Shown here piece after piece: positions 1 to 55,110 of a stretch of DNA of 55,110 bases. Within the stretch, counting starts at the first letter, position 1. Each line of letters begins with the position of its first letter. The translations under genes were made by a program, and so were the position numbers. A model generated the notes under the pieces. It saw only the letters and a program-made list of their open reading frames with translations. It ran no database searches and was not told the DNA's origin. Origin of the DNA: an uncultured Bacteroidota bacterium (GTDB lineage: Bacteria; Bacteroidota; Bacteroidia; UKL13-3); the NCBI GenBank assembly GCA_903901345.1, contig CAIUQQ010000330.1, positions 1 through 55,110 of the forward strand, written 5' to 3'.

Positions 1-133
1 AAATGGTTTACCCACTTAACTTCCCCTACTTTTCTCATGCAATAATATCAATTTTTATTTTATTATTGAAAAAGGTTTTTTTAAAATAATAATTGTTTCG
101 TAATTTCTCTATTAAAATTTAAAACAAATAAAT

Positions 134-2545
134 ATGTATTTTAGGTTTATTACTTTATTTCTTTTGTTTGTTTCAGCAAATAATTTGTATTCACAATGTA
201 TTAGCTGCACTTCAACAGATTCAATAAATTTGGGTTTAGTTTGGTGTCATAATTTTACTGGAAATATAAACGATGAAACTGGAAATGGATATGATGGATC
301 TTACAATAATGGTGTTACTTTTATAAGTGATAGATTTGGGAATTCAAATGCTGCAGTTTCTTTTAATGGAAGTTCAACTAGTTATATAGAAATCAGCAAG
401 CTTTTACCCAATATGACCTCTTTTTCTATAAGTTTTTGGGTAAAACAAAATTCAGTGGCCATAACAGGCGGATTGTTTTGGGAAGGAAACAGTACTTGCG
501 GTGAAGATGTTTATATTGATGCTGGAAGCCAGCAAATTACAGCAAGTAAGCAAGCATCTACTTTAGTTAATTCTAGTGTGAGCTTATCTGTTCCCTCTTC
601 TGGTTGGACACATTTTGTTTGGACTGCAAGTCCAATTCAAACCAAATTTTATAAAAATGGTGTATTAGTAAATACAATAAATAAAACGGCAAGTTGGGTT
701 GGTAACCACTATAAACCTACTTATGGATGTTGGAATGATGGAAATATTGGCTCTTGTGGTTTTCCAAAATCTAATTTTTATATTGGTTCTTTAGATGAAG
801 TAAGATTATATAATAGAGTTTTATCATCTGCGGAAGCGTTTAGTCTTTATAATTTAAACAGTCAAACAGTTAATATTAACGCAGGTCCAAACAAATCAAT
901 TTGTTTGGGCGATTCAGTTCAAATAAGTCCCAGTGCATCAACAGGTGCTACTTTTTTATGGTCACCTAATATATCTATCACCAATATAAATATTCTTTCT
1001 CCAAAAGTATATCCTGTTTCCAATCAAACTTATATAGTAAAAGCCAAATTGGGAAACTGCATTAGTTATGACACGATTGATGTTTTGGTTACAAATATTA
1101 TTTCAAATGCTGGTTCAGATAAATATTTGTGTAAAGGAAATTCGGTTTTATTAGATGGTTTTGAAACTTTAGGAGCAACTTATTTGTGGTCACCAAACAC
1201 AAATATTAGTAATATTAATATTGCTAAACCAACGGTATTTCCATTAGTTGATCAAACCTATTTTTTAAAAACTAGTTTGAATGGCTGTTCCAAAACAGAT
1301 TCTGTAATTGTTTCTGTATCTAGGTCATTTTCTTATGCAGGTGAAGACAAATCAGTTTGCTTTGGAGATTCAATACAATTAAATGGTCGATATTTGGGTT
1401 CTTCATTTGCATGGATTAACAGTAGCGCTATAAAAGATACTAGCATTATTAATCCTTGGGTTAAGCCAATTAGTAATGAAGAATTTGTATTAACTGTTGT
1501 TTCAGACTTTGGTTGTATTTTATACGATACAGTAAAAATAACGGTAATAAACAATATTCAATGTGATGCAGGTAATGATATTTTAAAATGTTTAAAAGAC
1601 ACTGTAGTTTTAAACGGAAAAAGCAATTCAACAATTGCTTATTGGTCACCAAATAACTTTATAGAAGACAGCATTAAACTTACAACAAAAACTTGGACGC
1701 CAACCGCTATTTCTTATGTTTTAAATTGTAGTATTGGAGCCAGTTGCTATGCATTTGACACTGTAAAAATCATTTTAAAAAAAGAACCAAAAATAATTTT
1801 AGATAGTGTGATTACAATTTGTGAAAATGCAGATTTTCAATTAAATTTAAACTATACAAATGCTAATTGGTTTTTATGGTTTCCTTCCTTAGGAGTTAGC
1901 AATATAAGTGTTTCAAATCCTTTTTTTAAATTGAATAAACCCACCAAATATATTGTTTCAATAAAAGATTCTATCGAAAATTGTCAAGTTAATGCTCAAT
2001 TACTAATCAATACTTCAAAACCCATTGCCAACTTTGTTGCCTCTCCATTATTTGGAAAAGTGCCTTTTAATGTCAATACTATCAATAAAAGTATTGGGGC
2101 TAAAAAATCAATTTGGATTTTTGAAGGAACTAAAACCGATACTAATTACAGTAATATAACCTATTTGTATTCAGACACAGGAAGAACAAATATTGTATTA
2201 ATAGTGTTCGATTCTATTGGTTGTTCTGACACAATAACAAAAGAAATTTTATCATATGACGGAGGTAATTTGTTTATTCCAAATGTGTTTACACCCAACA
2301 ATGATGAAAACAATAATTTATTTGAACCTATATATAACAAAATATTTTTTGTAAAGTTAAACATGCAAATTTATAATAGATGGGGGCAACAATTATATGA
2401 AGCAAATATTCCCAATGGTAAGTGGTGGGATGGAACTTTTAACAATGATTTTTGTCCCGATGGAGTTTATTTTTACTTGCTAAACACTACAAATATAATT
2501 GGCGAACAAAAACAATATCATGGAACTGTAACTTTGCTGAGGTAA
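134..2545 (+). CDS. Secreted LamG / Ig-repeat protein with gliding-motility C-terminal domain
   Basis: The 803-aa product starts with a hydrophobic signal peptide that ends near residue 21 (LYSQ). A LamG/concanavalin-like domain follows at about residues 30-240, ending in the typical DEVRLYNRVLSSAEAFSLYN. Residues about 245-620 hold repeated Ig-like modules, each opening with a NAG-(P/S)-(N/D)-K...C-G-(D/N)-S pattern and containing W(S)P. A PKD-like module lies near 625-705. The end (about 710-803) is the gliding-motility-associated C-terminal domain: IPNVFTPNNDENN, IYNRWGQQLYE, CPDGVYFYLL, final HGTVTLLR. In this family that domain directs type IX secretion. The product is probably an exported surface adhesin or carbohydrate-binding protein; the ligand is unknown. 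It converges on a close paralogue on the opposite strand. The ATG at 134 is chosen because it directly precedes the signal peptide. Confidence 0.9.
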   Translation: MYFRFITLFLLFVSANNLYSQCISCTSTDSINLGLVWCHNFTGNINDETGNGYDGSYNNGVTFISDRFGNSNAAVSFNGSSTSYIEISKLLPNMTSFSISFWVKQNSVAITGGLFWEGNSTCGEDVYIDAGSQQITASKQASTLVNSSVSLSVPSSGWTHFVWTASPIQTKFYKNGVLVNTINKTASWVGNHYKPTYGCWNDGNIGSCGFPKSNFYIGSLDEVRLYNRVLSSAEAFSLYNLNSQTVNINAGPNKSICLGDSVQISPSASTGATFLWSPNISITNINILSPKVYPVSNQTYIVKAKLGNCISYDTIDVLVTNIISNAGSDKYLCKGNSVLLDGFETLGATYLWSPNTNISNINIAKPTVFPLVDQTYFLKTSLNGCSKTDSVIVSVSRSFSYAGEDKSVCFGDSIQLNGRYLGSSFAWINSSAIKDTSIINPWVKPISNEEFVLTVVSDFGCILYDTVKITVINNIQCDAGNDILKCLKDTVVLNGKSNSTIAYWSPNNFIEDSIKLTTKTWTPTAISYVLNCSIGASCYAFDTVKIILKKEPKIILDSVITICENADFQLNLNYTNANWFLWFPSLGVSNISVSNPFFKLNKPTKYIVSIKDSIENCQVNAQLLINTSKPIANFVASPLFGKVPFNVNTINKSIGAKKSIWIFEGTKTDTNYSNITYLYSDTGRTNIVLIVFDSIGCSDTITKEILSYDGGNLFIPNVFTPNNDENNNLFEPIYNKIFFVKLNMQIYNRWGQQLYEANIPNGKWWDGTFNNDFCPDGVYFYLLNTTNIIGEQKQYHGTVTLLR

Positions 2546-2608
2546 AAACTAAAAAAAAAGCTAAGAATTGTAAGCTATTTAGGAACAATAAATTTGATGT
2601 TTCTCAAA

Positions 2609-4996
2609 TTATCTTAACAAAGTTACAGTGCCATGATATTTAAAAACTTCATTGGTTATTGTTTCCATTTCAAAAAGGTAATAGTAAACACCATCTGAAC
2701 AAGGATTTCCTTTATAAGTTCCGTCCCATCCATTATTATCAGGATTTGTAAATTCGTAAACTAAACCTCCCCATCTGTTCCAAATAGTTCCTTTAAAATG
2801 TTTTATTTGGCTAGTATCAGAATTTACAATATTAAATAATTCGTTTAAATTATCCCCGTTTGGAGTAAACACATTTGGAATACTAATTATTAAATCATCG
2901 TAAACTGTTATTTCATTAAAGGCAGAATCTTTACAACCAATAGCGTCTGTAACCAATAGTTTTACATTGTATTTACCAGCTTTTGTAAATATGGTTTTTG
3001 GGTTCAATAAATTGGAATTTTCTGTATTTCCAAAAGTCCAAAAACTATTTATATTTACAGGTAAACTATTGTTTTTAAATAAAATAGTTAATGGTGAATG
3101 GCCACTAGAAGTTGAAACTGTAAAATTTGCTTTTGGTTTACTAACGTTTATATTTAACGTATCATTTACAAAACAATTTGTTTGTGAATTTTCAGCTTTA
3201 ACTATGTATTTGATGTTATTATTGGGTTTAATAGTTGGATTTTTAAGGGAATTATTGTCCAAAAATTGAGCGGGATTCCAAGTAAATTTATCAGCATTAG
3301 AGGTAGCATTTACCAAATAAGTTTCTCCAATGCATATTGTTTTATCTAATCCCAAATCAAGAGTAGGAATTTCATTTACAGTAATAATAATTGTATCTTC
3401 TGAAGTGCAAATTCCAGCAACAGATTTTAAAATATATTGAGTAGTTGTTTTAGGACTTGCATAAGGATTTGGCACATTATTTTGACTTAGGCCAATACTT
3501 GGATTCCATGTAAAAGAATTTCCTCCTGTACCAAATAATTGAACACTGTCATTTTTGCACAAACTAACGTCTTTACCTGCATTAGTAATTAAAGTATTGG
3601 TAATAAAAACTTCTACAGAATCTAGTTTTTGTTTACAAGCACCATTGCTTACTAAAACATAATATTTGGTGTTAATTAAAGGCTTTGCAATCGGATTATA
3701 AACACTTGTATCGTTTAGTGAATTATTACTTAACCACTCATATTTGGTGCCACCACTTGCATTTAATTGTACACTATCGCCAACACAAATACTTTGATCT
3801 AAGCCAGCATCTGGTGTAATTGTTACTATGTTTATACTTATTGTGTCTTTGTTAGAACAAGTTCCAATAAATCCGGTTACTATAAACGAAACATTGGTGA
3901 TTGGCTTGGCTATTGGATTAAAAATGGTATCATTATTTAAAAATACGCCATTATTCCATAAATATTTATTTGCACCAGAAACACTTAATTGTACACTATC
4001 ACCTTTGCAAATAGTAGTTAAGCCTGTTGCAATTACAATAGGTTTTGGAGTTATATTTACCCTAACCGTATCTTTATCTTCGCACAGCCCATCGGTAACA
4101 GTTAAAATATAATCACGGGTAATGTTAGTTCTTGTAAATGGATTTAAAATGGTATCATTACTTAAAAATTGTGGGTTATTCCAATTTAATTTTGGCCCTC
4201 CAGCACCAGTTAACTGAACACTATCGCCAATACAAATATTTTTATCAATACCTGCATTAGCATTTAAAGTAGATTGATAATTATATAAACTAACTACTTC
4301 GCTGTACGACAAAACCCTGTTGTAAATTCTTATGTCATCAATTTTCCCTGTATAGTAATCTGTAAATCCAGGATCGTCCTTGCCAATATAAAGTGGATTG
4401 TTGGTGCTTAATGAAAATGGAGATGGACTAGAATTTTGGCCAATTAAAACACCGTTTTTATAATAACTTAAAGTGTTTCCATTCATTGTAACCACAAAAA
4501 AATCCCATTGATTTAAACCATTTGTTCCAATAAAATAATCCCAAATTTTGTTATTTATAATTCCAGAAATTCCTGTACCTATTAAAGAAACCCTATAGTT
4601 ACAAGTTGTGGCAGAATTTGATTTACTTAAAATAGATCCGTAATTAACACCAAACCAAGTAGACCAAGAAGTTGTATATGCCCAAAAAGCAATGGTGCTG
4701 CTTGTAGTTGGCGTTGATAAACTTACCGAATTTGGAACATAAATATAAGTACTTCCATTAAAATAATAAGCCGAATTAGGATTTCCAAATCTATCAGTAG
4801 TTAATATTGCTCCATTGTTAGTTCCGTGGTTACTAAATCCTGATTGATCCTGCGAATTTCCATTAAACGGATAACATGCTACAAGCCCATTGTTAATAGG
4901 ATTTGCTATTGCACAATGATTACAAACTACCTGAGAAAATAAATTTTCAGTTAAAATAATTAAAACTAATAATATTATTGAGTTTGATATTTTCAT
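2609..4996 (-). CDS. Secreted LamG / Ig-repeat protein, paralogue of the convergent neighbour
   Basis: The 795-aa product has the same layout as the gene at 134-2545. A signal peptide ends near residue 21 (LFSQ). A LamG domain follows at about 30-240 (DDIRIYNRVLSYSEVVSLYN). Five or so Ig-like modules begin NAG-x-D-K-(N/S)-(I/L)-C and contain C-x-GDSVQL. A PKD-like domain lies near 615-700 (SGHSPLTILFKNNS) and a gliding-motility C-terminal domain at about 705-795 (SIPNVFTPNGDNLNELF, WNRWGGLVYEF, final HGTVTLLR). Predicted route is Sec export, then T9SS to the surface. The 3' ends of the two paralogues are only 63 bp apart, which fits an inverted duplication. Substrate and ligand are unknown. 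Confidence 0.9.
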   Translation of the reverse strand: MKISNSIILLVLIILTENLFSQVVCNHCAIANPINNGLVACYPFNGNSQDQSGFSNHGTNNGAILTTDRFGNPNSAYYFNGSTYIYVPNSVSLSTPTTSSTIAFWAYTTSWSTWFGVNYGSILSKSNSATTCNYRVSLIGTGISGIINNKIWDYFIGTNGLNQWDFFVVTMNGNTLSYYKNGVLIGQNSSPSPFSLSTNNPLYIGKDDPGFTDYYTGKIDDIRIYNRVLSYSEVVSLYNYQSTLNANAGIDKNICIGDSVQLTGAGGPKLNWNNPQFLSNDTILNPFTRTNITRDYILTVTDGLCEDKDTVRVNITPKPIVIATGLTTICKGDSVQLSVSGANKYLWNNGVFLNNDTIFNPIAKPITNVSFIVTGFIGTCSNKDTISINIVTITPDAGLDQSICVGDSVQLNASGGTKYEWLSNNSLNDTSVYNPIAKPLINTKYYVLVSNGACKQKLDSVEVFITNTLITNAGKDVSLCKNDSVQLFGTGGNSFTWNPSIGLSQNNVPNPYASPKTTTQYILKSVAGICTSEDTIIITVNEIPTLDLGLDKTICIGETYLVNATSNADKFTWNPAQFLDNNSLKNPTIKPNNNIKYIVKAENSQTNCFVNDTLNINVSKPKANFTVSTSSGHSPLTILFKNNSLPVNINSFWTFGNTENSNLLNPKTIFTKAGKYNVKLLVTDAIGCKDSAFNEITVYDDLIISIPNVFTPNGDNLNELFNIVNSDTSQIKHFKGTIWNRWGGLVYEFTNPDNNGWDGTYKGNPCSDGVYYYLFEMETITNEVFKYHGTVTLLR

Positions 4997-5058
4997 TTTA
5001 TATTTGAAAAAACTTGGACAATAATAAATTAAAAAAGAACATAAAAAAACATTAAAAT

Positions 5059-5634
5059 TTGAAAATTCTGCTACTCGACAATTACGATTCCTTTACTCAC
5101 ATGCTTAAAGATTATTTGGAGCAATGTGGTGCAAATTGTTTGTTGTTTAGGAACGATAAAATTACTATTGCTGAAATAACATTATTAACTTTTGATGCCA
5201 TTGTTATTTCACCTGGTCCAAAGGAGCCAAAAGATGCTGGCATTGTGATGGAGTTAATTGCGACATTTTACAAAACTAAGCCAATTTTTGGTGTTTGTTT
5301 GGGTCATCAAGCCATTGCCGAATTTTTTGGTGCTAGCTTAAATAAAGCAATATTGCCAAGGCACGGAAAAGTAGATTTAGTCATTCATTATGGTGATAAA
5401 ATGTTTCAAAATGTACCTGAAAAATTTGAAGCTACACGCTATCATTCTTTAGTAATAAATAATTTACCCAACGAATTAATTGCAACTGCCAGTTGCAATA
5501 ATGAATTAATGGCATTTAAGCATAAAAACTTACCCATTTGGGCAGTACAATTTCATCCGGAAAGTTGCCAAACATTTTATGGATTGCAAATAATTAGCAA
5601 TTTTGTATCAATGGTAAAAAATCAAATCCATTAA
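5059..5634 (+). CDS. pabA: Glutamine amidotransferase of anthranilate/aminodeoxychorismate synthase (TrpG/PabA)
   Basis: The 191-aa class I glutamine amidotransferase releases ammonia from glutamine for a TrpE or PabB partner acting on chorismate. The N-terminus ILLLDNYDSFT is the family signature. The nucleophile is Cys80 in GVCLGHQ, and His166 and Glu168 in QFHPES complete the triad. The reading frame needs a TTG start at 5059, because the conserved strand begins immediately after it. No trpE, pabB or other trp gene is adjacent, so tryptophan and folate roles cannot be separated; PabA is a guess based on the isolated position. It is transcribed away from the secreted protein gene that starts at 4996. 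Confidence 0.85.
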   Translation: MKILLLDNYDSFTHMLKDYLEQCGANCLLFRNDKITIAEITLLTFDAIVISPGPKEPKDAGIVMELIATFYKTKPIFGVCLGHQAIAEFFGASLNKAILPRHGKVDLVIHYGDKMFQNVPEKFEATRYHSLVINNLPNELIATASCNNELMAFKHKNLPIWAVQFHPESCQTFYGLQIISNFVSMVKNQIH

Positions 5635-5660
5635 AACGCAGCTGTATTTTATTTTAAATA

Positions 5661-5690
5661 TTGGAAAGCAAAAAAGTCTAATTATATTTG
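5661..5690 (+). promoter_or_regulatory. Bacteroidota-type promoter for the CBS / nadK pair
   Basis: TTG at 5661-5663, a 19-bp spacer, then TATATTTG at 5683-5690 match the Bacteroidota primary sigma consensus TTG-N19/21-TAnnTTTG. The predicted transcript start is near 5697, giving a very short leader before the ATG at 5711. Confidence 0.55.
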
Positions 5691-5710
5691 TTCTAAACCA
5701 TTGTTTTTAA

Positions 5711-6367
5711 ATGTTTGCATATCAATTAATAAGTAACGAAATATTTGCCCTTAAACCGAGTGATTCGGCTGCCAATGCTTTGGTATTTATGGAAGATTGG
5801 CAAGTAAAAGATTTGCCAATCGTTCAGAATTTAAAAGTTATTGGAATGGTAAATGAGCAAATTTTATTAAACAATGAAAACGAAAACTTAGTCAATGTTT
5901 TAAATCCAACGCCCATTTATTGTTTTGAAAACACGCATTTTTACGATGTTTTAAAAATCATTTTCAATTCAAATTTGAGTACTATTCCAGTTGTAGATGC
6001 TGAACAAAATTTTAAAGGAATTATTGCTGCTAAAGATTTAGCAAAGCTGCTTTATCAAAATAGTAGCTTAAATCAAGATGGTGGAATTATAGTTTTGCAA
6101 ATGAATGCTCACAACTATTCGTTGGCAGAAATAGCGAGAATTACAGAAGTGAATAATGCTAAAATATTATATGCTCATGTGTTTCCTTTGGCCGATGAAA
6201 ACAACAATGTTCAGGTTTCGTTAAAATATAATATTATTGATTTAAAGTACATCATTGCTACTTTTGAAAGATTTAATTATCAAATTATTTTTAGCACACC
6301 AAATTTAAATGAAGACGATTCCACCAACAAAAAGTTTGATTGGTTAATGAAGTATTTGAATACATAA
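5711..6367 (+). CDS. CBS-domain protein
   Basis: The 218-aa protein has two CBS motifs in its first 120 residues (DSAANALVFMEDWQVKDLPI and TIPVVDAEQNFKGIIAAKDL), forming one Bateman module that usually binds an adenosine nucleotide. The C-terminal 90 residues (GIIVLQMNAHNYSLAEIARI onward) look like an ACT-like regulatory half. No enzyme domain is attached, so it is probably a regulatory or sensor subunit. The next gene, NAD kinase, starts 5 bp downstream, which suggests co-transcription and perhaps a link to nucleotide or NAD status; that link is inference. Confidence 0.8.
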   Translation: MFAYQLISNEIFALKPSDSAANALVFMEDWQVKDLPIVQNLKVIGMVNEQILLNNENENLVNVLNPTPIYCFENTHFYDVLKIIFNSNLSTIPVVDAEQNFKGIIAAKDLAKLLYQNSSLNQDGGIIVLQMNAHNYSLAEIARITEVNNAKILYAHVFPLADENNNVQVSLKYNIIDLKYIIATFERFNYQIIFSTPNLNEDDSTNKKFDWLMKYLNT

Positions 6368-6372
6368 AAACG

Positions 6373-7272
6373 ATGAATTTAGCCATTTTTGGTAGATATT
6401 TTAAAGAAGAACGCTATACCGAACTTCAACAGTTTTTCAATTATTTAGAAAACAGCGATATTACTTTTTCTGTTTACCGAAAGTTTTTGGAAGATGGATT
6501 AAGAAACGGGCTAAATGTGTCGCCTAAAACCAAAACTTTTGATACTTATAAAGACTTTACAAAAACAGATTATGATTTTGTAGTAAGCATTGGTGGCGAT
6601 GGAACTATCCTAATGTGTTTGGAGTTTGTAAGGGAAAAAGAAACACCAATTATTGGTATCAATACCGGAAGATTAGGTTTTTTGGCTGGGGTTTCAGCAG
6701 GTGATGCCATTAATATGGTTGAAGAATTAAAAAAAGGCAGCTACAGCATTGATTCAAGAACAGTTTTAAAGTTAGATAGCAATAAACCAAATATGTTTGG
6801 TGGTGTAAAATATGCCTTGAACGATTTTGTAATTCACAAAAAAGACAGTTCAAGTATGATTACCATTCACACTTTTATCAATGGCGAATTTTTAAATTCT
6901 TATTGGAGCGATGGATTAATTGTTTCTACTCCAACTGGTTCTACCGGTTATAATTTAAGTTGTGGCGGTCCAATTTTATATCCTTCCTCTGCCAGTTTTG
7001 TAATTACTCCCATTGCACCGCATAACTTAAACGTGCGTCCAATTATTATTTCTGACAATAATGTAATTTCATTTCAAGTAGAAGGCCGTAGCACTTCGTT
7101 TTTAGCTACTTTAGATTCCCGTTCTGAAAGCATAGAATCAGATTCGGAATTAGCAGTTAGCAAAGCAAATTTTAAAATGAATTTGGTTCGGTTAAACAAT
7201 GAAAATTATTTAAAAACCCTTCGAGAAAAACTAATGTGGGGAATTGACAATAGAAATTTTAGAAATAGTTAA
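6373..7272 (+). CDS. nadK: NAD kinase
   Basis: The 299-aa cytoplasmic enzyme phosphorylates NAD+ to NADP+ with ATP. The family signatures are GGDGT in VVSIGGDGTILM, the NTGRLGFLAG loop, LNDFVIHK with the NAD-binding Asn-Asp, and STPTGSTGYNLSCGGPI. The ATG at 6373 (MNLAIFGRYF) is preferred over the in-frame ATG at 6340, which lies inside the upstream gene and would add 11 residues not expected in the family. It is followed by a strong terminator. Confidence 0.96.
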   Translation: MNLAIFGRYFKEERYTELQQFFNYLENSDITFSVYRKFLEDGLRNGLNVSPKTKTFDTYKDFTKTDYDFVVSIGGDGTILMCLEFVREKETPIIGINTGRLGFLAGVSAGDAINMVEELKKGSYSIDSRTVLKLDSNKPNMFGGVKYALNDFVIHKKDSSSMITIHTFINGEFLNSYWSDGLIVSTPTGSTGYNLSCGGPILYPSSASFVITPIAPHNLNVRPIIISDNNVISFQVEGRSTSFLATLDSRSESIESDSELAVSKANFKMNLVRLNNENYLKTLREKLMWGIDNRNFRNS

Positions 7273-7313
7273 AAAAAAAGATGCGGTAAAATTAATTACC
7301 GCATCTTTTTTTG
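7271..7313. terminator. Bidirectional intrinsic terminator between nadK and guaB
   Basis: A perfect 11-bp stem, AGATGCGGTAA (7279-7289) with TTACCGCATCT (7296-7306), has a 6-nt loop. An A tract lies on the left and a T tract on the right, so it can end transcription from both converging genes. Confidence 0.9.
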
Positions 7314-7324
7314 TTTTATATAAA

Positions 7325-8797
7325 TTAGTTCCTTGAATAGTTAGGAGCTTCTTTAGTAATTCTTACATCGTGTGCATGGCTTTCTTTTGCACCTGCAGAA
7401 GTTATTTTTACAAATTTTGCTTGCTGTAAATCAGCAATTGTTGCTGCTCCGCAATAACCCATTCCGGCTTTTAAACCTCCTACAAATTGGTAAACTACTT
7501 CTTTTAAAGTTCCTTTAAACGGTACAATTCCAACAATTCCTTCAGGAACTAATTTAGCAATTTCGTCTTCAGCATCTTGAAAATAACGGTCTTTACTTCC
7601 TTCTTTCATGGCTTCAATACTTCCCATTCCGCGATACGATTTGAATTTACGTCCTTCATAAATTACTGTTTCTCCCGGACTTTCTTCCACGCCAGCAAAA
7701 ATAGAACCCGACATAATAGAACTTGCACCAGCAGCTATGGCTTTTACCAAATCGCCACTGTATCTAATTCCACCATCGGCTATAATTGGAACACCGCTTC
7801 CCGCTATTGCTTTAGCACTTTCATAAACAGCTGTTAACTGAGGAACGCCAATTCCAGCAATAATTCTTGTGGTACAAATAGAACCTGGTCCTACACCCAC
7901 TTTAACAGCATCAACACCGGCATCTACTAAAGCTTTTGCACCGCTTCCTGTAGCTACATTTCCTGCAATGATATCAATGTTTGAAAATATTTTTTTTATG
8001 CGGGCTACTTCATTTAAAACGCCTCGAGAATGGCCGTGTGCAGTGTCTATTATTACTACATCTACACCAGATTTTACCAAAGCATGAATTCTTTCTTCAG
8101 TATCTGCTGTTACTCCAACTGCAGCTCCTGAAAGTAATCGGCCATGTTTATCTTTACATGCAAATGGATGTGCTTTTACGTTTAAAATATCTTTGTAAGT
8201 AATTAATCCTTTTAGAAAATTATCTTTATCAATTACTGGTAATTTTTCAATTTTATATTGCTGTAAAATTAGTTCTGCTTGCTTAAGGTCAGTTCCTTCT
8301 GGCGCAGTAATAATTTTATCTTTGGTCATAATATCACTTACGCATTTGTTCATGTCTGTTTCAAATCGTAAATCTCTGTTAGTTAAAATACCAACTAATT
8401 TACCATTGTCGTTAATAATTGGAATGCCACCAATTTTATTTTCAGTCATTAATTTAAGCGCATCGCGTAAAGTTGCAGAATCGTGAAGCGTAACAGGATC
8501 TATTATTAATCCACTTTCGCTACGTTTTACTTTTCTAACTTCAGCAGCATGGCGTTCTATACTCATGTTTTTATGAATAATGCCAATTCCACCTTCTTGC
8601 GCCATAGCAATAGCTAATTTGCTTTCGGTAACAGTGTCCATTGCTGCAGTAACAATTGGAATTTTTATTTGAATATTTCTAGAAAGTTGTGTAGTAGTAT
8701 TTACCTCGCGGGGCAATATTTCAGAATATGCGGGTAAAACTAAAACGTCATCGTAGGTTAAACCTTCGGTGTAAAATTTATCAGATTGGTTAAGCAT
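7325..8797 (-). CDS. guaB: IMP dehydrogenase
   Basis: The 490-aa enzyme oxidises IMP to XMP with NAD+, the committed step of GTP synthesis. It begins [16 protein letters not shown]. The (beta/alpha)8 barrel is interrupted by a CBS pair at about 95-210 ([17 protein letters not shown] and [20 protein letters not shown]). The catalytic loop [10 protein letters not shown] places the nucleophile at Cys308, followed by [17 protein letters not shown] and the flap motif [10 protein letters not shown]. Length and motifs are complete. It is monocistronic and shares a bidirectional terminator with nadK. Confidence 0.98.
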
Positions 8798-8920
8798 GGC
8801 AAATAAGATTACGGGTGTTTATTTGCGGTGCAAGTTTAGGCTTCTAAGTTCGATTATTTTAAAAAAAAGGGAATTATTTTCTTCTTTTCATTAAAAATCA
8901 TAAAAAAGCCCCAATTAGAA

Positions 8921-9751
8921 TTATACCAAAACCGTTTGAGTTGCTTCTATTTTTACCAATTTTTGTCGGTATAAAATACCAATGGCTTTCTTAAAAGTTT
9001 TCTTACTCATGCCTAGCAATCGCTTAATATCGTCTGGATCGCTATTGTCGTGAAGTGCTATCACGCCATTGTGTTTTTTCAAATAATCCAATATTAATTG
9101 TGAGTTGATGTCAACGTTTTCAAATCCAATTTTCTGTAAACTTAAATCTATTAAGTTTCCTTCTTTAATTTGCTTCACGTAACCTTTTAAACTATCGCCA
9201 ACTTTTATAGGGGAGTAAATTTCGTTTTTGTAAATTAAACCCTTGTATTTGTTATTAATAATGGCAAAATATCCCAAATCAAAATCTTCAAAAATTAATA
9301 AATCTACTTCCTCATTTGCTTTTAAATCGCAATCAGTATTGTCCAAATATCGGTTTAATTTTGTGGTAGCCACCAATCGGTCGGAAGTTTCATCTAAAAA
9401 CAAATAAACTACATAACTTTTGTGGTCATACATTTTAGTAGCTTGTTCTTTAAATGGAACCAACAAATCTTTGTCTAATCCCCAATCCATAAAAGCACCA
9501 AACGAAGCGGCATCCACTACTTTAAGTGCAGCAAAACTATTGATTGTAATTTTGGGTGTTTGTGTTGTTGCTATTATTTTATCTTCAGAATCGTTGTAAA
9601 CAAAAACATCAACTACATCTTTCAGTTGTAAATTATCTGGAGCGTATTTAAAAGGTAAAAATACTTCCTCTCCCGATGTATCAATAAGGAAAAATCCCAT
9701 TGCGCTGCCTCTATTTACCAATAAATTATTTACTTCTCCTAATTTGATCAT
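8921..9751 (-). CDS. CvfB-like S1 RNA-binding protein
   Basis: The 276-aa protein resembles the CvfB/YitL family. It has S1-like beta-barrel segments: VNNLLVNRGSAMGFFLIDT at the start, AALKVVDAASFGAFMDWGLD near 75-95, and GDSLKGYVKQIKEGNLIDLS near 195-215. A C-terminal winged helix follows (DNSDPDDIKRLLGMSKKTFK, about 235-255). Family members bind RNA and affect gene expression post-transcriptionally; the target here is unknown. It is divergent from pdxJ across a 106-bp gap. Confidence 0.82.
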   Translation of the reverse strand: MIKLGEVNNLLVNRGSAMGFFLIDTSGEEVFLPFKYAPDNLQLKDVVDVFVYNDSEDKIIATTQTPKITINSFAALKVVDAASFGAFMDWGLDKDLLVPFKEQATKMYDHKSYVVYLFLDETSDRLVATTKLNRYLDNTDCDLKANEEVDLLIFEDFDLGYFAIINNKYKGLIYKNEIYSPIKVGDSLKGYVKQIKEGNLIDLSLQKIGFENVDINSQLILDYLKKHNGVIALHDNSDPDDIKRLLGMSKKTFKKAIGILYRQKLVKIEATQTVLV

Positions 9752-9857
9752 TTTGCTTGTTTTTAAAAATATTTTTCAAAACTATTTAAAATTATACAGC
9801 CTACTTCATTTTATTTAGTAAAATTGTAAACAATATTAATCCCAAAAGCTAAAAATT

Positions 9858-10574
9858 TTGACGAAGTTAAGTGTAAATATCAACAAGTTTGCTACCATTA
9901 GAAATGCTCGTGGCGGTAATAATCCAAATTTGGTTCAAGTAGCCATCGACTGTCAAAACTTTGGTGCTGATGGAATTACTGTTCATCCTCGACCCGATGA
10001 ACGCCATATTCGATATGCCGATGTGTTTGATTTAAAGCAAATAATTACCACCGAATTTAATATTGAAGGAAATCCTTTGGAAGACAAATTTGTGCAATTG
10101 GTGTTAGACAGTAAGCCAACTCAAGTAACTTTAGTTCCCGATTCTTTGAATCAAATTACCAGTAATCATGGTTGGGATACTTTAAAAAATCACCAGTTTT
10201 TGTCTGATATTATCAAAGTTTTTAAAAACGAAGGTATCAGAACTTCCATTTTTGTAGATGCAAATTTAGAAATGATAGAAGGAGCAAAATTAACGGGAAC
10301 CGATAGAATAGAACTTTATACCGAAAATTTTGCGCAGCATTTTCAAACCGATAAAGAAAATATAATTAAACCCTATACAATGGCTGCCATTCGCGCACAT
10401 GAACTAGGAATGGGAATAAATGCTGGCCACGATTTAGATTTGGAAAACTTACATTTTTTTAATCAAAATATTTCAAATTTGGCCGAAGTTTCTATTGGTC
10501 ATGCTTTGGTTTGCGATGCCATTTATTTAGGTTTGCATAACACCATTCAACTATATAAAAATAAATTAAAATAA
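9858..10574 (+). CDS. pdxJ: Pyridoxine 5'-phosphate synthase
   Basis: The 238-aa TIM-barrel enzyme condenses 1-deoxyxylulose 5-phosphate with 3-amino-2-oxopropyl phosphate to form pyridoxine 5'-phosphate. Signatures are LSVNINKFATIRNARGG, DGITVHPRPDERHI, VTLVPD, and NAGHDLDLENL with EVSIGHAL near the end. Translation must start at TTG 9858, since the conserved N-terminal strand follows at once. The next gene begins 10 bp after the stop and may be co-transcribed. Confidence 0.96.
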   Translation: MTKLSVNINKFATIRNARGGNNPNLVQVAIDCQNFGADGITVHPRPDERHIRYADVFDLKQIITTEFNIEGNPLEDKFVQLVLDSKPTQVTLVPDSLNQITSNHGWDTLKNHQFLSDIIKVFKNEGIRTSIFVDANLEMIEGAKLTGTDRIELYTENFAQHFQTDKENIIKPYTMAAIRAHELGMGINAGHDLDLENLHFFNQNISNLAEVSIGHALVCDAIYLGLHNTIQLYKNKLK

Positions 10575-10584
10575 ACGAAAATTG

Positions 10585-11604
10585 ATGAATAGAAACTGGC
10601 TTTATACGCTTAGCTTAACCCCAAGTTTTTTGGCCATTTATGGCAATTTATCTGGTGGTATTTTTGCCTTTGGCAATCTTGTTTTTTCACTTGTTTTTTT
10701 GGCAATTTCAGAATGGATTACCAAAGATTTTCTTTCGAACGATGCCAGCGATAATGACGATTTAATTCCTAAATTTATCCTTTTGCTTCATATTCCATTT
10801 CAATTAATGTCGGTGGCAAGTTTACTTTATGGCATTTATACGCATGTATTAACCGATTATTTTATAATAGCTGCGGCTTTAAGTACCGCTTTAAATTCTG
10901 GAACTTCGGCCATTATTGTATCGCATGAATACATTCACAGAAAAATAAAATATGAAAGAATGTTGGGTAAATTATTGTTGTTTTCAGCAGGAAATTTATA
11001 TTTTTATATTGACCATTTAAAAGTTCATCACAAATGGGTTGGAACTAATAAAGACCATGCAACCGCTCGTTTTGGAGAATCATTGTATGCCTTTTTTGCA
11101 CGTTCAGTTTCTGGTCAATTTTGGGGCGCTATTGATATAGAAGCACAACGATTAAAAACTGAAAATAAAATGCCCTACGGATTAGGAAATTATGTAATTA
11201 GGCAATTGGTTTTACAAGCTGTATTTATGTTTTTGGTATATTATTTTATTGGAATGATAGCTGTTGGCGCTTGGTTAATTCAATGTTTTTTTGCTAATTT
11301 TTTATTAGAATACGTGAATTACATTCAGCATTATGGATTAAGTAGAAACGAAAATCAACGGGTAACGGAAGAACACAGTTGGCAAAGCGATAAATTTGTA
11401 AGTCGCTTTGTGTTGGTTGATTTATCGCGCCATGCCGACCACCATTATTATGCTTCAAAGCCTTATCATACTTTAAAAACTTATGCTAATAGCCCCATTT
11501 TACCAACTGGTTACGCAGGTTTATTTTTTATAGCAGCCGTTCCAAAACTTTGGTTCAGTGTAATGAATAAAAAAATAAACGAAATGAATTTATCCAATAA
11601 TTAA
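10585..11604 (+). CDS. AlkB-like alkane 1-monooxygenase / fatty acid desaturase family membrane protein
   Basis: The protein is about 339 aa with several membrane segments and the histidine clusters of integral-membrane diiron hydroxylases. These are HEYIHR (about 113-118), HLKVHHKWVG followed by DHATARFG, NYIQHYGL, and LSRHADHHYYASKPYHTL near 285-302. The NYxxHYGL and RHxDHH combination is characteristic of AlkB-type alkane or terminal hydroxylases rather than acyl-CoA desaturases. It lacks a fused rubredoxin, so it would need a separate electron donor. An ATG at 10585 is preferred to the overlapping TTG at 10582. The true substrate (alkane, fatty acyl chain or other lipid) cannot be told from sequence. 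Confidence 0.85.
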   Translation: MNRNWLYTLSLTPSFLAIYGNLSGGIFAFGNLVFSLVFLAISEWITKDFLSNDASDNDDLIPKFILLLHIPFQLMSVASLLYGIYTHVLTDYFIIAAALSTALNSGTSAIIVSHEYIHRKIKYERMLGKLLLFSAGNLYFYIDHLKVHHKWVGTNKDHATARFGESLYAFFARSVSGQFWGAIDIEAQRLKTENKMPYGLGNYVIRQLVLQAVFMFLVYYFIGMIAVGAWLIQCFFANFLLEYVNYIQHYGLSRNENQRVTEEHSWQSDKFVSRFVLVDLSRHADHHYYASKPYHTLKTYANSPILPTGYAGLFFIAAVPKLWFSVMNKKINEMNLSNN

Positions 11605-11619
11605 TCAAAGAAATTATAC

Positions 11620-14091
11620 ATGAAAACCTATCAAAAACTTTTTGCTGCAGCATTATTATTTATCAATATTGAGCTGCAAGCGCAACAAAATTATACTGCT
11701 TATTTAAAAGACAATACCACATCGCGTGAACATTCGCTCGATATTACTAAAATGAAAGTAGAAGTGAGTTTTGCTCCAGAAAAAGGTTTGGTAAAAGGAA
11801 AAGTTACGCATAACTTTATTGTGCTTCAGCAAAAAGTAGATTCTGTTTTTTTTGATGCTCCCGCAATTACCATCAAATCTGTTTTGCATAATAACCAAAA
11901 CGCAAAATTCACCATTACAAAAACAGGAGTTTGGGTAAAACCAAATGCGCCTTTAAAGTGGGACGAAACAGGTACAATTGTGTTTGAATATGAGGCTTCG
12001 CCACGCAGAGGAATTTACTTTATTGGGTGGAATGAAAAGGAAAATGCTGTTTCAAATCCTTTTGCGGTACGCAAGCAAATTTGGACACAAGGACAAGGAA
12101 TTGATAACCGCCAATGGATTCCATTGTATGACGATATGAACGATAAATTTATAACCGAAACGGTCATTACATTCGATAAAAACTACCAAGTTTTATCGAA
12201 CGGAACTTTTTTGGGTAAAAAAGAAAATAAAGACGGAACTTTAACGTGGAATTACACCATGACAAAACCTCATGCTGGCTATTTATTGATGCTTGCCATT
12301 GGAAAATATGCGGTGAGTGAAACAAAAACTAAAAGTGGCGTTCCTTTAAAAAATTGGTATTATCCTGAATTTAAAGAGCGAATGGAACCTACATATCGCT
12401 ACACTGCGCAAATGATGGATTTTTTGGAAAAGGAAACAGGCATTAAATATCCTTGGGAAAGTTACAGCCAAGTAATGGTTCAAGATTTTATTTTTGGTGC
12501 AATGGAAAATACCACGGCTACTATTTTTGGTGATTTTTTCAATGTAGATGAACGTGCTTTTTTAGATAGAAATTACATTGGTGTAAATTGCCACGAAATG
12601 ACTCACCAATGGTTTGGCGATTACATAACTGCCCGCGATAGCCGTGATGCTTGGATGCAAGAAAGTTTTGCAACGTATTATCCAAAACAATTTTATAAAG
12701 AATTAGAAGGAACGGATGAATGGGATTGGCAGCGCAGAGCGCATCAAAATTCAGCGGTAGATGCTGGAAAAAAAGATGATTACGCGGTGCGTCATACTGC
12801 TGGTGGAACTGCTAGGGTTTACCCAAAAGGTGCCGCTGTTATTAGCATGTTGGAATATGTGTTGGGTGCAGAGCAATGGAAACGTGCTTTGAATCATTAC
12901 CTAAAATTGCATGCTTATGCCAATGTGGAAATGAACGATATGCAACAAGCCATTAAAGATAAATTGGGCTTAAATGCAGATTGGTTTTTTGACGAATGGA
13001 TTGCCAGAGGTGGCGAACCCATTTATCAAATTCACTACGAAGATTTAACTTATAACGATGGATCAAAAGCTACTGAAATAGCCATTGAACAAGTTCAAAA
13101 AACAAATGAAACCATTCAATATTTTAAAATGCCATTGTCAATAGAAGTGCATTATACCGATGGAACTTTTGATAGCGTAAAAGAAATGCAAAGCCAAGCT
13201 TTTGAAGTAGTAAAGATTCCTAATTTGGGCAAAAAGAAAATAGCTTTTGTATTATTCGACCCTAATTCAAATATTTTAAAACAAGTAATTTTCAATAAAT
13301 CGGAACAAGAATTATTTGCTCAATTAAAAGGTGCTGCTAATTATTTGGACAGATATGATGCTGTTGTTGCACTTAGAAAATCAACGATTGAAAGTAAAAG
13401 AACAGCATTGCTAGCAGCACTAAAAACCGAAAAACATTACGGAATAATCAATGAAATAGTGAATCAACTCATCAATGATACAGAAGCTGAAACGGTAAAA
13501 GCAATGCAAGGATCAATGAATCATTCAAGGTCGGTTGTGAGAGAAAATGTGTTGAATAAATTAGCTGTTATTTCCTCAAATTGGAAGCCAATTTTTGTTC
13601 GTTCGCTTTCCGATTCAAGTTACGATGTAGTGAAAACATCGATGGAAAAACTATTTGTAAATTTTCAAGACAATGAAACGGTGAACGACATTTTAAATGC
13701 TACCAAAAACACATTTGGAATGAATAATATTATTCAAATAAAACGCAATGAAATCATGGTACTTTCAGCAAATGCTGCAAATAATTTTAACAAACAACAG
13801 GCATTAGCTGAACAAAACAAATTTGCTTCATCAGCTTACGAATTTAGAACACGTTTGAATGCATTTAATAGCTTTAAAACAATGAATATTTTGAATGAAG
13901 AATTGGCAGCAAATATATTTAATGCCATGCTATCGTATAATAGTCGTTTAGCTGGTCCTGCAACAGATTTAGCGAATCATTTTTCGGGTCAATTTGAATA
14001 TAAACAAGCGATGAAAAACTGGTTTGCTAATAGCAACTTTGATGCAAAACAAAAAGAAACCATAACCAATGCTTTACCGTGGATTCAATAA
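11620..14091 (+). CDS. M1-family zinc aminopeptidase, exported
   Basis: The 823-aa product begins with a signal peptide (MKTYQKLFAAALLFINIEL) cut near residue 21. It has the M1 gluzincin set: substrate-anchoring GAMEN in FIFGAMENTTATIFGD, and zinc site HEMTHQW followed by the third ligand in DAWMQESFATYY. The C-terminal 270 residues resemble a helical HEAT-like region with several repeats. It should remove N-terminal residues from peptides in the periplasm or outside the cell. The following pnuC-like gene starts inside its 3' end, so the two are probably co-transcribed. Confidence 0.93.
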   Translation: MKTYQKLFAAALLFINIELQAQQNYTAYLKDNTTSREHSLDITKMKVEVSFAPEKGLVKGKVTHNFIVLQQKVDSVFFDAPAITIKSVLHNNQNAKFTITKTGVWVKPNAPLKWDETGTIVFEYEASPRRGIYFIGWNEKENAVSNPFAVRKQIWTQGQGIDNRQWIPLYDDMNDKFITETVITFDKNYQVLSNGTFLGKKENKDGTLTWNYTMTKPHAGYLLMLAIGKYAVSETKTKSGVPLKNWYYPEFKERMEPTYRYTAQMMDFLEKETGIKYPWESYSQVMVQDFIFGAMENTTATIFGDFFNVDERAFLDRNYIGVNCHEMTHQWFGDYITARDSRDAWMQESFATYYPKQFYKELEGTDEWDWQRRAHQNSAVDAGKKDDYAVRHTAGGTARVYPKGAAVISMLEYVLGAEQWKRALNHYLKLHAYANVEMNDMQQAIKDKLGLNADWFFDEWIARGGEPIYQIHYEDLTYNDGSKATEIAIEQVQKTNETIQYFKMPLSIEVHYTDGTFDSVKEMQSQAFEVVKIPNLGKKKIAFVLFDPNSNILKQVIFNKSEQELFAQLKGAANYLDRYDAVVALRKSTIESKRTALLAALKTEKHYGIINEIVNQLINDTEAETVKAMQGSMNHSRSVVRENVLNKLAVISSNWKPIFVRSLSDSSYDVVKTSMEKLFVNFQDNETVNDILNATKNTFGMNNIIQIKRNEIMVLSANAANNFNKQQALAEQNKFASSAYEFRTRLNAFNSFKTMNILNEELAANIFNAMLSYNSRLAGPATDLANHFSGQFEYKQAMKNWFANSNFDAKQKETITNALPWIQ

Positions 14092-14675
14092 GAATTTCGT
14101 TCATAGAAACACTCGAAATTTTGGTTGTTTTAACCACACTTTTGTATAACTATTTTCTCATCAAACAAAACATTATTTGTTGGCTGTTTGGCTTTTTAGC
14201 TTCCCTTTTTGGCTTGATTATTTTTTACGAAAAACAATTAATAGGACAAGTAATTCTTCATGTTTTTTATACCATTATGGCTGTTTATGGTTGGTACATT
14301 TGGGGGAAAAGCAAAAAGCAAAATCCAATCATCAAATGGCCAATGATAAACCATGTTTATGTAATTGGAATGGGAGTTATTTTAACTTTTATCCTAGGAA
14401 ATTTTGTGTTGAATAAATTCACCGAAAACGTAAACTTCCTTGATATCAGCATTACCTTATTTTGCTTTGTAGCTACTTTTAAAGAAGCTCACAAAATTCT
14501 TTCAGCTTGGCTTTATTGGATTGTTTTAAACTTGGCAAGCCTTATTTTATATATGCAAAGCAATTTAAAAATATACGCTTTGCTCATGTTCATTTACACC
14601 ATTTTATCAATCAAAGGATATTTGGTTTGGCGAAAAAATTTGTCTGAATCAGTTCCGATACATCGGAAAGATTGA
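14079..14675 (+). CDS. pnuC: PnuC-type nicotinamide mononucleotide / vitamin transporter
   Basis: The 198-aa inner-membrane protein has about seven hydrophobic helices. It matches PnuC-family patterns: IIFYEKQLIGQVILHVFYTI and AVYGWYIWGKSK, with a second-half VWRKN tail. PnuC proteins carry nicotinamide riboside; relatives carry thiamine or riboflavin, and nothing here fixes the substrate. Start is GTG 14079, which overlaps the last 13 bp of the aminopeptidase gene. No riboswitch was recognised upstream, as expected for an internal gene of an operon. Confidence 0.85.
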   Translation: MDSIRISFIETLEILVVLTTLLYNYFLIKQNIICWLFGFLASLFGLIIFYEKQLIGQVILHVFYTIMAVYGWYIWGKSKKQNPIIKWPMINHVYVIGMGVILTFILGNFVLNKFTENVNFLDISITLFCFVATFKEAHKILSAWLYWIVLNLASLILYMQSNLKIYALLMFIYTILSIKGYLVWRKNLSESVPIHRKD

Positions 14676-14700
14676 TTGAACGATTTTCAGGATTTGCTAT

Positions 14701-14722
14701 TCGTTTCGACTTCGCTCAACGA
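14701..14722. repeat. Short hairpin with TTCGAC..GCTCA loop, copy 1
   Basis: Stem TCGTT (14701-14705) pairs with AACGA (14718-14722) around TCGACTTCGCTC. The same loop occurs on different stems at 16294-16316 and 43222-43246, so this is a dispersed REP-like element. Confidence 0.6.
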
Positions 14723-14769
14723 CCGTGGACATTGCCTATAGTAGATGTTTTTACCAACCATAGGTAATT

Positions 14770-15004
14770 TAAAGTTCCGTAGGAACGACACTTTTGTAAC
14801 AACGGGTTTTAACCCGTTGGAAAAACGAACAAAACCTTTTTATAAGAAAAACCCAAAATATATGCGCAAAACTGAAGGTTTTGCGCATATATTTTGGGTT
14901 TTTTGTTGTGTTTATCCTTACCTTTTACCACCAGTATCACTGGTGGCTATTGATATTAAACTCCTCTGGAGTTTTATTTTGAAAGAGGTTGGTGAACACC
15001 AACC
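14770..15004. repeat. Cluster of six perfect palindromes in the pnuC-rlmI intergenic region
   Basis: This 356-bp gap between convergent genes has no credible gene. It holds GTTCC-gta-GGAAC (14774-14786), CAACGGGTT-tt-AACCCGTTG (14800-14819), a 26-bp-arm hairpin (14847-14903, listed separately), CCACCAGT-atc-ACTGGTGG (14928-14946), AAACTCC-tct-GGAGTTT (14958-14974) and GGTTGGTG-aa-CACCAACC (14987-15004). Loops are mostly 2-3 nt. An open frame runs through it only because the repeats lack stops. Confidence 0.85.
14847..14903. terminator. Very long perfect hairpin, probable bidirectional terminator
   Basis: Two perfectly complementary 26-nt arms (14847-14872 and 14878-14903) enclose a 5-nt loop. 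The arms begin with an A run and end with a T run, so each direction gives a stem followed by U residues. It sits between convergent pnuC and rlmI. The stem is far longer than a usual terminator, so it may belong to the surrounding palindrome cluster. Confidence 0.7.
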
Positions 15005-15031
15005 ATAATCAAAAAAATGATTCATACATTC

Positions 15032-16207
15032 TTACTCCACATGCAACAATAGTCCTTTTAAATATTCGCCTTCAGGATGATAAATATTGATTGGATGGTC
15101 ATCGGGTTGGCTTAATTGGCGAACAATGCGAACATTTCTTTTTGTTTCGGCTGCGGCACTAAAAACTATTTTTCTAAAAAGATCTTTGTCAATATGCTGA
15201 CTACAGCTAAAAGTAAAAATTAATCCGTTAGGTTTTACCTTTTCAATTCCCAATTTATTTAAACTTTGATAACCCCTAGATGCATTTGCAACCGCTCTTG
15301 AATGCTTAGCAAAAGCAGGTGGATCTAACACAATGATGTCGTATTTTTTTTCGCATTGTTTTAAATAATCAAAACAATCAAGGGCTATTCCTTCGTGGTT
15401 TGTTAAACCATTTAACGCCACATTTTGATTGCATAATTCAATGGCATCTTTGCTGCTATCTACCGAATCAACCCAAGCAGCGCCATTTTGCAAAGCAAAC
15501 AAACTAAATCCGCCCGAATAACTAAAAGTATTCAAAACAGTTTTGCCTTTACTTAATTCACCAAGGGTTTTACGGTTTTCGCGTTGGTCAATAAAAAAAC
15601 CAGTTTTTTGTCCTGTTTCTACATTGATATTAAACTTAACGCCATATTCTTTTCCTTCTATTGGCATGGGTAAAACAGCATCGTTTACCCAACGGTTTCC
15701 ATCGGTAACTTGCTCCAATAATTGGGTGCTTTGTTTTGTTTTTAAATAAATATGGTGAAAGCCTAAACTATGCAACGCATTAAAAATAGTTTGACTAATT
15801 AACTCCACACCTTTTACCAATATTTGGCAAACAGCAGCTTGGTTATAAATATCGATAATTATTCCTGGAAAAAAATCTCCTTCCGCATGAATCAATCTGT
15901 AAATATTGGTAGTTTCAGGGTTTATAAATAACTTACGGTAATTAAAGGCACGGGTTATTTTTTCTTTCCAATAGTATTCATCAATTACCATTGGCTCGCT
16001 TGTAAATTCAAAAAGCCTGCACATAATTTGGCTATTTGGAGCAAAAAAACCGTAACCCAACAATTCATCGGCATTACTTCTCACTTCTACTATAGAACCA
16101 TTTGGCGCTTTTGGCATTTGCTTTACTCCACCACTAAACACCCAAGGATGACGGTTTAGTAACGAACGTTCTCTGCCACTTTTTAAAATAATTTTTTCGT
16201 AATTCAT
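15032..16207 (-). CDS. rlmI: 23S rRNA cytosine methyltransferase, RlmI family
   Basis: The 391-aa SAM-dependent class I methyltransferase probably makes 5-methylcytosine in 23S rRNA. An N-terminal PUA domain (KIILKSGRERSLLNRHPWVF, about 1-75) is followed by a linker and a Rossmann methyltransferase domain. Seen motifs are the SAM-binding region VLNTFSYSGGFSLFAL, IVLDPPAFAKH (motif IV) and TFSCSQHI with the catalytic-type cysteine. The ATG at 16207 (MNYEKI) is preferred; a frame-open extension upstream to 16261 adds 18 residues unlike the family. Confidence 0.92.
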   Translation of the reverse strand: MNYEKIILKSGRERSLLNRHPWVFSGGVKQMPKAPNGSIVEVRSNADELLGYGFFAPNSQIMCRLFEFTSEPMVIDEYYWKEKITRAFNYRKLFINPETTNIYRLIHAEGDFFPGIIIDIYNQAAVCQILVKGVELISQTIFNALHSLGFHHIYLKTKQSTQLLEQVTDGNRWVNDAVLPMPIEGKEYGVKFNINVETGQKTGFFIDQRENRKTLGELSKGKTVLNTFSYSGGFSLFALQNGAAWVDSVDSSKDAIELCNQNVALNGLTNHEGIALDCFDYLKQCEKKYDIIVLDPPAFAKHSRAVANASRGYQSLNKLGIEKVKPNGLIFTFSCSQHIDKDLFRKIVFSAAAETKRNVRIVRQLSQPDDHPINIYHPEGEYLKGLLLHVE

Positions 16208-16293
16208 GCAGCCGCAAAGATGCAATAAAATGTGGGAGGGACAAGACAAGCCTTTTCTCAATTATCTGTATAGTTTGCGGTACTTTCAATGTC

Positions 16294-16316
16294 ATGGTGA
16301 GCGGAGTCGAATCCAT
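16294..16316. repeat. Short hairpin with TTCGAC..GCTCA loop, copy 2
   Basis: ATGG (16294-16297) and CCAT (16313-16316) flank TGAGCGGAGTCGAA, the reverse complement of the loop seen at 14701-14722. A separate hairpin, GGCAACC-catgc-GGTTGCC, lies at 16356-16374 in the same gap. Confidence 0.55.
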
Positions 16317-16411
16317 ACACGAATTTTGTGCTACCACAATTTCCAAAACATTGTAGGCAACCCATGCGGTTGCCCAATTAAATCAATACATCAAATCATT
16401 TTCTTTTAAAC

Positions 16412-16435
16412 AAAAAAAGCTCCCGAAGGAGCTTT
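16412..16435 (-). terminator. Intrinsic terminator of the HTH/T9SS chimera gene
   Basis: Read on the minus strand the stem is AAAGCTCC-TTCG-GGAGCTTT followed by a U run. The UUCG tetraloop is a classic stable terminator loop. It lies 20 bp past the stop codon at 16456. Confidence 0.9.
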
Positions 16436-16455
16436 CTTGTTTTAGTAGTTAGGTA

Positions 16456-16863
16456 TTATTTTACAATAGCAACCTTATTGGTTGATATCAATTTATTGTT
16501 TGAATCATAAATGGTAAGTATATAAACACCGTTTGCTAATGCTGAAACATCAATAGTTCCACTAGTTGGTGTAATAATAGACTGTCCAGTTATTGATGAT
16601 AGTTTTGCTGTAAAATATCCTGGTTTTTCTAAATCAATATGCAATAAAGTAGATGCAGGATTTGGATATACTTTTAATGAATTAATTATTGGCGAAGTAC
16701 TTAAAATACCTGGTGTTATAGCTATTTCACCTTTTTCAATTTTGCAATAGGTGGCTTGGGTCATACCTAATGCTTTAGCAATTACAAATTGTTTTTGTCG
16801 TCTTAATTCTCGAAAAACTTTAATTGTAGTTGCTAACTTTATATCATATTCTAAATGTCTCAT
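16456..16863 (-). CDS. Chimeric protein: XRE-type HTH fused to a T9SS sorting domain
   Basis: The 135-aa product joins two parts that do not belong together. Residues 1-52 are the start of an XRE/Cro-type helix-turn-helix (KVFRELRRQKQFVIAKALGM then TQATYCKIEKGE), cut off before its last helices. From about residue 60 to the end is a type A T9SS sorting domain (LKVYPNPASTLLHIDL, then ANGVYILTIYD). There is no signal peptide, so the sorting domain could not reach the periplasm through Sec. The likely origin is a deletion that joined a regulator to the tail of a secreted protein. Whether it is expressed is unknown. It lies next to two palindromic elements of the accessory-region type. Confidence 0.6.
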   Translation of the reverse strand: MRHLEYDIKLATTIKVFRELRRQKQFVIAKALGMTQATYCKIEKGEIAITPGILSTSPIINSLKVYPNPASTLLHIDLEKPGYFTAKLSSITGQSIITPTSGTIDVSALANGVYILTIYDSNNKLISTNKVAIVK

Positions 16864-16870
16864 GAGGGCT

Positions 16871-16950
16871 GGCTAAAAAAGCTCTTTTTGCAGTTGCAGG
16901 GATTGGTTTGAGTGTCGTGCAACTGCAAAATGTGCTTTTATGTGTGGTCG
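16871..16950. repeat. Hairpin family B, copy 1
   Basis: Left arm AAAAGC-TC-TTTTTGCAGTTGCA pairs with right arm TGCAACTGCAAAA-TGT-GCTTTT across a loop containing TTGGTTTGAGTGTCG. It shares the constant TC/TGT bulge pattern with copies at 42958, 47250 and 54322 although the arm sequences differ. Confidence 0.65.
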
Positions 16951-17085
16951 GTGAAAAGTGTATGTATCAAAATAAATTTTTATTTAGTTAGAATGTCGGG
17001 TATTAAATTGTCACAACGAAAATATAATAATTTATGTCCTATGTCAAGATTGTTTTTTTGTTTAGTCGCGTCTAAAGCCATTGCC

Positions 17086-17213
17086 TGTAACGTTTTGCAG
17101 CTACCCGAAGGTGGCGATTTTACCACTGAACTTCATTCGGAGAACTACATTTCAAATATACAATAAACTGTCTTACGAAGAACGAATCCGCCACTTTTGG
17201 GTAGATGCTGTTG
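17086..17213. repeat. attC-like long palindrome (family A), complete copy
   Basis: Outer arms GTAACGTTTTGCAGCTACCC and GGGTAGATGCTGTTGTC are imperfectly complementary. Next inward are AAGGTGGCG and CGCCACTT, and then a central region of about 75 bp. The structure matches the copy at 47053-47190 almost box for box. The 531-bp gap 16864-17394 holds this element, hairpin B, the left att-like repeat and the integrase promoter, but no credible gene. Confidence 0.65.
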
Positions 17214-17320
17214 TCATAACCTCTCACCCTTTTTCTTTCTTTTGCTCCTAAACCCTTGTAAAATAAGGCTTTTATCATTTTTACTATCTTAATTTGGTGC
17301 AACAAAATGTAACGAAAAGC

Positions 17321-17351
17321 TTGTTTTGTTATACCTAATGTTGTACCTTTG
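17321..17351 (+). promoter_or_regulatory. Promoter of the integrase gene
   Basis: TTG (17321-17323), 20-bp spacer, TACCTTTG (17344-17351): a full match to the Bacteroidota consensus. The predicted start is near 17358, about 37 nt before the ATG at 17395. The promoter overlaps the left att-like repeat, so integration or excision could alter integrase expression. Confidence 0.6.
17327..17348. other. Putative left attachment-site repeat (attL-side)
   Basis: TGTTATACCTAATGTTGTACCT (17327-17348) is nearly repeated at 39789-39809 (TGTTGTACCT then ATGTTGTACCT), differing by one base and one indel. It lies directly upstream of the recombinase gene, the usual place for one end of an integrated element. 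Confidence 0.4.
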
Positions 17352-17394
17352 TACTCTGTTGCACCGCATTGCACAACCCTGTAAAATATTAGAT

Positions 17395-18612
17395 ATGGCA
17401 TCAATCAAATTAGTACTCCGAAATGATAAAGTAGGCAAAGATGGCGAAGCACCTTTGTACCTTAGACTTATCAAAGACCGCAAAACCAAATTCATTTCTT
17501 TAGGTGTTAGGTTAGTTCCAAATGAATGGGACGAAGATAAACAAAGAGTTAAAAAGAACCACTCAAATTCTGCAAGAATAAATGCACTACTGGCACAAAA
17601 GGTTGCAGAAGCTGAAGGGCAAGTTGCAGACCTTGAAAGAAAAAAATCACAGCCATCAGCAAAGAAGTTGAAGGAAGCCATCAAAGGTAAAGATGCAACC
17701 AACTTTTTTGAATACAGCTATGCAAGATGCGAAAAACAGAAAACAACATTATCACCTGCCACTTACCGCAATTACACCAAGTACATCAGTAAGTTTGAAA
17801 AATTTATGGGTACATCAGAAGTCTATTTTGAAGACATCAATGTAACCACCCTTAAAGATTTTGCAAACCATTGTTCCAAAACTTTGAGCAATAATAACAC
17901 TACAATTCACTACTCCTTAACCATCCTTTCCATTATGTTCAAGGATGCACAAAGAGAAGATATAATTCCTACCAGTTTGTACCCCTTTGATAAGTTCAGA
18001 GTAAAGAAAGAAAAGAGCAGCCGCAACTACTTAAACAAAGAGCAATTAGCAGCACTCGAAGCATTAGAAGTTTCGCAATTAGGCAAAGCACAAATTTGTA
18101 AGGATATGTTTTTGTTTGCTGTTTATGCAGGTGGTTTGAGATTTGGTGATGTAATAGAATTGCAATGGAAACATTTTTTAGCAGCAGACAATCGTATTTC
18201 TAAAGTTATCCGCAAAACAGGAAGGCAACACAGTTTTAAAATGGGAAGTGTGGCCATTGAAATACTTGATAAGTACAAGACAAAAAACAGTCAGCCCGAA
18301 GATTTTATTTTTCCAATAATGGAGTACAGCGATTTGTATTTCAAGGATAATTTTTTCAGGTCAAAAGAAACAGAACGCCACAATGCACTAACCAATTTTC
18401 ACCTCAATAATTTTGGAAAGACACTCAAACTTTCGTTTTCGTTGTCCTTTCATCTTAGCCGCCATACTTTTGCCACCAGAGCATTAAACAACGGAATGAG
18501 AATAGAACACGTTTCTAAATTGATGGACCATTCAGGCATAGGCATTACACAGGTATATGCAAAAATCATCAATGAAGAATTAGATAAAGCAGTGGATCAA
18601 TATTTAGGTTAA
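17395..18612 (+). CDS. Tyrosine recombinase / integrase
   Basis: The 405-aa site-specific recombinase has an N-terminal arm-binding domain (about 1-95, IKLVLRNDKVGKDGEAPLYL), a SAM-like core-binding domain (about 100-200) and a C-terminal catalytic domain. The active-site set is complete: Arg249 in AGGLRFGDV, Lys274, His353 and Arg356 in HLSRH, His379 in LMDHS, and the nucleophile Tyr388 in QVYAK. This architecture is typical of integrases of Bacteroidota conjugative and mobilisable transposons. It lacks the extra helix segment of integron integrases. The ATG at 17395 follows a matching promoter; upstream in-frame codons are ignored. Confidence 0.93.
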   Translation: MASIKLVLRNDKVGKDGEAPLYLRLIKDRKTKFISLGVRLVPNEWDEDKQRVKKNHSNSARINALLAQKVAEAEGQVADLERKKSQPSAKKLKEAIKGKDATNFFEYSYARCEKQKTTLSPATYRNYTKYISKFEKFMGTSEVYFEDINVTTLKDFANHCSKTLSNNNTTIHYSLTILSIMFKDAQREDIIPTSLYPFDKFRVKKEKSSRNYLNKEQLAALEALEVSQLGKAQICKDMFLFAVYAGGLRFGDVIELQWKHFLAADNRISKVIRKTGRQHSFKMGSVAIEILDKYKTKNSQPEDFIFPIMEYSDLYFKDNFFRSKETERHNALTNFHLNNFGKTLKLSFSLSFHLSRHTFATRALNNGMRIEHVSKLMDHSGIGITQVYAKIINEELDKAVDQYLG

Positions 18613-18635
18613 AATCATTATTTTTCGCTTTTTAA

Positions 18636-20540
18636 ATGGCAATAATTTCAGATAATAAAATAAACGCATACATCGACAAGCTGCTCAACTTCGTTGATGG
18701 CTTGCCTATGGGCGACAATGGCAAAGCATACATCAGAGCAAAATTATTAGTGGACTTTTTAGACACTTGGCAATTTGATGATGAAGCAAACAGCTTCACC
18801 CTTGAAGAATACCTTGCTAACCCCTCATATCCACGCTTTACAGATGTTCAAACCACCTATGGCATAAAGAACACCACACAAATTGAAAGGTGGTTAGAAG
18901 GCTTTAAAACAGCATTAAAAAAGGCAAGAGGAAAAGCATTAGAAAACCATTTGAAAGAGTTAGATAATTTGCACCCAGCCTTCAAAGCTGCAAGGCTTTC
19001 AAAAAGCCTGGCAGCCATTACCCGAGCAGAACTATTTGAGAAGCATAGTATCCAATCCATCAAAGACCCGGAATGGAACAACCAACTCAAAGAAATTTTA
19101 GGTACAGAAATTACCTTTTCAAAAGAGCAAGCCGACCTACTAACAAAAGCACCGAACCCCCACCAACAAACACCGGCAAGTGAGGATGAAATATTGATAG
19201 TAGAAGAACTTGAAAACCGTTTGGCAATTGAAGCTGTGGAGTATAAGCGAAAGGTTGATGAACTTTGGGAAACAAATAAATTTGACCCCACTTATTTCGA
19301 CAGCTTTATTTCTGGTCCTTTGCTTAACGAGTTTACCAAGTCCGTTTATGAAAGAATTAAGCCATTGAATAATCAGGTTATAAATCAGTACCTCAATTTA
19401 TCCCTGCAACAATTCAAAACCCATACACCACCCAAAAGACATAAAGCTTTTTTGCTTAACTATCATAATACTTATTGGTTCCCGAATGTGATGGAGTACA
19501 AAGAAAATGAGTATGATGCAAAATACGCCACCCACGTTTGGAAACATTACAGCAACCATTTTCATTTATTCAAAGAAGCATTTCAAAAAATTTATGATGA
19601 TTTTAAAACAGGGTTAGTAACAAATGCAGCACCATCAGCAACAACCAAAATCAAGGATGATAATTTCAATATTTTTATAAAGGCATTAGAATATAACTAC
19701 CCTCTGGAACATGCACCGTTAAGTTATTACTATCAATGGCGTGACAACCTTTCTTACCTCAAAAAAGAAGTGTTGAGCAACCTCATTCACTTAGAACAGG
19801 ATGCAAGAAAACCATACATCAACCGCCTAAAGTTTGAATTGAATGAAACATTGCAGCACTGCCATACAAGCCAAGAAGAATTAAATAACCTTTATACAAA
19901 ATACGAAACCAGTGAAGAAGAGTTGCTTCGCAATCGTTCTTACACCAATGCTTTGCACATTGCCATTAATGATGAACCACCAAAGTTTAAAGATACTTTT
20001 GAAGAAGGTTTTAACCCCGATACAGAGAACATTCAACACACCTTTTACAATTTCCATTATGGCAAAATAATTCTTTCAGCACTTGACTTTTTAAATGAAC
20101 AAGCCATTGAATATGGCTTTATTCAGAAAGAAGAAACACCTCCGCAACCCATCAAGAATAAGCCTTCGGCTTTATCTTTTCAATACATTAACCACAATAC
20201 AGGTTCGCAGAACCTTACCGACCTGATGAACTCATTAAAGCGTTCCGCTTTTATTCATCAAGACACATCACTTGCCAATTTCAGAAGTATATTTTCAGCA
20301 AAAGAAATTGAACAAAAAATCATCTGGACAGGCAACATTTCCGAATTGGTACACTTTATCAAAACCTTGCACAACACAGCCAAAAAGGTAGAAGATACCA
20401 AACAAAAGCAATGGGAAATAACAATAAACTGTTTTCAAATGGCTGATGGCACAGAATTAACCAGAGATAAATTAAGGCGTCAAAAGAATGATGATGTTGC
20501 TAAAGCTGCCATCATTGAAAAAGCGGTCAATATTCTCTGA
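18636..20540 (+). CDS. Uncharacterised element protein, 634 aa
   Basis: I do not recognise this protein. It begins MAIISDNKINAYIDKLLNFV, is mainly helical and charged, and has no signal peptide, membrane segment or known catalytic motif. A Lys-rich segment lies near 85-125, and the C-terminal part is rich in aromatic and acidic residues. It starts 23 bp after the integrase stop, so it is probably expressed with it. Position next to an integrase and before a replication protein suggests an element-maintenance role, which is only inference. A terminator follows. Confidence 0.75.
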   Translation: MAIISDNKINAYIDKLLNFVDGLPMGDNGKAYIRAKLLVDFLDTWQFDDEANSFTLEEYLANPSYPRFTDVQTTYGIKNTTQIERWLEGFKTALKKARGKALENHLKELDNLHPAFKAARLSKSLAAITRAELFEKHSIQSIKDPEWNNQLKEILGTEITFSKEQADLLTKAPNPHQQTPASEDEILIVEELENRLAIEAVEYKRKVDELWETNKFDPTYFDSFISGPLLNEFTKSVYERIKPLNNQVINQYLNLSLQQFKTHTPPKRHKAFLLNYHNTYWFPNVMEYKENEYDAKYATHVWKHYSNHFHLFKEAFQKIYDDFKTGLVTNAAPSATTKIKDDNFNIFIKALEYNYPLEHAPLSYYYQWRDNLSYLKKEVLSNLIHLEQDARKPYINRLKFELNETLQHCHTSQEELNNLYTKYETSEEELLRNRSYTNALHIAINDEPPKFKDTFEEGFNPDTENIQHTFYNFHYGKIILSALDFLNEQAIEYGFIQKEETPPQPIKNKPSALSFQYINHNTGSQNLTDLMNSLKRSAFIHQDTSLANFRSIFSAKEIEQKIIWTGNISELVHFIKTLHNTAKKVEDTKQKQWEITINCFQMADGTELTRDKLRRQKNDDVAKAAIIEKAVNIL

Positions 20541-20590
20541 TTTGCACTCTACACCTTACAAAAAGTTTTAAAAAACTTTCTGCATACATC

Positions 20591-20622
20591 AAACGCCAGG
20601 CTTAGCAGCTTGGCGTTTTTAT
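20591..20622 (+). terminator. Intrinsic terminator after the 634-aa gene
   Basis: AAACGCCAGGCT pairs with AGCTTGGCGTTT (one G-U) around a small loop, followed by TTTATT. It separates the integrase unit from the HTH/primase unit. Confidence 0.8.
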
Positions 20623-20740
20623 TGGCATACTCTACACTCTACACCTTACTCTAAACCCTTGTCTGCAAAGGTTTTCAGCCCCTCTTTACTGCACAAATTT
20701 GCTTCCGAAATCATTCATAAACATTAAAAAATAAAAAGAA

Positions 20741-21025
20741 ATGGAAGCAGTAATCCTCACAAAAGACCAGTATCAGGAATTAGTTGTGCGAATGGACGAA
20801 ATTAAGTCCGCACTAACCGAAAAACAGAAAGAACCTAAAGATGTATTTCTTGACAATCAAGATTTCCTTCAACTGATGAACATCAGTAAACGAACCGCAC
20901 AATCTTGGCGTGACGAAGGCATTATTTCATTCTCTCAGGTAGGTTCAAAAATCTACTACCGAATGAGTGATGTGCAAAAGCTATTGGATAGTAATTACAA
21001 CCAAGCATTCAAAAAAAGAAAATGA
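20741..21025 (+). CDS. Excisionase-like helix-turn-helix protein
   Basis: The 94-aa protein has a MerR/excisionase-type winged helix in residues 38-85 (DNQDFLQLMNISKRTAQSWR, then IISFSQVGSKIYYRMSDVQK). Small proteins like this are common beside integrases of Bacteroidota elements. They act as recombination directionality factors or as regulators of replication genes. The first 35 residues form a charged helix that may dimerise. It ends 25 bp before the primase-helicase gene, suggesting an operon. Confidence 0.8.
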   Translation: MEAVILTKDQYQELVVRMDEIKSALTEKQKEPKDVFLDNQDFLQLMNISKRTAQSWRDEGIISFSQVGSKIYYRMSDVQKLLDSNYNQAFKKRK

Positions 21026-21050
21026 GTATTAACCCTGTAAAGTTTAGAAA

Positions 21051-23105
21051 ATGTCCATCACAAAAGAAGCCATTTTGGATAAAATAACAAGCTATGATAT
21101 TTTAAACCATTATTTACAACCATACCACAACACAGGCAGATTAATAAGTGGTAAAAATATTAGCAACCCATTTATAGCACAAAAACAACAATCACCCAGT
21201 TTCAATATTTTTTGTGCATTGCCTCAACATGAGTGGAGATATAAAGATTTTGCCACAGGTGACGAAGGCAGTTGTTTTGATTGTGTAATGAAACTTTTTA
21301 ATGTTTCATTTCCCGAAGCATTGCAAATAATTAACCGTGACCATTGCCTTAACTTGGAAGCTACATTCAAAACAGTTCCACAACCAAAACAAGCACCACC
21401 GGAACAAACAAAGGCAAATTTTTCTGCAAAGAAAAGGCCATTCAGCGATGCTGAATTAACCTTTTGGAATAAGTACAATATTTCCATTGAAACCTTGCAA
21501 CGCTTCAATGTAGCAGCCTTAGAAGAATTTAGCAACATCAGTAAAGAAGGTAAACCATACACAGTTAAGAGCAGTTCCGAAAAATTCATTTTTGCTTATG
21601 ATAACGCCACTTGGTTAAAACTCTACAAACCGTTAGATGAAAAACAATACAAGTTTCAGTATTTAGGTAATAAAGAGCAGGGTTATATTTTTGGATGGAA
21701 GCAACTACCCGACAAAGGCGAAAAGCTATTTATTACAGGTGGTGAAAAAGATGTAATGAGTTTGGCTGCACAAGGTTTCAATGCTATTTCGCTTAACAGC
21801 GAAACCGCAACTTTAGAAAAGGCAATTGCTGATGAATTGAAACTTCGTTTCAATCACATCATTGTACTTTACGATAACGATGCAACAGGCTTGAAACAAT
21901 CAGAACTTTTAGCAATAACACATGGCTTTAATAAAATCACATTACCTACAATTCCGAATAACGGCAAAGACATTTCCGATTACTTCGCCTCAAGAGGCTC
22001 ATTATCGGCTTTTGATGAGTTGCTTTCAGCTTCGCTTCAAGCACCTCCACCCGAAGCACTAAACCCTGATAAGGTTGTGTTTAATGCAGTAGAATTAATG
22101 GCAATGGGAAACTTAGAACCTCAATACCTCATGTCTCCAATTTTGCCACAAAAAGGCACAGCAGTTTTAGCAGGGAAACCCGACACAGGTAAAAGCCAAT
22201 TTGCAAGGCAATTGTGTATTCAAGTTGCTTTAGGCTTAAAATCATTCATTGATTTTGACATTAATCCTATTCACAGCCGTTCTATTTATGTGGCTACTGA
22301 AGATAATTTAGAAAACACACGTTACTTAATGAGCAGGCAGATGAATGGCTTAAATCAAGGTCCAAAAGACAACCTGCGGTTCATCTTTGCCGATACTATG
22401 GAGCAAGAAGAAATACTGAAAGAATTGGACAACCAACTAACAATAGCAGCAGCCGATTTAGTGGTGGTAGATAGTTTTGGCGATATTTTCAAAGGAGGCG
22501 ACAGCAATAACAATATGGCAATGAGGAACACAGTAAAGACCTTTGATAAAATTGCCAAAAAACACAACTGCCTTATCTTGTTTGTTCACCACATCAACAA
22601 AGGAGCATACCGCCAAGCACCAGGACAAGAGCATATACAGGGTGGTGCAGGGCTAATGCAAAAGGTAAGATTAGGTATTCAGCTTTCTGAAGGTGACAAC
22701 AATACAAGATATTTCACAGTGGTAAAGGGCAACTATTGCCCAAAAGAATACAAGCAAAATTCTATCGTTTTAGATTTTTCAGAAGAAACATTTTTGTTTT
22801 CAAATACTGGTAAATTAATCCCCACATCAGAATTAGGAACACAGCCCAATGAAGATAAAAAGGAAGAAAAGTACAATGAGTTAGAAAATATTGCTCAGGA
22901 GATATTCGGTAACAAGTTAGTGACATACAGCAATTTTGTGAAGCATTTCTGTGAAATAACAGGCAAAAGCATCCCAACTGCAAAAAGAGCACACACAAAC
23001 CTTAAAAAGTTAGAAATTATTGTTGAAGCAAACGGCAGCTACAGATTAGTAAACCCAAGCAGCGACACATTCTCAGAAGATGAAGAAGATGAAAATTCAT
23101 TTTAG
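21051..23105 (+). CDS. Primase-helicase replication protein (CHC2 / Toprim / RepA-like ATPase)
   Basis: The 684-aa protein has three modules. Residues about 35-100 form a CHC2-like zinc site (Cys55, His60, Cys75, Cys78). Residues about 205-315 are a Toprim domain with Glu232 (ITGGEKD) and Asp275/Asp277 (LYDNDATG), the metal-binding residues of primase synthesis. Residues about 345-600 are a RecA/RepA-like ATPase with Walker A GKPDTGKS (375-382) and Walker B LVVVDSFGD (Asp474), plus FVHHINKGA. A short winged-helix-like tail and an acidic end follow. It should prime and unwind DNA for replication of the excised element. No relaxase accompanies it. Confidence 0.88.
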   Translation: MSITKEAILDKITSYDILNHYLQPYHNTGRLISGKNISNPFIAQKQQSPSFNIFCALPQHEWRYKDFATGDEGSCFDCVMKLFNVSFPEALQIINRDHCLNLEATFKTVPQPKQAPPEQTKANFSAKKRPFSDAELTFWNKYNISIETLQRFNVAALEEFSNISKEGKPYTVKSSSEKFIFAYDNATWLKLYKPLDEKQYKFQYLGNKEQGYIFGWKQLPDKGEKLFITGGEKDVMSLAAQGFNAISLNSETATLEKAIADELKLRFNHIIVLYDNDATGLKQSELLAITHGFNKITLPTIPNNGKDISDYFASRGSLSAFDELLSASLQAPPPEALNPDKVVFNAVELMAMGNLEPQYLMSPILPQKGTAVLAGKPDTGKSQFARQLCIQVALGLKSFIDFDINPIHSRSIYVATEDNLENTRYLMSRQMNGLNQGPKDNLRFIFADTMEQEEILKELDNQLTIAAADLVVVDSFGDIFKGGDSNNNMAMRNTVKTFDKIAKKHNCLILFVHHINKGAYRQAPGQEHIQGGAGLMQKVRLGIQLSEGDNNTRYFTVVKGNYCPKEYKQNSIVLDFSEETFLFSNTGKLIPTSELGTQPNEDKKEEKYNELENIAQEIFGNKLVTYSNFVKHFCEITGKSIPTAKRAHTNLKKLEIIVEANGSYRLVNPSSDTFSEDEEDENSF

Positions 23106-23110
23106 TATCA

Positions 23111-23163
23111 GGTATCATCGGTATCATTTGGCTTAGGGTTTTGAGACTATGATACTTGATACC
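23111..23163. promoter_or_regulatory. Inverted-repeat operator of GGTATCA boxes
   Basis: GGTATCATCGGTATCAT (23111-23127) is the imperfect inverse of ATGATACTTGATACC (23149-23163). The right arm overlaps the -33 element of the next promoter, the expected place for a repressor or iteron-binding site. Confidence 0.55.
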
Positions 23164-23184
23164 AGAACAAAATTTGTACCTTTG
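23156..23184 (+). promoter_or_regulatory. Promoter of the 121-aa / 400-aa gene pair
   Basis: TTG (23156-23158), 18-bp spacer, TACCTTTG (23177-23184). The predicted start near 23191 lies 17 nt before the ATG at 23208. Confidence 0.55.
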
Positions 23185-23207
23185 CCATAAATATTTTAAA
23201 AGAAAGA

Positions 23208-23573
23208 ATGTTTAAAAGTGCTCTGCCAGCTAACTGCCCTCCATCAGAAGTAGAAGAACAAGAAAAGGTTCTCTACAGATTGGTTGTGCTTGGTGACCCG
23301 GTAGAAAGTTTTAAAAATCATGTAGAATTATTCCCTGAGAATAAAGATTATCTAAAACAATGCAGGACACATGGTATTTCATTTTTTGATAACCTAAAGC
23401 CATTTGAGGACCTGCTTTCAAAAGAAAATAACACAGGAAAGGCAATTGCAAAAGTTGAAATCAAAAAAAACCACGGAGTATTAACAAAAAAACGTTCTCC
23501 TAAAGGGCATTACACTTTATGGGCTTATGACCATTTCGACCCTGCAACAGTAAATATGGAAATAGTAAAATAA
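23208..23573 (+). CDS. Uncharacterised 121-aa protein, first gene of a coupled pair
   Basis: Not recognised. It is a small soluble protein with an acidic N-terminal half (PPSEVEEQEKVLYRLVVLGD) and a basic stretch near residue 85-100 (VEIKKNHGVLTKKRSPKGH). No signal peptide, zinc site or catalytic motif is visible. Its TAA overlaps the next ATG (TAATG), so translation of the two is coupled. It has its own promoter with an inverted repeat over the -33 box, so the pair is separately regulated. A toxin-antitoxin or accessory defence pair is possible but unproven. Confidence 0.7.
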   Translation: MFKSALPANCPPSEVEEQEKVLYRLVVLGDPVESFKNHVELFPENKDYLKQCRTHGISFFDNLKPFEDLLSKENNTGKAIAKVEIKKNHGVLTKKRSPKGHYTLWAYDHFDPATVNMEIVK

Positions 23574-24775
23574 TGATTGACTTTAAGCAATATACAACCA
23601 ATGTACCGTCTTCCCTTTTAAATGGGCTTAGACCGTATTTGCTTATAGAGTTTTATGATTACCCATATTTAACTGTTGATACTAACAATACAGGAACACT
23701 TTATTTAAACTATTATTTGTCGGGCAAAGGCGAAGTTTTCAATCATTTATTAATTGAAATAAGTGCTGAAAGATTGAAAATGCTACTTGCGGGAGATTAC
23801 TCACTTAAACAAGTGTTTGATAGTCCCGAAACGGATGTAATATACCATGCTCAGTTCAATAGGGCTGGTTTAATAGTTGAGTTAGGAATAGTTGAGCTTT
23901 CATTATTTAATGAACTTAATCCTATCCTTGCTGACCATGAAATTGATTATGAATATCAGCCTGAAACTGAAACTGTTGATTTGCAATTAAAATCTGTTCA
24001 AAGGGGGCGGATTTTAGTAGATGTTTATTTACAGGCAAACTCTCTTAAATCTAGTTTAAAATATTGGGCAATTAAAAGTTTTCTTATTCCATTTTCGGAA
24101 TTAGTAAGGACATCACTATTAGATAATTCTTCTCAATACACCAGCCATAATTTAGATAAAAATATAAACTTTGGCATTAATAAATTAGCAATAAATTCAC
24201 TTGCTACAACACTTGAATTAAATTACAATTCTGACCTTTTTGGTAAGTCAAATGAATTAGAAAATATTACTAATCTCTTTTTAGTACTTAATGCAAAAGA
24301 TGAAGAAACATTGATAAAAAGCTTTGATAATTTTTCTCATAAAAAAATAATATCTGAGTACATTAAAGTACTGAATGTTATTATTAAAAATGATGCAACA
24401 CTAAACACAAAAATAGCAGCACCAAACAATTATTTTTCAGAGACATTTATTTCAAAAAAAGAGGCACAGGCGTTAAAAAAAATAATCAACGAAAAGATAC
24501 CAAACGTTGAGGACACAGAAGAAATACAAGGTTATTTGCTTGAATTGAGTTTTGATAAAAGCAGTCCAACTTTTTCAATGTCAGCTTCATTAGAAGATTT
24601 AAAATACAAAGGTCATATTGACGAAACACTTATTAAGCGAATAAATCAAATTGAATTTACCTTCCTTACTAAGGAGTATAATTTCACCATTCATACATTG
24701 TATGTGCCGGAAACTTCTAAATCACCGGAAAAGATTACACGAACGCTAATTGATATTACTGAAATAGCAGAATAA
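23573..24775 (+). CDS. Uncharacterised 400-aa protein, second gene of a coupled pair
   Basis: Not firmly recognised. The N-terminal 90 residues (LLIEFYDYPYLTVDTNNTGT, then KMLLAGDYSLKQVF) recall DUF6575-type proteins, with low certainty. The rest is mixed alpha/beta with no visible nucleotide-binding or nuclease motif, no signal peptide and no membrane helix. It is translationally coupled to the 121-aa gene upstream and ends 75 bp before the defence-operon regulator. The spacing and a new promoter downstream suggest it is a separate unit. Confidence 0.72.
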   Translation: MIDFKQYTTNVPSSLLNGLRPYLLIEFYDYPYLTVDTNNTGTLYLNYYLSGKGEVFNHLLIEISAERLKMLLAGDYSLKQVFDSPETDVIYHAQFNRAGLIVELGIVELSLFNELNPILADHEIDYEYQPETETVDLQLKSVQRGRILVDVYLQANSLKSSLKYWAIKSFLIPFSELVRTSLLDNSSQYTSHNLDKNINFGINKLAINSLATTLELNYNSDLFGKSNELENITNLFLVLNAKDEETLIKSFDNFSHKKIISEYIKVLNVIIKNDATLNTKIAAPNNYFSETFISKKEAQALKKIINEKIPNVEDTEEIQGYLLELSFDKSSPTFSMSASLEDLKYKGHIDETLIKRINQIEFTFLTKEYNFTIHTLYVPETSKSPEKITRTLIDITEIAE

Positions 24776-24794
24776 CAATTTCCCCTTTATCAAA

Positions 24795-24836
24795 TTGCAC
24801 TTTTTTGCTTTTATTTGACTACTTTTGACAAGTCAA
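24795..24836 (+). promoter_or_regulatory. Promoter and putative operator of the defence operon
   Basis: TTG (24795-24797), 22-bp spacer, TACTTTTG (24820-24827). TTGAC-AA-GTCAA (24825-24836), a palindrome, overlaps the -7 box and start region. This is where a controller (C) protein would bind to autoregulate. The layout supports ATG 24851 as the start of the regulator. Confidence 0.5.
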
Positions 24837-24850
24837 AATTAGTTGAATAC

Positions 24851-25135
24851 ATGAGCTTTGGTGAAACCATACGTAAACAAAGAGAGAGCAAGAAATTACT
24901 ACTTCGGCAAGCTGCTGCCTTTCTTGAAGTAGATACCGCCTTTGTAAGTAAACTCGAAAGAGGTGAACGCAATGCAAGCCGTGAACAGGTAATTAAATTA
25001 GCAGAGTTTCTTGATACACCTGCTGAACCTCTCATTACTATTTGGCTTGCAGATAAAATATCAGATACTATAAACGACAGCAAGGAGGGTGAAGAAGCCT
25101 TGAAACTTGTACTTAAAACCTATAAGAAAAAATGA
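24851..25135 (+). CDS. XRE-family regulator, controller-like, of the defence operon
   Basis: The 94-aa protein (MSFGETIRKQRESK) is a compact XRE helix-turn-helix. The recognition region is LLRQAAAFLEVDTAFVSKLE followed by RGERNASREQVIKLAEFL. A 35-residue helical tail (SDTINDSKEGEEALKLVLKT) may dimerise. Such proteins upstream of restriction genes delay or limit restriction expression. Its stop overlaps the SNF2 gene start by 4 bp (ATGA). A TTG at 24815 would add 12 residues but lies upstream of the predicted transcript start. A palindrome next to the promoter is a likely binding site. Confidence 0.82.
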   Translation: MSFGETIRKQRESKKLLLRQAAAFLEVDTAFVSKLERGERNASREQVIKLAEFLDTPAEPLITIWLADKISDTINDSKEGEEALKLVLKTYKKK

Positions 25136-28056
25136 GCTTAACCCCATACCACGCCAAATATTTTGCTTATGAATTAACCAAACGCTATGCTGCAAACAGT
25201 TTGCAGAAGTTCACCGCTTCGCTTGCCGATGCACAGGTTGATTTAAACCCCCATCAGGTAGATGCTGCATTGTTTGCTTTTCATTCGCCATTGTCAAAAG
25301 GGGCATTATTGGCAGATGAAGTAGGATTGGGTAAAACCATTGAAGCAGGAATTGTTATTTCTCAAAAATGGGCTGAACGCAAACGCAAAATTTTAATTAT
25401 AGCACCTGCCAACCTCCGAAAGCAGTGGAACCAGGAAATTGCAGATAAATTCTTTTTACCATCCGTAATTCTCGAAGCAAAGTCATTCAATCAAGAAATT
25501 GCCAAAGCCAATTTCAATCCTTTCAATCAAACCGATAACATTGTTATTTGCTCATACCAGTTCATAAAGAGCAAAGCCATTTATGTTACAAAAGTAGATT
25601 GGGACTTAGTGGTAATTGATGAAGCACACCGTTTGCGGAATGTTTACAAAACCACCAATAAAATTGCTAAAGCAATTAAAGAAGCTGTTGCCCATGCTCC
25701 AAAGATTTTGCTAACGGCTACGCCATTGCAAAACTCTTTGTTGGAGTTATACGGCTTAGTGAGCATCATTGATGAATATGCTTTTGGAGATTTAAAAAGT
25801 TTCAAAACACAATACACCAGAATTACAGAAAATACCAGCTTTGACGACCTCAAACGCAGGTTAGAACCTATTTGCAAAAGAACATTAAGAAGACAAGTTT
25901 TAGAATACATCAACTACACAAATAGATCCTGCATATTGCAGGAATTTACCCCTCGTGATGACGAAAAGCAGTTGTATGATTTAGTTTCCGATTACTTACA
26001 AAGACCCAATTTGTATGCCTTACCTCCCGGACAGCGTACTTTAATGACTTTGATACTTCGCAAGTTGTTGGCTTCATCTACTTATGCTATTTCAGGCACA
26101 TTGCAAGGCTTGGCAGATAAATTGGAAGCAACCATTGAACGACAAAGCGGACTGCCTGTAAACGTAGATGAAATATTTACCACCAATTACGAAACTTTTG
26201 AAGAACAACAAGACGAGTGGCTTGATGATGATGAAGATAGTGACAGCACAAACGGTAAGGAAGAAAAGGTTTACACACCAGATGAAATAGCTGAAATACG
26301 CCAAGAAATTGATGCTTTAAATGAGTTTAAAAAATTAGCCCAATCCATCAAGGTAAATTCAAAAGGAGAAGTTTTATTTACGGCATTAACCAAAGGTTTT
26401 GAAAAGCTACAAGAACTTGGTGCAAACAAAAAAGCCATCATTTTTACAGAGAGTACCCGAACACAGGAATACCTTAAAAACATTTTAGAAGCAAGAGGTT
26501 ACAAAGATGAAATTGTGTTGTTCAATGGAAGCAACAACGACCCCAAAAGCGGACAAATTTATACAGCTTGGCTTAAAACACACGAAGGCACAGATAGAAT
26601 TACAGGTTCAAGAACGGCTGATAAAAGGGCTGCATTAGTTGATTACTTCCGTGATACTGCAACCATTATGATTGCCACCGAAGCAGCAGCAGAAGGCATC
26701 AATTTACAGTTCTGTTCATTGGTAGTAAACTATGACTTGCCCTGGAACCCACAACGTATTGAACAGCGAATTGGCCGTTGCCATCGTTATGGACAAAAGT
26801 TTGATGTGGTAGTAGTCAATTTCCTAAACAATACCAATGCAGCCGACCAAAGAGTGTATCAATTGTTAGATGAAAAATTCCAATTGTTTAATGGTGTATT
26901 TGGTGCAAGTGATGAAGTATTAGGAGCAATTGAAAGCGGTGTTGATTTTGAAAAACGAATTGTAAAAATCTACCAAACTTGCAGAACAACCGAAGCCATC
27001 CAGTTAGCTTTTGACTTTTTACAGAAGGAAATGGAACCCGAAATTGAACAGGGCATTGACCTTACACGTAAAAAACTATTGGAAAACTTTGATGAAGAAG
27101 TACACGAAAAACTGAAAATCAATTTACAACAAAGCACCGATTACCTTACCAAATTTGAGAATTGGTTGTGGCAGCTTACCAAATATTTTTTAGAACCTTA
27201 TGCCACATTCAACCATTCCGAAAACAGCTTCTTCCTCAATAAAAATCCATTTGCAGGTGAGGCAATTCATAAAGGACCATACAGAGTAGGCAAAAAGCAT
27301 ATTGGTGAAGCACACGAAACCGTTGAAGTAAATCAAAACGAAAACCTTTACCGTATTGGGCATCCATTGGCACAAAAGGTAATTAGCAATTGTAAAGAAG
27401 AAAAATTAGATATACAGGAATTGCAGTTTGATTATTCCATCAGCGATAAAAAAATATTCATTCTCGAAAACTTGGTAGGTAAGCAAGGTTGGTTACAAGC
27501 CAAAGAAATTACTATCTCCAGTTTTGAAAACGAAGACCATATTTTGTTTGCCGCTTTTGATGATGAAGGTAATACTCTTGAACCCGACCAATGCCAACGG
27601 TTGTTTTCACTTCCTGCTAAAGCAGTAAAGACAACGCTTTCATTCAGCGATGCTGAAAAGACAAAGTGTAAAGAAATATACCACACACATCAATTGGGTA
27701 TCATTGAAGAAAACCGCAAACGCAACCACAACTTTTTTGATGAAGAAGTAGATAAGTTAGAAAAGTGGAGTGAAGATGTACGTAACAGCATCAAGTATGA
27801 AATAAAGGAATTGGATAAGGAAATTAAAACTAAAAAAACAGAAGCCCGAAAGTTGCTCAACTTAGAGCAGAAAGTAAAGGAACAACGGATTATAAAAGAC
27901 TTGGAAAAGAAATTAGCAGAAAAGCGATACAACCAATATCAGAACGAAGATGATATTGAAAACCGAAAAGATAAATTGTTGGATGAAGTAGAACAGCGAT
28001 TGAAACAACAAACAACAGAATTGGATTTATTCACCATAAGATTTAAAGTAATTTAA
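25132..28056 (+). CDS. SNF2-family helicase/translocase
   Basis: The 974-aa superfamily 2 protein has motif I DEVGLGKT (62-69), motif II DEAH (163-166) in LVVIDEAHRLRN, and motif III LLTATPLQNS. In the second lobe it has AAAEGINLQFCSLVVNYDLP and motif VI QRIGRCHRYGQ near 545. A Asp/Glu-rich linker sits between the lobes (about 355-385). The last 120 residues are a long charged coiled coil. The closest functional analogues are RapA-like and DISARM DrmD-like double-strand DNA translocases. No DISARM drmA or drmB partner is present. It probably tracks along DNA as part of the restriction complex encoded downstream. The next gene starts 2 bp after its stop. Confidence 0.92.
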   Translation: MSLTPYHAKYFAYELTKRYAANSLQKFTASLADAQVDLNPHQVDAALFAFHSPLSKGALLADEVGLGKTIEAGIVISQKWAERKRKILIIAPANLRKQWNQEIADKFFLPSVILEAKSFNQEIAKANFNPFNQTDNIVICSYQFIKSKAIYVTKVDWDLVVIDEAHRLRNVYKTTNKIAKAIKEAVAHAPKILLTATPLQNSLLELYGLVSIIDEYAFGDLKSFKTQYTRITENTSFDDLKRRLEPICKRTLRRQVLEYINYTNRSCILQEFTPRDDEKQLYDLVSDYLQRPNLYALPPGQRTLMTLILRKLLASSTYAISGTLQGLADKLEATIERQSGLPVNVDEIFTTNYETFEEQQDEWLDDDEDSDSTNGKEEKVYTPDEIAEIRQEIDALNEFKKLAQSIKVNSKGEVLFTALTKGFEKLQELGANKKAIIFTESTRTQEYLKNILEARGYKDEIVLFNGSNNDPKSGQIYTAWLKTHEGTDRITGSRTADKRAALVDYFRDTATIMIATEAAAEGINLQFCSLVVNYDLPWNPQRIEQRIGRCHRYGQKFDVVVVNFLNNTNAADQRVYQLLDEKFQLFNGVFGASDEVLGAIESGVDFEKRIVKIYQTCRTTEAIQLAFDFLQKEMEPEIEQGIDLTRKKLLENFDEEVHEKLKINLQQSTDYLTKFENWLWQLTKYFLEPYATFNHSENSFFLNKNPFAGEAIHKGPYRVGKKHIGEAHETVEVNQNENLYRIGHPLAQKVISNCKEEKLDIQELQFDYSISDKKIFILENLVGKQGWLQAKEITISSFENEDHILFAAFDDEGNTLEPDQCQRLFSLPAKAVKTTLSFSDAEKTKCKEIYHTHQLGIIEENRKRNHNFFDEEVDKLEKWSEDVRNSIKYEIKELDKEIKTKKTEARKLLNLEQKVKEQRIIKDLEKKLAEKRYNQYQNEDDIENRKDKLLDEVEQRLKQQTTELDLFTIRFKVI

Positions 28057-28058
28057 CT

Positions 28059-29750
28059 ATGGAAAACGAAGAATTAATTTTATTGGTTGACGAGTTAAGG
28101 GCTTTACCTAAAGAGAATGAATGGGTTGAGTTTAAATCAGGCAACGCTACTACCAATGAAAAGTTTGGCAAGTATATTTCCGCCATTTCTAATGCTGCTT
28201 GCATAAATAATCAAGCGTTTGGGTATTTAATTTTTGGTATTAACGATACTACACATCAAATAGAAGGAACTAATTTTAAGTTTAAAAATAGAAAGGAAGG
28301 AAATGGCGAGTTAGAACTATGGGTAAGACGATTACTACACCCTTCCGTTAAGTTTCAGTTTTTCCCTTGTCAGTATGGTAAATTCTATCTCGAAATTTTT
28401 AAAATACCTGCTGCGAATGGTGAGCCTACTCATTTTGAAAAAATACCCTACATAAGGTTTGATAGCAGCCTAACAGACCTTAGAAACTTTCCTCATTTCA
28501 TAAAGGCTATATACAATTCACAAGAAGATTGGTCGGCAGCTATAATAGAAAAAGCAACCATAAATAATTTAGATGAAAATGCTATAAACGAAGCCCGTTT
28601 AAAGTTTAAGGAAAAAATGTCAGGCAAAGCTATTTACAACGAAATTGATAAGTGGAACAATGAAACTTTTTTAGATAAGGCCAAAATTACCATTGAAGGT
28701 AAAATAACCAATACAGCTATTTTATTGCTTGGCAAGACGGAAGCTGCTCATTTCATTTCTCCCTCTGTAGGTCAGATTACTTGGAAATTAGACACGGATG
28801 AAAAGGCGTATGAACATTTTGAAATTCCACTTTTCTCCACCGTAAATGATGTGTTGAACAGGATTAGAAATGTTAAGTACAAATTCTTTCCGAACAACCA
28901 ATTAATTGCCATTGAGGTTTTAAAGTACGACCCCGAAGTTATTTTGGAAGCCTTAAATAATTGCATTGCACACCAAGATTATAGTGCCCACTCTCGTATT
29001 GTGCTTACCGAACAAACAGGTAAGCTTATCTTTAGTAACGCAGGTAATTTTTTTGAAGGTAAAGCCGATGATTACAGCTTAGGAGATAAAACCCCAAAGA
29101 AATATAGAAATAAATGGTTGGCAGATGCTATGGTAAATTTGAATATGATTGACAGCCTTGGTTTTGGTATTCATAAAATGTTCAAAAGCCAAAGGCAACG
29201 TTTTTTTCCATTGCCCGATTATGCTAAATCAAAAAGAAACGAAGTGGTGCTGGAAATATATGGACATAGTATAGATGAAAACTATTCTAAATTACTCATT
29301 GAACGAAAGGATGATTTAACCTTAACGGAAGTGGTGCTTTTAGATAAAGTGCAAAAAGCACAACCAATAACCGAAGATGCAGCAAAATTATTAAAACGAA
29401 AAGGTTTTATTGAAGGTAGAAAACCTGACTATTTCATTTCGGCTCAAATAGCTGAGGCAACTAACCAGAAAGCCGAATACATAAAAAATAGAGGTTTAAA
29501 GGATGACCATTATAAAAAATTGGTCATTGATCTTATTGGCAAATATGGTAAGGCTACTAAAGAGGATATTGACCGTTTACTTTTAGACATTCTTCCTGCG
29601 GTTTTAGATGAACAGAAGAAGAAAAACAAAGTTCGCAACTTGGTGTATGCCATGCATAAAAAAGACCAAACTATTGAAAATCAAGGAACTACAAGAAATC
29701 CTCTTTGGATTTTGAGTTCATCTAAAACCAATGATAAACACCATAATTAG
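28059..29750 (+). CDS. AlbA_2 (Schlafen-type) DNA-binding protein with ATPase-like region
   Basis: The 563-aa protein begins with an AlbA_2/Schlafen-type domain (about 10-140: ENEWVEFKSGNATTNEKFGK, GYLIFGINDTTHQIEGT, then YLEIFKIPAA). A GHKL-like ATP-binding segment follows at about 285-390 (EALNNCIAHQDYSAHSRIVL, then GFGIHKMFKSQ), and winged-helix-like segments lie in the last 150 residues. Members are annotated as ATP-binding transcriptional regulators, but Schlafen/AlbA domains also bind or cut nucleic acid in defence systems. It lies between helicase and methyltransferase genes of one operon, so a role as DNA sensor or specificity partner is plausible inference. Confidence 0.82.
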   Translation: MENEELILLVDELRALPKENEWVEFKSGNATTNEKFGKYISAISNAACINNQAFGYLIFGINDTTHQIEGTNFKFKNRKEGNGELELWVRRLLHPSVKFQFFPCQYGKFYLEIFKIPAANGEPTHFEKIPYIRFDSSLTDLRNFPHFIKAIYNSQEDWSAAIIEKATINNLDENAINEARLKFKEKMSGKAIYNEIDKWNNETFLDKAKITIEGKITNTAILLLGKTEAAHFISPSVGQITWKLDTDEKAYEHFEIPLFSTVNDVLNRIRNVKYKFFPNNQLIAIEVLKYDPEVILEALNNCIAHQDYSAHSRIVLTEQTGKLIFSNAGNFFEGKADDYSLGDKTPKKYRNKWLADAMVNLNMIDSLGFGIHKMFKSQRQRFFPLPDYAKSKRNEVVLEIYGHSIDENYSKLLIERKDDLTLTEVVLLDKVQKAQPITEDAAKLLKRKGFIEGRKPDYFISAQIAEATNQKAEYIKNRGLKDDHYKKLVIDLIGKYGKATKEDIDRLLLDILPAVLDEQKKKNKVRNLVYAMHKKDQTIENQGTTRNPLWILSSSKTNDKHHN

Positions 29751-29791
29751 ACAAACTTTTAGATAAAGTTTAGATAAACAAAGCATTCGAC

Positions 29792-31450
29792 ATGAGCAAA
29801 AAAATACTACAAAAATTAGAACTCACATGGATAGGCAAGGGCAACGAACCCAAGCTGGAACCACGTATATTAATAGAAGACCCAAACAAAAGTTTTGGCG
29901 ACCCCAAAAGCGAAAACATGCTGATACATGGCGATAACCTTTTGGCATTAAAAGCACTGGAAGAAAATTATTCAGGTGCAGTTAAGTGTATTTATATTGA
30001 TCCTCCATACAATACTGGGCAAGCCTTTAAGCACTATGATGACGGTTTAGAACATTCATTGTGGTTGAATTTAATGTATCAGCGTATAAATATTCTGTAT
30101 AAATTATTAAAAAAAGATGGAGTTCTTTTTATCAACTTGGATGAGATGGAACATGCTTATTGTAAAGTTGTTTGTGATGAAATATTTGGCAGGCAAAATT
30201 ATATTGGAGATTTAATTTGGCAGAAAAGAAAAGGAGGCGGAAATGATTCAAGGTATTTTGCAATTGATCATGATTATATACTTGTTTATGCAAAATCTAA
30301 AGATAAGTTGGTACACAAAGTAAAATGGAGAGTTTCTCAGAATGAGGAGTACTTGAAACGATATAAAGAAATTGATGACAATGGAGATAGATATTATTGG
30401 GATACAATAGCGAGAGATGGGTTACAGAATCCAATTCCAGTAAGTGTAGTTTGTCCAGATGGATTTATATTGACTATAAATTCACAAAAAGCTCAAGATA
30501 CAATCGAAAAAGGGTTAAAGGATGGCACTATTAGATTAATTAAAGGTAGAAATGGATGGACTCTCCATCATAGAGTTTATATGCCCGAGGGCCAAGTTTT
30601 AAGGTCAATTCTTACCGAAATAGGCACTAATAAAACCGCAGGTGATGAAATTAAAGAATTATTTGGTTCCGATAATACATTCGATTATCCGAAACCTGAA
30701 AGTTTGATTAGCAAAATCCTAGAGTTGACAACAAAAAAAGGTGATTTAGTAATAGATTCATTTCTTGGATCTGGAACTACTGCTGCAGTTGCACACAAAA
30801 TGAAACGTAAATGGATAGGAATTGAATTAGGAGAACATGCAACAACCCACTGCTTACCAAGAATGCAACAAGTTGTTTCAGGTAAAGACAAAGGCGGTAT
30901 ATCAGAAGCTGTAAATTGGAAAGGCGGTGGTGGTTTTAAATTCTACACCCTTGCTCCATCATTGGTTCAAAAAGACAAATACGGTACTGAAATTATCAAC
31001 CCACAATACAATGCCAACATGTTAGCAGCAGCAATGGCAAAGCAAGAGGGCTTCCGTTACCTACCCGATGAAAACAACTATTGGAAACAAGGCATGAGCA
31101 GTGAAAAAGATTTCATTTTTACCACTACTCAATTTGTTACAGTTGCCATGTTAGATAAGTTAACCGAAGAACTAAAACCAGGTGAAAGTTTATTGGTATG
31201 CTGCAAAAGCTTTGCAAAAGGTTGTGCCAATCGCCACACCAATATCACCATCAAAAAAATCCCACAAATGCTTTTAGGCCGTTGTGAGTTTGGCAAAGAT
31301 GATTACAGTTTCAATATTGTAAACTTACCCCACAATGATGATACAGATATTGAAATAGAGGATAGCGAAGAAAGTGAAGCACCCAAAACAGAAAAGAAAA
31401 CCAAAGCCAAAAAACAAAAAGACGATGATACACAATCTTCACTTTTTTAA
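29792..31450 (+). CDS. Type III restriction-modification Mod, adenine-N6 DNA methyltransferase
   Basis: The 552-aa protein has catalytic motif IV DPPYNTG (Asp70-Tyr73) before the SAM-binding motif I DSFLGSGTT (322-330). This is the beta-class order of type III Mod and related adenine methyltransferases. The stretch between them (about 130-290) is the target-recognition region. The C-terminus is a Lys/acid-rich tail ending TQSSLF. It should methylate one strand of an asymmetric site and form a complex with the Res subunit encoded 20 bp downstream. The middle of the gene (about 30.06-30.83 kb) looks more AT-rich than its flanks, as expected for a swapped recognition domain; this was judged by eye. 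Confidence 0.93.
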   Translation: MSKKILQKLELTWIGKGNEPKLEPRILIEDPNKSFGDPKSENMLIHGDNLLALKALEENYSGAVKCIYIDPPYNTGQAFKHYDDGLEHSLWLNLMYQRINILYKLLKKDGVLFINLDEMEHAYCKVVCDEIFGRQNYIGDLIWQKRKGGGNDSRYFAIDHDYILVYAKSKDKLVHKVKWRVSQNEEYLKRYKEIDDNGDRYYWDTIARDGLQNPIPVSVVCPDGFILTINSQKAQDTIEKGLKDGTIRLIKGRNGWTLHHRVYMPEGQVLRSILTEIGTNKTAGDEIKELFGSDNTFDYPKPESLISKILELTTKKGDLVIDSFLGSGTTAAVAHKMKRKWIGIELGEHATTHCLPRMQQVVSGKDKGGISEAVNWKGGGGFKFYTLAPSLVQKDKYGTEIINPQYNANMLAAAMAKQEGFRYLPDENNYWKQGMSSEKDFIFTTTQFVTVAMLDKLTEELKPGESLLVCCKSFAKGCANRHTNITIKKIPQMLLGRCEFGKDDYSFNIVNLPHNDDTDIEIEDSEESEAPKTEKKTKAKKQKDDDTQSSLF

Positions 31451-31470
31451 TCCAATAAGCAGCAAATAAT

Positions 31471-34146
31471 ATGAACCAAATAGCAGAAAATATAAAGCAA
31501 CGTTTATCGCTTCGCAAACCCTTACAAGAGGCGTTGGATAAACTCACTCAGCTTGCAGCAGAGTTGGAGTTATCCAAAGAAGTTGACCTTAAAGCTGAAC
31601 TGGAAAAAGTGCAAGCACTTTACCCCACTTGCAGCGATTTTGAGCGAGAGTTTCCATCCATTTGTTTCAGCATTGCCACAGGTGTAGGTAAAACCCGTTT
31701 GATGGGTGCTTGCATTGCTTACTTGTATTTAGAAAAAGGCATCAAGAACTTTTTTGTATTAGCCCCAAACCTTACTATTTACAACAAACTCATAGAAGAT
31801 TTTGGCAATAGCAGCAATCCAAAATATGTATTCAATGGCATTGCCGATTTTGTACACAATAAGCCTGTTATCATTACAGGCGATAATTACAATCAGGTAA
31901 GTTCACTATTCAGCGAAACAGAAATCAGGATCAACATTTTCAATGTTTCCAAATTTGCAAGAGAAACCAAGCCAGTTATAGAAGGTGGCCGTAATATGGC
32001 CCCTCGTATCAAAAGGCTTTCAGAATATTTAGGGCAAAGCTATTGGGAATATCTAAGTGGCTTAAATGACTTGGTAATTTTAATGGACGAAGCTCACCGC
32101 TACCATGCCGATAAAAGTAAAGTTGCCATCAACGAATTACAACCCATTTTAGGTATTGAATTAACTGCAACACCTATTGACGAAAAAAGCAATCAGTTCA
32201 GAAATGTGGTGTATGAATACAGTTTGGCTCAGGCACTCACAGATGGCTTGTTTGTAAAGAACCCAACCATTGCCAAGCGAAGAGATTTTAGCCCCAACGG
32301 TAGAAGCATTGAAGAAATAGAAAAGATAAAATTAGAAGATGCAGTTAGTATTCACGAGGACACCAAGCAGGAATTAAAACTCTATGCTTTAAACACAGGC
32401 AAAAGATTGGTAAAGCCTTTTATATTGGTTGTTTGCAGAGATACCACACATGCAAAATCAGTATATGACCTTGTTTCTTCCAACGATTTTTATGAAGGAG
32501 CATTTGCCAATAAAGTATTACAAATTGATAGCACCACCCGAAACGAAGAATTAATTGAGCAACAATTTATTTCCTTAGAACATGAAGACAACGAAATAGA
32601 AATTGTAATCCATGTAAACATGCTCAAAGAAGGTTGGGATGTAACCAACCTTTACACCATCGTTCCATTAAGGGCTGCCAATGCTTCCATATTGGTAGAA
32701 CAAACCATTGGTAGAGGTTTGCGTTTGCCATTTAGCGGAGAAAGAACAGGAAATGAGAAAGTAGATAAATTAACCGTTGTAGCACATGATAATTTCGATA
32801 CGGTAATTGCAGCAGCCCAAGACCCAAATTCTATTCTAAACAAACTTAAATTCATTGAAATAGATGAAGAGCAGTTAAAGCAAAGAGTAGAAGTTGTTAC
32901 AGTTCAAAATACCATTCAGCAAAACATACAGAAAGAACAGGAAGAAGTAAATAAAATAGTTGAACCAGCACAAAAGCAAAAACAGCAAAATATAGTTGAT
33001 GCAAAAAAAGTGTTGGTAAATGTTATTCCGTTTTTCAATACCAATTCGCAGGTTAAAAAAGTAGATGACCTGATGAAGCCCGAAGTAAGAGCACAGGTAA
33101 TGGAAGCGGTAAACAAAGAACTCAATTCAGGGCAAGGTAATTTATTTGCAGTAAGCATAGCAGCCGAAGCAGAAGTGATGTATGAAAAATTAGTTGCCGA
33201 TTTCAAAAAGAACATCATCGAAATTCCACGTATGGACTTGGTGCAAGGTGAAGTAACAGCCAGCTTTGAGGATTTCGATTTAAACAGCACAGATTTCACT
33301 TATGACCAACTCAATGAGGAAATAGTAAGGATTGGCCTCAAAGACCGTAAAATGGACATTATAGAGGTTAAAAAAGGGGTGTATTATGGCAAACCAGAGA
33401 AGCTATTAATATCCGAACTAATCAACTTCTCAGAGATTGACTATGATACCAATGCCGACCTATTACACAAGTTGGCAAAACAAGCCATTGCAGAACTACT
33501 AACCAATTTAAAAGACGGTGAAGACCTCAATACATTAGTGTTTCAGTGGCGTGGAGCAATAGCAAATAAAATGTACCATCAAATGATGGAACATTTCAAA
33601 CTCCACGAACCCGATTACATCAAGCCCAATGTAAAACCCTTCACCAAGATAGAAGATTGGAATTTCACTACCCTAAAAAACGAAGGACGAAAAGATTACA
33701 GAGATGATAGTTTCCCGGCAGTGCAAGTTCCTAAATACGTTTTCATAGGCTTTGAAAAATCTTGCCACTTCGAGTATAAGTTTGACAGCAGAACAGAACA
33801 AATACTTGCCATGATATTAGAAAACGACAAGGAAGTAATGAAATGGCTAAGACCAGCACCAAACCAATTCCGTATCTATTGGCATCACAACAGTAAAATT
33901 TACGAACCCGATTTTGTAGTAGAAACAGCAGATTGCATTTACCTAATTGAAACCAAAAGAGCAGACGAAATACCAAGCAACGAAGTACAGGCAAAAGCAC
34001 AAGCAGCCTTAAAATACTGCAACTACGCAACCGAATACACAGCAGAATTTGGCGGTAAACAATGGAAATATGTATTAATCCCTCATGACCAGGTTAGTAA
34101 GACAAATAGTTTTAAGGGAGTGGTATCAAATAATATTTATAAGTAG
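31471..34146 (+). CDS. Type III restriction endonuclease Res
   Basis: The 891-aa SF2 helicase-nuclease has Walker A TGVGKT (70-75), motif II DEAH (206-209) in LMDEAHRYH, motif III LTATP, motif V NMLKEGWDV and motif VI EQTIGRGLRLPF. The PD-(D/E)xK nuclease lies near the C-terminus: Glu812-Pro813-Asp814 in YEPDFVVE, then Glu827-x-Lys829 in YLIETK. All key residues are present, so the enzyme should be active. With Mod it should cut DNA carrying inversely oriented unmodified sites after ATP-driven movement. It is the fifth gene of the operon. Confidence 0.93.
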   Translation: MNQIAENIKQRLSLRKPLQEALDKLTQLAAELELSKEVDLKAELEKVQALYPTCSDFEREFPSICFSIATGVGKTRLMGACIAYLYLEKGIKNFFVLAPNLTIYNKLIEDFGNSSNPKYVFNGIADFVHNKPVIITGDNYNQVSSLFSETEIRINIFNVSKFARETKPVIEGGRNMAPRIKRLSEYLGQSYWEYLSGLNDLVILMDEAHRYHADKSKVAINELQPILGIELTATPIDEKSNQFRNVVYEYSLAQALTDGLFVKNPTIAKRRDFSPNGRSIEEIEKIKLEDAVSIHEDTKQELKLYALNTGKRLVKPFILVVCRDTTHAKSVYDLVSSNDFYEGAFANKVLQIDSTTRNEELIEQQFISLEHEDNEIEIVIHVNMLKEGWDVTNLYTIVPLRAANASILVEQTIGRGLRLPFSGERTGNEKVDKLTVVAHDNFDTVIAAAQDPNSILNKLKFIEIDEEQLKQRVEVVTVQNTIQQNIQKEQEEVNKIVEPAQKQKQQNIVDAKKVLVNVIPFFNTNSQVKKVDDLMKPEVRAQVMEAVNKELNSGQGNLFAVSIAAEAEVMYEKLVADFKKNIIEIPRMDLVQGEVTASFEDFDLNSTDFTYDQLNEEIVRIGLKDRKMDIIEVKKGVYYGKPEKLLISELINFSEIDYDTNADLLHKLAKQAIAELLTNLKDGEDLNTLVFQWRGAIANKMYHQMMEHFKLHEPDYIKPNVKPFTKIEDWNFTTLKNEGRKDYRDDSFPAVQVPKYVFIGFEKSCHFEYKFDSRTEQILAMILENDKEVMKWLRPAPNQFRIYWHHNSKIYEPDFVVETADCIYLIETKRADEIPSNEVQAKAQAALKYCNYATEYTAEFGGKQWKYVLIPHDQVSKTNSFKGVVSNNIYK

Positions 34147-34164
34147 AAACCATAAAATAGTATC

Positions 34165-34674
34165 ATGAATTATTTAGGTATAAATTGTAGTGTAGAGAAA
34201 GGTTTTGGAAGAGTTATCATTGTTATTCTTAATAGTGAAAATGAAGTATTTCGTCATGTTTTTAGAAGCCCATCTGTTTTTTCTTTCAATAAAAATTCTG
34301 CTGAAATTTTGAATTGGCATAGAGATAATATAACATCATTAATAAGTCAGTTCAACATTGAAGGTGTTGTTGTAAAGAAGACGGAAAGAAATTCCTTTGT
34401 ATCAAGAATTAAAAACTCAGGTATTTTTAAACTTTATTTAGAAGGCGTAATACTTTCCCTTGCAGGTAGCATTGGTAAACTAAATAAACATTTTTATAAA
34501 ACAGACATACAAGCAATACTTCCTACTCCGAATGTTTTCGATTTAGATATTGAAACCATTTGCGAACAAAACGGACTAACAAATTCATTTACAGAAATTC
34601 CAAACTCAGAGATTGAACCTACTAAAGAGGCTTTACTTGCAGTTATATCACTAAAAACAATCGTACAAGCATGA
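34165..34674 (+). CDS. Putative RNase H-fold protein of unknown function
   Basis: The 169-aa protein opens MNYLGINCSVEKGFGRVIIV, like the first strands of RuvC/RNase H-fold proteins. It has a middle strand EGVVVKKTE, a helix EGVILSLAG and an end EALLAVISLK that echo the RuvC layout. The acidic residue normally found in the first strand is not in the usual position (Asn7), so catalysis is doubtful. The gene starts 18 bp after res and overlaps the kinase start by 4 bp. Its role is unknown. The fold assignment is a pattern-based guess. Confidence 0.6.
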   Translation: MNYLGINCSVEKGFGRVIIVILNSENEVFRHVFRSPSVFSFNKNSAEILNWHRDNITSLISQFNIEGVVVKKTERNSFVSRIKNSGIFKLYLEGVILSLAGSIGKLNKHFYKTDIQAILPTPNVFDLDIETICEQNGLTNSFTEIPNSEIEPTKEALLAVISLKTIVQA

Positions 34675-35810
34675 TTAATACTATCGTAGAAATTGAACAT
34701 CAAGCAGATTTTGAAGAACAAGGCTTTTACTCTAAATCATATTTGGCTTTAGACAAGAGATTAAATAGACATGTTGCAGTAAAAGACATCATATATGAAA
34801 ATCTTACCTCAGATGATGATTTCGGTAAATACTTTGAGGAGGCATATAAACTATCAATGGCATCACACCCCCGTGTATTACCTGTTTATTATGTTGGGAT
34901 AGACCATAATGGTGGCGAAGAAACTATACCTAGAATAGTCACTTGTTTTTTTAAGAAAGGTTCCTTGAATAGTTATTTACAATCCATTTATGCATCTAAT
35001 AAATCAATGGCGTTAGATGAAATAATTAGATATGCTCACGACATTATCCAAGGCATGATACACCTTCATGCATTAGACATCGTTCATTTGGATTTAAAAG
35101 CTTCAAATATTTACATTGGCGATGATGGTAAAATGGTACTTGGTGATTTTGGTCAAGCAAAATTTATTAAAGATGGCATCATACATGAGCATGTAGATTT
35201 ATACCCTGCTTTAGCTCCAGTAGAGGCCGTAGCAAAAAAAGCATTTGATAAAACAACAGATATTTATCAGTTTGGCCTTTTATTATATTCAATGGTATGC
35301 TATACAAAATACCGTGATACAATTGAAAATACATATAAGATAAGCACTCCACAATTAAAAGTAATCTTCAGAGAAAAACCTGCTAATGTTGCTGACCTGA
35401 AATCAGAGTTTAAAGCAAATATGAAATTGTTTAATGAAGCAATAAAAACTTCAAATTTTCCAAACAGAGCAGATTATCCATACTATGTGCCTAAAAAAAT
35501 ACAAGATGTCATTCATAAATGCTTAGAGCCAGTAGTTGCAAATCGTTACAATAATTTCTATGAAATACAAGCAGACTTAAATGAGTTTGTTTTTCCAAAG
35601 GGTGTTTCAGAGTATTACCAAGATTTAGTAACAAATAATATACACTTTAAGAAAGAAGAAAAAATGTGTGTAATTTCAATTGTTCCTTCAGGTGCTAAAT
35701 TTGATTTAAGTGCAACTAAAAATGGACGAAATGTTGCTAAGTGTACTAAACCAAATATATCTCAAGCAAAGCTCCAGAAAATATTGCTTACATTTGCAGA
35801 GGAAATATGA
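34671..35810 (+). CDS. Serine/threonine protein kinase (Hanks type)
   Basis: The 379-aa soluble kinase has the invariant Lys38 in HVAVKDI, the helix C acidic region EEAYK (about 56-60), catalytic loop HLDLKASN (139-146, Asp141 present; HLD replaces HRD) and DFG at 159-161. The activation-segment APE is altered to APVEA. Helical lobe motifs TTDIYQFGLLLYSMVC and HKCLEPVVANRYNNFYEIQADL follow. There is no membrane segment or PASTA domain, unlike housekeeping PrkC-type kinases. Kinases in defence islands can trigger growth arrest on infection (Stk2 is the known example). Overlaps of 4 bp on both sides show tight coupling with the RNase H-like and zinc-ribbon genes. Confidence 0.9.
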   Translation: MINTIVEIEHQADFEEQGFYSKSYLALDKRLNRHVAVKDIIYENLTSDDDFGKYFEEAYKLSMASHPRVLPVYYVGIDHNGGEETIPRIVTCFFKKGSLNSYLQSIYASNKSMALDEIIRYAHDIIQGMIHLHALDIVHLDLKASNIYIGDDGKMVLGDFGQAKFIKDGIIHEHVDLYPALAPVEAVAKKAFDKTTDIYQFGLLLYSMVCYTKYRDTIENTYKISTPQLKVIFREKPANVADLKSEFKANMKLFNEAIKTSNFPNRADYPYYVPKKIQDVIHKCLEPVVANRYNNFYEIQADLNEFVFPKGVSEYYQDLVTNNIHFKKEEKMCVISIVPSGAKFDLSATKNGRNVAKCTKPNISQAKLQKILLTFAEEI

Positions 35811-36022
35811 AGCAATTTCATTGTAAATATTGTAATAGACCGATGGCAGTTTCCTCTTTGGAATATCGTTCAAATTCTTATTGTAATAAGTGTTTTGACG
35901 AAAGAGCCGCCAGCAAACCCGTAGCAAAGAGTAGCTTGAATACTTTTGAATTTATGGGTGAGGTTATTCCCATGTCCAATGCCAACAGTATTACTAAACC
36001 TTATAAGAAAAGTCATTTTTAG
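35807..36022 (+). CDS. Small zinc-ribbon protein
   Basis: The 71-aa protein has two CxxC knuckles, Cys6-Cys9 and Cys26-Cys29, which form a zinc ribbon. A 40-residue polar tail follows (EFMGEVIPMSNANS). Its ATG overlaps the kinase stop (ATGA). It could be a kinase substrate, adaptor or nucleic-acid-binding subunit; none of this is shown by sequence. It is the last gene of the operon. Confidence 0.78.
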   Translation: MKQFHCKYCNRPMAVSSLEYRSNSYCNKCFDERAASKPVAKSSLNTFEFMGEVIPMSNANSITKPYKKSHF

Positions 36023-36248
36023 GGCATTCCCTTTCAGGTCGGGCTTTCCGCTACAATCTTTTGCGAAAAGCAAAAGGATTTCCACTTCAATCCCTAATGC
36101 AAAAAGAAGCGGTGTTCGTTCCTCACTTGTAGTTTGATACACCCCCCCCAGCCAACCGCACAGAAATACGGCTTAGTGCTTTGCAACCGCACAAGGCAAA
36201 CCCTTCAAAGCACTCTATGGTATTGCAGTCAGTTTTTAACTGTCATAC

Positions 36249-36357
36249 TTTTTGTGTGGGGTGTTGCCAACCCATACAGCACATTGCTATCCTCATTCCG
36301 CTAAAGCTCCATTGCGGTAGCAAAGAGCTGTGCCACCACACCACCCCAAACAAAAAG
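36249..36357. repeat. Imperfect inverted repeat
   Basis: CTTTTTGTGTGGGGTG (from 36249) pairs with CACCCCAAACAAAAAG (36342-36357). Inner complementary words (CAGCACATTGC / GAGCTGTG) lie within the enclosed 75 bp. Confidence 0.55.
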
Positions 36358-36421
36358 ACATTTCACTCCAACCACCACCACCGTTCCATTTATGCCAGTA
36401 TAAAAACTGCCTGAAGCTAAA

Positions 36422-36508
36422 TAACATAATGTGGCATTATATTACTTTTTCTCCCCTGCTTATGCAAGCATCCAACCGCACAAAAAGTCATATAATAACA
36501 TTATGTTA
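36422..36508. repeat. Near-perfect inverted repeat with nested hairpin
   Basis: The left arm 36422-36450 starts TAACATAATG and ends ATTACTTTTT. The right arm 36482-36508 starts AAAAAGTCAT and ends CATTATGTTA. They match apart from one mismatch and a small bulge. The 31-nt loop contains TGCTT-atgc-AAGCA. Confidence 0.75.
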
Positions 36509-36607
36509 AATAGCCAATACCATAGCCATTTTGATAAAATGGAAGCCGTATTTCTTGCCAACCCACACCCCCCGAAACCACGCACCCCATCCACCCTTTT
36601 CAGCGGT

Positions 36608-36917
36608 GCAGGAAAAAATAAAGCATAAGTTGTTTTATTGCCAATGTGCATTCGGTAGCTTCATTCATTCGTGTCCATTCCGTTTCAGCGTTTCGTTCAT
36701 TCCGCTTTGCTCCAATCTCTACACTACCTTCCACTTCATTACCACTCATTTCATTTCAGCAACCTCGATGCACCGCACAGCAAGCGTGGCTCATTCACTT
36801 CACTTCACAATACCCAAGCAGTATTCCATTCCCAACGCAATTGTTTCGTTCTGTTCAATCACCACACTTGCTTTTTCCAACCGCACTTAACTTTTGGTAT
36901 GCTTTATTTTTTCCTGC
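36608..36917. repeat. Perfect 20-bp inverted repeats around a pyrimidine-rich block
   Basis: GCAGGAAAAAATAAAGCATA (36608-36627) is exactly repeated in inverse at 36898-36917, with 270 bp between. The enclosed plus strand is rich in C and T, with recurrent TCATTC/CATTCC words, and poor in purines. Confidence 0.8.
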
Positions 36918-37084
36918 GACTTGTTAGCCCCATTCCAACGCACTGTATACATCTTAATTATCACTATAAGAATAAGAAAATACAACAAACATTTTGAATA
37001 CAATTATTGATTAGAATTTGAAATACTGAATACATTTTGAAATAACGAAAAGGAAAAAAATAAAAATAAAAAGTGCAGCAAAAT

Positions 37085-37235
37085 TAGGTGGCTCACACAA
37101 GCCCACGCTGATTTAAAAACCAAAAGACTACGGCATAATGAAAGGCAAATAATCTATTTATTTTTTAATAGGTATTTGCCTTTCACCCTTCGGGACTTAT
37201 TCCGTTTCCTTTTGGTTTTTAAGCCTCGCCACCTA
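37085..37235. repeat. Three-arm nested hairpin, upstream copy
   Basis: Three perfect nested arm pairs: TAGGTGGC/GCCACCTA (37085-37092, 37228-37235), TTAAAAACCAAAAG/CTTTTGGTTTTTAA (37113-37126, 37209-37222) and TGAAAGGCAAATA/TATTTGCCTTTCA (37139-37151, 37173-37185). The words CAAAAGACTACGGCATAA and ATTCCGTTTCCTTTTGG recur at 37889-37906 and 37937-37953. Confidence 0.8.
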
Positions 37236-37362
37236 TGCAAGTGCTTTCTTTTTTTTTCTGTTTTTTTTCTTTGTCAAAAATTTTATTGGTGTTGTGCGAA
37301 GCGTAGCGAAGCACAGTACAGGCAAGGGGCAGAAGCAGATACAAACTTTAAAAGCAAGTATT

Positions 37363-37785
37363 ATGCACAGTCCAAAAATTCACACATTCAACCCAAAAAA
37401 TCCAGTATGCGATTTTAGCGTTTTCATTCTCTGTAAAGGATTAAACAGCGGAAAACCACTCGAAAAGCCTTGTCCCAATTGCTTTGTAATAGCTTGTAAA
37501 AATGCCGATGAAATGGATTTTTACAAAACCCTTGCATTTGGATTATGGAAGGCAAAGCATTTTCATCAGTTCCTTGTTGGTTCTGTTATTCCATTCATCC
37601 GAATTGATGATTTTAAAAGCACCATCAAAACCCAAGCGGAAGAAGTCAGTAAAAATAAATTGGCTTTTGCTACCGATGTGCAAAAAGTGAAGCTGATTGA
37701 ACGCAAAGAAAAACAGATGTACGAAACATTAGCATTATTAGCCGATGTAAAAAGGGCAATGATGCACCGGTATTTCAAAAGGTAG
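37363..37785 (+). CDS. Uncharacterised 140-aa protein flanked by paired hairpins
   Basis: The soluble protein (MHSPKIHTFNPKNP...) contains FILCKGLNSGKPLEKPCPNC near residue 30 and a C-terminal coiled helix rich in Lys/Glu (VKLIERKEKQMYETLALLAD). I recall similar small proteins in Bacteroidota mobile elements but cannot assign a function. The start at 37363 is chosen because upstream residues are encoded in the palindrome-rich spacer. It sits between two related nested hairpins in the same orientation, like a cassette. Confidence 0.7.
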   Translation: MHSPKIHTFNPKNPVCDFSVFILCKGLNSGKPLEKPCPNCFVIACKNADEMDFYKTLAFGLWKAKHFHQFLVGSVIPFIRIDDFKSTIKTQAEEVSKNKLAFATDVQKVKLIERKEKQMYETLALLADVKRAMMHRYFKR

Positions 37786-37849
37786 CCGTAATGGCTGCCA
37801 TAAACTGGGGAAATGCTTTTGCACCATAAAAAATTTATATGCAAAGATA

Positions 37850-37971
37850 GCAAGGGGGGCAACCGCACAAAGCCGACATTAAAAAACCCAAAAGACTACG
37901 GCATAAACACAGACCCACCGCACAAGGCTCTCATTTATTCCGTTTCCTTTTGGTTTTTTTATCCCCCTTGC
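37850..37971. repeat. Nested hairpin, downstream copy
   Basis: GCAAGGGGG/CCCCCTTGC (37850-37858, 37963-37971) enclose AAAAAACCCAAAAG/CTTTTGGTTTTTT (37881-37894, 37947-37959). It shares the ACTACGGCATAA and TTATTCCGTTTC internal segments with the copy at 37085-37235, but the outer arms differ. Confidence 0.75.
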
Positions 37972-38320
37972 AGAGAGAAGCATATAAATTATTTCATTAT
38001 GCAAAATCATCCACGTATTTCAGCAGGCAGCCAGTCAGGCATTTGCCTTTTCACTCCGCAGGTTCTCCATCAGCACTTGCAGCTTTCACCTTATGCTTAT
38101 CAGCGTTATATCCGCAGGTCATCGTTAGCCCATCAGCCAGTTTTTGGCATCAAGGTTTATCGGCTTCCTTGTGGTTGTTTCGTTTGGTGCTATCCATCAG
38201 GTGTTCGTGAGCTTTCAGCATTGCCCTTTTAGGGCTTTGTTGTTCTCCTTTCGACCATAAACCCACCATAAGGATAGGGTAAAGGCAATATGATTGCCAT
38301 CATAGTTAAAATTGATGCAA
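37972..38320. other. Intergenic stretch without a credible gene
   Basis: A 77-codon frame from 37999 to 38232 is open but has no recognisable features, so it is not called. GGCAAT-atg-ATTGCC (38284-38298) is a perfect small hairpin. Nothing else was recognised. Confidence 0.5.
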
Positions 38321-38348
38321 AAAGAAAAACCCCACCGATTTGGTGAGG
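38321..38348 (-). terminator. Terminator of the 268-aa gene
   Basis: On the minus strand CCTCACC pairs with GGTGGGG (one U-G pair) around AAATC, followed by UUUUUCUUU. It lies about 30 bp past the stop codon at 38379. Confidence 0.8.
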
Positions 38349-38378
38349 CTTCCTTTTTTCGATAACCCTGTAAAGTTA

Positions 38379-39185
38379 TTAGAAAATGTCTTGTACTTTC
38401 AAAGAATTACCTGAATTGAACAAGTAGTAGTTTACACCAACTTGTTGATAGAACTCAATACCAATGCAATTCAAAACACTCACATCAGCAGTCATAACAG
38501 GAGAACCTGGCAATGTACTTGTGATGGTGGTTGGCAATGCTACTGGAGTACCTAAGTCAATGTAATTTGAATAAGCAACATTTGAAAGCTCATTTAATGA
38601 AGGATCAATAGGCTCATAAATTCCAGAAGTGGAGTTGAACTCAAAATCCGAAATAACTGAAATTGCACTAATCAATCTGAAGTGAGTGGCACCAGCAGGT
38701 GCATTCACAAAATTAAGCGGATTGAAAGCAGGTACAGTTAAAGTTGCACTATCACGAGCAGGTGTATTTGTAAGCGTATAAGGAGCATAAAAAATACTAT
38801 CCAAGCTGATGTTCTTGTCAAAGTTTAATCCAGTTAAGTACTGTCTTTGAGTTGAAACCAAAATGGCTCTGTAACCCCTTGCTTCGGTTAAGTCTTCCAA
38901 ATTGATTTTTTTCATGATAGCCGTTAAACGGCCTGTAAGCTGCGGGTCACTCATTTGTTTCATCAATTGAGCTAATCCAACACGAACAGATTTTCCAGCT
39001 GAAGCACAGCCACCAAACTCATTCATGTTTTCCCTAGTTCTTTCAAACTCTGGTGCAGTTTTTACTTGTTCACCTGTTGGTCCTCCAACTAAGCCAGCGA
39101 AGTGGCCTTGTAAACCTTTGATTTTAAAGTGGCGAATATCGCCCAATGTTCCTTTGTACTTTAATGGTCCTGATTGACGTGCCAT
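38379..39185 (-). CDS. Uncharacterised 268-aa protein
   Basis: The protein starts MARQSGPLKYKGTLGDIRHF and has no signal peptide or membrane segment. The N-terminal 110 residues are conserved-looking and basic (KSVRVGLAQLMKQM, RLTAIMKKINLEDLTEARGY). The C-terminal 150 residues are rich in Ser/Thr/Asn and beta-prone (LTVPAFNPLNFVNAPAGATH, GIEFYQQVGVNYYL). I recall close relatives in many Bacteroidota genomes without a known function. It has its own terminator and is divergent from the nuclease gene, so it is regulated separately near the element's right end. A structural or phage-tail-like origin is possible but unproven. Confidence 0.75.
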   Translation of the reverse strand: MARQSGPLKYKGTLGDIRHFKIKGLQGHFAGLVGGPTGEQVKTAPEFERTRENMNEFGGCASAGKSVRVGLAQLMKQMSDPQLTGRLTAIMKKINLEDLTEARGYRAILVSTQRQYLTGLNFDKNISLDSIFYAPYTLTNTPARDSATLTVPAFNPLNFVNAPAGATHFRLISAISVISDFEFNSTSGIYEPIDPSLNELSNVAYSNYIDLGTPVALPTTITSTLPGSPVMTADVSVLNCIGIEFYQQVGVNYYLFNSGNSLKVQDIF

Positions 39186-39279
39186 AATGTTATTTTTTTA
39201 AATGTTTTTTAGTAATAAAATTTAGTGTAAATTTACGCCATAACTTATTGACTATCAACTATTAAAGTAGTGCAAAACA

Positions 39280-39771
39280 ATGTATATAAACGTAAAAGAA
39301 CAGACAATTATAAAAACACACCTAAAAGTTGCCAAAGTGGTGGATGGAGATGGAATAATTGTATCCAATTTATTCAACAAGCAAGAAGAGGAAATTAGAC
39401 TTTTGGGGATTGATGCACCGGAATTAAGAATGTGCAATAAATTGAAACAGGACGAAAGAGAAACCCATATTGCAGGGCAGTTATTAATGGAGCTTGGCAG
39501 AAAGGCTCAAAAATTTATGATTAGTGTTATACCACCCGAAACAAATATCACTTTAGTACAAGAGGAGCAGAGCCAAATTGATGCTTATGGTAGAACCCTT
39601 GCTTATGTATATTTGCCTGATGGGAGTTGCTTAAATGAAATAATGATTGCAGAAGGCTTTGCGAAGCCCTACAATCGCTTTTTTTGCTCAGAACTACCAA
39701 AGTATCAAGAATTGAGCAATACCGCTAAAATCAAGCAAAAAGGGCTATTTTCGATAGTCCAAAACTGGTAA
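39280..39771 (+). CDS. Staphylococcal-nuclease-like (thermonuclease) protein
   Basis: The 163-aa protein carries an SNase/OB-fold nuclease domain. VAKVVDGDGIIV holds the first metal-binding Asp, EEIRLLGIDAPE the catalytic Arg and Glu, and YGRTLAYVYLPDG the second Arg. The end (AKIKQKGLFS) is typical too. No signal peptide is present, so it may act inside the cell, or be exported another way. Such nucleases ride on many mobile elements. It is the last gene before the right att-like repeat, 17 bp away. Confidence 0.9.
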   Translation: MYINVKEQTIIKTHLKVAKVVDGDGIIVSNLFNKQEEEIRLLGIDAPELRMCNKLKQDERETHIAGQLLMELGRKAQKFMISVIPPETNITLVQEEQSQIDAYGRTLAYVYLPDGSCLNEIMIAEGFAKPYNRFFCSELPKYQELSNTAKIKQKGLFSIVQNW

Positions 39772-39787
39772 AAATTTAAGTTCTGAA

Positions 39788-39823
39788 ATGTTGTACCTAT
39801 GTTGTACCTAATTTGGTATAACA
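39788..39823. other. Putative right attachment site (attR-side)
   Basis: ATGTTGTACCT occurs twice in tandem (39788-39798, 39799-39809). The second copy is followed by an inverted match: TGTTGTACC - 6 bp - GGTATAACA (39800-39808, 39815-39823). Inverted 9-bp arms around a 6-bp spacer fit a tyrosine-recombinase core site. The direct repeat is shared with 17327-17348. Confidence 0.45.
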
Positions 39824-39854
39824 TTTACAAAATATTGTATTTCAATACATTATA

Positions 39855-39884
39855 AAGCTACTTGCGACAAGCTGCTGTTAGGTG
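39855..39884. repeat. Half of an attC-like palindrome (family A), truncated
   Basis: On the minus strand, just past the stop of the next gene, ACCTAACAGCAGCTTGTCGC resembles the opening arm of the family A sites. The matching closing arm is absent; the integrated element begins about 30 bp further on. Confidence 0.5.
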
Positions 39885-39905
39885 TTCGTGCTTCTTTGTC
39901 AGCGA

Positions 39906-40310
39906 TTATTTATGTCCAGTTATTAAGTCCGACCCTTGGTCAAGAACAAACACAAATTCCGCCTCAGAATTGTCCTTGCTGGATACTAAAATGAGATAAT
40001 TATTATTTTCGGTCTTCATACTTAAAATTTCTAATTCATTCGTCAATGACTTTTCTCTAAAATATTTTAACTCATTAGATTCATTTTCTTTTAGGAAATT
40101 GTCGGACTTGAAATAGTCTGTAATTTTTGTCAAAATTTCTTGCCTCTTAAAGGGGTTTATAAAAGCAAAATGAGGAAAGTAGACAACCTCACTTTCCTTA
40201 TATTTTAAGTTTCCAGAATTTGGAAATGGAATAATTCTATAGCAAAAAATAAATCTTATTACTAAAAGTAAAATGATTGAAATAGCGGTAATAATTAATT
40301 TGTTATTCAT
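39906..40310 (-). CDS. Small membrane-anchored protein, possible immunity protein
   Basis: The 134-aa protein has one N-terminal membrane helix (about 4-24, LIITAISIILLLVIRF) and a soluble remainder with alternating Lys/Glu helices and FVFVLDQGSDLITGHK at the end. Its start overlaps the end of the RHS-core gene by 8 bp, the arrangement expected of an immunity gene after a polymorphic toxin. Anchoring would place it at the envelope. There is no direct sequence proof of immunity. Confidence 0.6.
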   Translation of the reverse strand: MNNKLIITAISIILLLVIRFIFCYRIIPFPNSGNLKYKESEVVYFPHFAFINPFKRQEILTKITDYFKSDNFLKENESNELKYFREKSLTNELEILSMKTENNNYLILVSSKDNSEAEFVFVLDQGSDLITGHK

Positions 40311-41409
40311 TTACAGGAGTTGATTTGGTTGTTGACTGAAAACCAGAACCAGTTTTTTGTCCATTTTGGTAAACATTCATTGGATTAGCAGCAGGTGCAG
40401 CCATGGGAGCAAACCACATTGATTCACCGCCTTGACCTTTATTGCCTCCAACCATGTAGGTGTCTCCAATTGCAAAACCAATCATCGGATATGCAGACCT
40501 TGCTATATTTGTTTCTCTTACATTTGGAAAAAACGAGGGAAATGCAGAAGTGGATTGTCCTGCTACATCAACATTCTTGAAATTCGGTAAATCAGATATA
40601 GTTCTTGCAAAAGAACCTTGCCATTGACCACTTGTGCTTAATTCATTTCCTGTATTGCATCCGTAAAAAGTCATGCTTGCATCGTTTTGTTTCCAATTAA
40701 AATCAATGTCGCCCCAACCTTTAGGACTCAATTGGCTTGAACCTATGGCATTTGCACTTGTTGGAACAGTTCCAATTGGGCCTTGTCTTGCGGCATGTGA
40801 CCAAACACCAACTTCCGTAGTTGCTCCGTATTGTTTACTGTATGTGCTTACAGTAGTTTCAACCATTGTTTTTATTTGAGCCATATCAGTAACTTGCAGA
40901 ACTACAACTTTGTCTTTAGCAGGGTCAAAAAATTTACTCCCTTCTATGTTTCGTTGCCTTGTTTGAGCTGCTGCATTAAACATTGCGTCTCCATGCCCGT
41001 TTCCTGTTGTTGCAAAGAGAATATAAATATCTCTACCATCAGGGTCAACTGCTCTTGTTGGCATATTTCCAACAAAGTTATATGGGCTCATTCCTGGATA
41101 ATCTTTTGCATGTGGGTCTGTGCTTAAAAAACGAAGCACAAAAGTTGGAAGCAAACTATCTGTTTTGTAAATAACATTATTGTGGTCAATGTATTCTATT
41201 AACTGTGTTTTTGTATTAAAAGCAATAGTCTTTAACTTTTGTGTTGTATCATTTGTATTAAGAAACAAATATTGCTTTCCGCTTTCTTCTTCGGGAGTTT
41301 TTAAAACTTTACCTTGATAACCGAAAACAGAATATGGGTTATCATTTTGAGCATGAGTTTTGGCGAAGCCAAAACATAATGCAACTAAAATTATTACTGC
41401 TTTTTTCAT
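40303..41409 (-). CDS. Miniature secreted RHS-core protein with putative toxin domain
   Basis: The 368-aa product has a signal peptide (about 1-20, ends THAQ), a stub with YSVFGYQGKVLKTPEEESGK, and the RHS-associated core RFLSTDPHAKDYPGMSPYNF followed by VGNMPTRAVDPDGRDIY (about 92-130). Full RHS proteins have over a thousand residues before this point; here they are missing. The remaining 240 residues should be the polymorphic effector. VGVWSHAARQGPIG (His) and MTFYGCNTGNE (Cys) could form a His-Cys dyad like clan CD peptidases; that is inference. A small membrane-anchored gene overlaps its 3' end, as toxin-immunity pairs do. Confidence 0.72.
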   Translation of the reverse strand: MKKAVIILVALCFGFAKTHAQNDNPYSVFGYQGKVLKTPEEESGKQYLFLNTNDTTQKLKTIAFNTKTQLIEYIDHNNVIYKTDSLLPTFVLRFLSTDPHAKDYPGMSPYNFVGNMPTRAVDPDGRDIYILFATTGNGHGDAMFNAAAQTRQRNIEGSKFFDPAKDKVVVLQVTDMAQIKTMVETTVSTYSKQYGATTEVGVWSHAARQGPIGTVPTSANAIGSSQLSPKGWGDIDFNWKQNDASMTFYGCNTGNELSTSGQWQGSFARTISDLPNFKNVDVAGQSTSAFPSFFPNVRETNIARSAYPMIGFAIGDTYMVGGNKGQGGESMWFAPMAAPAANPMNVYQNGQKTGSGFQSTTKSTPVNE

Positions 41410-41421
41410 GTTGCTAATTTA

Positions 41422-42588
41422 TTAGTTTTTATTATTGGTTGTTGTATTTTGTTTTTCAATTTCAACAGATTTTATCCATTGTTCATATAAATCTTGAGGC
41501 ATTTCTCGGTAGCCAAGGTCTTTTATTTGTTTGTCTAATGCTTTAAACTGCTTGTGTGTTGCAATCATTTCAGGTGTGTCTTTTTTTAATCCTTTTTTCT
41601 TTGCGTCCGCTTGTTGCTTTTTACCAATAAATTGTAAGCAATTTTGCTTTGTCATAATAGCTGTAATGCTTGTTGGGTAATGTTTAAGTACAGTGTTACA
41701 ACATTTTAAAACGAAATTATCATAGCCATTGTCTTGTTGATAGCCCATCGCTAAATCCCAAAGGCATAAAGCAACCGATTCTTTTTCTGATAAACCGTCC
41801 ATATAAATCCCTTTCTTTATTGCTTCTGCCGAAATTCCCATTGAAGAAATCATCCAAGCATCGCTTGAAAGGTGTCCGTTTGTAAGTTCAACATTTACCC
41901 ACTTTCCTTTCTCGTCAATATGTTTAATATACATGTGATTTGGGGCAATTGCTAAAAATGATTCGGCTTTAAGTTCGTTTGAAAGTAATTTATAGTAGTA
42001 TGGAAGTCCGTGGCAGTTGCCCGTTTTTGTTTTCATTACTTTGGTTACAAACATGCTTGTCCAGTCTTTGTCGCCTAAAAAGTCGTTGAAATCGTATTTG
42101 AAAACTTGATTGTCATTGAGGTAAGAAGGCTCATACATGTAACTGAAAATTGCATATTGTGCTGCTGTCTTGTAGGAAGCAATTCCTTTTTTGTTTATGT
42201 AGTCGGTTAGCTTTTGAGCAACGGTTGTAAAATGATTTGAAAACTCGGAATAGTTCAATGTCCCTTTTAAATAAGTGTTTTCGTAAATAAAAACAGAACG
42301 TTTGAAGTCTAAAGGCTTTTTGCCTTCTAACATGTCAACGTATTGTTGATATGCACATTCATAAGTAAAGCAGTCAGCCGAATTACTTGATTTTGTAGCC
42401 TTATTTGTGTCGGTAGGAACTGTTACTGTTGGTTGCTCCTTTTCAAATGTCTGCAAACTAGCAGATGTAAATTTGGGTGCTGGGTCATTCAGAACTTGTC
42501 TTGACTTTCCTGTCCCCAAGAAAAAAGCTGTCGCCCCGAACGCTACTGTCAAGGTCGTAACACTTAAAATTAAAATTGTTTTCTTCAT
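41422..42588 (-). CDS. Secreted transglutaminase-like protein
   Basis: The 388-aa protein has an N-terminal signal or anchor helix (about 4-25). A possible transglutaminase-like Cys-His-Glu set follows: TGNCHGLPYYYKLLSNEL, APNHMYIKH, and GKWVNVELTNG (about 195-240). The C-terminal part is helical and Lys-rich with QNCLQFIGKKQQADAKK. Such folds act as peptidases, amidases or crosslinkers. The gene ends 12 bp before the RHS-core gene, so the two are probably co-transcribed, and it might mature or activate that protein. Family placement rests on motif order only. Confidence 0.65.
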   Translation of the reverse strand: MKKTILILSVTTLTVAFGATAFFLGTGKSRQVLNDPAPKFTSASLQTFEKEQPTVTVPTDTNKATKSSNSADCFTYECAYQQYVDMLEGKKPLDFKRSVFIYENTYLKGTLNYSEFSNHFTTVAQKLTDYINKKGIASYKTAAQYAIFSYMYEPSYLNDNQVFKYDFNDFLGDKDWTSMFVTKVMKTKTGNCHGLPYYYKLLSNELKAESFLAIAPNHMYIKHIDEKGKWVNVELTNGHLSSDAWMISSMGISAEAIKKGIYMDGLSEKESVALCLWDLAMGYQQDNGYDNFVLKCCNTVLKHYPTSITAIMTKQNCLQFIGKKQQADAKKKGLKKDTPEMIATHKQFKALDKQIKDLGYREMPQDLYEQWIKSVEIEKQNTTTNNKN

Positions 42589-42642
42589 TGTCGTTTCGTT
42601 TTACACTGTCCGTTTATGTTTAGCACTGTCGCCATAGCATGA

Positions 42643-42776
42643 CACCTAACGTTTTGTGGGTTTAAGAAGTTGGGGATTTAGGATCAGAAAACATTCAAGC
42701 TACCACAAATGCTGATGCGATGCAGGATGTTCAATTAACCACGAAGCCCGCTTTTTTGCAAAACCCATGTTATGCG
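42643..42776. repeat. attC-like long palindrome (family A), complete copy
   Basis: ACCTAACGTTTTGTGGGTTT at one end and AAACCCATGTTATGC at the other are imperfect inverses, with a central region of about 95 bp. ACCTAAC fits the integron RYYYAAC box; GTTATGC is close to GTTRRRY. The 734-bp gap 42589-43322 also holds hairpin B and a small REP-like hairpin, and no credible gene. Confidence 0.6.
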
Positions 42777-42957
42777 TTGGCTTTCTCTCCTCGTCAAGTG
42801 TCTGCTGTATGTGATATTCTTGTTCCATTTATTTGTTTGTAAATATATAAATAATTTATCTAAGGGCAATGTGCTTGGGGTGTTACTCATTTTTAGAAGC
42901 GTTTGGCAAAAAGCCAATAAAAAATGCCGTTGAGTTGGGGTAGGGTTGCAAAAATCA

Positions 42958-43028
42958 AGCTCTTTGCACAGCTTTGGTTGTGCTGTTGGTTCGTGTGACT
43001 GGGCAATGTGCTTAATTTTAGTTTTGGC
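42958..43028. repeat. Hairpin family B, copy 2
   Basis: AAGC-TC-TTTGC pairs with GGCAA-TGT-GCTT, with loop words TTTGGTTGTG and TTCGTGTGAC. It keeps the TC/TGT bulge pattern of the other copies. Confidence 0.55.
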
Positions 43029-43221
43029 ATGGGTAGCCTTTCTTTAATTTGTCAATTAGTATAAAATTGTCTATGAAAAAACAATGTAAATATAATATTA
43101 CTATTTGTCTTACTGCGTATAGTTTTCTGTCTGCGGATGAGGGGTTTCCTAAAGCGGTTTTATCGTTTCCGTCTGCGGATAATAGATTTGCCAGCTGCGG
43201 CTGAATAATAAAATTGGGCGG

Positions 43222-43246
43222 TTATCCTTCGACAAGCTCAGGATAA
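43222..43246. repeat. Short hairpin with TTCGAC..GCTCA loop, copy 3
   Basis: TTATCC (43222-43227) and GGATAA (43241-43246) enclose TTCGACAAGCTCA, the loop found on other stems at 14701 and 16294. Confidence 0.7.
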
Positions 43247-43322
43247 ATAGTTTCTTGAAGCGGTTGCCCCGTGTCAAGATGCGGATGATTAATTTTTCTG
43301 TTCGGAAGGATAAAAACTTTAT

Positions 43323-44267
43323 TTATTCTTTAATAAACTTACTCGTATATTTTATGTCTTCATCAATCAATTCAATAAAATATAAGCCCTGTCTTAATTC
43401 TGAAATGTCAATTTGTATATCTTGGCTATTATTAAAGATAGATTGCTTTTCTAATTGTCCCGGCAAGCTATAAATATTTATTTTTAGGGAACTAAAATAA
43501 TTATCCAAACTTATACTTAACTTGTCTTTAGTTGGGTTGGGGTAAATAGCAATTGAATTTTGGTTAACTAAATCCATAACTCCAACATTATCAAAATCGC
43601 AAGGTTTATTTGGATTAGCAAAATTTGATTTAAAGTTGTAATTATTTGAACTGTAACACCGAAGATAGTCTCCACCTTCAGGTATAGCCAATTGCTCAGT
43701 AAGTACTAATAAATCTCTATTATTATCATTGTTGGTATTTATTAAATTTTCAGTATAATAGCCAAAAGGTGAACTATTGCTATAAGGTATTTTATTTTTT
43801 TCAGTTATTGAAAAACTAAAAACTTTTAAACTATCGTTATTCAATACATTTAGCTTTTTATATTCAATTTTTGTGATTTTTACATTAATCTTGATAATGG
43901 TATCTTTATGAATTAAATTTGAATTTGAAAAAAAGCAATCAATTGATATTGTATCATTTATTTTGCAATTTGTTTTAAATAAAGTATTTTTATTTGAGTT
44001 TCTCCAATAGTAAATATAATTCGTATCTTTATTTAGAAATATTGTCCTATCCGTATTATCGTCTTTGGCTAAATAGACGATTTTACTATAAATAATGCTA
44101 TTAATTGTTGTGTCTAAAAGACAAGTATAGGAATAAACCCCTTCAATACTTGTAATACCGCTTGAAGACCTCAGCCCATAATACCACCTTGAACCTACAG
44201 ATGCAAATTGAGCTCTTAACAATGAAGCAAAGAGCAAAGCAAAAATTAAAATATTGTATTTTTTCAT
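43323..44267 (-). CDS. Secreted T9SS cargo protein, 314 aa
   Basis: The product has a signal peptide (about 1-19, ends LLRAQ), a 210-residue body without recognisable domains (short beta-rich stretches, SRWYYGLRSSSGITSIEGVY), and a type A T9SS sorting domain in the last 75 residues (AIYPNPTKDKLSISLDNYFS, then QGLYFIELIDEDIKYTSKF). It is probably exported and fixed to or released from the surface. Its start overlaps the stop of the gene upstream by 4 bp, so the two form an operon. Function of the body is unknown. Confidence 0.85.
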   Translation of the reverse strand: MKKYNILIFALLFASLLRAQFASVGSRWYYGLRSSSGITSIEGVYSYTCLLDTTINSIIYSKIVYLAKDDNTDRTIFLNKDTNYIYYWRNSNKNTLFKTNCKINDTISIDCFFSNSNLIHKDTIIKINVKITKIEYKKLNVLNNDSLKVFSFSITEKNKIPYSNSSPFGYYTENLINTNNDNNRDLLVLTEQLAIPEGGDYLRCYSSNNYNFKSNFANPNKPCDFDNVGVMDLVNQNSIAIYPNPTKDKLSISLDNYFSSLKINIYSLPGQLEKQSIFNNSQDIQIDISELRQGLYFIELIDEDIKYTSKFIKE

Positions 44268-45796
44268 AAGAGTATCATTTTTTTATAGAAAGTACCTTTA
44301 TTGTTTTTAATAACTAAAAAAGCAGCACCCGAATAGTTAAAAGTATTTTGAATAGTAATATTTGTTTGATTTGCTTTTAAGTTTTGATAATATAATTCTT
44401 TACCCAAAGCATCAAATATATAAATTTCGTTTGATGAATTAAATAAACTTTGGTTTTTAAAACTAATGGTAAATGATTCTTTTGCAGGATTTGGGTAAAC
44501 TTCTAGTTGTGAGTTGTCATTTAAAATATGTTCTATACCGCCATAAACATTGGGTTTGCAGCCAGGGATAATGCAACCGTTTGTGTCAACTTTTAGTAAC
44601 CAAGCATCGCCTTCAATAGTACCTGTAGAATCAAATTCTTTTATACGATTTTGATTTACTGAAACACCACAGAACAAAAATCCATTATCTATTTTGTAAA
44701 AGTTATGTACTTCGTTATATAAGAAATAATGTTTGTATAAGTGATACCACTCTATCACTCCATTTTCTGGCGATATTTTGCTAAATTGAACAAGCCTTGA
44801 CATTGTATCGTTGACAAAAGTATCGACATCTGCTGTAGCATATAAAGCATTTTTATAAGTTATCATTTTTCTAAATTCATAACTTTGGTATTTATCATAT
44901 ATTTTTTCAAATTTCATATTGCCATTTTCATCTGATACATTTAGGTACGCAAATGTAGCCGTTGCTTTTTGGTAGTTAGATGTAAAACCATAATTGTAAT
45001 AATAGTTATTTATTTTAACACCATTATTTAAATAACCACTAAAATAATATTTTGAAGTATCTGTATAATCATTCTGCCAAAGGATATTGCCATTATTGTC
45101 AATACCTGCATGTGTTATTCTTTGTTGCCCTTCAAAACCTTTTTCCCCAGCTATCAAATAACCATAATTTGTTTTTAACACAGAAGTATAACGACACTGA
45201 AAAGGATATACTTTAAGCCATTTTATATTGAAATCAAAATCAAATAAAGCCACAAAAGCAGGAGAATAAACATAGCTGCCTGTATCGCCTGTAATTATGT
45301 ATCCCTCGTCAGTTTTTAAACAGCTATAAAGTAAATATTTTCTGTAAGGAAAATCTAATTTCTTTACTGTATAATTTTGCCAATTATTACTTGTTGAAAC
45401 CAAAGCATAATATCTTTGTTTATATATACTTAGATAATCGTTATAGGCAGTGTCTAATACTGTGGCGCACATAAACCGATTGTTCTCAATTTCAAAAGGT
45501 ATTCCATAAGTGCTATATATATCCCAATAGTTTTTATGTAAACGACTTACTTCTATTAAAGTAGCATTTTTTAAACAAACTTTATGAAGTAGTATGCGAG
45601 AATAATAATTTGAATCCTTTGCAGTGTCATCAAATACAGTTGTTAATAAAAAAATAGTATCAGAAGAATTGTCAGAATAAATATGAGTGGATGATTTACC
45701 CCCTTTTTCAAAATTAAATAGTGTATCTAAATTAGTTTGCGAGTATAGTGTATATGAGCATGTGCTGAATAAAATAAACAGTAATAAGTATTTCAT
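44264..45796 (-). CDS. Secreted T9SS cargo protein, 510 aa
   Basis: The product has a signal peptide (about 1-19, ends TLYSQ). The 400-residue body carries repeated motifs of the kind seen in beta-propeller or quinoprotein-like secreted proteins: GYIITGDTGSYVYSPAFVAL, YGYLIAGEKGFEG, and IDNGFLFCGVSVNQNR. A type A T9SS sorting domain ends the protein (LEVYPNPAKESFTISFKNQS, then GTFYKKMILL). No catalytic residues are evident. It is probably an exported surface protein. It is followed, with a 4-bp overlap, by the 314-aa cargo gene. Confidence 0.83.
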   Translation of the reverse strand: MKYLLLFILFSTCSYTLYSQTNLDTLFNFEKGGKSSTHIYSDNSSDTIFLLTTVFDDTAKDSNYYSRILLHKVCLKNATLIEVSRLHKNYWDIYSTYGIPFEIENNRFMCATVLDTAYNDYLSIYKQRYYALVSTSNNWQNYTVKKLDFPYRKYLLYSCLKTDEGYIITGDTGSYVYSPAFVALFDFDFNIKWLKVYPFQCRYTSVLKTNYGYLIAGEKGFEGQQRITHAGIDNNGNILWQNDYTDTSKYYFSGYLNNGVKINNYYYNYGFTSNYQKATATFAYLNVSDENGNMKFEKIYDKYQSYEFRKMITYKNALYATADVDTFVNDTMSRLVQFSKISPENGVIEWYHLYKHYFLYNEVHNFYKIDNGFLFCGVSVNQNRIKEFDSTGTIEGDAWLLKVDTNGCIIPGCKPNVYGGIEHILNDNSQLEVYPNPAKESFTISFKNQSLFNSSNEIYIFDALGKELYYQNLKANQTNITIQNTFNYSGAAFLVIKNNKGTFYKKMILL

Positions 45797-45810
45797 TTGG
45801 AGAAAATTAA

Positions 45811-45844
45811 ACCGTTCCTTTTGAAAAATTTCAAAAGGAACGGT
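45811..45844. terminator. Perfect 16-bp-arm hairpin between T9SS genes
   Basis: ACCGTTCCTTTTGAAA (45811-45826) is exactly inverted at 45829-45844 with 2 nt between. On the minus strand it lies just after the truncated 164-aa gene and is followed by UUUAAUUUU, so it probably ends that transcript. Confidence 0.7.
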
Positions 45845-45856
45845 AAGTTAGAATTA

Positions 45857-46351
45857 CTATTTATTTACTACTAATTTCTTAACCGAAATCAAATTGTCAT
45901 CTGCTCTTAGCTCTATAAAATATACACCAGCATTTAAAGATTGTAAGTCTATTTCATATTGACCACTCATTTGTTTTAGTTCAATTGCTTTAATAATTGC
46001 ACCTGTAATTGATGTAACAACTATTTTAGCCGATTTATATGGTTTCACAAATAAATAATCACAAGTGGCAAAATTTGTTGCAGGATTAGGATATAAATTT
46101 AGTAAATTATTGTTAGAAGTTGAATTTTTTGTTTCGCTAACGGTGGTTAATTCACTACCTCGTTTGCCCAAACTACTTTCAATTAATACAGGTCTTTCTA
46201 CATAAAATTCATTAAATACCATACCTAATATAGCCTTAGCATAATATGATGTCGTGGTGCTACTTGTTGCTATGTTTCTGACATTTTGTTCCTGACTTGA
46301 GCTTAATTGAAAAACATTTTTGTTTGCTTTTTTCAAATCTAAAAGCTTCAT
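45857..46351 (-). pseudogene. Truncated T9SS cargo gene (3' fragment)
   Basis: The 164-codon frame has no signal peptide. It begins directly after a broken attC-like arm. Residues 85-164 are a type A T9SS sorting domain (LLNLYPNPATNFATCDYLF, then GVYFIELRADDNLISVKKL). The first 80 residues (QNVRNIATSSTTTSYYAKAI) look like the linker that precedes this domain in long secreted proteins. It is probably the 3' end of a larger gene whose 5' part was lost when the accessory region rearranged at the palindrome. Export is not possible without a signal sequence. Confidence 0.65.
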
Positions 46352-46362
46352 TTAACCACTGA

Positions 46363-46394
46363 ACCGCCAATTTCTTGTAGGTGCTGTTAGCGGT
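46363..46394. repeat. Half of an attC-like palindrome (family A), truncated
   Basis: On the minus strand CGCTAACAGCACCTAC then GGCGG match the opening arm of the complete site at 47053-47190. The closing arm is missing and the truncated 164-aa frame starts just after it. Confidence 0.6.
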
Positions 46395-46417
46395 TCGTTG
46401 TTTTTTGTCGTCAGTTT

Positions 46418-46996
46418 TCATTTAAGGTTTTCTCCCAATTTTTCAATTTTGTCTAACCATTTTTTTCGTAAGGAAAGTTCTGTGTTTTTTATTGGTCCAA
46501 CATAAGTTACCTTAACTGGCTTTATTCCACAAAATTCCAAAGTGGATTTCTTTAACTGGTTAACGCTTGGTCGCCCAAATGCAAACCAATAATACCAAGA
46601 AGGTTGGTCAAGGGTTGTAATAATATGAGCCGTCCTACCTGCTAATAGTTTGTCCCACCACACAGAATTTTCACGATACTGAAATGCAAAGCCCGGTAAA
46701 AAAAGCCTGTCAATAAAACCCTTTGTTACGGCTGGAAGTCCACCCCACCAAACAGGATGAACCCAAACTAAATGGTCAGCCCATTTGATTTTTTCCCAAG
46801 CATCTAATAAGTCAGGTTCTAATTCTGTTCTTTTTTGGTAACCAAATTGCAAGTTTGGATTGAAAACTAAATCTTTAATCACAATCTCCTTAATATCTGC
46901 TCCTGAAGTTAATGCACCTTTTTTGTATGCTTCGAAAAGTCCAAAATTATAACTATCACTGTTTGGGTGTCCGTTTATGATGAGTATATTTTTCAT
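46418..46996 (-). CDS. NAD(P)H:quinone oxidoreductase, flavodoxin-like fold
   Basis: The 192-aa protein of the NQO1/KefF/MdaB group reduces quinones or similar acceptors with NAD(P)H and FMN or FAD. ILIINGHPNSDSYNFGLF is the flavin phosphate loop, WVHPVWWGGLPAVTKGFIDR the second flavin-binding segment, and GRTAHIITTLDQPSWYYWF the third. It is cytoplasmic and complete in length. It lies alone between two attC-like sites, in the manner of a gene cassette. Confidence 0.92.
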   Translation of the reverse strand: MKNILIINGHPNSDSYNFGLFEAYKKGALTSGADIKEIVIKDLVFNPNLQFGYQKRTELEPDLLDAWEKIKWADHLVWVHPVWWGGLPAVTKGFIDRLFLPGFAFQYRENSVWWDKLLAGRTAHIITTLDQPSWYYWFAFGRPSVNQLKKSTLEFCGIKPVKVTYVGPIKNTELSLRKKWLDKIEKLGENLK

Positions 46997-47052
46997 TAAA
47001 TGTATTTAGATTATTTGTCTGTTAAATGTTTACTCTGTCGTCTTTTTACAAT

Positions 47053-47190
47053 GACCGCTAACGGTTTGCAGCTACCCGAAGGGCGGGACTTTTACCACAA
47101 AACTTGATTTGAAAAACTAAAGTTTGATTAACCACAAAACTGTCTTTGGAACACGAAACCCCGCCTTTTGGGTAGGTGCTGTTACAAGCT
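47053..47190. repeat. attC-like long palindrome (family A), complete copy
   Basis: GCTAACGGTTTGCAGCTACC and GGGTAGGTGCTGTTA at the ends are imperfect inverses, with GAAGGGCGGG/CCCGCCTTTT inside. The centre repeats ACCACAAAACT twice. A segment GACGACAG..TAAACAT..AACAGACA then leads into the next gene on the minus strand, and is also seen beside the sites near 42600 and 54430. Confidence 0.65.
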
Positions 47191-47249
47191 GCCCTTCTTT
47201 CGGTCGTGGTTTGTCTGTCCGCTGTGTTGCTCTGTCTGTGCGGTTGGAA

Positions 47250-47326
47250 AGGCATACTCTTTTGCAAGCTTTGGCTCGTGGGCTGGCTTGTGTGGCTTGC
47301 AAATGTGTATGACTTTAGCGTTGGCA
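47250..47326. repeat. Hairpin family B, copy 3
   Basis: CATAC-TC-TTTTGCAAGC pairs with GCTTGCAAA-TGT-GTATG around TTTGGCTCGTGGGCTGGCTT. It abuts the stop codon of the OLD nuclease gene. The AAGC/GCTT pairs replace other bases in the sister copies. Confidence 0.7.
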
Positions 47327-47328
47327 TT

Positions 47329-48990
47329 TTATACTGTCAATTTTTTAATGAGTTCAATTAATTTGGTCATTTGAGTTTTGCCTTCGCTGTCGTCATGCAG
47401 GTTGATTAGTTTAGCTGTCTCCCTTGCTATTAAGTTTTTTGAACTGCTACCAAGTGTTTCAATTGTTTGTTTTTCAATGTCGGCATAGTCTGTAAACGAA
47501 GCTCTCATTGTTGTTTCAAAGTCTGTCCCGAATACACAGAAACGGTCAGAGATTGCCCAAGTGTCAATTCCTAAAATTCCGTCCAGTTCTTCGTCTTTGA
47601 TACCAATTGCTTTTAATGCGTCCTTACGTTTAAAACCTTTTTCATCATCCTTTTTATAGTCGTTGTCAAAGCAAATGAAAGTTGGTATTTGATATAAAGT
47701 AAAAAGTCGCCACCATTTTGCAAGATTACCTTTACCGCCAACTCCTATAATTTCAATTCCAAATTCTGTTGGGTCAAAACCAAGTTTTTCAAAATAAATT
47801 GGCAAAGCCAATTCCTCTGTTGGACCTTCAACAAGGACAATTTTATTTGCGAAAAAACCCGATAAAATATGCGATGTAGAATTGTTTGCATAAAATGGCA
47901 CAATGGTTTCTTCCTTTGTCTTGTGTGGATTAGATGCAGTTTTAAGGCAATGGTTATATAATGTAGTAGCGTTTTGGTTTATGTTTAAAGTAGTTTCGGA
48001 ATCTTTGCGAATGAGATTAATACCTTCAATATAATTCAAGTCCACAAAATAAGGGCTGTGTGTTGTTAAGATGATTTGCAAACCATCTTCTGCCATTTTA
48101 AACATCTTTTTTGCTAACCATTTTTGAGCCAAAGGATGCAAATGGGCTTCGGGTTCATCAAGAATAAATAATAAGCCTTGACCTAAAAATGATTTAGCGT
48201 AAGCATGAGCAAAAGACAAAGCCAAAATTTGTTGCTGTCCTGTTCCTAATTCTTCGTAGGCTCTTGTTTCGCCATCTTCGGTAGGGTGGACACGTAAAGT
48301 TTTAAAGTAGTTACTTGGGTCGTATGCCGAAAAATCAAATGCCAAAGCATGGGTCATGTTAGACAAAACTGTATTAGCAATTGAAGACATATTTTCGCTG
48401 AAAACATTAAACTCCTTCACTTCCATGAATGTAGTTTTAATACTTTCAAAAAATCCTTTTAGTTTTTCAACTCTGGCTTTATCGTCTGTTAGCTTGTCGT
48501 GAAAGGCTTTTGTAACTTTTGACAACAACGTGTATTTTGAAGAATAGCTAAGTTGAAAGTTTAAATTTTGTTCTGAATTTACAACAATACAAAGAAGTTC
48601 TTCACGCAAGTTTGTACTTACATACATATTCTCTCTCCCGTCTTCTGCTTGAATTGCGTTGAAATTATTCTCTTTTCCTTTTTGTGCTTGAAATTTAAAG
48701 CCACCGCAAGAAAATTCAGAAGACCTGCCAAGCCTTGCACTAAAGCCAGTAACGGTTGCCTCAACTATTACTTGGTTATTTGTGTCTCTTTTATAATGGT
48801 CGTAATCCTCAAGTTTTTTATACTTCGGGTGAAACTCACCAAACATCAATTCAATTGCACGAATAATATTTGATTTACCTGAATTATTTTCTCCAATTAA
48901 AACCACAGGTTTGTTTTCAGGAAAGTTAATTACTACTTGCTCTGAAATTGAACGGAAACCTTCTATTGTAATTTGTTTTAGTCTTGGCAT
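47329..48990 (-). CDS. OLD-family ATP-dependent endonuclease
   Basis: The 553-aa protein has an ABC/SMC-type ATPase with Walker A GENNSGKS (33-40), ABC signature region LGTGQQQILALSFAHAYA and Walker B GLLFILDEPEAHLHPLAQ with a D-loop. A C-terminal Toprim nuclease follows (IVLVEGPTEELALP near 385, FICFDNDYKKDD near 440). OLD nucleases are DNases or nickases active in phage defence and are common beside restriction systems. It overlaps the hsdS 3' end by 13 bp, so it is part of the same operon. Confidence 0.92.
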   Translation of the reverse strand: MPRLKQITIEGFRSISEQVVINFPENKPVVLIGENNSGKSNIIRAIELMFGEFHPKYKKLEDYDHYKRDTNNQVIVEATVTGFSARLGRSSEFSCGGFKFQAQKGKENNFNAIQAEDGRENMYVSTNLREELLCIVVNSEQNLNFQLSYSSKYTLLSKVTKAFHDKLTDDKARVEKLKGFFESIKTTFMEVKEFNVFSENMSSIANTVLSNMTHALAFDFSAYDPSNYFKTLRVHPTEDGETRAYEELGTGQQQILALSFAHAYAKSFLGQGLLFILDEPEAHLHPLAQKWLAKKMFKMAEDGLQIILTTHSPYFVDLNYIEGINLIRKDSETTLNINQNATTLYNHCLKTASNPHKTKEETIVPFYANNSTSHILSGFFANKIVLVEGPTEELALPIYFEKLGFDPTEFGIEIIGVGGKGNLAKWWRLFTLYQIPTFICFDNDYKKDDEKGFKRKDALKAIGIKDEELDGILGIDTWAISDRFCVFGTDFETTMRASFTDYADIEKQTIETLGSSSKNLIARETAKLINLHDDSEGKTQMTKLIELIKKLTV

Positions 48991-50477
48991 TCTTCCGTTT
49001 TAGTTTCAAAAGTTTCATTGAACATTGCTTTCATTAATGTTTTGCCATGGTTGTCAAGGGTTTCAATTTCTTGACTTAATTTCAGGCATTTGTTCATTAG
49101 CAATTCAACTTTCTCAATTATTATTTTTTGTTCCTCTCTTGGTGGAAGTGCAAAAACAAAATTTCTTAAATAAGTTTGGCTAATGTTTGGTTGCGACATT
49201 CCCCAAGAATCAGAAATCATTTTTGCTCGTTGTGCCATTAAGAAATAGAACAGATATTTTGTTTCTATGAATTCATTAAAAAAGAAACCGCAAATTGCTT
49301 GGTTTGTGCTTGCATCTCTGTTTAAGATTGAAAGTTTCCCTGCCGTTGCTCCATACATTGCTATTAGTAAAGTTCCTTTTGGAAACAATGTTGCAGAAGA
49401 TTCCTTTAAACCAATTTCGGAAATTTTTTCCTCTGATTCTGCATCCAAATAAGTGTCGGTTAATTCGCCTGATTTGTACCAAGTTATGTCGCCAAACCAA
49501 TAGTTTGCATTTGCTCTTAATGGTGTGCCACCAGAAGTTGTTGAATACAACTCACCAAGTCTGCACCAAATCCAACTTTCAGGTAATTTGAACTGAATAT
49601 CTGATTCTGGAATTGGTTCAACCTCTTTTTCTTTCTTTAATTTCCCTTCTTTAACTAACTTTTGTTTTTCGGCTTTAATACGTTTTAGAAGTTCTGTTGC
49701 AGTTTCAGTAAAAGAATTTTGTTTTCTCCATTCTTTAGTGAGTTTACCATTTATAGCTTCAAGAAGAATTGATTGTTTTAATTGTGATACTAGATTTAAT
49801 TGAAAAGAACTTTCAAGTTCAATTTGTTTGCATTGTTCATAATCAGAAATAGCTTTATCTATATCTGAAATTAACTCTTCATACCCTTTGACATACTCAT
49901 TATTTGAAATTTTTATTGCATCTAGTTGTTTTTCCAAACTACATTTCGGCAGTATTAAAGATTTCAATGTATTTGCGTTTACACTAGGTCTAAATTCTCC
50001 TTCATTTAAAGAAACAATTTGTGACCAATAAACATAGCTGTTCAAAAACAGATTTAAAAACAATGGCTCGGCATCTTCATTTGCTCTGATACGAATCAAG
50101 TAGCCAGCATAAATTGAATGCTCTGGTGGGTCTGTGATTAAAAAACTTTTTCCTGTTGTTCCACCTGTCCTTGCAATTAGTAAATCATTTGTGTAAAGCA
50201 GGTATGTATCTTCGCTATCACAATCGCAGAAAGGAACTGTTTCCCAATCCACTTTCCCGTCCGTAATATCACTTATTCGCAGAAATTTATTTTTACCACT
50301 TAACAATGCAGAAGCATTATAACCGTATTGAGTGCTTTCTATTAGTGATTTTAAAGGAACAGTCTTGTTACTTTCTTCAAATAAATGACGTAAAATAATT
50401 GTATTCCTTATTTGCTTTTTTATTTCATCCTCATCTTTTTGAAAAGTAAGTGGAATGAATTTGAATTTTAAACTCAT
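48978..50477 (-). CDS. hsdS: Type I restriction-modification specificity subunit HsdS
   Basis: The 499-aa protein has two target-recognition domains. The first half contains YLLYTNDLLIARTGGTTGKS and PSVNANTLKSLILPKCSLEK; the second has LPESWIWCRLGELYSTTSGG and FPKGTLLIAMYGATAGKLSI. Each is followed by a conserved helical spacer (ISNNEYVKGYEELISDIDKA, and KIIIEKVELLMNKCLKLSQE). These set the bipartite DNA site and hold HsdM and HsdR. It overlaps hsdM by 4 bp and the OLD gene by 13 bp. Both recognition domains look intact. Confidence 0.93.
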   Translation of the reverse strand: MSLKFKFIPLTFQKDEDEIKKQIRNTIILRHLFEESNKTVPLKSLIESTQYGYNASALLSGKNKFLRISDITDGKVDWETVPFCDCDSEDTYLLYTNDLLIARTGGTTGKSFLITDPPEHSIYAGYLIRIRANEDAEPLFLNLFLNSYVYWSQIVSLNEGEFRPSVNANTLKSLILPKCSLEKQLDAIKISNNEYVKGYEELISDIDKAISDYEQCKQIELESSFQLNLVSQLKQSILLEAINGKLTKEWRKQNSFTETATELLKRIKAEKQKLVKEGKLKKEKEVEPIPESDIQFKLPESWIWCRLGELYSTTSGGTPLRANANYWFGDITWYKSGELTDTYLDAESEEKISEIGLKESSATLFPKGTLLIAMYGATAGKLSILNRDASTNQAICGFFFNEFIETKYLFYFLMAQRAKMISDSWGMSQPNISQTYLRNFVFALPPREEQKIIIEKVELLMNKCLKLSQEIETLDNHGKTLMKAMFNETFETKTEECQD

Positions 50478-51901
50478 ACACTTAATTCTTTTAGTAAGTC
50501 ACTTATAATTTGTTGGCTTTTTTGAATTTTTGAAAGTATGTCGGCTCTATTGTATTCAATAACCTCTTCAACAATATTTTGGTTTTTTGAATCTAAATCA
50601 AAGTTTTTAAGGTCTTTGATATTTACTTTCCAAGATAAGTTGCTATCAGTTCTATTATTCCACCATTCAATGATTGGCTTGAATTCATCAAATTGAATGG
50701 GTTTTGTTTTAGAATAACTTTTCTGTCCTTCAGGTAGTTTATGTTCGTAATACCAAATATCATTAGTTGGTGCGCCCTTTTCAAAAAACAAAAGATTTGT
50801 TCCTACAATTGCTGGGAAAAATGTGCTTTGCGGAAGTCTTATTATTGTATGCAAATTGCAGTCAGTCAATAATTTTTCTCGGATTCTTGCCTTTACACCT
50901 TCGCCTGTAATTGAACCATCGGGCAATACGATTGCACATCTGCCATTTGGTTTTAATAACTGGATCATAAGAATCACAAACAAGTCTGCCGATTCTTTGC
51001 ATCTATAAGTTGATGGAAAGTTTGTTTCTACTCCGTCCGCTATGCTTGCTCCAAATGGTGGATTTGCAAGGATAACATCAACCTGGTCTTTCTTGCCAAT
51101 GCTGTTGTACTCTTTTTTTAAACTGTCAATGTAATGATAATCGGGAACATCAATTTCGTGAAGTATCAAATTAGTCAAGCCTAATACATAAGCAACTGGT
51201 TTTAATTCCCAACCAGTTATTGAATTTTGTAAAAGTGCTTCGTCATCAACTGTTTTTACATAAGTATCTCTTACGTGGTCAATTGCCGCTGATAAGAAAC
51301 CGCCTGTACCTGCTGCTGGGTCTAAAACTTTTTCGCCCAATTTTGGGTCGGTCATCATTGTCATTAATTGAGTTACGGCTCTTGGCGTATAATATTCGCC
51401 TTTGTTTCCTGCATCTCTTAACTCCTGCAAAATGCTTTCGTAAATATTTCCGAAAACGTGTTTGTCCTCTGATTTTGTAAAGTCAATTTCATTGAGTTTG
51501 TTGATTACCTTTCGCATTTCATAACCACTTTTCATGTAGTTATTTGTGCCATCAAAAACCTCCTTTACTATCATTGCTCGTTTCGGATTTGTTGAGCTTT
51601 TTATTTCTCTTAGTGATAGAAACAGTCCTTTATTTGTCAGTTCGTTGCTATCAATAAAATTTATTAGTTCATCACCAGTAATTCCTTCTGGATTTGTTGC
51701 CCAATTTCTCCATTGAAATTTTTCGGGAATTACAGAAACATAGTTGTCTTTTATTACTTCTAATTCTTGGTCTTTGTCGTCCATTATTTTAAGAAACAAC
51801 ATCCAACCCAATTGCTCTAAACGTTGTGCATCGCCAGAGATTCCTCTGTCTTGCCTCATTATATTTCTTATGTTGCTTATTACTGCACCTACATTTGCCA
51901 T
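50474..51901 (-). CDS. hsdM: Type I restriction-modification DNA methyltransferase HsdM
   Basis: The 475-aa N6-adenine methyltransferase has an N-terminal helical domain (about 10-140), SAM-binding motif I DPAAGTGGF (194-202) and catalytic motif IV NPPF (280-283). GRCAIVLPDGSITGEGVKAR and TFFPAIVGTNLLFFEKG continue the family pattern. It methylates the site specified by HsdS and is needed for both protection and restriction. It lies 3 bp from hsdR and overlaps hsdS by 4 bp. Confidence 0.96.
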   Translation of the reverse strand: MANVGAVISNIRNIMRQDRGISGDAQRLEQLGWMLFLKIMDDKDQELEVIKDNYVSVIPEKFQWRNWATNPEGITGDELINFIDSNELTNKGLFLSLREIKSSTNPKRAMIVKEVFDGTNNYMKSGYEMRKVINKLNEIDFTKSEDKHVFGNIYESILQELRDAGNKGEYYTPRAVTQLMTMMTDPKLGEKVLDPAAGTGGFLSAAIDHVRDTYVKTVDDEALLQNSITGWELKPVAYVLGLTNLILHEIDVPDYHYIDSLKKEYNSIGKKDQVDVILANPPFGASIADGVETNFPSTYRCKESADLFVILMIQLLKPNGRCAIVLPDGSITGEGVKARIREKLLTDCNLHTIIRLPQSTFFPAIVGTNLLFFEKGAPTNDIWYYEHKLPEGQKSYSKTKPIQFDEFKPIIEWWNNRTDSNLSWKVNIKDLKNFDLDSKNQNIVEEVIEYNRADILSKIQKSQQIISDLLKELSV

Positions 51902-51904
51902 TTC

Positions 51905-54289
51905 TTATGCCGCTTTATAAAGTTCGTTTTCCAATTCTTTTAATGCTTGTATGTAATTTTCTTTTCCACCAAAAGCATTAATTATTTCGAGTGGTGAACC
52001 TAATTTATTTAATGGGTCAAGTTTTAAAACATCTAAACTTTCAATAGTGAGTAAATCATCATCTGCGTATTTGTCAAGCAAACTTTTGATTACAGATTGT
52101 GCTTTCTCTCCGTATTTAGTAAAGTAGTTTCTTTTCTTCACGTTGTTTGCTCTTTCCTTTCGTGTCAATGGTTTTGCTTCAAAAGCAACATGACAAATCA
52201 AATCAAAAGGGTCAAAGTCTTTTCCGATTTCTTCCTTTAAGGCTTCAAAGAAAATTCCTTGTTGTTCCAATGCTTCAACGATTGCTTTTTTCTTGTCAGC
52301 ATTTTTCCATGAATTCAAAAAGGTTTCAAGCGTTGCGTATTTTTCAATTACATTTTTCTTGGTGTAATCTTTCAGACTTTCGGTAATTATTCGTCCGTCA
52401 GCACCTAAATATTGGACTCGTTCATTTACAATTTTAACTTCAACACCGTTTACTCTTATTTTTTCTCTTGGATTTGGTTCTGCTACTATAAAACCACCAC
52501 CAATTACAGTTGGATATTCAGGCGTAGGAAAAACGACATCACCACCATCAACCACATCAACAATTGGTTCGTCTGTTACTTCATCGTCTGTTCCCGAAAT
52601 ATCGTCATCTTCTGTAATATCTTTAATCATTACAGGGTCGCCATCAAAATTAGGGTCTGCAAAAAGATTGGTTACATTTCTAAAATCCATTATCGTGAAA
52701 TATGTTTTACCATATTCTTCATTAATTCTTGTTCCTCTACCAATAATTTGTTTGAACTCTGTTGGTGAACCGATATTACTATCCAATACAATGAGTTTGC
52801 AAGTTTGAGCATCAACGCCAGTAGTCATTAATTTTGAAGTTGTCGCAATAACAGGATAGCGTTCACTTGGATTTATAAAACTGTCTAATTCTCTTTTCCC
52901 TTCTTCATTGTCGCCTGTAATCTGCATTACATACTTATTGTTTTGAGCAACCAAATCGGCATTGGCGTTAGCCAATGCGGTTCGCATGCCTTCGGCATGC
53001 TCAATGTCAATGCAAAAAACAATTGTCTTTGCGAAACGGTCATTTCCTTTTAAAAATTCCGTTATTTTTCTTGCAACTAATTCTCTTCGTTCATCAACAA
53101 CAATGCTTTTATCAAAGTCAGTTCTGTTGTAAATTCTATCTTCAACAGGATTTCCGTTTTTATCTAAAAAGCCTTTTGTTGGTCGCCAACCTTCCGCATC
53201 AATATCAAGAGTTACTTTAATTACCTTGTAAGGTGCAAGAAAACCATCGTCAATACCTTGTCTTAACGAATAAGTGTAAACTGGTTCACCAAAATAATGA
53301 ATGTTTGAGGTTTCGGTTGTTTCCTTTGGTGTGGCTGTCATACCCAAATGAGTTGCAGTTTTGAAATAGTCTAATATTTCACGCCACTTGCTATCTTCTT
53401 TTGCACTTCCTCTGTGGCACTCATCAACTACAATTAAATCAAAAAATTCAGGACTGAATTGTTTATAAGCATCATCTGATTTACTGTCTGACAAGCCTTG
53501 ATACAAAGCTAAATATACATTGTAAGCGGTGTCAATTTGTTTGTGTTTAATGATTGTCATGGCATCTTTGAAATGCCTGAAATCACCTCTTGCTGTTTGG
53601 TCTATGAGTGAAGTTCTGTCTGCTAGAAACAGAATTCGTTTTTTTGCTCCGCTTTTCCAAAGTCTGTAAATAATTTGAAACGCGGTATAGGTTTTTCCTG
53701 TTCCAGTTGCCATTACTAAAAGAATTCTGTCTTGCTTTTTCGCAACTGCTTCAATAGTTCTGTTAATGGCAATTTGTTGGTAATACCGTGGGGAACGACC
53801 AGAGCCATCTAAAAAATAGTCGGTTGAAACTACGTTTTCAACTTCTTTGTCTTCTATGCCTTTGTATTTTTTATATTTCTCCCAAAGTTGTTCAGGGCTT
53901 GGGAATTCGTCATTTGAAATTTCCGTTTCAATGTCTCCGCTTGTAACTGTTTTGTCGTGGAAATAAAAACCGTCTCCGTTGCTACTAAACACAAAAGGAA
54001 TGTCCAACGTGTTGGCATAACCTAATGCCTGTTGAATTCCAGCTTTTACTGAATGATTGTTGTCTTTTGCCTCAATGATTGCAATAGGTACGTTTGGCTT
54101 ATAAAACAAAATGTAGTCGGCAAATTTCCGTTTTCCTCTTGCTGTAATTTTACCCTTCACATAAATGCGTCCGTCAGTAAAAAATATTTCACGTCCAAGT
54201 TGAGTGTGTTCGTCCCAACCCGCCTTTGTCACGGCAGGAGTGATAAACTTCTCTTTTATGTCGGCTTCTGATAAGTCCTTTTTGTTCAT
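51905..54289 (-). CDS. hsdR: Type I restriction enzyme HsdR, EcoEI-like
   Basis: The 794-aa motor/nuclease has an N-terminal nuclease domain (Asp58 in KFADYILF; Glu73-x-Lys75 in AIIEAKD). An SF2 helicase follows with Walker A ATGTGKT (194-200), motif II DECH (289-292) and the second-lobe motifs TGVDAQTCKLIVLDS and FKQIIGRGTRI. A C-terminal EcoEI-type domain with an acidic linker (DDDISGTDDEVTDEP) ends it. It is intact, so restriction should be active. It is the first gene of the hsdR-hsdM-hsdS-OLD operon, with hairpin B and a half attC-like site upstream. Confidence 0.95.
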   Translation of the reverse strand: MNKKDLSEADIKEKFITPAVTKAGWDEHTQLGREIFFTDGRIYVKGKITARGKRKFADYILFYKPNVPIAIIEAKDNNHSVKAGIQQALGYANTLDIPFVFSSNGDGFYFHDKTVTSGDIETEISNDEFPSPEQLWEKYKKYKGIEDKEVENVVSTDYFLDGSGRSPRYYQQIAINRTIEAVAKKQDRILLVMATGTGKTYTAFQIIYRLWKSGAKKRILFLADRTSLIDQTARGDFRHFKDAMTIIKHKQIDTAYNVYLALYQGLSDSKSDDAYKQFSPEFFDLIVVDECHRGSAKEDSKWREILDYFKTATHLGMTATPKETTETSNIHYFGEPVYTYSLRQGIDDGFLAPYKVIKVTLDIDAEGWRPTKGFLDKNGNPVEDRIYNRTDFDKSIVVDERRELVARKITEFLKGNDRFAKTIVFCIDIEHAEGMRTALANANADLVAQNNKYVMQITGDNEEGKRELDSFINPSERYPVIATTSKLMTTGVDAQTCKLIVLDSNIGSPTEFKQIIGRGTRINEEYGKTYFTIMDFRNVTNLFADPNFDGDPVMIKDITEDDDISGTDDEVTDEPIVDVVDGGDVVFPTPEYPTVIGGGFIVAEPNPREKIRVNGVEVKIVNERVQYLGADGRIITESLKDYTKKNVIEKYATLETFLNSWKNADKKKAIVEALEQQGIFFEALKEEIGKDFDPFDLICHVAFEAKPLTRKERANNVKKRNYFTKYGEKAQSVIKSLLDKYADDDLLTIESLDVLKLDPLNKLGSPLEIINAFGGKENYIQALKELENELYKAA

Positions 54290-54321
54290 GTTCTACTTTT
54301 TATTGTCGGTCGGTGCGGTGG

Positions 54322-54395
54322 CAAAATTTAGCTCTTTTGGTTTTGCGAAGCGTTGGCTTGTGTGTCGGGCAAAACCAAATGTGCTAAATGTGCGG
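54322..54395. repeat. Hairpin family B, copy 4
   Basis: TTTAGC-TC-TTTTGGTTTTGC pairs with GCAAAACCAAA-TGT-GCTAAA around TTGGCTTGTGTGTCGG. It lies just upstream of the hsdR start, so it may sit in the 5' untranslated leader. Confidence 0.75.
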
Positions 54396-54442
54396 CTGGC
54401 TTTTATGTCGTTTTTCTGTCTGTTCATGTTTACCACTGTCGT

Positions 54443-54466
54443 CTTTTAGGGTTGCTTGTAACTTGT
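54443..54466. repeat. Half of an attC-like site (family A)
   Basis: On the minus strand CAAGTTACAAGCAACCCTAA is followed by AAGACGACAG and GGTAAACATGAACAGACA, matching the closing arm and lead-in segment at the site near 47053. No opening arm is visible upstream. From here to 54769 (about 300 bp) I see no gene, only AT-rich sequence. Confidence 0.4.
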
Positions 54467-54769
54467 TTATATAGGAATGTTTAACCCTAAAACCTTCCTA
54501 TGTCTATCCAAAATTGGGTTGTTTTAGGAATGTTTCTATATTCAAACATACCTATTATTTTTATATATCCAAATCTTCAATTGGACTTTTTATTTCACTT
54601 ATTTATTACCCAATTAAAAATCAAAGTTAACCAATAATTTTATGCTTTTAGGTAGAATTCAAAATAAATAATAATACTATGTTTACGTAATCTAAAGCAT
54701 TCTTCTCTTAAAAGGTAATATTTACTTCATTTTGGGGTAAGTTTTGGGATTTTACGCTTAAAAGTCCAT

Positions 54770-55043
54770 TTTTCCACCCAGCAAAGGAGCTTTTCCACCC
54801 AGCAAAGGAGCTTTTCCTCCCAGCAAAGGAGCAAATTCCACCAGTATTGGAGCAAATTCCACCAGCAAAGGAGCAAATTCTACCAGCATTGGAGCAAATT
54901 CCACCAGCATTGGAACAGATTCCACCCAGCAAAGGAGCTTTTCCTCCCAGCAAAGGAGCAAATTCCACCAGCATTGGAGCAAATTCTACCAGCATTGGAA
55001 CTTTTCTTCCCTACAAAATTCCTTTTCCTCCTTACAAAGGAAA
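54770..55043. repeat. Minisatellite of 21-bp units
   Basis: About 13 units alternate between two types: TTTTCC(A/T)CCCAGCAAAGGAGC and AAATTCCACCAG(C)(A/T)TTGGAGC, with the CAAAGG or CATTGG middle swapped freely. The last two units are degenerate. One unit (54917-54938) is 22 bp, which shifts any reading frame, so the open frames on both strands are probably not genes. Confidence 0.9.
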
Positions 55044-55110
55044 ATTTCTTGCTGGCATTTATAATTTTACTAAAGAAAAAACACTATTAATTATTTGAAA
55101 AAAGAGTAAG

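What the first reader, a model, noticed from the sequence alone, without database searches (positions are those of the whole stretch)
24851..36022. Eight-gene composite defence operon: XRE - SNF2 - AlbA_2 - type III Mod/Res - RNase H-like - kinase - zinc ribbon
Gaps are 41 bp or less and four junctions overlap or nearly touch, with one promoter found only before the XRE gene. A type III restriction pair is normally two genes. Here it is bracketed by a SNF2 translocase, an AlbA_2 ATP-binding protein and a kinase module on an integrated element. The parts are each known from defence systems (restriction, DISARM-like SNF2, Schlafen domains, Stk2-like kinases), but the combination as one unit is not one I can name.
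Basis: partly seen in the sequence, partly recalled or inferred. Interest (0 to 1): 0.75.

Follow-up and report, generated by a model that had tools for sequence, protein, structure and literature searches.

The report
Restriction operon with swappable defence plug-ins
By sequence, this run of eight bacterial genes is a known kind of three-gene DNA restriction system (type III with an SNF2 helicase) with extra genes, likely back-up defences, added on: one gene in a slot that holds other genes in related bacteria, a regulator gene in front preceded by a conserved DNA palindrome, and at the back a three-gene kinase cassette that one other genome carries behind an unrelated restriction system.

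Summary
The eight genes are there as described: one strand, gaps of -4 to 41 bp. They are not one eight-gene machine. The constant part is SNF2-Mod-Res, a type III restriction system with a helicase gene 5' of mod, already published for Eco86II and BspHIV (PMC8259958). In 20 related loci the place between SNF2 and Mod is empty (2) or holds one of seven other cassettes (18); AlbA_2 is in none. Locus L026 (SNF2 and Res 96% identical) is the same operon without AlbA_2 and without the last three genes. AlbA_2 relatives sit inside type I, type III and BREX operons. The last three genes (RuvC fold lacking its first catalytic Asp, Ser/Thr kinase with intact motifs, zinc ribbon) are a linked, rare cassette; the one other context seen is the 3' end of a type I operon on a related element, behind a homologous XRE gene. 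The XRE family is a lead: TTGAC-N2..9-GTCAA lies upstream in 15 of 23 XRE loci (0.19 in random stretches), ahead of type I, II and III restriction and other defence genes. Defence and regulation are inferred. New variant of a known kind; the trio and the cross-system XRE switch are the new parts.

The parts
24820..24827 (+). promoter-like TAnnTTTG box
   Evidence: motif match only
24825..24836 (.). TTGACAAGTCAA palindrome, proposed XRE operator
   Evidence: only exact match of TTGACNNGTCAA in the window; same place in L026 and L035; 15 of 23 XRE loci carry TTGAC-N2..9-GTCAA upstream
24851..25135 (+). XRE-family regulator (HTH_3)
   Evidence: relatives in front of defence genes
25132..28056 (+). 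SNF2 helicase-like ATPase, core gene
   Evidence: 45.7% identical over 979 columns to the SNF2 beside mod in E. coli NCTC86
28059..29750 (+). AlbA_2 (Schlafen-type) + HATPase_c_4 protein, slot gene
   Evidence: missing from L026 and from 20 of 20 related loci
29792..31450 (+). type III Mod, beta-class order of motifs
   Evidence: variable middle
31471..34146 (+). type III Res with helicase motifs and C-terminal PD..ExK
34165..34674 (+). 169-aa RuvC-fold protein without Asp at the first catalytic place
34671..35810 (+). Ser/Thr protein kinase
35807..36022 (+). 71-aa zinc-ribbon-like protein (two CxxC)
17326..18612 (+). tyrosine integrase of the element that carries the operon
20741..23105 (+). 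HTH_17 gene and Toprim/AAA_25 gene of the element
   Evidence: HTH_17 relatives in L031 and L072
37294..37785 (+). DUF6943 gene behind the trio, also behind the trio in G929

Best explanation
The operon is a three-gene type III restriction core (SNF2, Mod, Res) behind an XRE gene with a conserved upstream palindrome, with an AlbA_2 gene in the slot between SNF2 and Mod and a RuvC-like/kinase/zinc-ribbon trio, known from one other restriction operon, at the end; it likely restricts unmodified foreign DNA under XRE control, and the added genes would act as back-up defences. Shown here: the gene order, the constant core, the variable slot, the occurrence of AlbA_2 and of the trio in other restriction operons, the palindrome, and the catalytic motifs. 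[quoted passage not shown] Mod methylates host DNA at a site set by its variable middle; Res cuts unmethylated DNA; SNF2 moves along or remodels DNA for the complex. Also inferred: AlbA_2 acts as a nuclease-like effector when restriction is blocked, as PrrC does in EcoprrI; the RuvC-fold protein binds abnormal DNA without cutting it and switches on the kinase, with the zinc ribbon as adaptor; the kinase target is unknown.
For: A Mod of the window's family follows SNF2 in 18 of 20 related loci, while the slot is empty in 2 and holds seven kinds of other cassette in 18. Starting from Res, SNF2 is in the operon in 6 of 12 genomes, with contigs broken in 3. L026 shows the operon without AlbA_2 and trio, at 90% DNA identity on both sides of the AlbA_2 site. 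The same three-gene system is published (PMC8259958), and NCTC86 has it in that order. AlbA_2 relatives lie inside two type I, one type III and one BREX operon, out of six relatives. The trio is linked (29 of 51 contig lengths shared, 0.18 by chance) and lies behind a type I operon in G929. Two relatives of the element, L031 and L072, show no trio in the stretches read. Palindrome: 15 of 23, random 0.19.
Against: SNF2 is absent or a remnant in 3 of the 9 Res loci with readable context, and in print it was needed neither for methylation nor seen in active Eco86II, so its part in restriction is open. The trio has only two known contexts, both on related elements with DUF6943 behind it, so its tie to restriction could be a tie to the element. 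The spacer range of the palindrome was widened after seeing the same sequences: the window's own N2 form is exact in only 2 of the 18 new XRE loci, and one copy of it (L072) is not near an XRE gene. No activity is shown for any gene.
Confidence: 0.6

Rival explanations
1. The trio is general cargo of the integrative element (signalling, toxin-antitoxin-like or element control) and sits behind restriction operons only because both ride at the same place in the element; it does not cooperate with restriction.
For: Both known contexts (window, G929) are on related elements with integrase, 634-aa-like protein and HTH_17 in front and DUF6943 behind; the trio is absent from the closest operon, L026, and from the 20 related loci.
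Against: Two other relatives of the element, L031 and L072, show no trio in the stretches read; in both contexts the trio follows the operon within 18 and 52 bp on the same strand.
Confidence: 0.27
2. All eight genes form one obligate machine.
For: Tight packing.
Against: 0 of 20 related loci have AlbA_2 and none shows the trio; L026 lacks both; AlbA_2 and the trio occur in other operons.
Confidence: 0.05
3. It is a variant of DISARM, Hma or MADS, with SNF2 and kinase as parts of such a system.
For: SNF2 hits DrmD (696 bits) and HmaA (174 bits); the kinase's best PADLOC hit is mad6 (124.6 bits). RefSeq calls the HTH gene before a related E. coli SNF2 'MAD1'.
Against: DrmD_b 699 bits against cut-off 950, MADS6 63 against 460. 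No DrmB, DrmC, HmaB or HmaC among the hits shown (best 25 per protein); Mod and Res are best matched by type III models.
Confidence: 0.03

Closest known systems
Type III restriction systems with a helicase-like ATPase gene 5' of mod (Eco86II, BspHIV; PMC8259958)
   Same: Same three core genes in the same order; SNF2 homologous along its length to the one beside mod in E. coli NCTC86.
   Different: Window Mod and Res belong to another subfamily (Mod 26% identical, no meaningful Res match to NCTC86); AlbA_2 in the slot, trio behind, XRE in front. Which base is methylated is unknown.
Defence genes embedded in restriction operons (guilt by embedding; TgvAB and DarTG2 in type I, PrrC in EcoprrI)
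   Same: Extra genes inside a restriction operon; several of the same families (GmrSD, RhuM, BRO-N/PDC-S13, PDC-M04).
   Different: Here the host is an SNF2-type III operon, and the trio has no counterpart that I found.
RptR and C-protein-type controllers of restriction operons
   Same: A small regulator gene first in the operon with a palindrome at the promoter.
   Different: XRE family, not RptR; the same palindrome form precedes many kinds of defence operon.
DISARM DrmD
   Same: Best named family of the SNF2 protein.
   Different: Below the family cut-off; other DISARM genes not found in the operon.
MADS kinase MAD6
   Same: Best PADLOC match of the kinase.
   Different: Far below the NCBIfam cut-off (63 against 460 bits); other MADS genes not found among the hits shown.

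Membership tests
Type III RM with SNF2 (Eco86II/BspHIV group) | Beta-class Mod: DPPY before the FxGxG motif | tested here: met
   DPPY at 70, FLGSG at 324; MTase_III 573 bits
Type III RM with SNF2 (Eco86II/BspHIV group) | Res with helicase motifs and PD-(D/E)xK nuclease motif | tested here: met
   GVGKT, DEAH, PD..ETK at 813; REase_III 541 bits
Type III RM with SNF2 (Eco86II/BspHIV group) | Helicase-like ATPase gene 5' of mod, homologous to that of Eco86II | tested here: met
   45.7% over 979 columns to the NCTC86 SNF2; that NCTC86 locus = Eco86II is inferred from strain and order
Type III RM with SNF2 (Eco86II/BspHIV group) | One-strand methylation of an asymmetric site and restriction | not testable with these tools
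   needs methylome and cutting or phage assays
DISARM | DrmD above the family cut-off | tested here: not met
   699 of 950 bits
DISARM | DrmB and DrmC genes | tested here: not met
   none among the hits shown for the eight genes and two upstream ones
Hma | m5C methylase HmaB and ATPase HmaC beside HmaA | tested here: not met
   none among the hits shown; Mod is N6_N4_Mtase
MADS | Kinase above the MAD6 cut-off | tested here: not met
   63 of 460 bits
RuvC resolvase | RuvC fold | tested here: met
RuvC resolvase | First catalytic Asp (strand 1; place recalled, aligned by eye) | tested here: not met
   N 23, H 6, S 1, T 1, R 1 of 32; E74 is kept in 32 of 32
Controller (C-protein-like) regulator of restriction operons | Small HTH gene first in restriction operons with a conserved palindrome at its promoter | tested here: met
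   restriction or methyltransferase genes behind it in 15 of 18 readable new loci; palindrome in 15 of 23
Controller (C-protein-like) regulator of restriction operons | Binds the operator and controls transcription | not testable with these tools
   needs binding and reporter assays

The most novel reading that the evidence does not exclude
Two new things meet here. First, one XRE family with one operator form (TTGAC-N2..9-GTCAA) is a cross-system defence switch in Bacteroidota: it opens type I, II and III restriction, TIR-STING, ABC-3C and other defence operons, so unlike C proteins it is not tied to one restriction type. Second, the RuvC-like/kinase/zinc-ribbon trio is a new portable back-up module: a catalytically dead resolvase senses branched or damaged DNA and fires a protein kinase when restriction, of whatever type, has met its target or has been blocked.
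Probability: 0.35. Interest if true: 0.75.

Novelty: new variant of a known kind. Interest (0 to 1): 0.52.

Why it matters
It shows that the SNF2-type III restriction operon is a chassis with slots for exchangeable defence genes, as described before for type I RM and Hma and BREX operons. It points to a rare kinase module, undescribed in my searches, shared by a type I and a type III operon, and to one regulator family with a readable palindrome in front of many kinds of defence operon, which makes 'who switches defence on' testable by one binding assay.

Tried and rejected
Rejected: DISARM, Hma and MADS membership; an obligate eight-gene unit. Led nowhere: the RuvC-like family in viral contigs, no relative; the RuvC-like protein in plasmids, no match; the RuvC-like protein in 295 class genomes and its family in 64 order genomes, own copy only; the kinase in 295 class genomes at E 1e-40, own copy only; the RuvC-like family in 397 genomes of G021's family, one hit; in 3 genomes of that hit's genus, the same one. 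Profile search of PDB sequences with the RuvC-like family: best E 0.34, nothing meaningful. Direct repeats of 13 bp or more between 16200-17400 and 36000-38500 as attachment sites: none printed. Paper searches for the SNF2/AlbA/kinase set, RuvC-like/kinase/zinc-ribbon with restriction and an XRE operator across restriction and CBASS listed no paper that I recognised as describing the trio or the XRE switch; a search for MADS papers listed none on that system. led to PMC8259958. The library lacks most subscription papers, so absence there is weak.

What I saw of papers: PMC8259958, found passages (parts of its abstract among them) and the whole of its section 17; PMC8565338, PMC12839542, PMC12458937, PMC12255303, PMC11411939, PMC12988326, PMC12707154, PMC2292703 and PMC4490356, found passages only; Payne et al. 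2024 (guilt by embedding) only as cited there; the rest search listings only. Catalytic residues of RuvC, and the Bacteroidota promoter form TAnnTTTG, are recalled.

Rows dropped before counts: of 32 loci mapped (L033, L036, L011) end within or soon after SNF2, and 9 (L047-L055) have a more distant SNF2 (under 56% identity) or a shortened one (L053, L054); 20 remain (L040 among them has a stop inside SNF2; L056 has only part of SNF2). Of 57 XRE matches (own included) I fetched 20 of the 56 others, nearly all from the top of the list; in 2 (L131, L141) my ORF caller found no XRE; 18 remain. In one search, 69 of 71 RuvC-like clusters had a contig length.
Full report
1. Eight same-strand genes from 24851 to 36022, gaps -4 to 41 bp. 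The catalytic motifs searched are present. The operon lies on an integrative element with a tyrosine integrase, an HTH_17 gene and a Toprim/AAA_25 gene to its left.

2. The constant core is SNF2-Mod-Res. I searched SNF2 in 296 phylum genomes (20 hits at E 1e-60 or better, own included) and in genome contigs (12 loci), fetched surroundings and mapped 32 loci. In 20 loci SNF2 is at least 56% identical (BLASTP), not internally shortened, and the next genes are readable. A Mod of the window's family follows in 18; L040 has none and L046 has a different type III pair. Starting from Res (12 of 296 genomes, own included), SNF2 is in the operon in 6, contigs are broken in 3, only the two ends of SNF2 are left in 1 (L086) and it is absent in 2 (L085, L087). 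On plasmids the SNF2 relative occurs in 79 of 72,556 records at E 1e-30. I read 8 of the 40 listed regions: in 7 an annotated methyltransferase and a DEAD/DEAH helicase follow on the same strand; in the eighth (L095) a methyltransferase follows and my stretch ends there. The same SNF2 family stands beside more than one Mod-Res group: the window type; a group with Mod of 627-685 aa (L046, L048, L049, which share a Res cluster; L092 and L096 placed here by size); and a group with Mod of 1000-1120 aa (L047, L050, L091, L095, L097, NCTC86).

3. This core is published. PMC8259958 reports type III systems with 'a third protein', a helicase/ATPase gene 5' of mod, in more than 500 genomes. It was not needed for methylation and its peptides were not found in the partially purified, active Eco86II preparation. 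In E. coli NCTC86 I found SNF2-Mod-Res in that order, with 45.7% identity between the two SNF2 proteins over 979 columns. That this is the Eco86II locus is inferred from strain and gene order.

4. The place between SNF2 and Mod is a slot. In the 20 loci: empty 2; HigB-like toxin + HTH/IrrE 6; PLD-like 3; BRO-N 3; DUF3800 + PDC-M04B 2; AAA_15 + AIPR 2; RhuM 1; GmrSD 1 (families were scanned for one representative of each BLAST cluster; the HigB-like match is below Pfam's cut-off). AlbA_2: 0 of 20. Between Mod and Res, L038 and L039 have YhcG/DUF1016 and L035 a fragment of it; in the other group L048 and L049 have Fic. E. coli and plasmid examples carry Abi, AAA + S8 peptidase, DUF262, AIPR with VapC, and AAA + DUF4276. 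L026 is close to an unfilled copy: 90% DNA identity from 24813 to 28066 and from 30688 to the end of Res, nothing between SNF2 and Mod, no trio. Its Mod differs from the window's mainly in residues 101-300 (18-48% identical per 50 residues), as expected of a changed target-recognition domain (the domain order is that described for EcoP15I, passages).

5. AlbA_2 is a travelling plug-in. Six relatives in 197 other class genomes at E 1e-50: between HsdS and HsdR in L071 and, with small extra genes, in L072; between Res and Mod of another type III system in L074 (the Res match is weak, 63 bits); between PglX and PglZ of a BREX operon in L073; beside a PLD-SNF2 helicase in L069; no restriction neighbour seen in L070.

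6. The trio is a linked cassette. The protein collection holds 71 RuvC-like (E 1e-3), 82 kinase (E 1e-20) and 26 zinc-ribbon clusters (E 0.01, the window's own among them). Of 51 RuvC-like clusters with contigs of 2 kb or more, 29 share the exact longest-contig length with a kinase cluster (0.18 with jittered lengths); 6 of 17 zinc-ribbon clusters do. One genome, G929, has the trio on a contig of 3,752,971 bases, the length listed for a kinase named Tamlana crocina, so I take it to be that species. There the order is integrase-like gene, 634-aa-like protein, HTH genes, primase-like genes, XRE (47% identical), HsdM, HsdS, RhuM, HsdR, Piwi, GmrSD, RuvC-like, kinase, zinc ribbon, and DUF6943 further on. 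The same frame, XRE in front and trio behind, thus encloses a type I operon there and a type III operon here. Two further relatives of the element, L031 (SNF2 operon) and L072 (type I operon), show no trio and no XRE in the stretches read. All 74 kinases of at least 340 aa (of 82) keep the three motifs searched. The RuvC-like family lacks Asp at position 7 in 32 of 32 aligned sequences, while E74 is invariant and position 155 is E or D in 31, so it is probably not a normal resolvase. The catalytic places are recalled and aligned by eye.

7. The XRE gene. The palindrome TTGACAAGTCAA occurs once in the window, at the promoter-like box, and at the same place in L026 and L035; in G929 it lies 113 bp upstream of the XRE start my ORF caller chose. 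One more copy, in L072, is not near an XRE gene. XRE relatives are common: 57 matches in 37 of 149 class genomes, own included. In 18 readable loci of the 20 fetched, the genes behind XRE include methyltransferases or restriction genes in 15 (12 by Pfam, L134 and L139 by BLAST only, L125 by a fragment 96% identical to L126's HsdM), a PLD-helicase in L129, an ABC-3C gene in L135 and a TIR-STING gene in L142; L133 starts with a ThsB-like TIR gene. The window's exact form TTGACNNGTCAA is upstream in 2 of these 18. After seeing their upstream stretches I widened the spacer: with L026, L030, L035, L102 and the window (23 in all), 15 have TTGAC-N2..9-GTCAA in the 150 bp upstream (0.19 of 23 in random stretches, maximum 2 in 500 draws). 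Seven more have one mismatch and one (L030) has none; at up to one mismatch random stretches give 1.39 of 23, maximum 6 in 200 draws. HTH genes in front of six other SNF2 operons show no BLAST match to this XRE, so the regulator is itself exchangeable.

8. How it works (inferred). XRE would hold the promoter down; on release the type III core methylates self and cuts foreign DNA. AlbA_2 and the trio would be second lines, like PrrC in EcoprrI (passage in PMC12707154). Whether SNF2 joins the Mod-Res complex is open.

9. Weighing. The core is known, embedding is known (passages), the variant is new. The trio and the cross-system XRE palindrome are the parts a specialist may not expect; both rest on sequence alone.

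Noticed in passing
window 23208-24775: A gene pair just upstream of the operon: the first (121 aa) has a weak PADLOC match to PD-T4-10_A (E 1e-7), the second (400 aa) a sub-cut-off DUF6575 match. It may be another small defence system on the element.
   Followed up: partly
L061 12130-14229 (-); L072 14306-16348 (+): A Piwi-domain protein (699 aa) directly behind hsdR in a type I operon, with a 44% relative in the same place in L072.
   Followed up: no
L142 1301-3276 (+): An XRE relative with the palindrome stands before a 343-aa gene without Pfam match and a TIR-STING gene, CBASS-like.
   Followed up: partly
L086 1160-9729 (+): Only the two ends of SNF2 remain, followed by stacked HigB-like + HTH, RhuM, BRO-N-like and further genes before Mod and Res: several slot cassettes in one place.
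   Followed up: no
window 36023-37290: Long stretch behind the operon without a convincing gene, C-rich on the + strand (327 C, 181 G); 7 of the window's 9 + strand CCGCAC copies lie within 36000-38300.
   Followed up: partly
L099 17808-20889 (+): RefSeq labels the small HTH gene before SNF2 as MAD1 of the MADS system although the operon behind it is SNF2-Abi-Mod-Res; the name may mislead annotation-based surveys.
   Followed up: no
L031 15031-16748 (+): Peptidase_S24 (UmuD-like) and ImpB/MucB/SamB (UmuC-like) genes start 9 bp after Res in one relative.
   Followed up: no
L072 16372-19901 (+): Behind the type I operon and Piwi gene follow further same-strand genes that by eye look like PLD, VWA and PP2C proteins (no family search made).
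   Followed up: no
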